64,000 nucleotides of DNA from Obelidium mucronatum (taxonomy: Eukaryota; Chytridiomycota; Chytridiomycetes; Chytridiales; Chytriomycetaceae), in contig JAIVFH010000075.1 in NCBI GenBank assembly GCA_025765595.1, positions 1 to 64,000 on the forward strand, in the 5' to 3' direction. Positions 1 through 64,000 of this stretch are shown one piece after another; the first letter of the stretch is position 1; every line of letters begins with the position of its first letter. Under the pieces are notes generated by a model, which worked only from the letters and a program-made list of their open reading frames with translations, was not told the DNA's origin and ran no database searches. The position numbers and the translations under genes were made by a program.

Positions 1-3000
1 CAGAACCAGGGGTTGAATGTTTCGCTGCTTTCCTGCAGATACATTGTCTTGCATCTGAATCTCCAGTCCATTAACAGTGTGATTTTGGAACTTGAAGTGG
101 AAATTTGGAGTATCGTCAGGTGGCATTTCCTGGACAGTTGAGCTCAGAGAAAATTCCATAGTCAAGTGGACTGGTTGCCTGGTGGAGAGCCTGGGATAAT
201 ATTGGATGAATGCACAATTCCAAGCCACCTCTGATTGACAACAGTTAAATCTTCAAGGTCCAGCTTGGTTATGGATTCAGCAGACGTTCTAGCCCTGAAG
301 ATGTGCCCTCTTCCAAAAGACGCGTCGAGAGCCCCATGAGTAGCTTGCTAGATGGTGTGCCAATTCCAGCCATTGAAGGATGAGATTTGAGCAACTTTTT
401 GAAAAGCAAGTTGAAGTTGTCTCTGTAGGTATTCCCAAGAAATGAATTAAGGGGAACATGAACTGTTGCCATAGTCTGTGGGGCGACGGCTGCAATGGCC
501 CTATCCAGCCCCCACTTTTGCAAGGACATTGAATCCCATGTCTTGACTTGGGGTCGAGCATTTCAGTACGGGTTGGCAGCGGCTTGCTGATTGTGTGTAG
601 TTTTGACAAAGATTCTTGGCCCAAGTCAAAAATCCCTCAAATACACGTGACTTTTGTAAAAGAGGGAGTGGATGGCTTGGACCTTGACTTGAGCAACAGT
701 GGGGTTGGCAGCACTTGGACTGAATGTGGAGGACTCCAAGACACAAAAGAGGGGAACCAGCTTTTGGGGGAAAATAGATTGATTTAATTGGCCAATACTC
801 AACAAATGAGATGGTTAAGGAAAACGCTCACCTTTGAGATGCTCTTGGATTTGTCAGCTCTAGTCTTGAAAACAACAGCAACCTCAGAAACACTGATGGA
901 CTTTGTTGGATTGGCCAAGTCAGGATCTTTGGTATAGATTCTGTACATGACTGTTCCTGGGTGCCACGTTCCTGGAGACTTGTCCAACTCAGTCAACTTA
1001 TCCATAGCTCGCAGGAACACAACATGAATTCCCTCACGCTGGATCTTGTAGGACCGGCTGATTAACTTCTTGTTGACCAGTGACAAGCCAATCCCAAGCA
1101 GTTTGGCCAGTAGAGAGAGCTCACTGAACAAAGTGCAGGCTTGACTGAAGGAAGCTGCAGAAACTGGTTGATTATTAACCACAAGCTGGCAGGGATTTCC
1201 ATTAGGATCATCCTCAACAACTGGAGGATCCACTTCCATGGCCACAGGGTCCGCAGGCAAAGTCTCCAGAGTTGCATCCACCATCTCCACATCTTCAGTA
1301 TCCACAAGAGCCACATTACCCAAAGCATTAGTCTCAATGGCCAAGTTGTGCTGATTGTCGTTGGCTATTTGGGTCCTGAAGTGGTGAATGGGAGTATTCA
1401 AGAGTCTTGCAGCATCCACCCACTCAGAAGAAGCCACAATCTTGGCTGTTGTAAACTTGATGCTCCCCTTTGGATTATATTGCTGTTTAGCCCCAAGTTG
1501 AACCACCGCATCAGCCAGAGACAGTTGATGCAACTTTGCTGTCTGGTAGTTGTTTCATCTTGCCAACCAGGGTCCAAAAGCACGATCAGCATCTTGATTT
1601 TTGAGGTTCTCATAGACTGTAGACCATTCTTCATCAGATAGGTCCACTCCAGTAAGACAACCAACAGTAGCCTTGATTTGGGTCAAGACCAAAAAGTCCA
1701 GCAACTTCAAATCTTTGTCCCGCATAGGAGCCTTTGGTGGATCCAGAATCCAGTTTGCTGTGCCGCCACCACCGCGTTTATTCCAAGTTGGAAATGTCCC
1801 TGACTGAAAGTTGTGTGGTGCAGTAGCAGGGTGGTTGATTGAAAAGATGGAGTGCTCCCCTACTTTGACAACATTCCCAAGAATCTTCATGATTCCCTTG
1901 TTGGTGACACACTGGCTAGCATCTGATCCAGCAACCAGTTGTTTCAAAATTTCAGGAGTATTGGACCCAAGCTCTTGTTGATTGGGGTAGTTTCCAGCTT
2001 TCGAAATTAATCTGAGCGTGATGGCATACATGGCTTGATGAGTGGCTTCAATACAAGCCTTGGAAGAAGACCCCAAGAGTGGTTGTGCGCAAACACCATA
2101 GTCCACCAGTAATTTTGGACAATAAAGGTAGCGGTTGAGCGAGAGCATGAACACAACTCTTGGGTAATTGGCTTGTGGGTGTCCAATAGCCTGTTGAAGA
2201 GTGCAGTGGCTGATGTCCCTGTTGGCTTGTAGCATGCCAAGACATGCGTCATTGATTGCCCAGCTCCAATCTCCAGTAAAACAGGAACACTGGTCGATTC
2301 CATCATGACAGCCTTGGGGGCACTTGTACAGACAGGGCACCACTTCAAACTTGGTGGTTGGCACCAACACACCACCATCAATGTCCAGAGAGTCGGTGTC
2401 AATGTTGACCTGCTGCTGATGGTGGATCACCTCCTTGATTTGAATCAGCGCGTTTTTGGCAGGGTGCTCAAACTGGAAAACTTGGAGAAACTCAGCAAGG
2501 CAAGTTTCCAAGCTGTTGAATACTTCAGGGCTGTGGTCAAGATGGGCTAAAAAGTCTTGACATTTCTGCTGCGACCCCCCCGATCGAACAAAGATGTCAT
2601 ATTTCCTAGCATAGCGTTGGACAAGATGGGAGGGAGCAGGGGCTACAGTTCCATTGGCATTTACAATCAAGGAGCCAGCAGGAAGGGCAGGTATGTCAGA
2701 ATTGGCCTTGAGGTAAGAAATAAAATAAGCACGTGAAGTGATTGATGGTAAAAACTGAACATTTGTTTACCTTTAATTTTTTGTTGGAGTCCTCCTTCTG
2801 TTGAGCCCTCGCGCGTTTTGGCAGTGGTGGTGGTTGGGTGGTGGCCTCAAGTACAAGGTCAACAGCTCTTTCTTTTCCTTTGTGCGACATTGGTTGTTTG
2901 GTTGTAGACGAGGAGGAGGGTGGAGGAAGGGGGGCATCAACAACTGGGTGCGGAACAACTGGAGGTGAGAAGGACCTCCACCATCACGCTTTGAGCTTTC

Positions 3001-3795
3001 CTCCTGGTGCTGCCTCCAGGCAAATACGACAATAAGGTGAGTTGTGAGAGAGAATCAACCCCACAATCTGTAAAATGGTAGTATGGGTTAGGGTCATTTG
3101 TGTGGAAAATGCTGGAAAATGTAATAGGGAACAAAAAAAAATAAAAAGGTACCTGACAGCAACAAACAGTCTCTTAGTACTTTGGATTTATATAATAAAT
3201 GTGTTTGTAGTGTGGGCACCCCAGTCTTGCAATAAATCATTTGTCTTGCATCACCAACAGTAGTACCAGGGCCTACCTGCAGAGCCAGAGTTGTCCCGTT
3301 GAAAAGCCGGACATGGACCTTAGACTTGATGCAAGCAGCATGTCTCAAGACTTTTTCCTGTTTGGAGGTGGAGGAGGACTTTGGAAAAATGTTGAAGTGT
3401 GTGTGAGTGTGTGTAAACGAACACCCAATCAAAACCAAAACATTCAGGTCACATACCATAGGAACAGAAATAACTGTGTCATGTTCTTGAAGCAACAGTT
3501 GCATTGCTGGTATCGACCGCGTTGCAGCTTGTGTTGTTGTTAGCTTTGTTTTTGGAGTCAAGGGGCAGGGTGTCTGGCAACAACCCCACTTGAATGGCCA
3601 CAGACAGTCAAGAAGTGCCATGGTTTGCAATCCTTGATCATCTTGCAAGCAAGGAGTGATGGTGGTTGTTGTCAAAGGGGCTGGCATCTGTTTGTGTGCA
3701 TCAAATGTTTGTCAGTGCACAGGGCCTATAACAGAGAAAATCAAGGATCCAGTACTCACATGGTTGGCTTTGGGCTTGCTGTGAGGGCGCTGCAT
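1..3795 (-). CDS. Ubiquitin-like-domain multi-exon gene, runs off left edge (partial)
   Basis: Exons on the minus strand form a long gene whose proposed start is at 3795. An internal ubiquitin fold is visible at about 3330-3010: it opens with SKVHVRLFNGTTLALQVGP, continues through LLYKSKVL and, after an intron, DCGVDSLSQLTLLSYLPGG, so it even keeps a Gly-Gly. It aligns along ubiquitin from MQIFVKTL to LRGG, but residues follow the GG. Next come a basic linker (LPKRARAQQKEDSNKKLK), a clean intron at about 2770-2706 and a long open domain (2670-1600) with a Cys cluster (CLYKCPQGCHDG) that I do not recognise. A TGA at 1552-1554 can be removed by a 45-nt in-frame intron (GTGCTT...ACAG). Further exons reach 832, then about 760-270, and an open frame continues to base 1. 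The join after the GG (about 2960) and the 760-270 part need a shift I could not resolve, so decay is possible. Function unknown. Confidence 0.55.
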
Positions 3796-4059
3796 GCTTG
3801 TTGAAAGGGCTCCAATATTAGGGGAGGGTGATAGTCTTGCGTCACAGTTTTTAGCTACTTTTTTGGCATATTTCAAGACAATGGATTTTTGATGAAGGAG
3901 AAAATTTTCTGCTTATTGTTCTCCACAAAGTCCTTTGCTCCCGCTATGACTCTGATTAGAGACATGGCAGTAGTTAAACCTACATGCCCCCGTTTGGGGA
4001 CACTTGGTAACATGAGGTGGGAACCAATAAGATTAAAAGCCAATCGAGTGAGAGTGAGA

Positions 4060-4072
4060 AGTGAGAGAGAGA

Positions 4073-4125
<53 letters not shown>

Positions 4126-4132
4126 AGATTCA
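4060..4132. repeat. GA-rich microsatellite
   Basis: A nearly pure run of GA dinucleotides with a few GAA interruptions. It lies in non-coding sequence upstream of the ubiquitin-like gene. Confidence 0.9.
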
Positions 4133-4146
4133 TTCAAGAGAACAAA

Positions 4147-4757
4147 TCACAGAAACATGAAAGTTTCAAACGTGTAGCCAATCAAGGGATTCACACCAAA
4201 CCAAACAGATACCAAAAACCACCACCAGCCGTGAGAATTCTCAACATACTGGTTGACAATGCAGTGCGTGTGAGGACATCTGCATTGCATGGAGGCCAAG
4301 GCTTCAGAACCTGGCTTGACAAAGGCACAGGTGGGCTCAAATATTACAGCCCCCTCCTCCCCCAGACAGACCAACACAACTCTGCTATCCTGTCTGCCTC
4401 ATACCCACAAGGATGGACCAACAATAAATAGCAGAGCACAACAGTTTTGGTAAACACAGTAAAACAGCCTAATTGAGAAACTTTCAGTGATCCACTGTCG
4501 AAAATAAAAGTAAAACTAGCCCATATTACCTTGAATAATACAAAGCCTCAATGGATGTGTTGGTGGTAGTTTGGGTGCTTGCAGGCCTGACAGATTATAC
4601 TTTCAGAGTCACCACAGGGATTCCTGATAAAATCAAACTGGACATTAGTCTCCTGCTCCAAATACCTGGTATTTTGCTTCCCTTTGTTGTATTTTTCGTG
4701 TTTTCGAAGCAGGTGTTGGAGACTTAACAACCATGAATAATTAGCACTCCAACACAT
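4147..4757 (-). other. Possible Cys/His-rich coding fragments, uncertain
   Basis: Two short open minus-strand frames (4757-4548 and 4377-4147) carry Cys/His clusters, IICQACKHPNYHQHIH in the first and MQCRCPHTHCIVNQYVEN in the second, which would suit exons of a small zinc-binding protein. I found no join that gives a continuous protein and no start signal, so these may equally be remnants or chance frames. The rest of 3796-5186 shows only AT-rich DNA and a GA microsatellite. Confidence 0.2.
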
Positions 4758-5186
4758 ATCAAAATCAAATAAATTAAATGAGGATATTTCTTACATTTAA
4801 ATAGGTCCATCTGAGCCAGAAAATAACGTGTTTTGGTGCTGAATGGTTGGCTGGTTTTAACCTGAGTGACCCAAGCAACGGCTATTGAATACAATCACTT
4901 GTTAATACAGGAGCGCTGCAGCAGGTCAAGATGTTTTGAAAATAAGGACTTACATCAGATGGTGGCTTGCTTGCTCAGGCCAGTCCAGTAATGCATGCCT
5001 TCCTGTCAAGTCAGGATTGTCAACCCCAGCGATCTCCAGGCCTTGACTGGTTCCAGGCATTCTGTTGATTGAACACACATGCCACGGAGTCGTTTATACC
5101 GCTCAAATGTCCTTGGTTGTATAGCTTGTGTTGGTGGTGGGGTGGTGGTGGCCAGCGAGTTTAAAATTATTTTTTGAAGTATTAAA

Positions 5187-5211
5187 TCTCATACTGCGGC
5201 AGTATGAGATT
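5187..5211. promoter_or_regulatory. 25-nt perfect palindrome, CATACTG family, copy 1
   Basis: The 25 bases are a perfect inverted repeat around a single central G (arms ATCTCATACTGC and its complement). The core CATACTGnnnCAGTATG recurs at 5896-5912 and 12098-12114, each time upstream of a plus-strand gene of the cluster. This copy is followed at 5240-5262 by another hairpin with GCCTACAA / TTGTAGGC arms. A dimeric transcription-factor site or a hairpin signal is inferred from the symmetry. Confidence 0.6.
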
Positions 5212-5634
5212 ATTCAATTCAAAGGGGCTTGCCAGCTTAAAGCCTACAATATGTTGTTGTAGGCTCTTTAAAAATTAATAATAATTTATGGTAATTTTGC
5301 TGCTGACAGTTTTGGCTCCAGGCAAGGGTTGTTTTTGTCTGCACTCACAGACCATTATATCTTTAGTAAAATAAGGCGCCCCATGGCGCCTTTCAGACAT
5401 TACGTGTATAACCATCTAAAAAACACTGTGTCAAAAGGACAAGGCGGGGCGCCAAAGTTATATCATGCTAAAGTGGAACAATATGTATGCACGCACCAAC
5501 AGGCCACATTCCGCTCAGATCCCACGCAGCTCCTCTTCACGCATCAATAGAAACATATTGAAACTATCTCATACACCAAGGGCGTCACAAGGCGCCAAGG
5601 GGTGCCAGAGTTATGAGCGTTACAAGATAACCAA

Positions 5635-5669
5635 CCCCCCCCCCTCCAACCCCCCCCCCCCCCCCCCCC
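5635..5669. repeat. C homopolymers (10 C and 20 C)
   Basis: Ten Cs are followed by TCCAA and then about 20 Cs. A 22-C run occurs in the homologous module at 11824-11845. Exact lengths may be affected by sequencing. Confidence 0.85.
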
Positions 5670-5895
5670 AACGATCAAAAAACTACTATACCGACTGACT
5701 GACTGGCTGACTGACTGATTTGTATTGTTCAGATTTTTCAACCTATTAGTTGGGACTGGACTGAATTGGTGTAGGCGGGCTTGACTGAATTGGTGCAGGC
5801 GGGCTTGGGGTGTGAAGGAGAGGTCATGGTGTGTAATACAGGGCATGTAGGTACTACTAGCTAGTGACATGCCAGTGTTTTGCATTTCTGCACTG

Positions 5896-5912
5896 CATAC
5901 TGTCACAGTATG
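5896..5912. promoter_or_regulatory. CATACTGtcaCAGTATG palindrome, copy 2
   Basis: Inverted repeat with 7-nt arms and a 3-nt centre, 182 nt upstream of the H3-tail-mimic start. The following bases (GGATAAAATTCTTC then an A tract) match the sequence after copy 3 at 12098, so at least 40 bp of context is conserved. Confidence 0.6.
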
Positions 5913-6094
5913 GGATAAAATTCTTCAAAAAAAAAAAAGAAGGCAAGGTGTATCGCGAAAGGCCGCGATACCATCCTCACGTGTTTTCGGTTAGTGTATT
6001 ACTACTACTAGTGCACATTTATTATTTTCACAAGATGCAAACCCATTTTTATAGTGAATGGGGATTTTAAAAAAATAGATTTAAATTTGTTAAA

Positions 6095-7263
6095 ATGGCA
6101 CGCACCAGGCAAACAGCAGGAAAAAGCACAGGAGGCAAAGCGCCTAAGAAACAACTTGCAACAAAGAAAAGGAGAAGAAACGCTCCTGCCGATTCTGTTG
6201 TATCAGGACCCGATGGTGCTGCAATCTCGGATTTGGTAGCTCTTGCAGGTACGTATTTAAGGGGTCAAACCATCCACATCTAAAGTGGGCTAATAGCATC
6301 CAGTGACTTTGCTGGAGGGCCCTATAACGTGAAAACTGTCATGCATGCCATTGATGCCATGAAAAATAACCCCATCAACCCAACCTCAGCAATGCCACGC
6401 ATACCCGTGTATAGATTCCTTGACCTTAAAGAAGCATGTAATATTCCGGAATCCCGGCCTTACAAGGGAGGGCTGCCTGTGAATGGGTTTGAGACACGGC
6501 TTTCACCACACGCCTCCAAATATGTTATGGGGAAGGCTCTTGGGTATGGAAAAGCAGATCAAGCAAAGCGAGAATTCTCCTGCATGAACGAGGAATCCAA
6601 AAGGGAATGGGCTGGCTGCTGTTATGCAACTTCCGAATACTGCAAACAAGTCATGGAAAAAGTGGAAGAGTTGGGTATGGCCATTGTCCATTTGGTATCT
6701 CAGACCAAGAAAAAGTAAGTAAATTTGGTTATTGGTAATTGGTTATAAAGGCGTAATTATTTTGTAGCGGCAAGAAGATTTCCCCAAGCCATTCCGTTGT
6801 GGTTGTAGTTGAGGAACAATCTGTTCTCTTCTTTCAGCCACATTTCTCGGGATTTCACTGGCCTAGGCCAGCCGTCCCTCTTCTTGCTGGACTGAATGAC
6901 AAGTTTACTCGCAACTTGTTTGTAGCAAACGGAAGACAAACTACCACGCATGACTGCTCATATCACTGCTTGGACTTCATTTGTTCCTACACATTGCTAC
7001 CCTCCAATGCTGGATTCCCTAGGTGCCAAGCAAGGAAATTTGACCGGGCCTTCATAAACGGGGAATACCCAACGAAGGCAAGACAGAAATTTGCCAAATT
7101 TCAAGACGCTGCTGGAAATAAAATTGTGTGGGAAGCATTTGACAACGCTATCCAACCAATGGTGTTAGAAAAGTGTGCTAGTCTTGAGGATCCGGATGAT
7201 CTCAGCTATGAAAGCGATACGTCGTTGAATTACACATCTGACGAAGAGTCAGTTGAAGAGTGA
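6095..7263 (+). CDS. Histone H3 tail-mimic protein, 355 aa, 3 exons
   Basis: Exons 6095-6248, 6297-6714 and 6768-7263 sum to 1068 nt, an open frame of 355 aa; the introns are 48 and 53 nt with GTACGT and GTAAGT donors. After Met the protein begins [19 protein letters not shown] and continues [12 protein letters not shown]: the canonical H3 tail with K4R, R8G, R17K, A24K, A25R, K27R and S28N, keeping K9, S10, K14, K18 and K23. What follows is not a histone fold. It is a soluble domain I do not recognise, with scattered Cys ([25 protein letters not shown]) and an acidic Ser-rich tail ending DEESVEE. The first ATG is chosen because it places Ala at H3 position 1. An AATAAA lies just after the stop. 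Mimicry of H3 toward modifiers or readers is inferred; the central domain's role is unknown. Confidence 0.85.
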
Positions 7264-7304
7264 GTGGTCTTCAACTGAGTGGCAGCAATGGATGTCTTAT
7301 AGGA

Positions 7305-7610
7305 TATAAAATAAACCGCATTTCAGTGATTTTGGCATTGTTTACCGTTGTACACTGTGAAGGAATCAACTGCAACAAAACCAACGGCCACTCCAGGAAG
7401 CCTGAAACTTTCAGGAATATTTAACTTGGTTTTTAAAATAGTTTTGAAATTTATTATGGGATTTTTCGTGCAGGCCGACAGGGGCTTGTGTACACTGTGA
7501 AGGAATCAACTGCAACAAAACCAACGGCCACTCCAGGAAGCCTGAAACTTTCAGGAATATTTAACTTGGTTTTTAAAATAGTTTTGACATTTATTATGGG
7601 ATTTTTTGGT
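7305..7610 (+). repeat. Downstream module A: 140-bp tandem duplication with palindrome
   Basis: Directly after the H3-mimic gene, the unit starting TGTACACTGTGAAGGAATC occurs at 7349-7488 and again at 7489-7605, nearly identical. Each copy contains the perfect palindrome CCTGAAACTTTCAGG (7401-7415 and 7541-7555). A diverged pair lies after the 380-aa gene at 11205-11490. The position suggests a 3' processing or termination role, or element-specific repeats. Confidence 0.75.
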
Positions 7611-8371
7611 TGAGTCATTGTTTGTTGGAAGGGTTTGACTTGTTTTATGATTATTGCCAGCCTTGTGGTACAGGGACTAGGAATCTGAGACCATAATTTT
7701 GTTATTACGTATCTATTAATGCTAGATCAAGTGTCATTTTGTGATTTTAGGGCCACGGTGGCGGTAAGACTGTTGAGAGTAAAACTCACCCAAAGATTTT
7801 AGGCAAGCACAAAAATCTTTGTAGCGCTTACCAATGGCTTTTCATGGTTGCTTTGTATTGGCTTGCATGGTTTTGAGAGTTGGGCCCATGGTGGTAGTGT
7901 GTTTGTGAGTTGTAGCAGAGAGGTGCTAGATTTCACCAAAACAGATTCCAACAAAGGGAAACCCATGCCCACCTTTTAGAAACACTTTAAAACGCTTATA
8001 GAAGTGTTTTCCACTCAGAATTTGCGATTGTACCACCGCGGTGATGGTGAGTTTAGTTTGGCCCAAAGTCTCAACACAACAACCCAACAACAGTAAGCAC
8101 AAAAATTCACAAAACCTCCACCAATGCTGTTTTTTACATTCTTTGGAGCTATTAGCATAGTTCCAGGGCTCTCTCTTCAGTATTTATAACATTTGTAGTT
8201 GTGAAGGTCCAGGGACCCAAACGCTTTTAGAATCACGTCCACTCACTCCGTCAAAACACAGAATATTGTTGTCTGGCACCATTTAAAAAGTGGCTTCTAA
8301 ACTCTGCCCTTGGCAATGTGGCACAACAAACAAAGATCTTTTATTCCACAAAAAACCAACAAACAAATAAA
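7611..8371. other. Non-coding stretch between H3-mimic and SET genes
   Basis: No frame here has coding character. Visible features are an inverted repeat AAAGATTTT...AAAAATCTTT (about 7792-7820) and a CCACCGCGGTG box (about 8032-8043) resembling the GGCCGCGGTG box of the repeats upstream of the 380-aa gene. Nothing else was recognised. Confidence 0.5.
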
Positions 8372-9361
8372 TCACAAATCAACATGCTTCATTGCTGCAA
8401 TAATCTGCTTGCGTTGAGCAAGTCTTTCTGCAGAGTCGGAGTGGATTTGATTCCAGTACACTCCATTTCTGTTTGAATTAAACCTGTACACCAAAAAGAA
8501 CTCACAGCCAGCAGCAACTTTTCGGATGGTTTCCACTGACACTGTTTTTTAAACTCTGTCCACGACAAAACGGCAATTCACCAGGCTTGCATTGGGAGCA
8601 TTGTTGATGAATCGCAGTACCCCAGAGTCTTCCCCAAATCCATCAATAAATGTGTCCTTTGACAGCTCCATCAAATAGGCGACGCGTGCTTGCTGCAGGG
8701 GGGCCTCTGAAGCCTCAATGTCATTCTTCTCCTTTCTAGAAAGGAGGCGCCTTCCATAAGTCACACCAAGACGTTGTTTTGCCTCAAAGTCCTTGGTGGC
8801 AACCAACCCAAAACCACCGCCAGGGATCAGCGATCCAACCACTCCCAAACCCAGTTGATCCGATGAGCAACTTGAGCACAATGGGTGAGTCAACACGCAC
8901 ATATCCCTGCATCCCTCCGTTGAGCACTTTCCACGGAAACTATACATTAACGGGTTCCCAGAATGGATCCACGATTCGGCACGCAGCAATTTTGAGACGT
9001 TGGTCTCGCCAGTGAAGGCAGCAATGACTTTAACCGACTGCTCCATGTAGTAGTGGCGATTGTAGCACTCTCGGCATCTTCCTGACATGTAAGCAACTTT
9101 TCCACACGGAGTTGGAGTAGCGGTGGTACAGTAGGTGATTGGTTTAGGGACTGGTTGTTTTTTTGGCTTCTTGGCTCCCGTCTTCTTTGCCCATGCCGCC
9201 TTGATGCGTGGCCAGTCTTTGGATTTGACCCCTTTTGGTCTCTGATCCTGGATGATGTTGGCGACGGCAATCTCAATGCGCTGCTTGGTGCCATAGGTGA
9301 ATGTCTTGTTGTTGTCCATATTTTCACTTCCTGAATTTTTTTGGGGACTTTTTTTGGTCAA
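8372..9361 (-). CDS. SET-domain lysine methyltransferase-like protein, in-frame TAA near the end
   Basis: The minus frame from 9361 has a basic N-terminus (AAWAKKTGAKKPKKQPVPKP), two Cys clusters (C-x8-C-x11-C-x2-C, then GKCSTEGCRDMCVLTHPLCS) and a C-terminal SET domain. Seen in it are the GFGLVA entry, the RFINNAPNASLVNC motif (equivalent to RFINHSC.PN) and, after the stop, ETIRKVAAGCEFFLVYRF, which fits the last SET strand with its Tyr. SET proteins methylate lysines using S-adenosylmethionine; this one may be chromatin-directed. A TAA at 8549-8551 interrupts the frame, which is otherwise open to 8372. Either the copy is truncated, or a 30- or 36-nt intron with a weak GTTTTG donor removes the stop at the cost of one strand. 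A second start at 9319 is possible. The gene is divergent from the 380-aa gene. Confidence 0.65.
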
Positions 9362-9434
9362 ACAAAAAGAAAAAAAAACACAAGTTCATCAAACAACCAA
9401 TAATGTCGGCAGAATTTGTTGATTTAGAACAAAA

Positions 9435-9694
9435 CAAAAAAAACCCAGTTTTAACCCCCAACACAACGGGAACCTCCCGACTACACTTGGATCGTGTTTC
9501 TATATGTTAACTAATCCCAAAAGTGATTTTACATGATTTTATTACGGCCGCGGTGATGTCTTGCAGTCAAAGTAAAAAAAAACCCAGTTTTAACCCCCAA
9601 CGCAACGGGAACCTTCCAACAACACTTGGATCGTGTTTCTACATGTTAACTAATCCCAAAAGTGATTTTACATGATTTTATTAAGGCCGCGGTG
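9435..9694 (+). repeat. Two tandem roughly 120-bp units upstream of the 380-aa gene
   Basis: Copies at 9435-9555 and 9574-9694 both run from an A tract plus CCCAGTTTTAACCCCCAAC through TTGGATCGTGTTTCTA and CCCAAAAGTGATTTTACATG to GGCCGCGGTG. A diverged third copy is at 11846-11939. They lie between the divergent SET and 380-aa genes, so they could hold a shared bidirectional promoter. A CATACTG half-site follows at 9711. Confidence 0.75.
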
Positions 9695-9775
9695 GATATA
9701 AACACATTGCCATACTGCAATCTTGGTGTTTTTCAATCAAAAATATATTTAATTTGTAAAAAATCAATTTGAAAA

Positions 9776-11105
9776 ATGGCCAACTTGCCCATGCTCCAAC
9801 CATTCAACCTTGCGGCTCTGGGCAAGACGCGAGACCTTTCCAAAGTAAACACCAATGAAGGCTTAACACTTGATCAGTTTCAAGAGCTGCTTCTTGGGCC
9901 CGAGACTGCCTTCTTCTACAAAAAGTCACTTGTATTCAAGGACAACAGGCAAAAGAAATCTTATGCCAATGACCTAGACTTCCAAGTATGGGCTAATGGA
10001 TTTGCACCAACTCAGAGAGAAGTAGCAACACTTCAAAAGTTGGTTCAACAACAAGGAATGTTGTTTGTCTTGGTCGCGTCTGAACACAAAAGGTATTACG
10101 GCCCCTTGTCTTTTTTAATGGGGTTAACCATACTCCCTCTTACATAATTGTACAGAGTTAAAAATACCCTCTACGCACCAACTCATTTCCAAGTTCTTGT
10201 ATTCCACCACGGCACGGCTCATCAAAGTGTCGTCTTTTATCAGCCCCTTAAGGACTTTGATATTTGGCCAACACAAACACATTTGCTAGTTACACATTTA
10301 CGAAAATCTTTTTTCGATAATATTCATATTGTGAATGGCTAGCAACACAGAGAATTGGGTATTTATTTCTTCAAATAAGAATATCCACGCAAAGTGCATC
10401 TAAAATAATGTACAATTAGATTGCGCCTTTCGATGTCTTGATTTCATTCGACAGTATATTGCCTTGCCTGACAGGGGAGGTATGCCACTCTGTTTGACGG
10501 AGCGAGTCATGCGTGTGCCATATAATGGCGACTTGGTGCAGGGGTCAAAATCCGAAAGATTTTTGAAGGGGGCGTTGAAGGGTGGAATGGGAGAGACAGG
10601 TAAGACCCAAAAGGACATGGCAGTGGGAGCTTCTTTCAGTGATTCTGATGGAGATGATTTGAGATGGGGGGACAATAGCAAAGAAGAATCAGTTGTGGAA
10701 GGTGGTCAGTGTGATGACTTTGTTATATTGATATCGGAGCAAGATGTGGAAACTAGCCAGGAAAAGGGGAAATCTTTGAAACAGGAGGTGGAATATAGAG
10801 AAGACTCTCTGGAAAAGGATGAGGAATATTGGCAGGAAAGGGCGGCGGAACAGGATCAGGAATGGCGTCCAGAAAGGGCGAAATCAGCGAAACATCAAGT
10901 AAAAGATGCTGACACATCTTCAGAGGCCTACTCTCCGGAGGATGACTGTGGGGAAGGTTTATCGTCTGATGCATCTGATTCTTCTGAAGGGGAAACTGAC
11001 GACAATGATTCATCATCAGCCTCATCCAGTGACGACTATCGAAGTTTGGATTCTGACATTGATTCAGAGGCAGGAGTGGATGCAAAACGACTGCGACGCC
11101 TTTAG
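9776..11105 (+). CDS. Cluster protein with acidic Ser/Asp-rich tail, 380 aa, 3 exons
   Basis: Proposed exons are 9776-10092, 10156-10330 and 10455-11105 (1143 nt, open frame). The first intron (63 nt, GTATTA...ACAG) is clear. The second (124 nt, GTGAAT...ACAG) is inferred because it joins two frames in phase; without it the first part stops at 10342. The N-terminal 165 residues look globular and include FQVLVFHHGTAHQSVVFYQP. The C-terminal half is highly charged, with Glu-rich repeats (YREDSLEKDEEYWQERAAEQ), Ser/Asp runs (SSASSSDD) and a basic end KRLRRL that could be a nuclear signal. I do not recognise a family. An AATAAA follows the stop. The acidic tail is shared in style with the H3-mimic protein. 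Confidence 0.6.
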
Positions 11106-11204
11106 AAAAATAAAGAAGCCCCAATCATTTCTTCTTATATCCTAACCAAGTGTTGGCTAATATCTAAACTTGCCTCCTCATTGTTGGCTGGTTTTAAAAA
11201 CTAA

Positions 11205-11490
11205 ACCGCAATTCAGTGATGTAGGCATTTTTATCATTGTAAATTGAGGAATCAATTAAATAAAAACCAAAAACCACCGGCCACTCCGGCCACTCCAGGA
11301 AGACTGAAACTTTCAGGAATATTGTAGTTAGTTTTTACAATAATAATGCCATTTATTCTAGGATTTTTGGTGCAGGCCGATAGGGGGTTTCTGTATTGTG
11401 CAAGGAATCAGATTAATCAAAAACCAACCACGACACCAGGAGTGTAACTTTCAGGAATATTGTAATAAGTCTTTACAATAATATTGACTA
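11205..11490 (+). repeat. Downstream module B, diverged duplicate
   Basis: Follows the 380-aa gene and parallels 7305-7610: an AACCGCAATTCAGTGAT start, GGCCACTCCAGGAAG, the CTGAAACTTTCAG palindrome (11304-11316), TTTCAGGAATATT, and GTGCAGGCCGATAGGGG leading into a second shorter copy with AACTTTCAGGAATATTG. Same order as after the H3-mimic gene but clearly diverged. Confidence 0.7.
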
Positions 11491-11549
11491 TTTGGTTAAA
11501 GGGGGTTAGATGTAGACAAAAGTTCAAGTTGTGCTCAGAGCGGTATCTT

Positions 11550-12097
11550 TACTAACGTAAGGCGCCGTGTGGCGCCCTTTCCACCTTACATGTTTAACTA
11601 CTCCTAAAACACCGAGTCAAAAGGAGAAGGTGAGGCGCCAAGGAGCGCCAAAGTTGCGCCACATTGAAGTGGTCGCAATACATATTCACGCATCAGCGCG
11701 TACATTTTTTAGCATGTTATGCAACCTAGTAATATAATAGGTTGGTTCCAACATTAGTTGGGACAGAATTGGTGCAGGCGGGCTTGGGGTGTGAAAGAGA
11801 GGTCATGGTGTGAAAATACACGACCCCCCCCCCCCCCCCCCCCCCAAGCAAGGGACCTTCCCAGAAACTCTTGGATTGAGTTTCTTAGTTTAAATAGACC
11901 CTAATAATGACTTTACATGATCTTTATTCGACCGCGGTGTGCGGTTGGTGTCGACTCTACACACCCCCACACCTTGTAATAACGCTTATAGCGTGTTTTT
12001 GCAAGTAAATATGCAACGTTAATCTAATATTAACAGCTTCAACGGATTTGGTGATACAGAGACAAGTGACTAGCTGGTGATTTGGATTGATGAATCC
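11550..12097 (+). promoter_or_regulatory. Upstream module B: hairpin, 22-C run, GCGG box
   Basis: Homologous to 5360-5945 and placed before the 659-aa gene. It contains a hairpin with AAGGCGCC and GGCGCC arms (11569-11586), the conserved line AATTGGTGCAGGCGGGCTTG plus GGGTGTGAAAG, 22 Cs (11824-11845), and a diverged copy (11846-11939) of the 120-bp unit found before the 380-aa gene, ending ACCGCGGTG. This links all three plus-strand genes to one cis vocabulary. Confidence 0.6.
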
Positions 12098-12114
12098 CAT
12101 ACTGCGACAGTATG
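12098..12114. promoter_or_regulatory. CATACTGcgaCAGTATG palindrome, copy 3
   Basis: Inverted repeat with 7-nt arms only 21 nt before the start codon of the 659-aa gene, followed by AGATTTAATTCTTTG and an A tract. The same flank occurs at copy 2. The position suggests a core-promoter or 5' UTR signal. Confidence 0.6.
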
Positions 12115-12135
12115 AGATTTAATTCTTTGAAAAAA

Positions 12136-14637
12136 ATGTACATGAACAGAGACCAAGTCGCTGCGAATCGCAACCAGGCCTTACCATTACGTGCCCAAGT
12201 CCTTGCACACATGAATGCTTCAAAGAACGGGGTCAATACTGTGGGGCAAGGTCAATCTTTGGTGCCGCCAGCAGGGGGATCTACAACACTAGCAATACCA
12301 AGTTAGTCGTTGTTTCTCCTTAATTTCATCATGCACCTGGATAACATCTAGCTATCAGAACTGATCGCAGCTGCTAGGGAAGGCGGTCTGTCGATTGTGG
12401 GAAGAGCCTCTCAACGCATGATGGGTATGTTGTTTGAATGACCCAAGCATTCAACCAACACAACCAAACATGGATCTGCAGAACCAAGCTCCTCTGTCGC
12501 CAACTCAACTGACAGGCTTTATGATTCAGTCAAAGGTTGGGGACTTGAGCTTTATATGTAAAGCTCAACATGATTGTTTTAAGGAGCGACGCATCTCATG
12601 GAGTTTGACGAGGAGGATGATTCTGATGCTCAAGATGAGGTTGAGGTCTTGATGATTTCTCTACGGCATTTTTATTCTAAACTGCTATTCCTATAGAATC
12701 CCTTCTCGGATGATGTTGAATTTGGCACCAGGTGTCTTGCAGTGCCAGGAAAACATTATTGTAACCACGCAAACGCTCAGAGATAATCAAGTTAAATTGG
12801 GGTTCTTATGTAGTTACATGTGGTAAGTTAACAATTCCTGCAGTGTTGCAACTAGTTAACTTTTAAGTCTTAGTCTCTGAAGAGTATGACTGGGCTTCCT
12901 TAGAGACTACAAACCCAAGAAAGAGGGCTTACCGTGAAATGTGCGGGAAAGCATTCAAATTCACAGGGCTGAAAATCACCACGGAAGCAAAATTCCGTCA
13001 GACAGTTATTGTTGGTATCACTGTTGCCCGGACTTGTTGGTTTTCAGATACTTATCTGAATGGTTGTGCTCCAAGAAAGGTGGATCTGTCGGATTTCTGC
13101 TTGCTTTTATTGGAGGCTTTTGAAGAGTTTATCCCCAAACCGTCAGTACACGGGATTGCAGATGTCTCGGTTGTGTTGAAAAACGCGTGTGGTTTGGACA
13201 ATGTTACAGGTAAAAGTTTGTATAAAACCATTGAAAACCACAAGAAAGGTATTCTTTTTTTCTTTTTATTTGGCAAATTAATTGTGATTAATTTATTAAG
13301 TTGAGTAGGGATTTCCTCGCCTGTTGCGGCTTCCCTGGCTGTTACAAAGGAAACGTCACCTCTGGATTGGGACACTGACGCTGAAATGTTTGGGGGGGAA
13401 CTGGACTTTAGCGATTTGCACGGACCCCCTCAACCGCGTTCCGCAGAGCCATCGCCCGCACCATCAGCCAAAGATCCCCAGCCCGATGCTCAAGAAGTTC
13501 AAAGTCCACCACCAGCATCTGGGCATGATAGCCCCCCCTCATCTCCCTCTACCCCAACCTCTGTTTGCGAAGCCACATCTTCTCCACCTCCAAAAAGAAC
13601 CCATGGTGGGATTTAAAAAGCTGCAAACAAACAACCAAGAGTTGCCAAAGCAAGAAAGAGGCGCCATTCTTCACCAGCACCCTACAGCAAGTCAACAGTA
13701 TCTGGAAGAAAACCAAGGGGTCAGAATATACCCAAATCTTCTGATGCTGAGCAACTTATTGCTGATCATGGGTCTTTCATCCAGCAAGCGTTCGATGCAA
13801 CATTTGAAAAGGGCAGCGCTGATGAGGATCTTGTCGATGTGTCAACCACTGCCAACCCTGTTTATGTGACAAGTGAGCGTTCAAGAGGGGCGGCAAATTT
13901 TCTGCAATACGGAAATCTTACAATGACCGAGTTCCTGAAACGTATTACTGCAGCAGGATATGCAAAGCAGATTGGTCAAATCTTTGCGGACGCGTTCCCT
14001 GCGTGCCCTGCGGGTATGTTATTGTCTGTTTCTGTTGATTTCTTTTTTGGATGCCACAATCTAACCAACAAGAAAACAAGCACCCCTCTCAAAGGAGCTA
14101 GTGTCTGATTTGTCAGATAATGCAGAGGAACTGTCTGACAGGGAAGGTGATTTAGTTCAAGGGGGGAAGGATGTTGCAGCAGCACCAGGGAGAGGCTCCG
14201 CAATCAGTGGGGAAGACTCACTTGGTTCTGTTGGAGTCGGTGGTAATGAATCAGATGCTACCAAAGATACAGAAATGTCGGAAGCCAACAAGGGATTTAG
14301 CCTACATGAAAGTGAAATGGATGTTCAAGAGTTCCTCACTTACCGTGGCGGAACACCTCAACTGCCTTCCACTGCTCCTCAGCATACTACTCCAGAGGAT
14401 TTCAACCCCAAAATTCACTGGATCTTTACCATGGCCAAGGAAGCGGACGTTGAGATTCTGGTTGGTTCTGAGTGGCAATTGGGGACACTACGTACTCAAA
14501 ATTTCACTGCGGGAAAGTTGGAATCTGTTGCGATTTGGTTTTATAGAGGTAGTGAAAGTTTTGTCAAAATTGACGTTAAAGACCCACGTCAGTTGGTACA
14601 GTTGAGAAAACCAATTGAAGAATATGTTGTTGAGTAG
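12136..14637 (+). CDS. Cluster protein, 659 aa, ten exons, likely nuclear
   Basis: Ten exons read by eye sum to 1980 nt with one open frame: 12136-12301, 12359-12424, about 12482-12535, a 62-nt exon (about 12584-12645), a 35-nt exon ending near 12732, a 29-nt exon ending near 12810, then 12868-13209, 13309-13605, 13642-14013 and 14081-14637. The protein has a possible N-terminal helix region, an acidic segment (EFDEEDDSDAQDEVE), a globular block around EEYDWASLETTNPRKRAYRE that ends near LLLLEAFEEFIPKP, a Pro/Ser-rich linker, a basic motif KARKRRH typical of a nuclear signal, a helical block (MTEFLKRITAAGYAKQIGQI), an acidic region and a C-terminal beta-rich block (WQLGTLRTQNFTAGKLESVA). No family is recognised. 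Nine introns with an intact frame argue that the gene is expressed and under selection. Confidence 0.7.
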
Positions 14638-14887
14638 TTTCCTGCCTTTTATTCCTTATTTTTGTATATTTTTGCATGATATCTGAATTGCTTGTGTTTT
14701 GTTTTTGTATTCCTTTCTTTTGTATCTTTTGCATTAATAAATATAAAGTATAATTATGTAGTTCATTCACAAAGCAAACAGGGGATACGAATTAAAAGAT
14801 TGCTCTTTTATTCCAGGAACCACCAAACCTGGATACTGTTTTAAACAGTATTATCTTAAGTTTACTGTGAATGCAACTGACATTGCT
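14638..14887. other. Intergenic gap with polyadenylation-like signal
   Basis: T-rich 3' region of the 659-aa gene with TTAATAAATATAAAG at about 14734, then an odd-centred palindrome TACTGTTTTAAACAGTA (about 14834-14850). It could lie near one end of the neighbouring transposon, but I found no convincing terminal inverted repeat. Confidence 0.4.
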
Positions 14888-16335
14888 TTATTTTGTGTAA
14901 AATAAAGAGAGAGCTTTATGAAAAGAGTTGGTAAAGACAGAGTTTGGAACTTCCTGCCATGACTTTTCAACCCAAGTGCATACTTCAAGATGAGTTGGCT
15001 TCCTTCTCCAGCTGCCAGTTGACTTTTCCATAATAGTCTCTCTATTCCACCTTTTCCAGCAATTGCGCAGATTCCGTTTGAAAGGATTGATTATTCCCAC
15101 ATTCAATGGTTGTAGTAATCCAGTGTATCCACCAGGAATTGTTGCAATATCAAGATTAAGACGCTTACATTTACTCTTGACTTTGTCAGTAAGGTGCTGT
15201 TTTGCAGAGTCCCAGATAATCATTTTCCTTCCAGTGTTGGTACCCCTTTTGGATATAGCGGGAATCACATGTGACAGCATAATCTCCTCATCCATCCATG
15301 CATTTTTTGGCAGCAGACACTAACTTTTATATTCGCTTCCTTCACTGCTTTGGACACTTGTTTTGACAGCTTTGCGTTCTTGGCGCCTTTGAAAATAACC
15401 AAGGGTTCTGCACGTGTGCCATTAGCCGCACCGGTGAGCCCTATTGTAATTCCATTCTTGTCATTTCCAGAGTTGGCACAAACTATACGTGATGCTCCTT
15501 TAAAATGTACAGTATATGGAGATGGCATGTCGAAATAAATACAAGTTTCATCAAAGTTTTGAAAGTTGCTGCATTTGTAATCATTTGACTCGTTGAATCT
15601 ATTTAAATACTCAAAGAAGTTAGTAACTTTAGGATCTGTGCAGTTGTCTTGTGTCAGTGGCATCACAGGTTTTGTTTTTTTCATTGTTGTGGTTCTGGTG
15701 TGGTCTTGTGTCTGGGGAATAGGTATCTTCATGAACAAGGGTAGATCAAGTGGTGAGTTTTGGTTCAAAAGAAGTCCCTTGCTGCTTGTGGTAGAAACCT
15801 TGAGTCTAGCCAAGTTAAATCTCCGAAGAAAACCATACACCCAACTGGTTGACGCTTTAAATCTGGCACCTATTGGGTGATTAGTAACAACAAGAGAATA
15901 CATCCACTCCCGCAGGTCACTGAAGGAAACTGTAAGCCCGTGATTTCTTTGATCTGCAACAATTGAAAACAGTTCTCTTTCTTCGAAAGGGAATCGGCAT
16001 TGAAGCATGGTCGGAGAAAAGACTGCTGTTGAGACAATTCCATCTCTATCTATTAGTGTCTGCGACAATGGCTTTGGTTGTTGGATTAGTGGTTTCCTTT
16101 GGGTTAGTGGGTTTATGCCACCACCAGGCATACGTTTTCCCCATCCTAAATGAACAGCTCCTTTTCCTCTAGCTTTAACATCAGCCTGGACTCGTTGGAT
16201 AGATCTGATCCACTTTGAGAGAGTAGACCTGGACAAATGGTGATCAGCTGCCACTTTGGCGGCAATACCACGTGTCGTTAGACTGTTGGTAGAGGCTGAA
16301 GCAAGAAGCTGTTGATAGATAGCTACAACGCGCAT
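14888..16335 (-). pseudogene. Broken pogo/Tigger-like (DDE_1, CENP-B type) transposase
   Basis: Starting at ATG 16335, the protein has an N-terminal helix-turn-helix (TRGIAAKVAADHHLSRSTLS), a second DNA-binding part with WVYGFLRRFNL, and a DDE_1 core: first Asp in NFDETCIYFD, then FKGASRIVCANSGNDKNGIT. At 15303-15308 (an A run on the coding strand, 6 A) the frame shifts. Restoring one base continues the core with AWMDEEIMLSHVIPAI, IWDSAKQHLT (second Asp) and LLQPLNVGIINPFK, where the usual third Asp is Asn. The frameshift and the altered triad both indicate an inactive copy. Terminal inverted repeats were not identified. It separates the left cluster from host genes. Confidence 0.85.
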
Positions 16336-16534
16336 TTTGTACACTAGAGTGTGTGGTAATTGTCATGGTTTGACAATTTTTTATTTGAGTCTTTCTTTTT
16401 GAAATTAACAGTATTTCTTCCCTTTGGGGAGTGTATGAATCCTAAGTGTTAATTTGGATTTTATTGTTGCCATTTAAAACTGGAAGAATCTTTCTTAAAA
16501 CTAAAGTTTTAATATAACAAAGAGTGACAACACC

Positions 16535-18974
16535 TTACAATACCATTCCCAAACCAACTGCTCCTGCAACAATTCCGGCCATCACGTCGATTCCAGATGC
16601 ACCGTTGGCAACATTGGATCCAGACGATCCAGAAGAGGATGATGGAACAGTGAACTTGATGTTGGTGCTGAGGGTGGAGGTTTGAGTTGTTGCTTCTCCG
16701 TCTCTTCTTCCTGCATTGACAAAACTGAAATAGACAGTGACTTGGATTGGAACCACGACTTGCACCAATCCATCGCTGGATTCTCCTTGTTGGAATTTGC
16801 TCCAGTCGACGCATTTATAGTGATAGCTGGCTTGAACAATTGTTGCAGTCGTATCAACCGATCGTTTGTTTCCAACCATGATCGTGGGACACAGGAACAC
16901 AGCAACGTAAGCATCCGTATCAGTCAATTCATCTGCTGCGCCACTGATTGATTTTTCTTTGGGAGTGTCACTGGTCACAATCGCAGCCGGGCCATTTCCT
17001 GGGACAGGATCACCCCATTTTACCGCTGTAACTTTGTTTTCACCGACCACAACAGTTGCAATATAGCTTTTGAAAGTGTTTGGAAGCATATCCAAGATAG
17101 TAGAACCAGTACCGGCAAAGGCGGCAGAAATGACTTTGACGGGAATCAGGACGACGGTGCCCGGACCAATGGCCGGTGACGCAGTCAAACTGACAGTTTT
17201 CCCAACCACACCGAATGATTTAAAATTTCCAAATGTAATGGCAAACACCTGTTGAGTGATTGTGACGCCGGCCCAACAGTTTCGATTGATAATAGGAGCG
17301 ATGGGTTTGCCCTCAAGATCAGCAGAAGGACTATTTATGAGGTACGTGTGTGCATAAGTGTCTGTAATAGATTGCGCCGCATTGGTTGAAGCCACCGCCT
17401 TCGTCCACGTCCCAACAATGCCTGTAATTTGGGAATATGGTAAATAACTCTCTTAACTTCCAATGAAGCACTTACTGAAAGAAGTGGCGGCACAGGGAAC
17501 ACTGAACGTGGCGCAATTAGACGCCAGAGCACCATCCTGGGTAGCAATCACATGTTCTCCACCAGATGGGTATTTGACTTCAATTTTGGTCAAGGAGATG
17601 TCATTGCCTGGGTTTGTCGCCGAGCACACTTTAATGGCATAGTTTCCTCCATCCGTCTTTGGAACGGTAATAGAGGCAGTGTAATCGGCATTCACAGAAG
17701 ACATTTGAGCATTGTATTGTCCGGTCGCAGCTTTATACACATTCAAAGTCAAATCGAATGCTTTTGAAGATTTGGCGTATGGATTGATATCAGCTCTGAT
17801 TTTTGGCTGAGCTCCTCCATCTGATAATCCAAACTCTGTTGTAAGAGTCACTGTAGCCTTTCGGCGAATCACATCAAACTCTCCGTCAAACGTTTGATCA
17901 AATTCGAAGCAATTCCGAAGGAACGAGACTCCAGTTGTGCACGGAGTAGTTCCGGAATCATACAGAGTCGCTTCACAAGCATTAGTTGATGTTTTTGTTT
18001 TCACAGTGATTTTCGACAAATATTTTCCTGCAGTGAAAGCCTTGTAATCAGGATTAGCGATACCAACATACGCATTGGCAAAGTCAAAGTACGGAAGACC
18101 GTAAGCTTTGCCAAACAAGAGTCAGTCAAGCTGTATATTCTAATAAAATAAAAAAACTCACCGTTGGTACCAATGATCCTGTTTGACGCGTCTCTGAGAA
18201 CTATATCAAACGAAAGAAAGTTAGTTGACTGCAACCAAAAAACAAAGAAACACACAGAAGACACTAAACTGTTTGCACCAAAGATGATGTTAATGTTGTC
18301 GTCAACAGGTGAGTAGTACGCAAAGATGCTGTTCTTTGCAGGCACTGGAATCTTTCCCGACGAGTCGTACGCTTCGACAAAAAAGTCGTTGGCCATAGAG
18401 TCTACGTTGGTGTGTCCCTTGAACATGAAGTCGGTGATGGGAACACATTTGGCGTCGAAGGCGTTGAGGAGGTCGGTTTTGAAGTTTGCGCCGTTTCCCC
18501 AAGCTTGATCAAGTCGAGCGGATGTTATCTTGCTACTAGCATCAAGGGAAAGAACGAGTTTTTGAGCATTGTTCACTGATCCCAAGTTTGAAGTAATGAT
18601 CAACCTAGTAAGATTTAGTCAATTATCAAAAAGTTGCAAGTTAATACAAGGACGTACGTTTGATCGCCTGAGCAAGCGCCAGCACCAGTTTTCGGAGTGA
18701 TTTTGAGTTGACAAAAATTAGAAGAAGTAGGAAGAATTGATGCAATGCATGGCGAGTCAGAGAAGTAGATTGTTTGACCAATGTTGGTCAATTGAAGATC
18801 GATGGATGTTTTCTCCACGGCCGTGGCACCAAGAACAACAGAAGGAAAAATTCCACTCGGGGGCAAGGGCTGGGCTGTGCCACACCCTGGGAGCGATGGT
18901 AACTGAAAAGAAAAAGTATCCGCAAACGCCGACTTTGCGGCGGCCAAAAGTGCCAAAACGCTGAGAAGCTGCAT
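16535..18974 (-). CDS. Secreted, probably GPI-anchored surface protein, 4 exons
   Basis: Exons 18658-18974, 18162-18604, 17476-18105 and 16535-17421 join in frame (758 aa, or 746 if a possible 36-nt in-frame intron in exon 2 is spliced). A signal peptide is evident (MQLLSVLALLAAAKSAFA). The body is beta-rich with spaced Cys. The C-terminus has a Ser/Gly linker (SSSSGSSGSNVANGASG) and a hydrophobic tail (VMAGIVAGAVGLGMVL), the pattern of a GPI signal. The ectodomain is not recognised, and a cell-wall or zoospore surface role is inferred from topology only. The introns have good GTACGT, GTGAGT and GTAAGT donors. Confidence 0.8.
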
Positions 18975-19259
18975 CGTTTTTTCCGTTTTTGCGGCGTCAG
19001 CGCGCGTCGCACGTCGCTTTTATACGCGGCCGGCGCATTGTTTGCCGAGTTGCATTGTTTGCGCAAGTCATTGTTTGCGAACTCACACTTTTCGCAGTGG
19101 CTGAAGAGACGCGCCGTCGGCCGACGGGAACAAAAAAAAAGGGAAAAACCAGGAAAAAACAGGATGTTGGAACGCGGAAAGAGGAAAACAAGGAGAGAGT
19201 GGGTCTATTTACGAGTGCTTTTGCTAAAGAAACATGTGCTGCGATCCCTTGTTGACAAG

Positions 19260-20130
19260 ACACGAGTCGAGTTGATGTCTATTGCTTTTAAAACACTTAA
19301 TTGCTTTATTGAATGTAGGTTCGTTTATTCACCTTTGTGTCGCTTTCATATCCAAACTACTTTTCTCTTTGAAAAACCATGTTTCAAAGAAACGGTGCTT
19401 TGTGCTCTGTTTTCGTTTATTTCATGCCGTTTTATTTGTTTGTCGAGTTGTTCATTTGTTCTTCTATTCGATCCGGTTCCCTCGGTTTCGAGTTGAAAGA
19501 AACATTGTTTACTGCTCTGATTATATTTCGTGTCGTTTTATTGGTTTGTTGAGTTGTTGAATTGTTCTTCTATTCTGTCGGTTTCCCTTCACTCAAAGAA
19601 AGTACTCTTCGAAAAACCACGCTTCGAGTAAATCATTGCTTGATGCTCTGTTTTCTTTGATTCCATCTCGTTTTGAATATTCAATCGTTTGTTGATTTTG
19701 TTCTTCTACTTTATTCCCCTTTCCCTTCAGTCGAAACTAGTTACTGAATCACTGATTGAAAACACACCTTTCGAGTTCAATTAAACATTGTTAAAATACT
19801 TGATTTCGTTTAGTTCATGTCGATTTATTCATTCGACTCTTTTTTCCCTCACATCTCATACTTAAAATAAATCACTGCTTCAAAACACAGATTTCGACTT
19901 CAAATAAACATTGCTTGATGCTCCGTTTTCGCTTATTCCATATTGTCCCGAATATTCAATTGTCTGTTGCTTTGTTTTTCTACTTTATTCCTTTTCCCTT
20001 CACTTGAAACCAGTGAATCTTTGAAAAAAGAAACATTGATTGATGCTCTGTTTTTGTTCATTTAATGCTTTTTTTATTTGTTTGAGGACTTTTTGCTTTG
20101 GTCTTCTATTTTATCCTCCTTTTGTAAAGT
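19260..20130. repeat. Degenerate roughly 110-130-bp tandem repeat, about six or seven units
   Basis: Units recur with the order AAACATTG, TTGATGCTCTGTTTTCG, a TTATTCCATG-like stretch, CGTTTTATTTGTTTG, TTGTTCTTCTATT and TTTCCCTTCACTCGAAA. Clear unit starts are near 19392, 19500, 19630, 19785, 19908 and 20030, and a weaker one near 19280. Units differ by many substitutions, so the array looks old. No coding frame spans it. It lies between the promoters/ends of the surface-protein and PPWD1-like genes. Confidence 0.65.
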
Positions 20131-20457
20131 ATGGAGATTTCCAGCTGCCAATTACCTATCTCATATTCCCTGCAAGAATACAGTATACAGACTTGTGGCA
20201 AGTATTGTTACTCCGTTTTATTTCATGCAATAGAACATGGGCCACCAAGTATTGCTGCAGAGAAAAAGGTGCATTTGCTTTTAGTCAAGGACTAAAAATT
20301 CCACGAGTACATTCTGCAGAATGCTCTGGTACGAAATTGCTGGGGGAATGGTGTTCTTCAGTTTTCAGTTAACTCTTGCTACAAGCTTGCAGTGTCAGTT
20401 GATGTGTTTCGCTGCAATTCTTATTCCAAACATTAAAAATTGTTGTATTCCACTTGC
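20131..20457. other. Non-coding stretch, nothing recognised
   Basis: Downstream flank of the PPWD1-like gene. No motif or coding frame supported. Confidence 0.4.
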
Positions 20458-22953
20458 TCAACGAACTTCAATGGAAAGAATTTTGATATCTTCATACGGC
20501 TTCTCATTCTTGTCAGTTCTTGCTTTCTCAATTCGATGAACAACATCCATTCCTCCTGTTGCTCTACCAAAAATTGTATGCTTGTTGTCAAGCCATGGCT
20601 AGAGTGTTCTACTGTTAGTTAAATGCTTCCAGTGGCAACAACAACTCACAGTAGGAACGGTAGTGATAAAAAATTGACTGGCATTGGTATTGGGACCACA
20701 ATTTGCCATGGACAAAGTATATGGACGGTCATGTTTAATCGCTCTTTGAAAGAAAAATATGTTAGGACAGAACTAGAAATTGTAATCCTTCTCACTTTGT
20801 AAACTCATCCTCAAAGTCATTACCCCACAGGGATTCTCCACCAGTTCCATCTCCCAATGGATCCCCCGTTTGAATCATGAAGGCTGTGATTACTCGATGG
20901 AAAATAACACCATCATAATAACCTTTCTTGGCCAGTCCAACAAAGTTCTCAACCGCCTTAGGTGCGTGCTCAGGAAACAAACGAACATGAATATCTCCAT
21001 ACGACGTGTGAATAATGGCCTGCGATCCCAAAGTGCCTTTGAGGTTGGCACTTGTCGCCACAGTCTGTTCTTCCCGAGAGGGCTTCTCGTTGAAAATATC
21101 TCGACCAGAGGATGAATTGGAACCAAAGTCCCCGCTGAAGATTGATGAGAATCAAATGATGTTCAGAAAGAGGACTTACGAATCGGGCTCTCTTCGACTG
21201 AACATATAGAAGCGATTACGCTTAAACGCAGTACATATGATTGTCGGATCTAATGTATCGATATCTTTCAAGGCCGCATTTTCTGAAGCTGCCATGGCCT
21301 ATATGATAATCAATCAAAGACAAACGAGAACTGGAAAAACACTTACAGTGGACATAAATCCCTTCTTTTTAGGAGCACCTTGATACATGGCAATATTTAA
21401 AAACCGCTGGTTTTCCATTTTCCCAATTAGTCTGGAGACGCGATTTGTTTCGATGTTCACAATCTTAATTCCAAGAACGGTGGCATAGATAATAAAGTGC
21501 CCAGACTCATCAAATACTAGATATGATTAACGATAGTTTAAAATGCGATTAAATGGGTTTAAAGAATTTCAAATCGCTTACCTGCATTTGCAGTGACACT
21601 TTGCCCACCCTTTACTTTTTCAATCTCGCGTTCCAATGCAAGTCTTCGTCCAAACTCCATATCATCAAGCTTATGTACTGCAGTGCCAGCCTGTTGCATT
21701 TCAGATACAACCGTCAAAGATTCGTCATATTTCCGTAAAAGCTTCCCCGTCGAAAACGAGAACACCCGGATTTGACGATCTTCAAATCCAAAAGTAACAA
21801 ACTTGGAGTAATCGTGAGAAAATGTAAGTGTTGCGGGATGTGACTTTGCCTAATTTGCCCAAGGTAAGTATACAAATTCATTCCATGATTCAGAAAGGAG
21901 AAGAAACACGTTACCTTCTTGAATTCATAGAGATCAGTTTCTCCTTTGAATTCCCAATCAATAAATGCACCCTTCTTTGGTCTAATCACGGTCATCTCGT
22001 CCAAATCAATGCGCCAATACTCAATCATCCCCCCCAGATCCACACTAACGACAGTCTTTGCAATGGGATTATATTGAATGATGTGAACTGACAAGGTATG
22101 CAACGATTCCGTCGAGAACAAAGGGTTATCCATTTTCCCAGATTTCTCCGTGTCTCTTGCGTCATACACATGAATGTGCGAGGAATCCAAGTCTGAAACG
22201 GCAAGTAACGCCTTCGCATCTTGTTTCTTTGCACACCAGCACAAGGCCCGTGGGAGATATGGAACTGAAAGAATGTTTATCATGTCAAAGTTAATGACGT
22301 CGAATATTTTGATGGATTTGTCGGCTCCCGCGGAGGCAAATAGCGCGCCTGATATAATAAGTGTGATGAGCACATGAGCAATCAACCTTTGCGAGATCTG
22401 TAATACCATCACTAGACCAAGCAATAGCAACAACAGGGCCCATATGTGCGCGGTAGTGCTTAACAAAGTCAATTCCAGTGGCCGTTTTTTTCCAAAACTT
22501 TACGTGTCCATCCACACTTGTCGTAATAATGAAATCGGTGATGGGTGTAACACACACAAAGTTGACTGTATCCCGATGCTTGTCAAGAAAGAATGGATAA
22601 AGTTAGCAAGGTTTAATCTAAAGAGTTTGCCCAAAAGACAATAAACCATGAGAGATCGCTCGTACATGTCCGCTTGGGGGAGGTTTTCAAGGTATAGGGC
22701 TTCGTGCGCCAAAACTTGTTAAAGAAAAAAAAAGCAAGAGATAGCCACATTAGCATACAAAATAGGCAGAGTACAATGTCTTACCGCGATGCTTTTTTGG
22801 TTTCCTGTTGACGCTCGCATTTCCTTCGCCATCATCCGCAGTTTCAGGGAGTGGCATTGGACCAACATCGTCATCATCCTCGCTATCGGCTTCTAATGTC
22901 GTCGAATCAATATATGAATATCTGTAGACCATTGAATCGTTGTCTGGTACCAT
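20458..22953 (-). CDS. PPWD1: PPWD1-like WD40 and cyclophilin peptidyl-prolyl isomerase
   Basis: Multi-exon gene starting [20 protein letters not shown] at 22953. The N-terminal half is a WD40 propeller with PPWD1 signatures ([58 protein letters not shown]). The C-terminal half is a cyclophilin domain: [73 protein letters not shown] and [14 protein letters not shown], with the catalytic Arg in FHR and the QFFI strand present. Family members are nuclear and spliceosome-associated and isomerise proline peptide bonds. An acidic N-terminal stretch ([11 protein letters not shown]) follows the start. The gene is divergent from SURF6 with only about 78 bp between start codons. Confidence 0.93.
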
Positions 22954-23031
22954 GCGCTCGTTTCAAGTCAAGCATTGGATTATTATTTTTTTTTTTGTTT
23001 CTTTTTTTTTCTGCAACCAAAAAAAAAAATC

Positions 23032-24407
23032 ATGAGGTCTTTGGAAGCGTTGCAAGCGTCGATCGACGCTTTGGTGGATCTGATTCCAGTCAAAGATTAC
23101 GTTGTAGCAGCTTCATCGAACGCATATGAAGACGACAGTGTCCCTGCGAAGGAAAAGGTGAATTTTTTGCAAGAGTGTTTATACACAGGACTTAAACTTG
23201 AACCAAAAGAAACAACTAGCGACCCACAATGCAAAGAAACAAGTTGCCCCAAAGCAAGCCATAAAAGAAGCTACAAAGAAAGCTCGCAAGTGGAAGGTAC
23301 AACGAGATTTTTGTTGTTTTTGAACTGTTGAGTTTTCTTCTCTCCCTCTGTTTGTTTTCTTGACAACACTTTTGATTTTAGCTTGATCCCGAAAGTGACG
23401 CACAGATTAGTACATCTGTTGCTATTTCTCAACAACAACAAGAACAACCACAGCAAAACACTGGTGGGCCAACATCAATTCATGATTTGCGTGATAAAGT
23501 CAAAGCAAAGATTGCGGATATGAAGAGAATGAGGGGTATGGCCGTGGAAGAAAATAGGAACAAGCAATTGATGGAGGTAGTTTTTGGGTTGGAATTCCTT
23601 AGTGAGAGAGAAACTAAATGTGTGTCATCAAAGAACGGACAGATTTCTTCATCCGCTGAACCTGGAAAGAAGCTCCCAACCCCGAAAAGTAGGCAAGAAA
23701 TCTTGGAGAAGAGACTGAAAAAGCGCAAAGATCGAAAGGAGGAAGTTCTTAAAAAGAAGAAGGGTGAGGGCATGATTGGAACGGCCGGAGCTGGTTCCAA
23801 GGATGTCGCAGCTAGATTGGGGAAAGCTGCATTGGGAGAGGTAGAGACCATTCCATTCTGGGCGAATATATATGTAATTGAACTTCTTTAGGATACTATG
23901 GACTTTTCTCGTTTGAGCTTTGGTGAACGGAACGGAAAGTCCAAAAAGGATGACACTATTAGTGGAGCGACTGGACTGACGAATAAGCAACATCGACTAA
24001 ACAAGAAGCACCATGACCCTAAATCCTTATTGAACAAACTCCAAAATGATGCCAAGAAGCTGACTGAAATGGCAACAACAAACCCGGAAAAGCATGCGGC
24101 GATAGTGGAAAAAAGCAAGTGGGATAAGGCCAGTGCTATGGCGGGAGGGGAGGTGGTTCGAGACGATGTTAAGCTTGTGAAAAAGACAGTCAAGAGACTG
24201 GAAAAGAAGAAGGTGAAGAGTCACAATGAGTGGAAAAATAGGAAAGACTCTGTGACAAAGAGTATCAGTGATCGGGACAAGAAGAGAGAAGCGAATCTGA
24301 AGGCACGTTCAGATGGAAAGAAGATGGGAGTTAAGAAAGGTTCTGGTGTTAAAAAGGGTGGCGGTACCAAGAAGCGGGCCGGTTTTGAAGGTGGCAGGAG
24401 AAAATGA
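23032..24407 (+). CDS. SURF6/Rrp14 ribosome-biogenesis protein
   Basis: Exons 23032-23157, 23189-23296, 23382-23840 and 23892-24407 give about 402 aa; a further 57-nt in-frame intron within exon 3 (after QLME) is possible. The first intron is only 31 nt but is required: it joins to the frame reading KKARKWKLDPESDAQ. The C-terminal half is the SURF6 domain, rich in Lys, with SRQEILEKRLKKRKDRKEE, DFSRLSFGERNGKSKKD, KSKWDKASAMAGGEVVRDD and KRLEKKKVKSHNEWKNR. Members work in the nucleolus in early pre-rRNA processing for both subunits. The basic tail (KKGGGTKKRAGFEGGRRK) fits nucleolar targeting. Confidence 0.9.
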
Positions 24408-24456
24408 GACTGCAATAAAATGGGTTGAATTTTGTCCTTTTTCTTCTTTTCAAAAG

Positions 24457-26089
24457 ATGTCTGGATATTCAAGTAACACCGGTGGATTTGCCCGGGCAGC
24501 TGCGGCAGCAGCTTTTGCCGCGCATGAAGAGAGCGAGCGCTTAGCTGAAGAAAGCCGTATCAAGGGCACGTTCAACCGCGAGCCAACTCCGCTCTCGAAG
24601 ACCATCCAAAGCAACAAGGACTCGACCCTCCTCGAGCGCGTGCTGGATCCCAACGCAGACTTTACCGTCGACTTGGACGGCATTGATGCATCCAAGCTGG
24701 AAACTGTTCCTGTCACTAGCGTGTTGCTGGATGCCCAAGTGGTCTTGGCCATCGTCAAGGCAGCTGGAACCAGCCAGTCGTTCAGTTCAAATGCCAATAG
24801 CAGCAGTGGCAACCAACAAACCGCATCATCTACATCTCTTGCCGTGCCGCATGGTATCCTGCTTGGTCTTGATATTGCTGGTGTGCTAGAAGTCTCAAAC
24901 TCAATTGCTTCGATTGGTGCTAATGTATGTATGCCCCGATTTGTGCCGTTTCGTAGATTTACTGGTCTGATGTAGGCGCCAATTCTTGAAGACGGCTCAG
25001 TTGCTCCGGGTCCCGCTGGAGACCACCAACAACGGATGCTTGACGGTCTTGCACGTCTTGGATTTGATACAAATATTGTTGGACTCTATGTCGCTGCGAA
25101 TATGGGCTCCTTCTGGTCTCAGCAGCTGCTTGAGTCCGTGTACAGACACCAAAAGGCAAACCCTCAAAGCGTTCTCATTGTGTAATTCCTTCCAAAAACA
25201 ACAAGTTGTATGTCTGCTAATCCAGTTTTCAGGTATGACCCATTGCGTTCAGCTCAAGGAAACTTGTCCCTCAGAGCATTGCGTCTTTCCGCATCAACAA
25301 TTTCTCTTATGGCGTCCAAGAAGTTTACGATGGACTCTATCCAATCTGCCAATGCTACACCTTCATCCCTCTTTGAAAGTCTCCCACTCCGGATCAAAAA
25401 TTCATCTCTTGTTAATGTTATGCTCAACAATTTGGATTTGTCTCTCCTGGCCTCTCTCAATGCCTCGCTCGAATCGTCGTCATTTTCCGGTTCATTGAGT
25501 ACTACTGCCGCAACTGTTAATGCAACTGGTGTTGGTGCATCGTCATCAAAGCATACCACAGCCGGTCAGCAGCAAGATCCGTTGCTTTCTCAACAATCAT
25601 TGGCGAACTTCTTACTTCTGAGTCCAAATTATGAAGCTCTGGATCTTGGTGCCGGAGAGTCGTACCTAGAGAAGCATTTGGAGGCTCTCTGTGACGCCGT
25701 CGATGACTATGGACAGGAGCAATGGAGATGGCAGGGTGAGTTTGACATTTTTCAAGAAGCCAAAAGTTCTGATTGCTGAGTTTTTTTTTTGTTTATGTCC
25801 AGGGTGGAACCGTTCCTTGCAAAAGGAGCAGCAAAAGGCCACATTGACTGCTGCGAAAAAGAGAGCGGAAAACGTGGCGCGAGAATCAAGTGGACAAAAC
25901 CCTTTGTACACTGAAGCTGATATTGCTACCCCACCAGCGTCTTTGACTCGTGTTGTGGCCAACGAACCAAGCCGGTTGGAAACATTGGTGCTGTCTGGGC
26001 AGGTTGACACTTGGTGCAAGCAGATAAATGGGTTTGCGGGTCCAGGCCTGACCAAGATGTATTTGACGAAGGCGGTTTCGCGGGGATGA
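24457..26089 (+). CDS. Translation initiation factor eIF3 subunit h (MPN domain)
   Basis: Exons 24457-24924, 24976-25181, 25233-25735 and 25803-26089 sum to 1464 nt (487 aa). The MPN region starts at VTSVLLDAQVVLAIVKAAG, contains HGILLGLDIAGVLEVSNS, RLGFDTNIVGLYVAANMGSF and SVLIVYDPLRSAQGNLSLRA, all matching eIF3h, and lacks the catalytic JAMM histidines, as eIF3h does. The C-terminus GQVDTWCKQINGFAGPGL matches the eIF3h end. An Ala-rich N-terminal extension (RAAAAAAFAAHEESERLAEE) and a Ser/Thr/Gln insert around residues 330-370 are lineage features. eIF3h works in the 43S pre-initiation complex. The start lies 50 nt after the SURF6 stop codon. Confidence 0.92.
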
Positions 26090-26209
26090 TGAGGTTGTGG
26101 GCGTTGCCGTGGTGGCGGATGAGAACGAGTATACTGTAGTTGGGGATTGCGACATAAACCCCATTCTTTTTGTTTTATGACTTATTTATCAATCAGAATA
26201 AGTCCGAAA

Positions 26210-29200
26210 ATGGAATCCCAGCATCGCCACCAGATTCTCCTTGTGCCCGAAACGCCGCAGCGGCCGACGACTGCGCTCGACTTTGCGAACGCGCGGCCGA
26301 GTTTCGCGGTGCCCGCGACGCCGGCGGCGAAGCCGCAGCCGCAGCTGCAGCGGCAGCCGAAGGCAGACACCAGCAGCAGCCACAGCAGCCACGCCGTGCG
26401 CGTGTTCCTTCGGCTGCGGCGCGCGGCGGCGGCGCTGCCGCGGGTTCTTGTCGCAGCGCCGGGCGGCGGCAACAAAATCGCGCTTGTTTCGAACGAGGCC
26501 GAAGTGTTTTCGTTCGACGAAGTTTTTGCCGAAGACGCCGACGACGAGCACGGTGAGTGAGTGGCCGAACACGAAGAAAGCGCTGACTCAGCATGCTTCG
26601 CTTAGTCTTCCGGACGGCGGCGCTGCCGCTGCTGGTGCGCCTCGTCGAAACAGAAACAGAGACCGACGAGCTCATCATGGCCTACGGGCCCTCGGGCTCG
26701 GGAAAGACCCACACGCTCGATAGGATTATTGAAAAGTCGTTGCATTTCCTGTTGGGTCGGATGGACAAGTTTCTGAACGGAATACAACCGCAAAGTGCAT
26801 CAGTGATGCCAGTAGGGTGGAATAAGTGGGGTTTTATCGATGCCACACATGCAGCAAATAAACTAGCAGCCGGGGAGGCAGAAGTATGTACGCTTTGGAT
26901 GTCTGTAATGGAGGTATATACTTGCATGTATTGTTTACTTCCCACTCAACTACCGCTTCTCTCAGATTTATAATGACAAGGTTTGAGCTTGGAATGATGT
27001 TTTGTCACTAACGTGACTGCTGAAGTGTTTTGATCTCCTGGAAGAAGCTACATCTTCCAAACCAGGAAAGCAATCTGTTGGATCCAGACTTCGAGTAATC
27101 GACGGAAATCCAGTTAAGTATCCTGCATTTGCTGCACCAAAGCAAACTATTGATCCCTTTTAAATAACAGGTGCTGAAAAACTCGAAAGAAATCCAAATA
27201 CGCGACTACAGGCAAGCCATGGATTTGATCAAACGCGTCAATGCCTTTCGAGAAACGGCGGAAACAAAAGTGAATCGAACATCATCGCGGGGCCATCTGA
27301 TCACAACATTGAAATTATTGCGATTTTCTGGCGACAGCAAAAATGTATGCCTTTGACTTTTTTCTCTTATTTGTTTACGTCTCATCACAGCATTTTCAGC
27401 ACCCAATAATAAGTAGAATTTCAATTGCAGATTTAGCCGGATCAGAGAATAGTAAAAAAACAGGTGCTGAAGGTGAAACCTTGAAAGAAGCCGGTGAAAT
27501 AAATCAAAGTTTATTTGTAAGTCAATCAATCTAGTGTAAGTGAATAACAATCTGACTTTTTCTTTTCAGCATTTAAGTGAATGTGTTAAAGCAATGGTTC
27601 GGATACAAAAATCCAAGAAAACTTCAGCAACAATCCCATTTCGAAACAATCAATTAACTGTCGCCTTGCAACCGTTTTTCCGAAATGGTCTTGTTACTTT
27701 TGTCTTCCATGTGAATCCTGCCAATGAAGAGCAGACGAAAATGGCTCTTGACTTCAGCCAACAATCATGTCAACTCGTAACATATCATCCTACTATTTCA
27801 AAGCCTTCTCTTGGGAGCGGGATGCGCGATGATCTGGGTGGGTGTTGTATAAGTCTGTTGTGAAAAATTTTCTCCTTTTTTTTTTTTAAGAAAATCAATC
27901 CAACAGACTTGCAAAAGGCCATCTATGAGCGTGAAATCCTTCGCCTTAATACCCAAGTTTCCCATATGGAGCGTGAAAGAGATGCATCTCTGGCGCGAAC
28001 AAGGGATATGGAGCTTGCCCGACAAGAACTTTCAGACAAGATGCACCTTCTCCTTGCATCAAACGCTTCCGAAGAAGAGCATTGGAAGACGGAATATTTG
28101 AGAATGGTGGAAGAAAATCTGGCTCACCAGCGTGATTTGCGTGTTCGGGCGGAGAAGGAAATTCAAGATCGATATGATTTTAAAGTGGGACTGCTAATGG
28201 ACAGAATCGAAGAGGTTTGGGCTCTTTTCTCTCTCGCTCTCTCTCTCACTACCCTACATTTCGATGATTTAATATTTTCTCACTGATTTTTCATACAGAT
28301 GGATGCTGAAAACGAACAGAAAGAGATTGAATATCAGCAGCTACAAGAGGAAAAAGAAAACGAGATATCTGCTCTTGAGACACGCCTGGCAGACGTTTTA
28401 GATAAAAATCGTGTTTTGATGGTGAGATTGGCAGTGCAATAACTCTCCTAATGTTTTATACCAGCAACAACTTCAACAAGTGGCCCCTGCCGCAGAATGC
28501 TCATTTTGCGTCTCTGCTGGACGAGAACTGGAGCTATCATCCAAAAAGTTGGCTTTGTTGGAGGCACAAAACACTCAAAATATTCTTGCGATTGAATCTT
28601 CAAATGCAAAAATATTAGAATTAGATCAATCTCTGAAAGTCCAGGTGACTTTTCCATCCATATTTTGAGTTGTTATTTAATTTTGACCGATTCTTAGACC
28701 CAACCAACTCACACCTCCGCCGTATCTACTTCAACAAGCGATCTCACTTCCAATTATACTGTATCTACTTCAACAATCGATCTCGCTTCCAGCTGTACCA
28801 TATCTACTTCAACAAACGACCTTACTCCCACTCACAAATCCACGCAAGTCATGATTCCATCTTGGGAAGCATGCACTCAGACTGACCTGGAATCACAGAC
28901 TCAAACTATTCAGTCATTTATTTCTAGAAGTGATGTTGGTGTGAATACCGATTGGGAGACTTCTATGGACTTCGACTACAAGAATGCATGTCTCCGAAAA
29001 TCAGCCCGATTGGAAGATACAATGGTCCAGAATGCAGAGTGGAACGAGGACCCACTACCTTCTTCATGCTCTCCAGAATCGGTTCCGACTCGCAGAATTA
29101 CTGAGTCATTAGTTGGTAATACCATGGATGTTCAAGAAGTTGAGGGTCCCAAGTTTGTGCGCCGTCGAAGCTCTAATCGACTTTCGAGACCAGTTGAACG

Positions 29201-29705
29201 AAGATCATTAACTCAGTCTTCGTCTCAGCCATTAATGCCTGTATTACAACCAATATCGCAGTTGTGGGCATCTTCAGCAAATACTACTACTACTACCACT
29301 ACCACTGCCCCCACAGGAGGAAGGCGGAAACGCACAGTTATTGCTGCCCTCCAAGCCGAAAGTCGGGAGCAGATTGATATCTTTGAAAAATCTTCAGCGT
29401 CCAAAGCTACAAATATATCTGTGGCCAATATCCAGGAGCTATTTACTCAAGACTCTGCTCAAAAAGGGGAAACGAGGCTCCGGAGGATATCAAACACGAA
29501 AGTGACCAGCAGCAAGTTACCGAATGCCATGAAAACGGAGGAGGCATCTCGCTGCACCCAAGAAGACGAAGAAGTAACCAGCGCAACGTATGACGAGTCT
29601 TGTCCCAAAAAAAAGAGACGGTTGCGAGTGGAGAAGACATTTTTACCTCCTGTGGAAGATAGCCCTGCACCACCTAAATCTAAAAAGCGAAACACAAGAA
29701 AATAA
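26210..29705 (+). CDS. Kinesin motor protein, possibly kinesin-6-like
   Basis: Multi-exon gene with an N-terminal motor: P-loop [14 protein letters not shown], a [14 protein letters not shown] region across introns, switch [14 protein letters not shown], switch [21 protein letters not shown], then [17 protein letters not shown] and [16 protein letters not shown]. The motor is followed by coiled coil ([20 protein letters not shown] and on), a Cys pair ([14 protein letters not shown]), a Thr/Ser tandem repeat at 28715-28832 and a basic, disordered tail ending KSKKRNTRK. Motors of this class move along microtubules; a mitotic role is inferred from the tail style and slightly divergent P-loop. 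The switch I Arg-Gly (SSRGH rather than SSRSH) is unusual. The first exon is very GC-rich. It ends 136 bp from the convergent cyclin gene. Confidence 0.85.
28715..28832 (+). repeat. 39-nt coding tandem repeat, three units, in kinesin tail
   Basis: Three adjacent units each encode a 13-residue motif: [26 protein letters not shown] and [13 protein letters not shown]. The DNA is similarly repeated (TCTACTTCAACAAnCGAT). They keep the reading frame. Confidence 0.85.
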
Positions 29706-29841
29706 AACTTAAGGATAATTTTTTCTAATCTGAAATCTGCTGTATTACAAAGATAATTTGCAGTAATTTTGAACAATAATACACCGAGGCAAATAAAAAC
29801 AAAACTTTATACAATTAAATTTCTCTTGGTTCAACCAACAG

Positions 29842-31615
29842 TTATTGAAGAAGGTCCCCATCACAATCCAAAATCTGAAAATCATCATCTTCCTCATCTT
29901 TCGTTCCAGGAATATCATCCAGAAAGAGGTGACTTAACCCAATCAATTCCACCGCAGAGTCCTGCCCCCTCTCAATGTCCAAATGGGAGCGAAATACCCG
30001 CATCCTCACTTGTTCTTCCAGTTCAGGAACAGTCACATTCTCGGCTGCAACGGCCGCCTCTGCAACAGCAATAATTTCGGCTTTTTTGGACTCTGACATG
30101 GCCACCAGTCGGTTCCTTGTTATCACAGTGGAATAATCGACACTATTCACTAGGGAATCAGTATCTGCGTAAATGATTTCCCGAACAAGATTGCGCTTGA
30201 GACGTATTCCATACAGTTGCGCGGATTGATGATTCTGGAGCTGCTGGTAATTATTTTCCGATTCGTCGATGAGTGGTGGATTTGTTGGAAGAGGGGTGAG
30301 CTTCTCCTCTTCTTCTTGGACAGGGTTATTACTATCACCCCAACAAACCCAGCATCCACTTCCGGAAACCTCTTGCTCCCGCCCGATAGAAGTGACAGCG
30401 CCAGCCAAACCAGTGCCGTCATCACTACAGCAAAGTTCAGCCAACCCATTGGCAACGTTATCACAAAACCGCCTCCATTCCAGCCGCGACATGCTTGCCC
30501 CGACATTAAAATCCAAAATCGCCAGCATTGCTCGTTCCAATAAATTCACGTCTTCGACTGTCGTGCATATTCCTTGAGCCACAGCCTTCCACGCTTGGTT
30601 GTCATATGTATCATCGTAAAGAACTTTGGCGCTAATAATGAGGGATCCTAATAAAAGCCGGTGCATCAAGAATGTGTAATTCCGACTGCATTCGGGGTTC
30701 TTCAATGTTCTTAATGTGGGATGTAGGTGGTGGATGTTATGCAATAGATGTAGGGCATGCACAAATGAGCTGTGGCTTAGTTGAGTTCGTTTCATGAGTT
30801 TCGCGATAAACTGTTTCAGAGGAGGTGGTGGTTGTGGTGGGATCTGGTGCTGATTTAATGTAGGTAAGCTGCATGGAGGCGATGATATAGTGATGGCGGG
30901 AAGAGGGAGTGGTTGGTAACTGTCAATAGAAGGTGGATTTATAGTTGGTGGCTCTTTTACTTTCACAGATTCTGAAGTATCCGCGAAATATCTGTATGAG
31001 GGATCCATAAAGTAGAGGATCGGATTGAAGCTGTCAGAGGGGTGAGTTGCCAGGTGTTCGTGTGGTGGCACGGATTCTGATTCAAATAGACGCGGCAGCA
31101 TTGCACACGCATAGTCTAGCACCACAATTTAACAAGCTTAATAACTTATATATCATTTGGCTGAGATGGTGGCGCAGCTTACCGACGAGCTCTCCAAGTA
31201 AATGCGATGGGGGTGTTTGTGGAATATATTCGTATCGGCTGGACTCGTCGGCTCCTCGCTTCGCGCTGTTTCTCAAGCCGGCATTCAGAATCGCATGCGG
31301 CTTGGGGGGCAGCGGCGGGCGGATCTCCGAAGTTTCGCATTCGGACTGTGGCGGAATCATGCCTGGGCTGAGCTTGACGGCCACGTCTTCGAGCCGCGGC
31401 CACTGCGCCACAGCATCAGCAGCAACAGCAGCAGAAACATCAGATTCCTTCGACCGAAAGATTGCCGCTATTGTCTGAGGCGATGGCGCGGGTGCTGCTT
31501 GGGTTTCCGGTGGACGTGGCACTCCCACGGGCGAAGCAGCGGGTGATTCCTTCGGAACAATACTCGTCCCCTTCTTCTGGTGGTGGCCAAACAGGTTGAA
31601 GCGAAGGTGATGCAT
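29842..31615 (-). CDS. PHO80-type cyclin, 568 aa, 2 exons
   Basis: Exons 31183-31615 and 29842-31115 sum to 1707 nt. The cyclin box lies around residues 250-350: HSSFVHALHLLHNIHHLHP, FLMHRLLLGSLIISAKVLYD, DTYDNQAWKAVAQGI and NLLERAMLAILDFNVGASMS. This matches the PHO80/PCL group, which activates Pho85-type cyclin-dependent kinases in phosphate and cell-cycle control. N-terminal about 150 residues are Pro/Ala-rich and disordered; the C-terminal region is acidic and ends DEEDDDFQILDCDGDLLQ. The first exon joins through GELV|DYACAML with a 67-nt intron. The kinase partner is not in the window. Confidence 0.85.
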
Positions 31616-31735
31616 TGTCAATTGTTGTTCAGAATTCCAAGCTTCTTCTCCCACTCTCTTTTTTTTCCCATCTCCATCAAGGTTTATTCAGGCACAAACT
31701 AAACGAAAAGAAAGAATCCCAGCTCATCAAGCCCA

Positions 31736-33761
31736 TCAATGCCTAATTGAAAGAATAGACGATTTTTGAGCACAAAACGTTAATAAAATAAAAAATAGGC
31801 TCAACTTGTGAAAGCAGCTACGACATTGACCAGGTTTGAATGCGTTTTCAATAAATTCCGTGCAGCCGCAACTGCATGCGGGAGGATCGGCATCAACGCT
31901 ACTACTGTTACGATAGTTCGATTCTTCGTGGTGATAGCTGGGTCGTGATGGTACAATGCTTGCTCGTGCGGGAACAGCTGCAGACGATTGGAATGATCTC
32001 CCACCACTACCAAATGGCCCACTATTATTGCTGCCACCACTTCCAAAAGCACCACTGTTGTGAGAAGGAGCCAATCGAGGCGAAGCTGACGTTGAAGTTG
32101 GAGGTAGTGGTGCAATGGTAGAACTTGGCCGGGCTGGTTCTACTACTTCACAATAATTTGCTGGGAACATTCCCCGCTGACCAGAACCATCCGCCAATTC
32201 CCCAATCCACCATCCTTCGTCGACTTCTTCGACAACGTTGATCAAATCGCCTTTTCGGACTAGGAAAACGATTAGAATTATCTTTCTACTAATGCATCAC
32301 TCAACTTGACAGCTCCCCAGGTCCTTCTGCATCGAACTGGTATAGCGCCCTTGTCTGTTTTTGATTTTTCGAGGCTGGAAAAAGGTCAATTCACGTACAA
32401 TAAAATCAACCACTTACGGAGTGGGTCGCGATTTGGAAGTGGTGGCGGAGCAGCGTGTCCTGTGTGTCCTGCACCAAAGGCAAATCCGCTGTTACTTCGT
32501 GCCAATCTACCCACTGATGCTGCGGATCCACCCAAAGGAGGGGTCACAGCAGGAGTATGCGAGATCGACGAGTCCCGGTTTCCAGAATCATACATTGATG
32601 ATGCAGATGAAATTGAGCGCTTGAATTCTGCTTTACTCGTTGCCGACCGGGCTCTTGGAATACTATCATCGTCGTATCAGAGAAATGACAAACTTACGAA
32701 AATACTCACCCAGCAAACTCTTTCTGTAACTTCAATAAAGTCTCCAATCCTGCTTGGAAATACTCAACTTCAGAATCGACAAATCGGCATAATTCGGACA
32801 GTTGATTTTCCTCATTCGCATTCAACGCAATCATTCCGGCAGTGATATCCTGAAGAGTCTCCTCGTACTTTGTCTGTGCAACTCGAACATCTTCTTCTAG
32901 CGCGGGCGTCGGTGTTTTGGCTTTCTGGGCCTTGTTCAACTTCGCATCATAATCCAGGCGCCGGTTTTCAAGTTTCGTTTTCAGTTTCTAGAGTCGATGT
33001 TTAGGGGTAAGAATTGGAACAGAAGCGAAAAATATCAACCTGATATTCCTTGACTTGCTGCATTTGCTGAGACATCTCTTCACCATAACCGTCCTTGACT
33101 GAGTTAATAAAGGCTCGTTGAAGATTGGCCAATTCTGCATGAGCATCTCCAAATTGAATTAATGACTTCGCTGGAATGAGAAAGTGGTCTGATCAATTAA
33201 GGCACTTCCACAGCAAGGATCACTCAACAATAAGCAGAGGCCTCTAAAGTAGTTCCAACAGAAGTCATCACAGATCCAAACATATCCATTGGAGAACGAT
33301 CCTTTTCTTTGCCATCGCCTTTGCCTACAAAGAGGCTATCAACATGTGTCTTCTTATGATTAAATTACTCACTCATTGACTTGATAAAGTTGTGAAGCTG
33401 ATGCTCAAGCTTTTCGTATTGATCTTTGCGCTCTTCGGTGACATATTCCAACTGCTTGAATTCATCCGATGTCTCTGTTTTCAATTTAACACAATCAAAA
33501 CCCATCATAGCACTTACCAGTACGCTGCGAACCACCGAGCTTCTCCCCTATAATCAAAGCGGATCATATTATATCTTAGGATGATGAGCAGCATGCATTT
33601 CTCAGGAACAAACCAGTCCACTATCAACATTGATGAGGTTTAGTTACCAAAGCCAATCCAAACCATTAGATCAAAGAGTCCGAAAGTAAACAGAGCAATT
33701 TTAAAACCAGAAACGGATGTCTTACTTGCTTGAATTGACCCAGTTTCTTCCCGATATTCAT
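31736..33761 (-). CDS. Endophilin-like BAR and SH3 protein with C-terminal Cys motif
   Basis: Many short exons starting MNIGKKLGQFKQ at 33761. The BAR part includes SDEFKQLEYVTEERKDQYEK, KDRSPMDMFGSVMTSVG, AKSLIQFGDAHAELANLQRA, KLENRRLDYDAKLNKAQKAK and ELCRFVDSEVEYFQAGLETL, the pattern of endophilin-type N-BAR dimers that bind curved membrane. A Ser/Gly-rich linker precedes an SH3 domain (ALYQFDAEGPGELS, then KGDLINVVEEVDEGWWIGEL and RGMFPANYCEVV), intact in its ALYxF, WW and P..YV positions. After another Ser/Gly-rich stretch the protein ends with a compact motif CSCGCTEFIENAFKPGQCRS followed by CFHKH through a last small intron, probably zinc-binding. A role in endocytosis or actin-linked membrane remodelling is inferred. 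It lies 66 bp from the dynein stop. Confidence 0.8.
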
Positions 33762-33827
33762 TCTGTTGCAATTTCGAAAGATACTTTTATTATTATTATT
33801 TTACTGTAAAATTACTTATTATTATTT

Positions 33828-36800
33828 TCAAGATTCTGAGAGTTGCAAAACCACTGCTACACCACGATTTACCCAATATTTCGCCGGTTTGGATGTTGTC
33901 AATGCAACACTCATCACATAGTTTGTAGAATGTCCTGTTGTACTTAATGTACCTCGTCTTGCACTAGTTTTGTATACTGGACAATCGTAGGCTATCTCTT
34001 TGATTTTCAAAAATTCTGGATCATCATTAAGAACAGGAGTTGCCAATACTACTGGCATCAAGTCCGTCAGTTGTTTTAGATGGGATTCGCCAAGCTCATT
34101 CGTGTCTCTATCCCATCGAGCTCCTTCTAAATAGAGCCCACGAATGTATACTCCATCCAATGGAGCTGTATCATAGTCATCCAGACTCATGACAGTGAAT
34201 TTAACTGCGAGCAAATCAATTGGCAGCGAATATTTTCTTGCATAGTTTTGCAGAGTACCTGTGTGGAGTGTCAGATGGAAAATTTGGTGGGTACCACTAC
34301 TCACCAGTCAAAAACGATTGAGTGAAAAAGAATCCAGATATCCAGAAGACTACCGGACAAGATTGTTTATCTATCCACATTTGTAAAAATTTCAGCCTGG
34401 CTATGAAGTCTGACACATAGGCGCCCTGTAATTGATGTTAAAGTCAGCTATTTTTAAGTAACGACAATAAAACGTTACCAGAGGCTTCAGAGATGGGTAA
34501 GACTTTCCAGCCCACATATCTGGGATTCTATTGAGTGTCAAGCTTGTAACAAGCTCTTCAAACTCTTTCGACATCACCACAAGACCCTTCAGTGCTTTGA
34601 TTACATTTTGGAGACTTTGCCTTATAATAACCAGTAATCGGTTGAATCTCACACATTCTTGAATAAGAACGGTATTCATACTCTCTTCATACATAACTGG
34701 GAATATTTTTTGAATTTCCTCAATCTTAAAGTCTCCAGGCAAGTTTGCAAGAATTCCTGAGGCAATGTCTCGAGTCATTTCGTCTCCTGATTTACCACCG
34801 CCACTTGATACTCTGGCTTGAGTTAGAAGAACTGAGGAGATGAGTAAATTTGTTTCGTTGAGGTCTTTAGCAATATCAGCGTTTTCGTGCATTCCGAATA
34901 CTTCAGGATGCTGTGTCATTGGCAAAGATTTGATGTATAGCAAATAGCTGTTAAAAGATCCTTTCGGTGGCGCAACGTATAGTCCAGATGGACTTAGAGA
35001 GTAAGTATCCAGAAGAATATCAGGAATGTAGAAAATGCCGAGCAATGACATCAAACAACGTCTATCCATATTGTCCGTCACACGCCCACCATAGTTGCAT
35101 TCTCCAGCCAGATATTGTAGAGCTTTCCATGGGACTTCGTCATACTCATTTAGGAACTAAAACATCATTATAAGCCTTAAAATAATTGCTAATTATTTGG
35201 TCAAATACCTTTTGTAGCTGACGAACACTCATTCTCAAATCAGATTCATTGAACTCATACGGAATATTCCACCCTAGCGGTCCAAAGTTTCTTCGCTCCT
35301 ATTTCTGGGGGGTGAGTAGTCGACGAAAGAGCAAATAAACTTGTACCTGAATTAAAGCATGGAAGAAGCATAGACCAAATAGCATTTTTTCCCAAGTCGC
35401 TTCATTAGATTTTTTGACTCCGTGAAAGAAGGATTCGTCTGAAATAGGATCACTTGTGTAAGATCGAAGTAAATTTGCCCTCAATCCAGCCGGGGGTTCA
35501 TTTGTCATTTTAACACCATTTTGCAAGAGAGTTACAGGAAACTTGTCAGATGGGTACGATGTGAGCCATAATCTAAACTCTCTATGAGTTCCATCAGGAG
35601 TTAAGTCTTCACAGATCTTTTCAAGAGATGATAGCCAAGAAACGGCCAAATGGCAGTTTTGCAAAACTACCCAATAACCAGATTTGATGCCTTGTCGGAT
35701 CATACCAGCGGCGATAGGCCCTTGACCTGGTTACGAAGTTAACTCACGCATCGAACATAGTATAGCAATACCTTGACCCAAAGAAATACTAGTACATTTG
35801 TTGCCTATAAATCCTTTACTTTCAGCAAACTTGAGTAATCTAGAAAATGCGTTAGGCAAATACTGCACCATAAACGCAACTTACTGTGCCATTGGATCTA
35901 CTCCAGGACTCAGAATAAATATAAGAGGTGCACAATTATTAGAATCCAAATAAGGCGCCGCAAGATCAAACTGAGGGGGCTCGATAAATTTTGCTCCCAT
36001 TTTTCCTTTCACAAAGTCTGTAATTCCAGGCACAAGCTTGTCCGGCCGAATCATTCTCAACACGATCAACTTTTGCAAAGCAGATAATCTCTCATCCCAG
36101 CCACCCGGATACTTTTCTTTACTCGGCTCTGTCGAGTCGTAAATTACCTTCCAATCCAAAAGCTGGGTTTTGAAGTCTTCTGCAAACTTTGAAAATGCTG
36201 GCAAATTCGAGAACCGGCATATTTCACCCCAAGATTTATCGCTAAGCCATTTTGGATCTGGGTTCGGTGGCAGGTTTGGATCAACGCTGACACCACCAGT
36301 CAGTAGAAACATCCATTCATCCATCTCGATCTCATTTCGACCTTTCATGAGACCAATGCAAAGAAGAAAACTGAACAACAGCTTATCCTTCTTGAAAAGA
36401 GATCTACAAACGTTGATATAGAGGGAGTATGTGAAGTGGTTTCGCAGATTTTCAATTCGCGTTGCCAGTTCGTCTGATTTCTGCGAATCTGCAATTGATT
36501 GCAAAAACAGATTCACAAACCAGAGCAACGAGTATTGGTACATTGGTTCTATGTTTGCCAAGTCTGCTATCACAAAGTAGAGGATCGAAGAATGGAATGC
36601 AATAGGTCGATACCCTTGTCGAGTTATATCAATCTGCTTTTCAGTCTCTTCTGCTATTTTTTGTTTCTGAGCAATATCATCAGAGAGAACTTTTGAACTA
36701 GTTAGGGCATCAATTGCCGAGGAGTCTTCCAATAAGTTGCCTTGACTGTTTGAGAGAATGGCGAGAATTTTATCTTCAATTTCCTTGAGTTGTTTCTTGT

Positions 36801-39800
36801 TTGAAGCCGATGCCAAGACCAATCTATTCTTTTCTTCTTCCAGCTCTGGTCGTTCACGGGCTGCGACTATACCAAGCAATTGATCCTCCAGACCTTCGGG
36901 AGTGATCATGAAGTTAACAATTGTAACTTTCGTTGATAATTCGGGTAGATAGTGTGGGTTTCTCAGTTTCGTAGTGATGTAGAATCGGAAGTCTGGCGAG
37001 TATTCGATCACAGCTTCTCCTAACTTGATGCAAAGCACACCACTTTGTTTGAAGACTTGCTTTGTCAACAAAGGCTCCAAAACAGAATCCACTTCTTCAC
37101 CGATGTTTTCCAATAGAACAGGAGTACCAAATTGAATTGCGTTTTCCAATTGACGCACGTAATCCCCGTCCGAAAGCTTAATTACTGCCAAGCGGTTTTG
37201 CTTCTCCATATTTTTGACCCATTTGTTAGCTTGTCCTTGTGGATCGATGAAAAGCGGCCAACGACGCGTCTTTGTAGATATGATTCCATTATCACTAGAA
37301 AAGCTATCATTTGGCAACCCAGCCAGGTTCCATGCTCGAAGCTGGATTGGATCCCCTAGTGTTGATACTAATGAAAACGCTCCAGAACAAGGAATCTTGT
37401 TCGCCAGACATTTTTCGTTCCAATCTGTGAGACAGATTTGTCTGTAGGCACTGGTAAAAGCACCCAAGTATGCGATTACGGCAGAAGAAAGCAGCACATC
37501 TCCAGTCAAGTTATTGTATGTCGCGGTTAATGTTTTTGCCGCTTCTCCCCATCGATCTTTCTCTCCTCCGAGACCACCAATAAGCTTCTCTGCACGGACA
37601 AGTTTTTTTCCACAAAGATCAACTTGCTGCTCCAACTCTGCCTTTTTAGCAGTCATGGTTTTGAAGTTTGACTCTAGTGCGAACATTTTATCTTCAACCT
37701 CCTTCAATTCAGCACGCTTCGAATTCAATTTAGCCATTTCTACTGCGAGCTCCCCTTCTGCTTTCGCAAGAGATTCTTTTTTAGGACCCACTACTTTGGC
37801 AACAACATCATATTTATCCAAGGCTCGCACCCATTTACACAATCCTTCTGCAGCACCTGAAGAATTTTTCACAATATTGGGGTCAAAGTCTGGATTGCAT
37901 GTGTATGTTTTCCTAATCTTTTCAATAATTTTTGGGTCAATGTTGTCTTTATCGTATGTACGAAGTCCTTGAAGGAAATGCGAGTCTGATAAAAGCTTTT
38001 GTGCAGGTCCCCAAAAGTCTTCAACCTTGAATCGACGATGACAGTTAGTGGAATCATTATGAGCAAAACCAAGTTACCATTTTTCCTGAGCCTCCTGGAT
38101 CCTTAATTCTGGCTGGTTTAATGCCCTTCATGATACAAATCGCCTCCATAACCAACTTTACGGCGCTTGGGGGACTCTTCATGGATTTGACAACAGTAAT
38201 ATCCTGAGGTTTCAAAGTATCGAGAGCCTCAAGAGCACTTTCAAGCGCTGGAATAGCCTCAGCGAGATCTGCTTCACATTCGTCTTTAATAGCCTTCGCT
38301 TCTCCAGCCTTCTTATTTGCAACAGCCTCATCAACTTTTACCAGTGCTCTCTTTTTCTCAACGTCAACAGACTCTCTCGCAATGACTTCCATAATTTGAT
38401 CCGTTTCTTTTTGTGTGACAATTAATTGTGGCTGCAACGCGTGAAGTTCAACTTGCATAGATCCTACTTGAGATGCTGCTGATGCTAATTGCTCCAATCC
38501 CACCTCATAACGCTGTTTCAGTGCGTTAATTTCCATACGTTTCAGATGAAGAAGTTTCTTGTATGTCTGAATCAACTCCAAGTAACTAGTAGGAGTTACA
38601 TAATTATGTCTCCTCAGCCCTTCAAAATATTTTTCAGAAAGAATTCTGGCTCCTGTGTGAAACTCCTTGCACATAAGCACCACTCGAGGACGAACTGCGT
38701 CAGTCAGTTCAAGGTCTTCCAAGAATTTCATAGCCACGATTTGAAGGGCGTCGTCAGGCCAAACCTGGAACCAATCAATTGTGCAACAATTAACCAGTGA
38801 TGGAAACATTCGCAAGCGGTTTCTGAAGGCATCACCGATGGGAGACATGCATAGCACGATATGGAGATTTTCTTTACATCTACCGATGAATTGACTGTAC
38901 AATGCGGCTGGACTGGCATCCAATTTGGGATTCTCCTTTGTTAAGGCCGTTCGGACAGTTTCGATGACTGCTGCCTTCTCATCAGACGGAAAAATATTTG
39001 GAACTTCTCCAGTGTTAAGCATATTGTTGATATCTTCCAAAAAGCTCTCAAGCTGAAGTTGTGTATCACTGAACAAGAAAACAGCTGGGTTGCCTTCAGC
39101 ACCAGACTTGATAAGGAATCTCTTGAGATCCTCGCGCCACTCATTGAGGCCATAACTTTTGCTGATTTCTACTTGAAATACCATATATTCACACATGTAT
39201 GCGGCCAGCTTGGTTAATGACTGACGACCACTTCCTCCAACTCCAACCAGCAAGGCATGACCACCTGGTTGCTTCAAAATGCGTGATATGCGCGATACGT
39301 GCTCAATTGCAAAGCGGAAGATAACCAAATTCATTGGGGCTTTTGTAATTTGGTTGTATTCGTCCAATTGTTGCTTGACAATGTCAGCAACAGCAAGGAC
39401 ATCCATCACTTCATCATAGTATTTGATTGCTGCATTTGGAACAATAAAGTCCCCAAACATCAGTGATCTCATGTCATCGTCTTCAATCTTGCCATCCCTG
39501 TTTGTATCAAGATGATTAAAAACATCGACAAATCTGGTTCCAAAGTGTCTTGTCAGGATATCTTGAATCGATGTAAAGAACCAAGATCTATCAGAGTCAT
39601 CCACCAATCTGTCATAGAATACTCTATATGCTTCATGACACCAGAGTCTGGTCATTTTGGCTGGGTCTCCAAATTTCTCAGGTGCAGCAAGCAACAATCC
39701 TTGAACAACTCTGGCAAAATCACGCAAGTTAAACAAGTAATGAGACTTTCTTGGAGTGGGAAGAAGATTTTCGATAGAGCTGTTGTAAACTTCAAGAGTG

Positions 39801-42800
39801 GCTGTGACTAAGGCGTTTTTTAATCCAATTACGGCGGCAGGAAAGTTGTTCGAAGTCAAATGCCATTCAACAATGGTAGTAAATATTCCTTTCATAGTTG
39901 ATTCGTCGAAGTTGGTTATTCCAATAGTGTTTAAGTGCCTCAAGAAACGATTTGTAACTGGATTTCTCCCTCCACCAGGTGGACCCATGGCTGCGACGAA
40001 TTGAATATCCACAAGCTGCATAGCGCTTGTATCTTTAAGATCATACCAAGTCTGGTGATCCATCCATTGACGAAGCAGCTCGATAGGCGGCTGGGCTCCA
40101 TATTTTTCTCGCGCAGGCATATTCAAGTCATCAACGAATATAACGGCCTTTAATCCGTGAGCAGGTCCAAAAACACCACGACGTCTCTTATCTAATTTGG
40201 ACAAGATGATATCCTGGGTTTGATTTGCACTAGTTTGGGCCGAAAAATTGATGAAGACTGGAGTGTACTTGCTTTGTGGAAGCCCTTTCAGAAGCTTATT
40301 ATTGACATATACAGACTTGCCGGTACCAGTAGGACCAACAAACAAAACTTGCTTATTATGGATGATGAACAGATCTAATAAATAACTATATCTTGCTGTG
40401 TCTATAGTCGGGACTGTAATGGCATTGAATTTGGTTTTCGGTGCAATATCGAACTTCGGAATTGTGTCAACCCACAGTTTCCATGAACCGCCAAACTTTT
40501 TCTCACGTTCAAAAACATAATCATAAATAAGACCAGCACCAGGAATTGGCTTATCGATTCGCAATCCATCTGGCATCGCTGCGTCTTTATGTTGACCATC
40601 AAGTACTTGGCGGAAGAAGTAGTCGAACTTCTTTCTTGAGTCACCATCGAGTGTACCTCCAAGGGCCCAGACTGAAGAGAAAATAAATGCTGTTGTGATC
40701 CAAACGTTGCCGATATTAGTGGCAATTTGCATGTCATCAGGAACTTTAGCCAGATCAGATATGGCTACAAATTCATCCAATTGGCATGACATTAAGTTCA
40801 TAAGAGTATAGGTCATGTTGATGTCAGAAGTTGTCACCAACTCCCTGCATTCAAGCCTGACAAACTCTAGCGATGGTGGAACAAGCCAATCGAACATTTT
40901 CTGAATTGTTTCCACTAGTTCTGGTGTAACAGCTTTGGGTAGAGTTTTGAGCCAGGAAGTGACAACAGCCCGCCATCCGAGTCCATTAGGTTCCATATAT
41001 ATCATCCCGCATCTGGACACTGTGGCCGGCGAGGCAACAGCCAAGTCACCGACTTCGAATTGAATACTCATTGTGGACGACATTGACATAATCTCCCCAC
41101 TTGTTAAACAAAGCTTCTTGTTATCGTCAAGAACGGTATTCATGTTTTCAATCCAAATAGCATCGACGGGCTACATAGGCATTAAAATATTAGAATCAAA
41201 AAATGGTTTAACCAAAAACTTACCCCGTCAAAAATAACCCATTTTCTTTCAACGTTTCCTTGACTGGCAAATGCTCGAAAACTATTCGCCAAAACTCCAT
41301 CTGTCCATTCATGAGTAACTGGATCAAACTGTCCATACAATTGCCCCATAGTAATAGACTTTGGGTTTAGAACTTTGTACTCCACTTTCTTTTCATTTTG
41401 ACCATGCTCGCAAAGATCGGTTAAAGCCTGAGCTAAAACTCTGTAAACAGTTGTTTTTCCAGACCACGGTTGTCCAACTAATAGCGTTAAACTTGATGAG
41501 TTTTTAATCCCTCTCAATTAAATGTGCTCACCAATCATATATCCATGTCGAATACACATCATTTCATAAGTTTGGATAATCTTCTCGACGAAAGTTGAAA
41601 CAGGTTGCAAATTCATCTTGTTAAGATTCTCGTTGATGGCTGCCAACAAATATCGGTAATCTGGTGTGGGAAGCACAACCTTCGGGAAAAGATCTGCCAA
41701 AATAGCTTTAAACAATGGGATATCTTGAGATAGGAACTTTGCCAAGTTGACATCATTGATGGATCGAAGCATAATGATGTGTTCATTTTCTCCAGGATAA
41801 CGGATCTTCAAATTTCCTGCAGCGGTGAGAACAGCTTTTACAGCTCTCATTCCGTAGTCGTAGTGATCTTGTGACGATAATTGCTCGGAGCAAAGTTTGT
41901 ACGTCGCAACAATCTTTCTCGCCAAGGTTCGTGCCTCGACAAACCCAAAAGAGTACAATGAAATCTCAGCTATGAGACCATAGTCCGGCACCTTGAATTT
42001 ATATAAAGTTAGAATGAGAAATAGCGTATTCATGGATGTACCATCATAGCAACTGGTCTGAAGAGAGCTTTCAAATTATCAGGCAGTTCAGAACGTCCCT
42101 AGTACCGGCAAGCGTCAGAATAATTCTTAATATCGTCTAACTATACTAACTGCATAACCGGGATTCATGGTAATAAATGCAGAGCACCCGCGATTGAGAG
42201 ACATGGTGGTCCCTTCAAATACAAACTTATCGAGCTTCGCTGCTACGGCACGTTGAATGGTCAATACTTGTTGAGCAACGACGGACAGCACTTCTAAGTC
42301 AATTCGATTGAATTCATCGAAACATGCCCATGCTCCCGACGAGGCAAGACCCTTGAAAAACTTTCCCATAGCAATGTAGTCCAAACCGTCAGAACAATTA
42401 AAGACTACACATTGCTTGGCAATTGCCTTGGCCAAGTCTTTTGTTGTTTCAGTTTTTCCAGTACCAGCAGGCCCTGTATAGTAGTTTAGCTGATTTCATC
42501 CAATTGAGCGGGGACACAACCTTCTGGAGCACCGCCCAAGTTCAAATCAATGGCACCAATAAGAGTTCGGTAGCACCTATCTGTTAAGGGAGTTATAACA
42601 AGTCGACCACTGTTTCCCAAGTATTCATGTCCATATTTAATCGTCGCATTGATCATTCGGACGTAAACTTCTTCTTGTTCCCAGTAGTATCGGAGCTGTG
42701 AAAGCCACGAGAAGTCGTTCTCTTCTGTTGTTCCAGATTTTTCTAAATCGCCTACGACATCTCTTGCGTGTACATCAATAACGACCAACGCGGATAACGT

Positions 42801-45800
42801 CATTCTTGCCATAGGACTCAGGTCTCCACGAACCAAGGCAACCGTTTGCTCCAGTTGTTTAGTGCAAAGCTCTTTGTACATTTTGAGTCCGGCTACTCCC
42901 CCTTTTCTGATTGCCTCTGTAACTTCTTTTGTCCAGAAAATCTGACTGACACAGATAACAACCTGGCCCGGCCATTCAAGAATCCACTTTTCACGAGGTG
43001 TTTCGGCATATGCTTTTAATCCTTGCTGAATCTGCTGGTGTACTGAGCTTTGCATCACCTTCTCCACTTGAAGCAGCCATTTTTCAACTGCTCCCTTTGC
43101 AGCTGCAGGCTCGATCACTTCCTTCAACTTGACCTTTTCATTTTCAGCTGAACACATTGCAATAATTTTTGTGTTGTCTTGGAATGTCAAACTGTTGATA
43201 CCTTCAAAGCATTTTTTCAAGTGCGGTTGGACTCTCAGCGGATCTTTCGTTTCAGCGAGAATCTCCAACAGCTCATCGTTGGACAGGAAAAAGAAGCGAG
43301 GGAAAAAGAGTCTCTTCTTTTCCAGATAGTCATTCAGACCCTTTTGAATCTCTTCCAAAAGCTCATTACTGTCAATAAGTCGCTTCAACATTCCATGGAT
43401 ATTCGCAACAGCCAGAATTTTTGGATTTTCCGCTGTGGATGCCATAATTTCTCTCCAAGTTTTGTCAACTGTTTTGAACTTCTTTCCTTCCTGTGGCATT
43501 TGAGCCATGATATCTTCGGATGTGAAAATTGGTTCCAAGTACAGCCATGTTGCCTGTACCTTGAGCCACGAATCGATAATATCCTGAATTGTTGTAAGAC
43601 ATGTTTCCCAAGATTTAACTTCTTCTTCAATAGGCTTAACAAATGGTGATCCCCTCATTGTTTGAACTTTTACAATTTGATCATCCAGCAAAGCTTGGAC
43701 TTCTTCCAAAGAGGATAAAATTTTAGTTCCGGTTTCTTTGTAGTCTATGCAATTGAAGATCAAAGGTTCCCATTCATCTTTCATCTTGGCCAACGTCTTT
43801 TGCAAGGAAAACTCCTTTGAAGCAGCGTCAGATATCGTTTCGAATTGCTGAAGGTATTGCGTCAAGTTCAAATCCAGAATTTTCGTTAAAGATGTGTTTT
43901 CATCTGGGTAGATGTTTTGACCAACAATCTCAGTCATTGCTGCCCAGTGGCGTTCTCTCAGACCAGGATTTCGGAGCACTGTTATCAGTGGAAGATGTAC
44001 TTTGAACTTTTCAAGCTTGTTTTTGATTTGCTCGGCTACTTTTTTTGGGACCGGTTGGTCGTTGAAAACTTTTACAAGTTTGAACATTGTACGCCACATG
44101 GTTCCAACTGACTCCTCCACTGCCTCTCCACTCAATTCGCTGAACGGACCGTTCATCCATTTTCCGTTTTCTGTTTGGTAGGTTAAAGCCGTCTCCCAGA
44201 GCTTCTTATATGGATCAAGCGTGTCAATAATCTGCTGGTATTTCTCAAATGCTGTTTTGTCCCAGTCCAGAAGCTCTTCTTCTGCGTTAATTTGGCTCAT
44301 TGTAACACTCAGTTCCGCAAGTTTTTCTTCCAACTTTTTGATTCTCTTGATATACTCTGGAAGTTCACTCATCAAACCGTAGTCCTATTGGGTTTGTCCC
44401 AAAGGGTTAGTTAATATTCATTATCTTTGCCTATTGCCAAGTACAGACCTGGAACTTCACAGCCTGTTCAAAACATTCATCAATAGCTTCACTAGTTGCT
44501 TGAGTTTTTGTTTTCAAATCATCTTGAGCCTTGACTTTCTTTTGAATCATTCTTTTTTTCGAGAGTTCAAACACAGGGAGGATTCTTGTTGGCCAAGTAA
44601 AAGTGACACCATTTAACTTGATGTCTTCTTCCGACAAAAACGCATATTGGAGCAAGAAGTCCAGCCTTTTTTTCCCTTTGGCAATATCATCTCTCAACAG
44701 CATAACATCTTTTGTTCTGGCCGTCTCCACGTATTTCATGAGTTCAACAAGTTCTAGTGTATCGTTAGGGATCTTCATGGCACGCGCAGAAATTCTTTCA
44801 TATGATTCACAGATGCTCAAGTTTTGTTTCCTGTTCATTTCAGCCACTTGATCAACAATCCGCTGGATTAGAGCAGTTGCCTTTTGAATAAGTTCATTTT
44901 TGAGGACATCGCATTCGAGATGAATCATGCTAAATCGAACAATTGAGGGACATCCGTTGATCTCTTCAATAGTCTTGAGTAGTTTTTTGATTTCCTAGCC
45001 AAAAAAAAAAAATGAGAAAATTTTGCTTCCAACCGAACTCCTCCACACAGAGTATATTTACCCCTTCATAATCTTCCAAGTCATGCTTTTCCCTCAAAAA
45101 CTCATCAATTTTCTTCTCCGCCTTGTGTGTTAACAAGTGTTTGTATTTGTCATACGACATTAAATGCTTTTGGGGTGCAAGAGTATTTTTGGCAATGATG
45201 GAACGGAAAAAGCGTCCGTCCGCGACACGATCATCATCTACGGACATTGAACTTAATGTCAAATTCTCATTTGTAAGAGATGTGAAAAGCTTTGTTTCGA
45301 TTCGCGGGATTTCATGTGTGGCTGTCACCATATCTTCCAGCACGCTGAGAATAACAGACTCCAAGTCTGCCAGTGGTGGATCAAATCGAATCTGTGGACC
45401 CGTGATCACTAATCGGACAACAAAGAGAGAGATATCACAATTGACGGCGCTAAATTTCGAAAAGAACGCCTCAAAGTCTGAGAGGGATGTTTCCACATAA
45501 CTCCAGAGCTGATTCGACATGAGCGTTGAAACAGACTTGAAGAATGCATCAAGACGACGGAATCCAACATCTGCATCTTGGCATTCGGTTGCAATTGAGT
45601 ACCAAGTGTCTTTGTTGTTGAAAAACATGTTTGCAGCGTTTGGAATCCATCTAAATGAAAAGGTCTTCACATTAGTCATAGTTTATAAAAAAAATGAATA
45701 ACATAGAAAAAACAACTCAATTACTCGTTCAGCAGTTTCGCCCGAAAGTTCTGACATTGATTTCGCAGCATGCTTTGAAAGTCATCAATTGTCATGGGTA

Positions 45801-46895
45801 AAACGGCAGGCACAAAAGTATCCGTGTAGATAATTCTGTTTTTCGAAAACTGAGAGTGAATTCCAAGTAACTCCAACATGACAGGATTTGTAATCAGCAA
45901 GTTTTCAGCCATAAAAAGTTTGACTCCGTTTACTGTTTCATGCCAAGGAACAGGAGCTCGCGCAATTCTTGGTATATATCTTGGAGGCATGGGTGGGATC
46001 TTGAGTCGCTCTCGTTCGTCTTCATCAAGCAAAATATAATCTACAATGGATTGTTTGAGAGCCATCAAGTAATCCGTTTGAACTTCTTGTATCATTTGCT
46101 TCTTTGCAGACATCAATGAATCTGTGGCCAACAAACGTGGGGGAATATGCTTGAGAATTCCTGTCACAGTACTGGCATCCATAGGGGCAATAGAGTCCAC
46201 CGGAACGCCCTTTTCAACGTAATACCAATATCTTTGCTCCGGAGAAAGCATCTTTGAGATGTTGGTCGAGGCCAGATCATATGGATCCAAAATGATTTCG
46301 GGACCTTTAACAGGTGGTTTGTATTCAAGAATTTCATAATCCTTGATGATTCGAGATTCGGGTGAAAGTGGCCGACTTGTTGGAACACTCGATGTTTGCT
46401 GATGTCTAATATTTTCGTGTTAAACGTCGACTAATGGAAAGTAAAAGAAGATATTATTACTGTATTGTGTCATATCTAACTCGTTTTGACTTGTCTGGGC
46501 GTTGCTGTTGCTGGTTCGGCGGTAACGGTTGCTGTATTCCGATTTCAATCGCTAAAAGAGGATCATATCGTTATCACATTATTTCAAGATTGGGAGTGGC
46601 ACTCTTACGTGGAGCGGACCTTTTCTGAATAAATTTCGCGTTCAAATCACACGCACGCGGGGAGTAATTGTTTCCGATAGAATCAGAAACTTGTCTATTA
46701 AATCTTTCTTCTTTAAATGGAGCTGCTCTAGTCCATGAGAATGTCTTGAGCAGCGCAGGGAGATTGGCCTGATCTATATCGATGGGTGGAAACTTCTGTG
46801 ATAGAATCATTAGCGCCCTGCTCTCCCCTCCGCGTTTGGGACCGTTAATTGATTTCTACCTGGTCAGTATCATCTTGCCCTGCAGGGTTGTTCAT
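33828..46895 (-). CDS. Axonemal inner-arm dynein heavy chain (DNAH7/3/12 type)
   Basis: A 13-kb gene with many short introns, encoding roughly 4000 aa. The start at 46895 ([12 protein letters not shown]) splices over a short intron to [17 protein letters not shown]. The stem and linker occupy about 46.8-42.5 kb. The AAA ring follows: AAA1 P-loop [18 protein letters not shown] (about 42.45 kb, split by an intron), AAA2 [17 protein letters not shown] (41.47 kb), AAA3 [17 protein letters not shown] (40.3 kb), AAA4 [20 protein letters not shown] (39.2 kb). The stalk and microtubule-binding part are at 38.5-37.6 kb ([20 protein letters not shown]), then AAA5-6 and the C-terminal domain ending [10 protein letters not shown]. 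An EF-hand-like loop [12 protein letters not shown] lies between AAA3 and AAA4 (about 39.5 kb). This motor drives ciliary bending, so the organism has motile flagellated cells. Confidence 0.93.
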
Positions 46896-47005
46896 TCTCG
46901 ATCAAAACTTGACAAAATATTTTTAGCCACAAGAGATCTACATCATAACAAGAGAATACTACAGTAGCGAATTTATTGCTCGCCAAAAAGACAACACACT
47001 GATGC

Positions 47006-47901
47006 TTATTCTTCATCGGCCTCTTCAGCATCACCATCTCCGGCTTCAGCCGCCTTGGCTCTCTTGCGCTGGCAACGTCCAGGGCGACCACCACCGTATG
47101 GAGATGTGAGAGCAAAGTCAATGTGCTTTTGGGAGTCCAAACGAACAATGAACGAAGGAACATCAACAATCTGCTTTCCAACACTAAAAACAACGAAGGG
47201 TAAATAAAGTGATTGGTGCTGGACTCATTCACATACCGGATGTGTCTTTGCTTAATCAAAACACGTGCATGGTGGATAGACTTGGCCAAACCAAGTTGGA
47301 AGACTTGAGTCTGAAGGCGACGTTCAAGGAAATCTTCAATCTTCAAACCAAGAACGTAATCGAGCTTGGCCTTGTCTTCGGTCAAAACTCCAATACGGAT
47401 CAAACGTCTGATGAGAGCATTTCCCTCAAACAATCGACGTGGGTCTTTTTCGGCTCTCATGAGCAAGTCACGAGCAGCACGACGAATCTTGGACAAGGTG
47501 AGACCCACACGGTAAATCTCACGCTTGTTCTTCAGTCCGTACTCTCCAGCAAGCTTGAGTTCGGCATCGAGACGAGCGGACTCGTATGGACGCTTTGGAA
47601 CTTTAGCACTATTATCAAATACAACAGAGCTGATTAGCAAATGCTATGTGACCTTTTGTCAACAGTTGTGCATGTCAATGTTGTATCCCCTTCCCATACA
47701 AGGCATCTTATCCATTCATCTCAAAAAAGAAAGTGCTGCATACAGCAAACATCCTATATGAGAGTCCTGTATAATACACACAAGCAGGGAAGAGGCATTG
47801 GCCGTGTGTCACAGTGTAGATCTTATAGGTCGAAAAACAAAGTAAAGCTGTGAACTCATCGCTGTTTGGACATACGTTTTGCTTCCGTTGATGACTGGCA
47901 T
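47006..47901 (-). CDS. RPS9: Ribosomal protein uS4 (eukaryotic S9), 191 aa
   Basis: Exons 47876-47901, 47237-47608 and 47006-47183 sum to 576 nt. The protein starts [20 protein letters not shown], then [60 protein letters not shown], the S4 RNA-binding motif around [40 protein letters not shown] and an acidic tail ending [11 protein letters not shown]. It is a core 40S protein near the mRNA entry channel. The 26-nt first exon is followed by an intron of 267 nt, much longer than others here, as is common for ribosomal-protein genes. Confidence 0.96.
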
Positions 47902-48166
47902 TTAGACTGTTTGCGAGTATTAGTATGATGATCAACAGAGAGAGCATCCAACAACCACGGGCCATCCTCATCGGTTCAGGCCATCCAACAGCACTTCCAA
48001 TAGTCTCAGCCTTCAGAGCTGTTAGCATCGCCTGAACTGATGATGCAGAATAACCCTGCCTGGTTGGCGGAGTAGACAGAGTGACACTGTACCTTTTGAT
48101 GAGTAAAAAAAGGAGGGGAGAGAAAGTCTATCGCTGAAGAATAAAGTAAAGTAAATAAAGTAGTAA
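47902..48166. other. Bidirectional promoter region, uS4 and Raptor
   Basis: 265 bp between divergent start codons, with no supported gene. It serves both promoters; no specific motif was identified. Confidence 0.5.
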
Positions 48167-51100
48167 ATGTACTCGTTCCTGTGCGACCGCCGCCACGAGG
48201 CGTGCGGAATCCCCGGACAGGGCAGCGGCAGCAGCGGCGGCGCCACCGCGAACGCGAGCGCGGGCGCCGGCGCCAAGGAGGCGGACTGGCGCATGCGCGA
48301 GCGGCTCAAGACGGTGTCCGTGGCGCTCGTGCTGTGCCTGAACATCGGCATCGACCCGCCGGACGTGCTCAAGACGGCGCCGTGCGCAAAGACCGAGTGC
48401 TGGGTCGATCCGCTGTCGCTGCCGCCGCAGAAGGCGCTCGAGACCATCGGCAAGAACCTGCAGCAGCAGTACGAAGGTGGGTTGTGCCGGTGTGTTCCTA
48501 GCCACCTGCTGACTCCACCGCCCCAGTCTGGCAGCCGCGCTCGCGCTACAAGGCGCTGCTCGACCCCTCGTCTGACGAAACGAAAAAGACGTGCTTGTCC
48601 CTGCGCAAGAACGCAAAGGACGAACGCATTCTGTTCCACTACAACGGCCACGGCGTGCCGAAGCCAACGAAGGGGGGCGAGATTTGGGTCTTCAACAAAT
48701 CCTACACACAGTATCTGCCGTGTTCTATCTACGACATCCAGACGTGGCTCGGTTCTCCTTGCATCTATGTATTCGACTGGTAGCTCCCCCACTTTAGCAA
48801 TTAAGTACTAAATGCATTGCAAACACAAGCTCCAATGCGGGCAACATCCTTCTTGCCTTTGAACGGTTTTCCGATCAACGCGACGAAGAAGCAAGTCGGG
48901 CAGCTGCCGCCGCCGCAACGTCGACGGATGGACCGAGTGCGCCCCCGTATGTGTCAATGAAAGAATGCATTCTGTTGGTTGCTGTTGAGTGCACGTTATG
49001 TTTATTTTGGTTGGGGATTTTTTTACTGATGGATGTCCGCAGTGTGGTCCAACAGACACCTTACCCATGAATCCAGATCTACCTGCTGATTTATTCACTT
49101 GTTGTCTTACTACTCCAATCGAAATTGCTTTGCGTTGGTTCGTGTCTCAAAATCCACTGCTTCAAAATATCAACACCGATATGATCATGAAGATACCTGG
49201 ACAGCTCAATGACCGCAGAACTCCATTGGGAGAATTGAACTGGATCTTCACCGCCATCACTGACACGATCGCATGGAATATGCTGCCTCACGATCTGTTC
49301 AAAAAGTTGTTTCGACAAGATTTGATGGTCGCTGCACTCTTTCGAAACTTTTTGCTGGCCGAACGCATCATGCGCTATTATCACTGTACTCCTTTGTCTT
49401 CTCCGGTGCTTCCGTCTACCCATCAACATCCCTTATGGTCGTCGTGGGATTTGGCGGCTGAAATGTGCTTATACCAGCTACCCGATTTGCTAAAAGCCCC
49501 CAATACTGTGCAATATCAGCACTCGTCCTTCTTTTCGGAGCAATTGACAGCATTTGAAGTGTGGCTCTCAAAAGGGCCCATTGCAAAGTCCCATCCGGAG
49601 CAGCTTCCTATCGTGCTGCAAGTGCTTTTATCACAAGTACACCGCCTCCGTGCTCTTATGCTTCTCTCTCGGTTTCTTGATCTTGGTCCATGGTCTGTCA
49701 AATTGGCCTTATCCGTGGGGATTTTCCCCTATGTTCTCAAACTCCTTCAAAGTCCAGCCGCTGAACTTAAGCCAGTTCTTGTTTTCATATGGGCTAAAAT
49801 CCTTGCACTCGACAACTCTTGTCAGAACGATCTTCTCAAGGACAATGGCTTCACATACTTCATCAATATTCTGACTTCAATCAACAGTCCTAATATTATT
49901 CCGAATATGTCTGAACACCGAGCCATGTGCGCCTTCATTTTATCTGTATTTTGCCATGGATTCCGCTTTGCTCAGGAAGCGTGTCTCAAAAACGACCTCC
50001 TCCTTACCCTCTCCCTTCATTTAAATGATCCTGACCCGCTCCTGCGCCAATGGGCATCCATTTGTCTCGCCAAGACTATCGAAAACTACCCCCAAGCACG
50101 AGACCATTGCTTGAAGGAGAATCTGCACACCCGCATTCTCCATCTCCTGAATGACTCTTTTAGTGAAGTGCGAGCGGCCGCTGTGTTTGCCATCAACAGC
50201 CTTGTTCAAGATGTATTTCAAATCAGCGGGGGGAAGATTGTTGATCATCCCAAATACGTAATGGTGGTTGAGAACTGTGTCTGCGAAGCCATATTGCATG
50301 GACTAAGTGATGCAAGCCCCATTGTCCGCAAAGAGCTGGTGATACTATTATCTAGAGTTGCATCGGTGAACTTTGAAAAGTTAAAAAAGGCGGCTATTGA
50401 TACGATTCATGAAGAAGGGGGTGTTGTTGTTTCTTCGGACGAATCCGAGGCACAACAACAGCAACAACAGCAACATTCTGAAAACGGATGGCAGAACCAA
50501 CACCGTGTATACCAGTGTGTATACAAGGCTTTGTTAAGTTTGAGCGTGGATCCCTTCCCACTCATTGCGAGTTTGGGAAGCCATGTTCTGGATCGTATAC
50601 ACATTCCCTTGCTTCTTACAAACCAAGTCACCTTCAATGGTGGAACTGGAAGCGGAGTAGCAGGAAACGGAGGATATGCGGCTCCTTCTTCTATGGCTGC
50701 AGGGAAAGCAAGTACAGCGAGTATTTCTGGGTTGGCGGCACCAAGCGGATTGAACTCGCCCTTCAATGTCAATGCAACTATTCTCAAACGACAGAGTACT
50801 CACAACCAAAGCTCTGCCTCTTTGAACACGTTAGGTAGCAGTAGTAGTGGGGGTGCAACTGCGATCCCAAAGAGAAACACTCTGATTCATGTCGAAGGCG
50901 GCGGCGGACTTTATTCATCTTCAGTGGCGTCGAATGCTTCATCAAATGGAGGCGGCCTGAAAAGAAACAGCAGTTTTGTGAATCCGTTCAAGAGCTTGCA
51001 AGGTCTTGCGTCGTTGGTGACGTTCCCTAGTGTTGGGATGAATTTGTCATCTCAAGGAGGAGGTGGTGCAAGTGGCGGACAAAATGGAGATGAAGGCGGT

Positions 51101-52731
51101 GAACGCAAGTTTAACAATGAAAGAGATGCTGGCGAGCAGCAGAATCAGTATGAGAATTCGGCCGTTGGTGTTGGTGGAGGAGGGGTGAAAATGAACTTAG
51201 AAAAATGCATGAATGTGCATTTAATGAAGGATGGGGAGGGAAAAGTGGCGATTGAGTTGAGGAGTTGCTTTTATGATTTCAATTTGGAATATTTCAGGGA
51301 ACCGCAGATGAAGGTATTTGTTTCTGTTTTTTTTTTAGTTTCGAAGAAATTGAAACCTACAAAAATAATCACTCAAAAGGTTCCAGACGTGGATGACCCT
51401 GGAAGCACTCCTTTCAATCAGAAGTTGTGGAGATATCAGCAGAATGAAAAGTCTGCCAATAACAGTGTGCTGAAGAATCCAGAAATCACCTCCCAGCTCA
51501 AATTTGACCATCAAGTAAACTTTTTACACAGCGACAACAACCCTGGGACACATTTGTACTTTCATCCATTTGAACCGCATTTGTTGGGGGCGGACGATGC
51601 GGACGGTGTCATGTTGAGTATAATAGTTTGATATTTTTTATTGTTTTTTTAAACCCTCGTTTTCAGTGTTTACAATTGGGAGGACGGAAGTCGAATCAAT
51701 TGGTTTCGAAATTCAAACTCGGTGGGCACTAGAATCACATCTTTGCGATTCATTAATGAAAATGATGTGGCGTTGATTGTTACTGGCTCTGGTATCATCA
51801 TCATCTTGTGTTTTTCTTCGATTATTGTAACTTAACAAAAAATAATTTGCGAAAACAGATGAGGGGATGGTGCGAATCTACAAAAACTACACATCTCTAG
51901 AAAACTGTGAGATTGTTTCGGCCTGGAGAGCAGTGAATGAAAGCCTGCCAATCAGTCCACGGGCAGATTTAATTACAGATTGGCACCAGCAGACAGGATC
52001 GCTGCTGGTTGCTGGTGATTTAAGAATGATCCGAGTGTGGGATTTGGAGCGGGAATTGTGTGTTCTGGTAACACAAACTGGAGGATCCAAACACTTTTTT
52101 TTTTTTTAAAAATTCAATTTGCTTTAGGATATTGGCACAAAGTATCAGCAAGCTGTAACTTCGCTCACCAGTGAAAAAACTGAAGGAAACGTGTTGATTG
52201 CAGGATATGCTGATGGAATGTTGAATTTGTATGATAAGAGATTGCCAGCGAGAGAAAGTCTTGTCCACAGTTTTGGAGAGCACAACAGCCGAATTCTGCA
52301 GTGTCAATTCCAAAATGACGGGAAAGGAGATTACTATACACTTGTTTCTGGGGCTGTTGGAGGTGATGTTCGTATTTGGGATGTTCGGTCACCGAAACAA
52401 AGCGTACGTGTTATTGACGCTGTTCCTGCTGGAGTTCGCATGACGGCTCTTGCGATACATGAGGATGCTCCACTGTTTGCATGGTAAACAAAGTTTATTC
52501 CTTTGATTTAACTTGCTGACTTCCTGTTGTTTTTGCAGTGGTACAAATAGTGAATACATCCGAATCTTTAACGTGAATGGCCTGAATTTGAATACAATTC
52601 GTTATAATGATGGATTTTTGGGGCCAAGAATTGGACACGTGGGATGTTTAGCGTTTCACCCGTATCGCGATGTGTTGGCGGCTGGAACGACTGACAATGC
52701 TTCTCTCTCTTTGTTTTCTTCGCAACGTTAA
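48167..52731 (+). CDS. RPTOR: Raptor (TORC1 regulatory subunit, yeast Kog1 type)
   Basis: The N-terminus holds the Raptor conserved caspase-like domain: [56 protein letters not shown], then [18 protein letters not shown] across an intron, and [20 protein letters not shown]. Next come HEAT-like repeats (about 49.1-50.4 kb, e.g. [11 protein letters not shown] and [20 protein letters not shown]), a long low-complexity Gly/Ser/Asn linker (50.6-51.2 kb) with an [12 protein letters not shown] block, and C-terminal WD40 repeats (about 51.5-52.7 kb) such as [28 protein letters not shown] and [14 protein letters not shown]. Raptor recruits substrates to the TOR kinase. The first exon is extremely GC-rich; the remainder is not. 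Confidence 0.93.
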
Positions 52732-53112
52732 AAGCAAACAAATAATAAAAATACTTGCTGAGCGAATGTAGCACTTTACTTGACCAGAGTGGCGAAGTTT
52801 TTTACTTTGGGGTTGATTTTTTTTGTATTGGTCAAGTTAAAAAACAATCGGAAAACAAAGCAGCCTGTGAGTGTTCATCACCCCATCCCCACCACTACAC
52901 GCATCTGCCCACCAACAGCATGTCAGCAACAAGATACTGAAGAGAGTCTGCTGATGTGCTTTGATCGTCCCTTGATGGCTCCTGGGGCGCGAGATCGTCC
53001 CAAGTGCCAAGATGTCTTTGAAGAGGGATGCACTCAACTAACCACACAATTCAACCCCTATAGGCTCTTTAAATATCCTTTGTTCACTTTAAGAATCTTC
53101 AAATAATTAACG
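52732..53112. other. 5' region of the uL10 gene, no gene recognised
   Basis: About 380 bp between Raptor and uL10. It contains a C/A-rich tract (CCCCATCCCCACCACTACAC) and AT-rich sequence just before the uL10 start, both plausible for a strong ribosomal-protein promoter. A 108-codon open frame here has no protein-like features. Confidence 0.5.
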
Positions 53113-54060
53113 ATGTCAAAGGGAGACGGCCGCAACAAGAAGGAAGCTTACTTCGCCAAGCTTGAAACTCTCCTCGCAGAGTACCCATCCATCTTCATTG
53201 TCAACGTTGACAATGTCGGATCCAACCAAATGCACCAAATTCGTTTGGCTCTTCGTGGAGTCGGTGTCATTCTTATGGGAAAGAACACCATGGTCCGTAA
53301 GGTTCTCCGTGGAATCGTTGCCGACAAGCCAGAGTTTGCTAAGCTCTTGGAAGTCGTCAAGGGCAACGTTGGTTTCGTTTTCACCAAGGGAGACTTGAAG
53401 GATGTCCGTACCAAGATCTTGTCCAACCGTGTTGCTGCCCCTGCCAAGGCTGGAGCTCTTGCCCCAATTGATGTGTTTGTCCCAGCCGGAAACACTGGTA
53501 TGGAACCAGGAAAGACCTCCTTCTTCCAAGCTTTGGGTGTCCCAACCAAGATTGCTCGTGGTACCATTGAAATCGTCAGCGATGTCCACCTTATCAAGGC
53601 TGACACCAAGGTCGGAGCTTCCGAAGCTGCTCTTTTGAACATGTTGGGAATCTCTCCATTCACCTACGGATTGACTGTCACCCACGTTTGGGACCGTGAC
53701 ACCTTGTTTGCCCCAGCTGTCTTGGACGTTGACGCTGAAGTGTTCCTCACCCACCTTAAGGCTGGTATCCAGAACGTTGCTGCCTTGTCCCTCGGACTCG
53801 GAATCCCAACTGCTGCTTCCGTTCCACACTTGCTTATCAACGGATTCAAGAACGTTCTCGGAGTTGGTCTCGAAACCGAGTACTCCTTCGAGGCTGTTGA
53901 GCGTATCAAGGATGCCCTTGCCAACCCAACTGCCCACGCTGTTGCTGCCCCAGCTGCTGGAGCTGCTCCAGCTGCTGCCGCCGCTGCCCCAGCTGCTGCC
54001 AAGGAAGTTGAGAAGGAGGAGGAATCTGACGACGACATGGGTTTCGGTCTCTTTGACTAA
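53113..54060 (+). CDS. RPLP0: Ribosomal stalk protein uL10 (P0), 315 aa, intronless
   Basis: Single exon. It starts [20 protein letters not shown] and contains [56 protein letters not shown] and [20 protein letters not shown]. The tail is Ala/Pro-rich with the conserved acidic end [13 protein letters not shown], which binds elongation factors. P0 anchors P1/P2 dimers on the 60S GTPase centre. Codon use is strongly biased (GTC/GTT, CGT, AAG, TCC), as expected for a highly expressed gene. Its length equals the family's usual length. Confidence 0.98.
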
Positions 54061-54271
54061 ACGGTGTTTTGATTTACATCAGATGGATGGGTATTGTGAG
54101 TTGGAGTTGGGTTTTATATTGACCAATTGGCGAATAAAGTTTCCTTCTCACCAAATAGACTTTTGTGTGTGTGTGTGTGTACTTCACTTTATTATTAACG
54201 AATTCTTGCTGGACCCCAATATATTTAAAAATCCAATTTCGTTCCAGAAACACACAACCAATTAGAGACAT

Positions 54272-57200
54272 ATGTCTGCTGGTTCGCCCTCGTCCAACAA
54301 TGCGGGCGGAAGCGGCAATGGGAACAATGCAGGGTTTATGACAGGAATCGGAAGACTATGGAGTGGATCTGGCGAGAAGGACGGTGGCGGTGGTGGCGGT
54401 GCTGGCGGTGGTGGCGGGCAGCCTGGCGCCGGCGGCACGGCGTCGCGGCGGCCGCAGCGGGACCGGGCGGCGGCGCCAAGCAACAGCGGCGGCGGCACAC
54501 TGGGTGGTTCAGCCGCGGCGGGCGGCGGCGGCGGCGCAGGCACGGGCACGGGCACGGGGCGGCCTGCGCGCCAGCGGCCGCCGTCGACGTACATGAGCAG
54601 CACGGACGGGCCCGGCGCCAATGCGGGCGGCGGCGGCGGCGGCGGCTCGGGGTCCGGCCGCGAACGGCGCGAGCGGCCCGACCGCGACCTGTCGCTGGCG
54701 AGCCCCGGCGGTGGCCCGGGCGGCCCAGGCGGCGACCCCTCGCAGCAGTCGACCAAGGAGCGCGACATCCAGCGGCGCCACCAGTTTCGCCAGGAGCAGC
54801 TGCGGCTGCTGAGAGAGCGCGAGGAGCTGGAAGACGCCCCCACGTCCACAAGCGCCCCAAAGATTGCGATCGAGGATGCCCCCGTTAGCGTCGTGGTGAT
54901 TCCGGGCTATGGAAACGACGACGACTATGTCTTGGACTATTTAAGTGCCAGCAGTGGCGACGAGCAAGACAGCTCCTCAGCCAAAAGGGTTCGTTGCGTT
55001 TACTTACTCGTTCACTGTACTCAATCGTGTACTCAATGCGCTTGTCTTTATTAATTACCCAAACCAGGTGAAGCGGCCGCAAAGGCATACAAAGTTCTCC
55101 CCAAACCACAGGCAGGCTCCAACCAAACCTGCCATCAATCGACCAGGCGGAATGAAGAAGAAAAGGTGTGTGAATTGGTTCAGGGTCTTAGGGTTTTATC
55201 ATGTGAAGGCATACAAAATGGTTTCTAAATGAGATTTTTTCCCCCTGGTTAATTTCAGACTATCTGGCAACCGAATATCCTTTGACTTTAACCAAAAGCA
55301 GCAAAACGGCAAGAATTTACCAGCTTCCAGAAATCTTGGTGGAACACCATCTTCCGGCTTGCGGCCGCTGGCTGAACGTACACCTAGTTCCAGTTCAAGA
55401 AATGGCCGCCCTGGTCCCACCAGAGGATCTGAAAATGCCCGATCGCCTCGATCACCTGGTTCTAGTGAAGGTCCTTCAGAAGATGCTTTCTATGACGATA
55501 ATGAAGTTGGCTGGGACGACATTTATGAACCCGCGTCTCCAACGAATGTAACGTATTTAAAATGAAAATTAACTTGAACGAAAACTCACATCAAAACTAT
55601 CTACATGTAAAAAAAAAAAACAGGCTGGATCAGATAAGCTGACTCGCACAGCGTCTGCCCGGTCTGCCAACCGGCGGCCCCCAAACGATACTGTAAAGTC
55701 CATAGAAATTGACACATCTTTATCAGAAACATCCAATTCACTGTTATCTGATGTTTTGGGATCCCTCACACCTACTCCCACAGCAGCAGACGATAAAATG
55801 CCTGAAGACCGTGAAGGTCGTCGCGAGTGGTTGAAGCGAAGACAGCAGAAACGATTAAGCGGAGGAATCACAAACGAAATTGGAAAAGGACCAGACAGTC
55901 CTGGTCTCACTGTTGATGTGGCTGCAGTTAGTCCTGCCAGCATAACTGGGGAATTAAATGATCGCGAGCAGCGGCGGCAGGAATGGCTGAAACGTAAACA
56001 AGGCGGTGGTGGATCAGAATCGAGCGAGGCTCCGCTTGGTGGCGCTGACAGCTTGTCCTCCACCTCGTCGTCGTCGTCCCAATCTCTCAGTCCTACCAAT
56101 TCCAGCAGTGCTTATCGTCTCAGCAACCCGAGTCTTCCTACCGAGTTCTTACTGGCGTTGGATGCGGAAAAGAACGAAGCGAACCGATTGCGTCAACAAC
56201 TTGCTTCAAAGGAAAGCGAGCTCTCGAAACTCCGTCTTGAAAAAACGAGCGAAATCAAGCGAATGTCGTTGTTGAATGTATCAACAAACAACCAAGCCAT
56301 CAACCAGCTTGAAGTGTCCAACGAAGACTTGAAGGCGAAGCTTGAAGATATGGAGTTTCAAGCGGCTCAAATGAAGATGGAGCTAGAGAGCGTTAAAACC
56401 AGCTTGGAAAACGAAGTCAAATATCGCGCCGCCGAAAGGGATCAAGCCAAAGCCCAGATGGCAGCTGTAACCGGCGAGAGAGACGCTGCGTTGAAGGAGG
56501 CCGCTGGAAAGAGTGTTGTGCTGGGAAGTACGGAAATGATTGTGAACCAAACAACAAAAGAGCTGGCTGGATTAAAAAATCGGGAACGCGAGTTGACTGC
56601 AAAACTACAAGATCGGGAAGTTGTGCTCAAAAACCAAGTTCAAGCGTTGGCTGAGAGCGACGACAAGTTGAAGAGAGCGATGGCTGAAGTCCAAAACCGA
56701 AGCGCCATGATGCGAAACACGGAGGAGCGGTTGCGTGGACTCATTCAAGAGATGGGTAACGCGAGAGCCCGTGAAGCCGACTTTGTTCGGAAACTTCAGG
56801 AGAGTGAAGCGCGATTACAAGACTCTCAGTCTGCCTTGGAAGATTTCAAGAAAGTGTCTGCTGAAAATCTGTATCAAGCCAAGCAAGTTGAGGAATCGCT
56901 CCGTGTTGAAACCCGAGATTTGCAGAACCAGCTGAATCAAGTCATACACGGCTCGCGACTTCGAGATGAAGAAATCAAAAAGAACCGTGAATTGATTCAA
57001 GGAATGGCTGGTCGAATCGGCGCCATGGATCGAGAAATCGGGAATGCCAAGAACGCTATTAACGAACGCGATCAGCGAATCGGACAAATGTCCCGTGACT
57101 TGACGACGGCAGCCCAAAAAGAATCCGACCTGCTGCAGCAAATTGACCTTTTGAATCAATCTCATGGTGGTGAAATGGCTGCAGCATTGACGATAACTCA

Positions 57201-60200
57201 AAATCATCAGCGGGATTTGGAAAAGCTCAGAAAGGAGGCTAGCGATTTGAATGAGAAACTCAACAAGTCGATTTCTGTGAACAGAGAACTGGAATCCGTC
57301 AAAAGGGGTCTGGAAGAGACCATTGTTGGATTGAATGCTCGAATTACTTCTTTGGACAATGAATTGGGTGTCTCCCAGACCCTGGCCGATGAAACTGTAG
57401 TGAAAATTCGTCAGCTTTCGGATGAACTAGCGCGAGCCGCTGCATTGGAGCGGAAAATGATTGACGATCAGAAGCAGCAAGAAAGACGATACATGGAACT
57501 AGACAATGCTGCGCAACGGTTACTGGCCGACCGCGACATGTGGAGAAACCGATCGTCGGAGTTGGAAAAGTTGTTGGATCAGAGTCGTAGGGAAAACAAC
57601 GAGCTTGCTCTCATGAAGGAGGATCTTGAACGGGATTTGATGAAGGAAATTGCGGACCAGCAGGAACTCTTGGCGAATCATGTGTCAGAATCCAATCAAA
57701 CGGTTAGACTTTTGAAGGGAAATATCTCGAACGTTGAGATTAGTCTGGCTTCGATGAAGGCGCGTAGCGATGAGTTTGAGGCATTATCGACGGGTTTGCA
57801 AGCTAAGCTTGCAGCTTCAGTTCAAAATGAAAAGTACTTGTCCGAACAAATTCAAATCTTGAAGGAGGCTCGCGGTGGTGATATGGCTGCTGCTTTGGAA
57901 CGAACCGAAAACCACCAAAAAGAACTCCAAGCTGTCATTTCTGTAAGTTTTTTTTTATTGGGTTGAAAGAAAAAGAATACTAATACCGAGTATTAGGACC
58001 GCACTGCTTTAACTGCCAGATTGTCGGAGCTGGAAGTTGTTCTCCAGCATCTGGTCAGTGATCGAGACGGCTGGAAGGCTCGCTGGGAACAGCTTCAAAT
58101 TGAATTTGATACCATGGTAGCTGGAAACGTTGAGGCCACCAATCTCCTTCGCAAATCACTCGAGGACAGCATTGCTCAAGTGACTGCAAACCTCAAGCAG
58201 CTTCAGTCCGAAAAGGATGTGTTGGACTCCCAAAACGCCGACACAATCCAAACCTTGAAGAGCGAACTTGAAACGAGCCAAGGCCGTTGCATGGCCTTGG
58301 AACAAGATATCGTAAGGCTCAAGAAGGAGCTGTTTGATGCTCTCAACAACGACCACGAGGCTATAGTTTCGGACTTGAAATCTCAAATCGACACTCTCCG
58401 TGCCTCTGAAAACTTTTTGAATGACAAAATCGCAGAGTTACTCGGTTCCATCAAGAACAAGGAGAAGGAAAAGCTGGACATGCAAGCGAATATTGAAGAG
58501 CTTGAAGAAACCATTGATGAGTTGATGCTTGAACAAGATGCATCTGAAAAGAAGGTGTTGAAGCTTCAAGCGGCAGTTAAAAAGGCTAAGCAGGAGGTTG
58601 TTGATATTGAACGTACTACTGATGCCAGTATCACACACCTTCGTGATGAAGCGACGTTTGGGATTAAACGAGCACAGGATGAGTTCAATAGGACCTTATG
58701 GAACGTGCGGATGGAGTTGAATACACTGATTGCAGCGGTTACCCAGGTGGAAAGGGTTGAAGACGAAGGAGAAGCAATGAACAGCGCAGTGGATGTTGAC
58801 AGTATCTTCAAAGACATGCGTGTATGTAGGCAAAAGTCGTTGGAATGGATTGTGACAATGAATGTGGCAAAGGGTGAATCTGAGGCGTCTTCTCAGAACG
58901 CCAACATTTTGAAGAGTCAATTGTCATCACTGCAAAAGCAATTGAGTGATTCCAAGAAGGAAGTGGAAGATGTCATGTTCAAATTTGAAGAGACCAAAGA
59001 TGTTGATAATCGTCAGGTGAGAAGAAGAGTGTTAATTGGTTCTTTATTTTGGTCGTAACACAAGGAAAACCGCAACAGCGACAACAAATCAAGATTCTCG
59101 AACAACAGCTTGATAAAGCCAATAAATTGAAGGAAGCTGCGGAGAAAAAAGGTATGAATTTTTTTATTTTTGAAGAACGAATGTTTTTTTTATTCAACTT
59201 CCCCCCCGGTACAGCAATCTCAAGTACATCTGAAAGCGAAGAAATCATCCTTGCACTCCAACAAGAAATCATTTCCATCCGAGGAGAACTTGCCAAAAAG
59301 ACTGAAATACTCAAGAAAACCACACCCGCCGAAATCCAAGAGTTTCTAAAGACTGGCGAAGCCGAACTCCAAGATGCCAAGAACGCAACCTCTGCCGCCG
59401 AAAAGGAACTACGATCATTACAACGCAGCATTGCAGAATATGAAGGCTTGATTCAGAAACTTCAAACCGACTTTGAAGCCTTGGAGAAGCAATTCAACGA
59501 CAACCAGAAACAATCACAAGAGGAATCTGAAGCATCCAATGCGCTTGTGGAATCACTTAAAGCTCAATTGAAGGAGGAGAGGGAGAATTTGGTGGAAGCT
59601 CAAGATGCCATTGTAACATGCCAAAACATGATTCGGGATTTGGAGACTCTCCGAAACGAGATGGTGCTCAAATTTGAGAAGCAGCTTGACGAGAAGGATG
59701 AGACTTTAGGAAAACTGACTGCTGAATTGGATGATGCACATGGGGAGATTGATGAACTCAAATATGAGCTGGACGATGTTGAATCAAAGTTGCAGGCGTC
59801 AACAAACAACCACGAAGCGCTGGAAGCCAATTACCAGTCTGTGAAGGATGAGATTGATTTATTGAGGCATCAACGCCGAGAATCTTTGGAGGCTATGCAA
59901 TCCATGATTCAATCCCTCCAACTTCGCTTACAAGAAGAGCAAGAGGTCGTGGACTTGAATCAAGCAAAGTGGAACGAAGAACAAACGGCTCATTTGAAAC
60001 TTGTGGCTCAATTGGAAACAGATCTACAAGAAAAGGGTGTAGTCCTTCAGAAACTCACTTCTTCAGCCACAGCGTCTGCAGAGGAAATCAATGCGCTGAA
60101 ATCCAATATTGCTGCAATTACAATGCAGTTGGAAGAGAAGGAAACATTGTTTGCCCAAGCCACTGCCAAAATGACCAAAGAAATGGAAGAATCTCAAGCG

Positions 60201-61382
60201 GAAGTAACGCGGTTGAAGGAAGAGCTTGCGCAAGCGATTTCTGACAATGCTATACTTAAAACCAATCACGAAACTGAACTCGCGGCACTCAAAACGGAGG
60301 TCGCCCGACTTGAAGCGCAATTAAAAGCCAGCCAAGATCAATCAGCGGCTTCGTCATCCGAGTCCTCTGTGAAAGATGCTCACATTACAGAATTGAAGGC
60401 TAAGCTTGTCGAGGCCGACGAATCTCTGGCTGCTTTCAAGGCATCTGCAGAAAACGAACTTCAAGCTGTTAAGGGCTTGCTAAGGGAGTTGGAGGCGAAG
60501 CTGCAGCAGGTTCAAATCGACCTTGACGCGTCTCGGTCCGAACAAAAGAATCTGCTTGAGGAGTTGACGTCGTCCAAAGCAGTTATTGCTAGTTTGGAAT
60601 CCAATGTCAAGGAGTCGACCGATCGTCTGCAGCAGTTGCAATCAGAAAAACCTGCGGCAGCGGATGATTCTACTGGTACCACCACCAAAGATGCTGCTGC
60701 TGGTGAAGAAGTGGAAGCGTTGAAAGAAAATCTAGTGGCCGTTCGACAAACAGTGGAACAACTGGAACAGAAACTTTTGCAATCGGCGACTGAGCTCCAG
60801 GAAGTTGAAAGCCTTCGAACTATGCTAAATACCGCTCAATCGGAGGTGGATCGATTAAAAGCCGAGAAAGCTTCCACAACATCAACAACAACAACTGAAG
60901 ATTCAGAAATACCCAAACCAGCTGCAGCGGAACATGAAAATTGTGATACGGATTTGAAAGCTGCACTGGCTGACGTGACGCGACTACAGGATTTGATTGA
61001 AGAAACCAAGACGGCTCTGTCTGTGGAGCATGAAAAGGAGCGACAGGCTATAAAAGAGCAGCTGGAAAAAGCACTCAAAGAGAGGGATGCTCTGAAGGCT
61101 GAACTGTCTGCCTCGCATTCAAACGCTGAAGCTGATGCCAGCAAGAAAGCGGAGGAGCCGAAAGAAGAAACAACGACTGCCGAACAAAAGAAAGAGACGA
61201 TTAATGAGCAAGCACCAGCAGCGAAAGATGAGAATCCAGCAGCCGTTGATGGTGGTGCAACGCAAGATGCAACTTCACCAAGGAATTCCATTTCTGAAAA
61301 TGTATCCTCACCAACATCACCAACCGTACCGAGGAAGTCGTTGACGGGCAAACTATATGGATTAGTTATGGGTTCAAAATAA
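54272..61382 (+). CDS. Giant coiled-coil protein, 2227 aa, 7 exons
   Basis: Exons 54272-54988, 55068-55165, 55259-55547, 55624-57942, 57997-59016, 59079-59151 and 59215-61382 sum to an open 6684-nt frame. The N-terminal 200 residues are Gly/Ala/Arg-rich, encoded by a very GC-rich island. A disordered Ser/Pro/Arg segment follows, containing two similar short motifs, GRREWLKRRQQKR and RRQEWLKRKQGG. From about residue 500 the protein is almost continuous coiled coil to about 2100, then an Ala/Glu/Lys tail and the end KSLTGKLYGLVMGSK. No enzymatic domain is visible. Such proteins usually act as structural tethers (centrosome, basal body, Golgi or cortex); which applies here cannot be told. Confidence 0.8.
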
Positions 61383-61438
61383 AATGATAGACAAATACTG
61401 TGTAAAACTAGGTTGTGTATTTGATATTTTTTTTTGAA

Positions 61439-61754
61439 TCATCGAATGAATCCCTTTGAAGCCAGGACGCCAAAAGCACTCTTGACACCAAAATCCACCA
61501 TTTTCGAAACACTGTCTGAAGTACGGCCAATGAAGCCGACGTCTTGGAGCCGTCTATCCAAGAACTTTGCAGTTTCAACAAAATCAGGAGACTTGTCTTG
61601 GGTCATAAATAACTCTATATCCATAAAAAAAAGTAGGCAAAATTAGCGCATTCGCTACCGCCACTTGGTATAGTTTAGACTAACCGGTAGAAGTATATAC
61701 TCCAGCCAGAAGCGCGCGTTTGCTGTACCAGTTCATCTAAAAAAAACAAAAAAA

Positions 61755-61795
<41 letters not shown>

Positions 61796-62390
61796 AAGAA
61801 AGGTTAACTCGACAGAAAGACAGAGCATCAGATATCGCAATACTTACGTCTGTCGAGCGATCGCCTGTAATGTACCAGATTTCGTCGACAAGCTGGGCCA
61901 GGTTCTTGAGGGCGTAGGGGGCGTTCTGTGGGTGTGCCATCAGGGCGAGGGCGTCTGGCCAGTGGCGCACGAGCGGCTTCAGCATGTCGAGGCGCAGCAG
62001 CACGGCAGCGCGGATCTTCTGCGGCACGCGCAGCGCAGCCCAGTCCGGGTGGGCGGCGGCCACGGCGGCCGGCAGCGCGCGCGTCGCGGCGGCAACAAAG
62101 TGTTCCGCCAGCTCGGCGCCGCCGCGCGCCGCGACGCCGGCGGCCATCGGCGACAGGCCGCGCGCCGCCGCCGCCGCGCGCAGCGCCGCCGTCGTGAACC
62201 CGTGCTGCGGCACGTGGTCCAGCGCCGCCGCAAGCAGCGCCGCGTCCGGCGTCGCGCGTCCGCCGGCTGCGTCCGCCGATGAAAAGACGATCCGCGAAAT
62301 GTCGGGCGGCGTCGCGGATGCCGATGATGTCGTGAAACGGCGGAGGAGTGTTCTGCTGAACATTGGAAATTTAGATATTATAAATCCCAT
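61439..62390 (-). CDS. COQ9: COQ9, ubiquinone biosynthesis protein, 256 aa
   Basis: Exons 61848-62390, 61685-61736 and 61439-61614 sum to 771 nt. The N-terminus looks like a mitochondrial presequence (MFSRTLLRRFTTSSASATPP). The body has the TetR-like fold of COQ9 (LDHVPQHGFTTAALRAAAAA, VPQKIRAAVLLRLDMLKPLV) and the lipid-binding C-terminal signature IWYITGDRSTD|MNWYSKRALLAGVYTSTELF, then DKSPDFVETAKFLDRRLQD. COQ9 binds isoprenoid intermediates and supports COQ7 in the inner-membrane Q complex. The first exon is exceptionally GC-rich. Intron 1 contains a homopolymer of about 45 bases. An alternative start lies at 62363. Confidence 0.93.
61739..61800. repeat. Long A homopolymer inside COQ9 intron 1
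   Basis: Nearly pure A tract on the plus strand, giving a T tract close to the 3' splice site on the coding strand; it may be an extended polypyrimidine tract. Exact length is uncertain. Confidence 0.85.
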
Positions 62391-62460
62391 TTCCCATTAA
62401 TATTAACTGTTTCTATTCAATGTCAATCAATCACAATCAATCAATCATTCATTCAATCAC

Positions 62461-63812
62461 TCAATCAAGGAGACCGAGATTCGCTGCTTCTATCCACCCT
62501 TCTTCGTCCCGAAGTCTGGCTCGACACCATCCATGTCTCCCAGGTCGCGAAATCACATACACTTCATCTCCCTCGCCATACGAGAGCTCTCCTTCAGACA
62601 TACTCTCATGCACGACCGTGGTAATATACACTCCCGGGATATTCGCCATCAGAATCGACCCATTCGCATAAACTGGCAAACTTGTGACCGAAAAAGCGTC
62701 AGATGGATCGGGTCGATCATTCCACTTGTCCAACGATGCAAAGCTGGGTGTCATGCGCGTAAAAGGATGATTTCCTTGTGCACTATTGCCAAGTTTCTTG
62801 TTCCTCTTGTGCGATAAACAGTAATACACCAATCCCAATGCGACCAATATTAATCCTCCACCGACACTTGATATTGCTGCAATCACGCCAGGACTCATAC
62901 TCCCCACATTTTCATTTGTTTTCAATGTTGATGTTGTTGGTGCTGCCAATGTACTCAATTGTGTGGATCCTTGACCAGCACTTGTCGCAAAAGGAAAAAT
63001 CGTCTTTCCACTCACTGAATCGGTAGACGCTATTGCTGATGCTGCCGTTGTTGGAACAGCATTGTCAGTCGTCATCGGGAAAGGGGGGGATGGTGGCAGA
63101 GGTGGCGGCACAGGTATAACAGGGCCAGGACCAGGATTAGTTGGCGTCGACGGGTATCCATTCACCAAGAACCCGCCAGTCTCTGCATTGGCCTGTGATG
63201 TCCAAACCGGATTCGTGAGCGAAGATTGACCGGCATTGAACAGCGTCAAAACCCCATTCACTGCATCCAAGCAAAGAAGGCCGCTTGTCCCCCAAGTATT
63301 TCCAAGTTTGTTGCTTTCCTAGTGGACGGAAAATTTTCATTTAATCAAAAAACGTCAGTTGGGCTTTTAAGAAAGATATGTTGCTCCTTCTTTCCTTACC
63401 ACGCTTATCAAAGCACCATCATCAAGAGTGATCCCAACATTTCCATCTGCGCCATAGGATAATCTGCTGACAACTTCCTGGCCGCCACTCCTTTGGGTGT
63501 TTGAAGCCCATTTAACAAACTTATCTCCCGTACGATAGAGGACCAAGTTTGCATCATGCTGCAAATAATTGGAAGAATAGTATATAAGTTCAACGAGTGA
63601 TACGAAAGAAAAGAAATGCAGAGAGGGGGGCAGAGAGAAGGAAGGAGACTCCAAACCTGTAGAACCAAATGGTAGACACCAGTTGTCCTGCCAAACAGCT
63701 GGCAAGCAGGAATTGATTGTCCAGGGCTCATGCACACCCAGTCTCCGATCACTACACTGGCGGGGTAGTAAGTATCGCAATAGATCACTGGGATTGGTAT
63801 GGTTGTGGCCAT
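62461..63812 (-). CDS. Receptor-like protein: bulb-type lectin, TM helix, SH3; 390 aa
   Basis: Exons 63657-63812, 63400-63558 and 62461-63318 sum to 1173 nt. The N-terminal part resembles a bulb-type (GNA-like) mannose-binding lectin: VYHLVLQHDANLVLYRTGDK (two exons), FVKWASNT, SYGADGNVGITLDDG and VLTLFNAGQSSL. A Pro/Thr/Ser-rich stalk follows (PGPVIPVPPPLPPSPPFP), then one membrane helix (VIAAISSVGGGLILVALGLV), a basic stop-transfer (SHKRNKK) and a C-terminal SH3 domain (VHESMSEGELSYGEGDEVYV, GRHGWCRARLRDEEGWIEAA). No classical signal peptide is visible, and the start is constrained by the neighbouring gene 41 bp away. Sensing of sugars outside with SH3 signalling inside is inferred. Confidence 0.8.
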
Positions 63813-63853
63813 TCTCTTTATACTGTATTTTTTTATTAATATTTCGTTTCAAA

Positions 63854-64000
63854 ATGCATAACATCAAATCCATCATTGTCACCAACAACAACTACAAGAC
63901 TCTCCTCACGATCTTCTATGTTCTAGCCTGGTACACTACGTCTCTAGGTCTCAGCATGTACAACAGATGGCTCTTCAGCGTCGATCACTTGAACTTTGCA
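63854..64000 (+). CDS. TPT/SLC35-family sugar or nucleotide-sugar transporter, N-terminal fragment
   Basis: The first 49 codons are present before the window ends. The sequence LLTIFYVLAWYTTSLGLSMY then NRWLFSVDHLNFA is the first membrane helix and the N-K/R-W loop typical of triose-phosphate-transporter superfamily members such as SLC35C2. These reside in Golgi or ER membranes and exchange nucleotide sugars or phosphates. The start ATG is the first in frame and lies 41 bp from the divergent lectin-SH3 start codon. Confidence 0.75.
   Translation, partial: MHNIKSIIVTNNNYKTLLTIFYVLAWYTTSLGLSMYNRWLFSVDHLNFA

Follow-up and report, generated by a model that had tools for sequence, protein, structure and literature searches.

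Most known cases of histone mimicry involve short or loose motifs, found in viruses and in host regulators. Influenza NS1 and G9a/EHMT1 carry H3-tail mimics of a few residues at C-terminal or internal positions, and the non-histone protein PAF15/PCLAF has an H3-like N terminus that is recognised by chromatin proteins. SETMAR is a host gene in which SET and mariner sequences are fused. SNAG domains such as that of Snail1 mimic the H3 tail and recruit LSD1 (PMC12612597). Among DNA transposons, the non-TIR MULEs of the KIU/VANDAL type in plants carry an Ulp1 domain, the role of which is unknown, and the anti-silencing protein VANC (PMC13317346). Fanzor1-bearing Mariner elements are of the TIR/TA type, with one in the chytrid Spizellomyces and extra genes in some (Bao and Jurka 2013, PMC3627910). 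Histone mimicry, H3-like N termini (PAF15) and transposon-borne Ulp1 domains are already known.

We analysed a stretch of 64,000 nucleotides (the window; bases 1 to 64000 of contig C75, with C-numbers denoting contigs of the genome) from the chytrid Obelidium mucronatum (Chytriomycetaceae), in which a transposon gene encodes a protein that begins with an H3-like tail. In contrast to the mimics of NS1 and G9a, this tail has true N-terminal position and length. PAF15/PCLAF resembles H3 much more loosely and is a host replication protein with no transposon and no peptidase; its 'histone like' N-terminal family PF15715 weakly matched residues 1-28 of the protein of lineage A3 (16.4 bits, below the cut-off of 23.4), and this was the sole histone-related Pfam match. 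SETMAR likewise brings SET together with a mariner-type element, but here SET is encoded by a gene of its own, which some element copies contain. SNAG domains, too, mimic the H3 tail from within a non-histone protein and bring in an H3 enzyme (PMC12612597); they are, however, short, diverged and found in host transcription factors, whereas the tail described here has about 30 residues and is nearly that of H3. KIU/VANDAL elements are similar as DNA transposons with an Ulp1-type peptidase domain alongside an anti-silencing protein, but they belong to the MULE superfamily of plants, and the word 'histone' is absent from that review, which accordingly describes no H3 tail (PMC13317346). The Fanzor1 Mariner elements share the TIR/TA type, a chytrid host and extra genes in some, but the one from Spizellomyces has a length of about 2.1 kb, the term 'SET domain' appears 0 times in the text, and an H3 tail was not seen there (PMC3627910). 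A whole H3 tail at its natural N-terminal place, fused to an Ulp1-like domain on a transposon, was not found among the open-licence PMC matches listed, subscription literature being outside the scope of the search. What is presented here is a nearly complete H3 N terminus in its natural position on a mobile-element protein in two genera.

The H3-tail gene and its protein

The gene in the window (copy A1) extends from 6095 to 7263 and is predicted to have three exons, with a spliced open frame of 355 aa.

6095 to 6248, plus strand: exon 1, with the ATG at 6095
6098 to 6190, plus strand: H3-like tail within exon 1, corresponding to H3 residues 1-31
6249 to 6296, plus strand: intron 1 (GTACGT...AATAG), with an acceptor conserved among copies and the same splicing in gene model P0002
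6297 to 6714, plus strand: exon 2, the middle region, mostly helical in the predicted model
6715 to 6767, plus strand: intron 2 (GTAAGT...TTGTAG)
6768 to 7263, plus strand: exon 3, a CE-clan-like peptidase core and then an acidic C terminus, with the stop at 7261-7263
Within exon 3: core motifs, namely the His in PSHSV, an invariant Gln in FQPH, and the Gln and Cys in RQTTTHDC

The 355-aa spliced frame of the original prediction was reproduced. Both the C35 and C54 copies and the A2 paralogue keep the AATAG acceptor of intron 1. P0002 (BDR26DRAFT_936627), the public model for the C54 copy, shows the same splicing as the window gene. An alternative acceptor of intron 1, giving 348 aa, was dropped because AATAG is the conserved one. 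Residues 1-30 after Met are identical to those of host H3 (locus C2) at 23 of 30 positions, with mismatches at positions 4, 8, 17, 24, 25, 27 and 28, in exact agreement with the count and positions first claimed. A profile of four family proteins matched solved H3 chains with a best E value of 4.6e-12, which rules out a chance resemblance to H3.

The matches of H3 chains to the profile span residues 1-38 at most (best 60 of 137 matches). No core-histone Pfam family was found on any of the four proteins of alignment A1, nor on any of five sequences rescanned up to an E value of 10, so that the claim of an H3 tail on a non-histone protein was upheld. The possibility of a simple variant H3 was rejected, since a histone fold was found neither in the Pfam scans nor in the best 60 of 137 solved-chain matches, which stop by residue 38. 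None of the weak Pfam matches (XTBD, Nop14, PAF and others) was above any cut-off given. Among the best 120 of 1065 matches, only P0002 to P0005 had no histone domain listed in the precomputed Pfam column; P0002 to P0004 are Obelidium mucronatum proteins, and P0005 is from Rhizoclosmatium globosum.

The remainder of the protein resembles a CE-clan cysteine peptidase of the Ulp1/adenain type, a similarity that is supported but not proven by a motif and a low-confidence model. H210, Q259 and C265 (P0002 numbering) do not vary among the four aligned proteins, and the Q-x5-C spacing is that of Ulp1. The third-triad position, placed by eye on the weak model, appears to be Gln225, again invariant in all four; some viral CE-clan members use Asn there. 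With the low-confidence model, Foldseek matches 1 to 27 were by name CE-clan-fold proteins, as were the 50 VIA structural matches listed. The likeness to Ulp1, SENP, NEDP1 and adenain lies in the predicted core fold and the His...Gln-x5-Cys motif, and the differences are an acid position that is apparently Gln, the lack of a significant sequence match, and the H3 tail.

The transposon, its copies and conservation of the tail

The original prediction had called the gene product a protein of a putative selfish element. The first 16.4 kb of the window were found to be part of a transposon with the following features.

1 to 16411, no strand: right-hand part (~16.4 kb) of the transposon, which extends leftwards past the contig start
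802 to 2733, minus strand: element gene that corresponds to a 664-aa frame in C67 and is interrupted by a single TGA in the window
3166 to 3318, minus strand: ubiquitin-like domain in an element gene (ORF 3094-3711; PF00240, 29.3 bits, cut-off 25.4)
8549 to 9319, minus strand: SET-domain gene, truncated (256 aa versus 315 aa in the C54 copy)
9776 to 11102, plus strand: gene B, with part of the peptidase-like region and no H3 tail, in pieces and apparently decayed
12867 to 14637, plus strand: gene C, for a protein of no assigned family, with a similar frame in the C67 element by eye
14888 to 16362, minus strand: transposase with HTH_Tnp_Tc5 and DDE_1 (pogo/Tigger type), in two overlapping frames
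16362 to 16411, no strand: right terminus, TIR ...GAAATTAACAG, followed by TA at 16412-16413

Long stretches of 1-16411 were about 90-97% like sequences on C54, C35, C136, C118 and C67, each match covering part of the region with insertions or deletions (counting alignments of at least 100 bp). The inverted terminus CTGTTAATTTCAAAAAGA had 28 genome matches with at most one mismatch, and its reversed control had 0. TA adjoined 21 of the 23 termini read among these 28, those at C53, C286, C657, C45:194396 and C71 being outside the count. A complete element of 19,433 bp is present at C67:13048-32480; its inverted termini are both flanked by TA, and it contains an A3 gene. The A3 genes of C118 and C149 are likewise some 6-7 kb away from a terminus of this kind. 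The transposase scored 71.2 bits for DDE_1 (cut-off 22) and 27.8 bits for HTH_Tnp_Tc5 (cut-off 22.2) and is an uninterrupted frame of 523 aa in C136. Given these termini, the complete copy and the transposase, the H3-tail genes of Obelidium are genes of a large transposon of the pogo/Tc1-mariner type, and the selfish-element claim was supported. The transposon ends, the second genus and the CE-clan-like body had not been part of the original prediction.

The genome (48.3 Mb in 694 contigs) was searched with the 348-aa version, and the resulting counts are lower bounds. At least 13 copies or pieces of the H3-tail gene were found, excluding gene B and the H3 genes. The 5' exon is retained in 9 of the 13, and the tail is present in all 9; the copies without this exon (C36:302k, C45, C14 and C392) were excluded from the tail counts. 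Tail copies of lineage A1 are on C75, C35 and C54, those of A2 on C35 and C53, and those of A3 on C67, C149 and C118, with a decayed A3 relative on C36. The A2 tail in C35 reads ARTPQTASRSTGGHAPKRDL and is followed by an acidic insert, the tail of the decayed A2 copy in C53 begins ARMPQ, and among the A3 tails that of C67 differs, reading KRL. Identity of the body is 59% between A1 and A2 and 30% between A1 and A3. The R. globosum homologue, P0005, is 45% identical over 96% and has the tail ARTAQTARRSTGGKAPRKRI. A D-[SA]-x-V-x-G junction after the tail is common to all four lineages, which points to a single fusion event just after H3 residue 31.

Conservation was compared in twenty-column windows among one representative per lineage (A1_C54, A2_C35, A3_C149 and P0005), leaving out the decayed A2_C53 and A3_C36 and near-identical copies. 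Mean pairwise identity was 0.675 for the 20-residue tail versus 0.403 for the body, and was 0.75 for tail residues 1-16 alone. None of 283 overlapping body windows reached the value of the tail, by a small margin, with the windows at the Q...C motif (0.667) and the H...Q motif (0.658) coming nearest. In simple binomial comparisons of these related sequences, the tail was more conserved than the body for A1-A3 (15/20 vs 30%, P 4.6e-5) and A3-P0005 (15/20 vs 30%, P 3.6e-5), more weakly so for A2-A3 (P 0.0076) and A2-P0005 (P 0.036). The difference was marginal for A1-P0005 (P 0.057) and was not seen for A1-A2 (P 0.38).

Ten of the 20 tail positions are invariant in the four representatives: A1, R2, T3, Q5, A7, S10, T11, G12, G13 and P16. 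The exact retention of Ala1-Arg2-Thr3 that had been claimed is seen in these representatives but is broken in two decayed copies, with AKT in C36 and ARM in C53. Replacement of K4 and K27 did not prove to be a rule of the family. Position 4 is R in A1, P in A2, K in A3 and A in P0005, position 9 is K in A1 and A3 and R in A2 and P0005, and position 14 varies between K and H, with His in A2. K4 and K9 are both retained in all three A3 copies. Because K4 and K9 differ between lineages, the suggested escape from K4/K27 marking explains just part of the pattern.

The shared tail residues are encoded by divergent codons. A1_C75 and A3_C149 have 16 tail residues in common and the same codon at only 6 of them (CGC/AGA for Arg2 and AGC/TCC for Ser10, for example), with a pS of 0.73 and a pN of 0.20. 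In comparison with two host H3 copies, the A1 tail had a pS of 0.74 and 0.99, and these codon differences argue against a recent copying of the tail from host H3. The A3 tail lies nearer to one of the host copies, with a pS of 0.52 and the same codon as H3b at 11 of 19 shared residues, so that gene conversion with host H3 is possible in this lineage. The A1 body evolves under constraint (C75 vs C54: dN 0.015, dS 0.098, dN/dS ~0.15). With mean conservation on par with the best body window despite heavy synonymous change, the comparison supports the earlier claim of selection on the tail, which is retained with about the same strictness as the catalytic-type motifs of the body.

Possible functions of the tail

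We tentatively propose, at somewhat less than even odds, that these chytrid pogo/Tc1-mariner-type transposons encode a CE-clan peptidase with a captured H3 tail that docks it on H3-binding host proteins and thereby counters silencing. Host methionine aminopeptidase would expose Ala1, as in real H3, and the tail would then act as a counterfeit ligand, docking the peptidase on host proteins that bind the free H3 N terminus through the positions that have been kept (A1-R2-T3-x-Q5-x-A7 ... S10-T11-G12-G13-x-x-P16). The docked peptidase may strip SUMO, ubiquitin or a similar modifier, for example from silencing factors, and removal of the modifier could relieve silencing of the element or clear chromatin for transposition. 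A precedent is offered by the KIU/VANDAL elements, which unite an Ulp1 domain with an anti-silencing protein (PMC13317346). Basic residues after position 20 probably add nuclear import.

Several host proteins are candidate partners. PHD and ADD domains read the unmodified H3 N terminus, and readers of this kind might be bound. Gcn5-type acetyltransferases, which engage H3 through GK-x-P, are likewise candidates, with A2 departing from that motif by its His at position 14, as is CoREST/LSD1, which SNAG domains reach via H3 mimicry. WDR5-type proteins would match the A1 and A3 tails, since the WIN consensus of WDR5, A-R-[ACST]-[EKR] (PMC11261779), fits these two and fails for A2 and P0005. The original prediction had also suggested recruitment of K9 heterochromatin factors, which we set aside as an unlikely shared function because two of the four lineages have Arg at position 9. 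Overall, the pattern of residues fits a docking label better than a substrate of K4, K9 or K27 enzymes or a plain nuclear localization signal (NLS), because the free N terminus and STGG-x-x-P are invariant and the mark-bearing lysines are variable.

H3 tails are carried by importins and have an established import function, and basic clusters follow the tail in the four lineages (KKRRR or RKRRRK, KKPRGK, NKKG and AAKKRG). The tail could be mainly a borrowed nuclear-import signal on a protein that is carried by importins and acts elsewhere. However, an NLS requires lysines, and those at positions 4 (R/P/A/K), 9 (K/R) and 14 (K/H) vary, while the ten positions listed above are constant in the representatives. 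We consider this explanation unlikely.

The SET gene bears on another possibility, in which the tail is a substrate or switch that is modified by the SET protein of the element or by host kinases or acetyltransferases, or is processed by the peptidase, turning the protein on or off. The SET domain scored 25.2 bits in the window, 35.8 bits in C54 and 37.6 bits in P0130 (cut-off 22.4), and the nearest solved structures of the SET protein were those of KMT5A. R. globosum has both an A protein and a SET protein (73% identical), the other SET relatives being two jgi-sourced proteins on 2-kb contigs. The SET gene adjoins the tail gene in C75, C54 and C35 only. This pairing is partial, however, as 4 of 7 SET places (C31, C41 twice and C16) are on contigs without a tail-protein match and 5 of 9 tail copies (C53, C67, C149, C118 and C36) on contigs without a SET match. 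Moreover, the likely methylation sites K4 and K9 vary, and the SET motif reads NNAP rather than NHS. A role of the tail as a switch therefore seems decidedly improbable.

A soluble decoy that titrates H3 modifiers or readers, with a body that merely stabilises or expresses the tail, agrees with a tail that is near full length and 23/30 like H3. Titration, which had been suggested originally, is possible in itself but leaves the fusion to a peptidase-like domain unexplained; the peptidase-type motifs are conserved almost like the tail, and a low-copy gene product would have to be highly expressed to titrate its targets. The decoy is, in our judgement, very improbable. Finally, we give very little credence to a passive remnant of an old H3 exon capture, persisting by chance or renewed time and again through gene conversion from host H3. 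The A3 codons are fairly near one host H3 copy, but those of A1 and A2 are near-saturated against host H3, the junction is common to the lineages, each lineage has its own tail substitutions, and no part of the body is better conserved than the tail.

If, as proposed, the tail docks an isopeptidase on chromatin complexes, this would be a new transposon route against silencing. The lineage-specific changes at K4, R8 and K9 around invariant residues amount to a natural mutagenesis of the H3 tail, and such natural variants indicate which contacts matter without the nucleosome. A broader reading, which we regard as doubtful, is that the transposon lineage carries a chromatin-counterfeiting kit, consisting of the H3 tail-Ulp1-like isopeptidase, the SET protein, the ubiquitin-like protein and an H3-type histone (the last in one copy), and hijacks the H3-tail machinery against its own silencing. 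If so, a whole histone tail would serve as a molecular address label. The findings suggest a jumping gene that impersonates chromatin to handle the gene-control machinery of its host.

Other genes and sequence features

A large gene at the left-hand end of the C67 element (C67:13104-17553, minus strand) has DPGGR and C4-RD features that resemble those of Fanzor/TnpB, to which its assignment is tentative. P0124 fits the pattern D-X(125,275)-[TS][TS]xx-C4-X(5,50)-RD (1 of 132 proteins; 1 of 5000 shuffles), with the Asp of DPGGR 295 residues off. The Fanzor Pfam match scored 14.8 bits against a cut-off of 26.3, and a Fanzor-type PDB match was not found for this gene, the model of which was unusable. 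It has at least four relatives, three in Rhizoclosmatium and one on a 4.3-kb contig. The pieces of gene C that were scanned had no Pfam family above cut-off. An NCBIfam match of the SET protein (NF043024, 21.5 bits vs a cut-off of 550) was disregarded, and no viral relatives of this protein were found in a scan of viral contigs. A viral origin of the A protein was likewise rejected; its single match, of 47 residues on a contig with phage-like-looking neighbour frames, was taken as chance.

The ubiquitin-like domain and the peptidase-like genes occur in one element and are a possible modifier/peptidase pair. In one element copy, a histone-fold H3 variant (MARSKPAPKAQQSQKTPRR...) is present just upstream of SET at C35:36140-36632, and the public model P0126 joins this histone (134.6 bits) and SET (34.7 bits). 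Several strongly diverged H3-fold genes in multiple copies were seen at C45:214326, C15:380520, C2:761858, C202:36441, C6:625035 and C20:245856. These have non-H3 tails (GRKRQPPKR..., PRKRHTPKK... and PTKKPRKQV...), some are C-terminally extended, and they are possibly another repeat family. Diverged histone-fold genes near TIRs were considered as cargo, but the two compared (C73 and C6) fall outside the termini as oriented and were not counted.

At C14:296820-297683, by our reading, a copia-like reverse transcriptase frame immediately precedes a truncated member of the H3-tail gene family. Within the element in the window, palindromes of the type CATACTGNNNCAGTATG are present at 5190-5206, 5896-5912 and 12098-12114, inside longer repeats. 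Direct repeats of 118-120 nt are found at 7349/7489/11251 and 9436/9575/11820, and poly-C tracts of 10 to 22 bases at 5635-5669 and 11824-11845. The host genes that flank the element, identified by eye in the regions 34-46 kb, 48989-51631 and 53107-54060 of the window, are an axonemal dynein heavy chain, a Raptor-like protein and a ribosomal P0-type protein.
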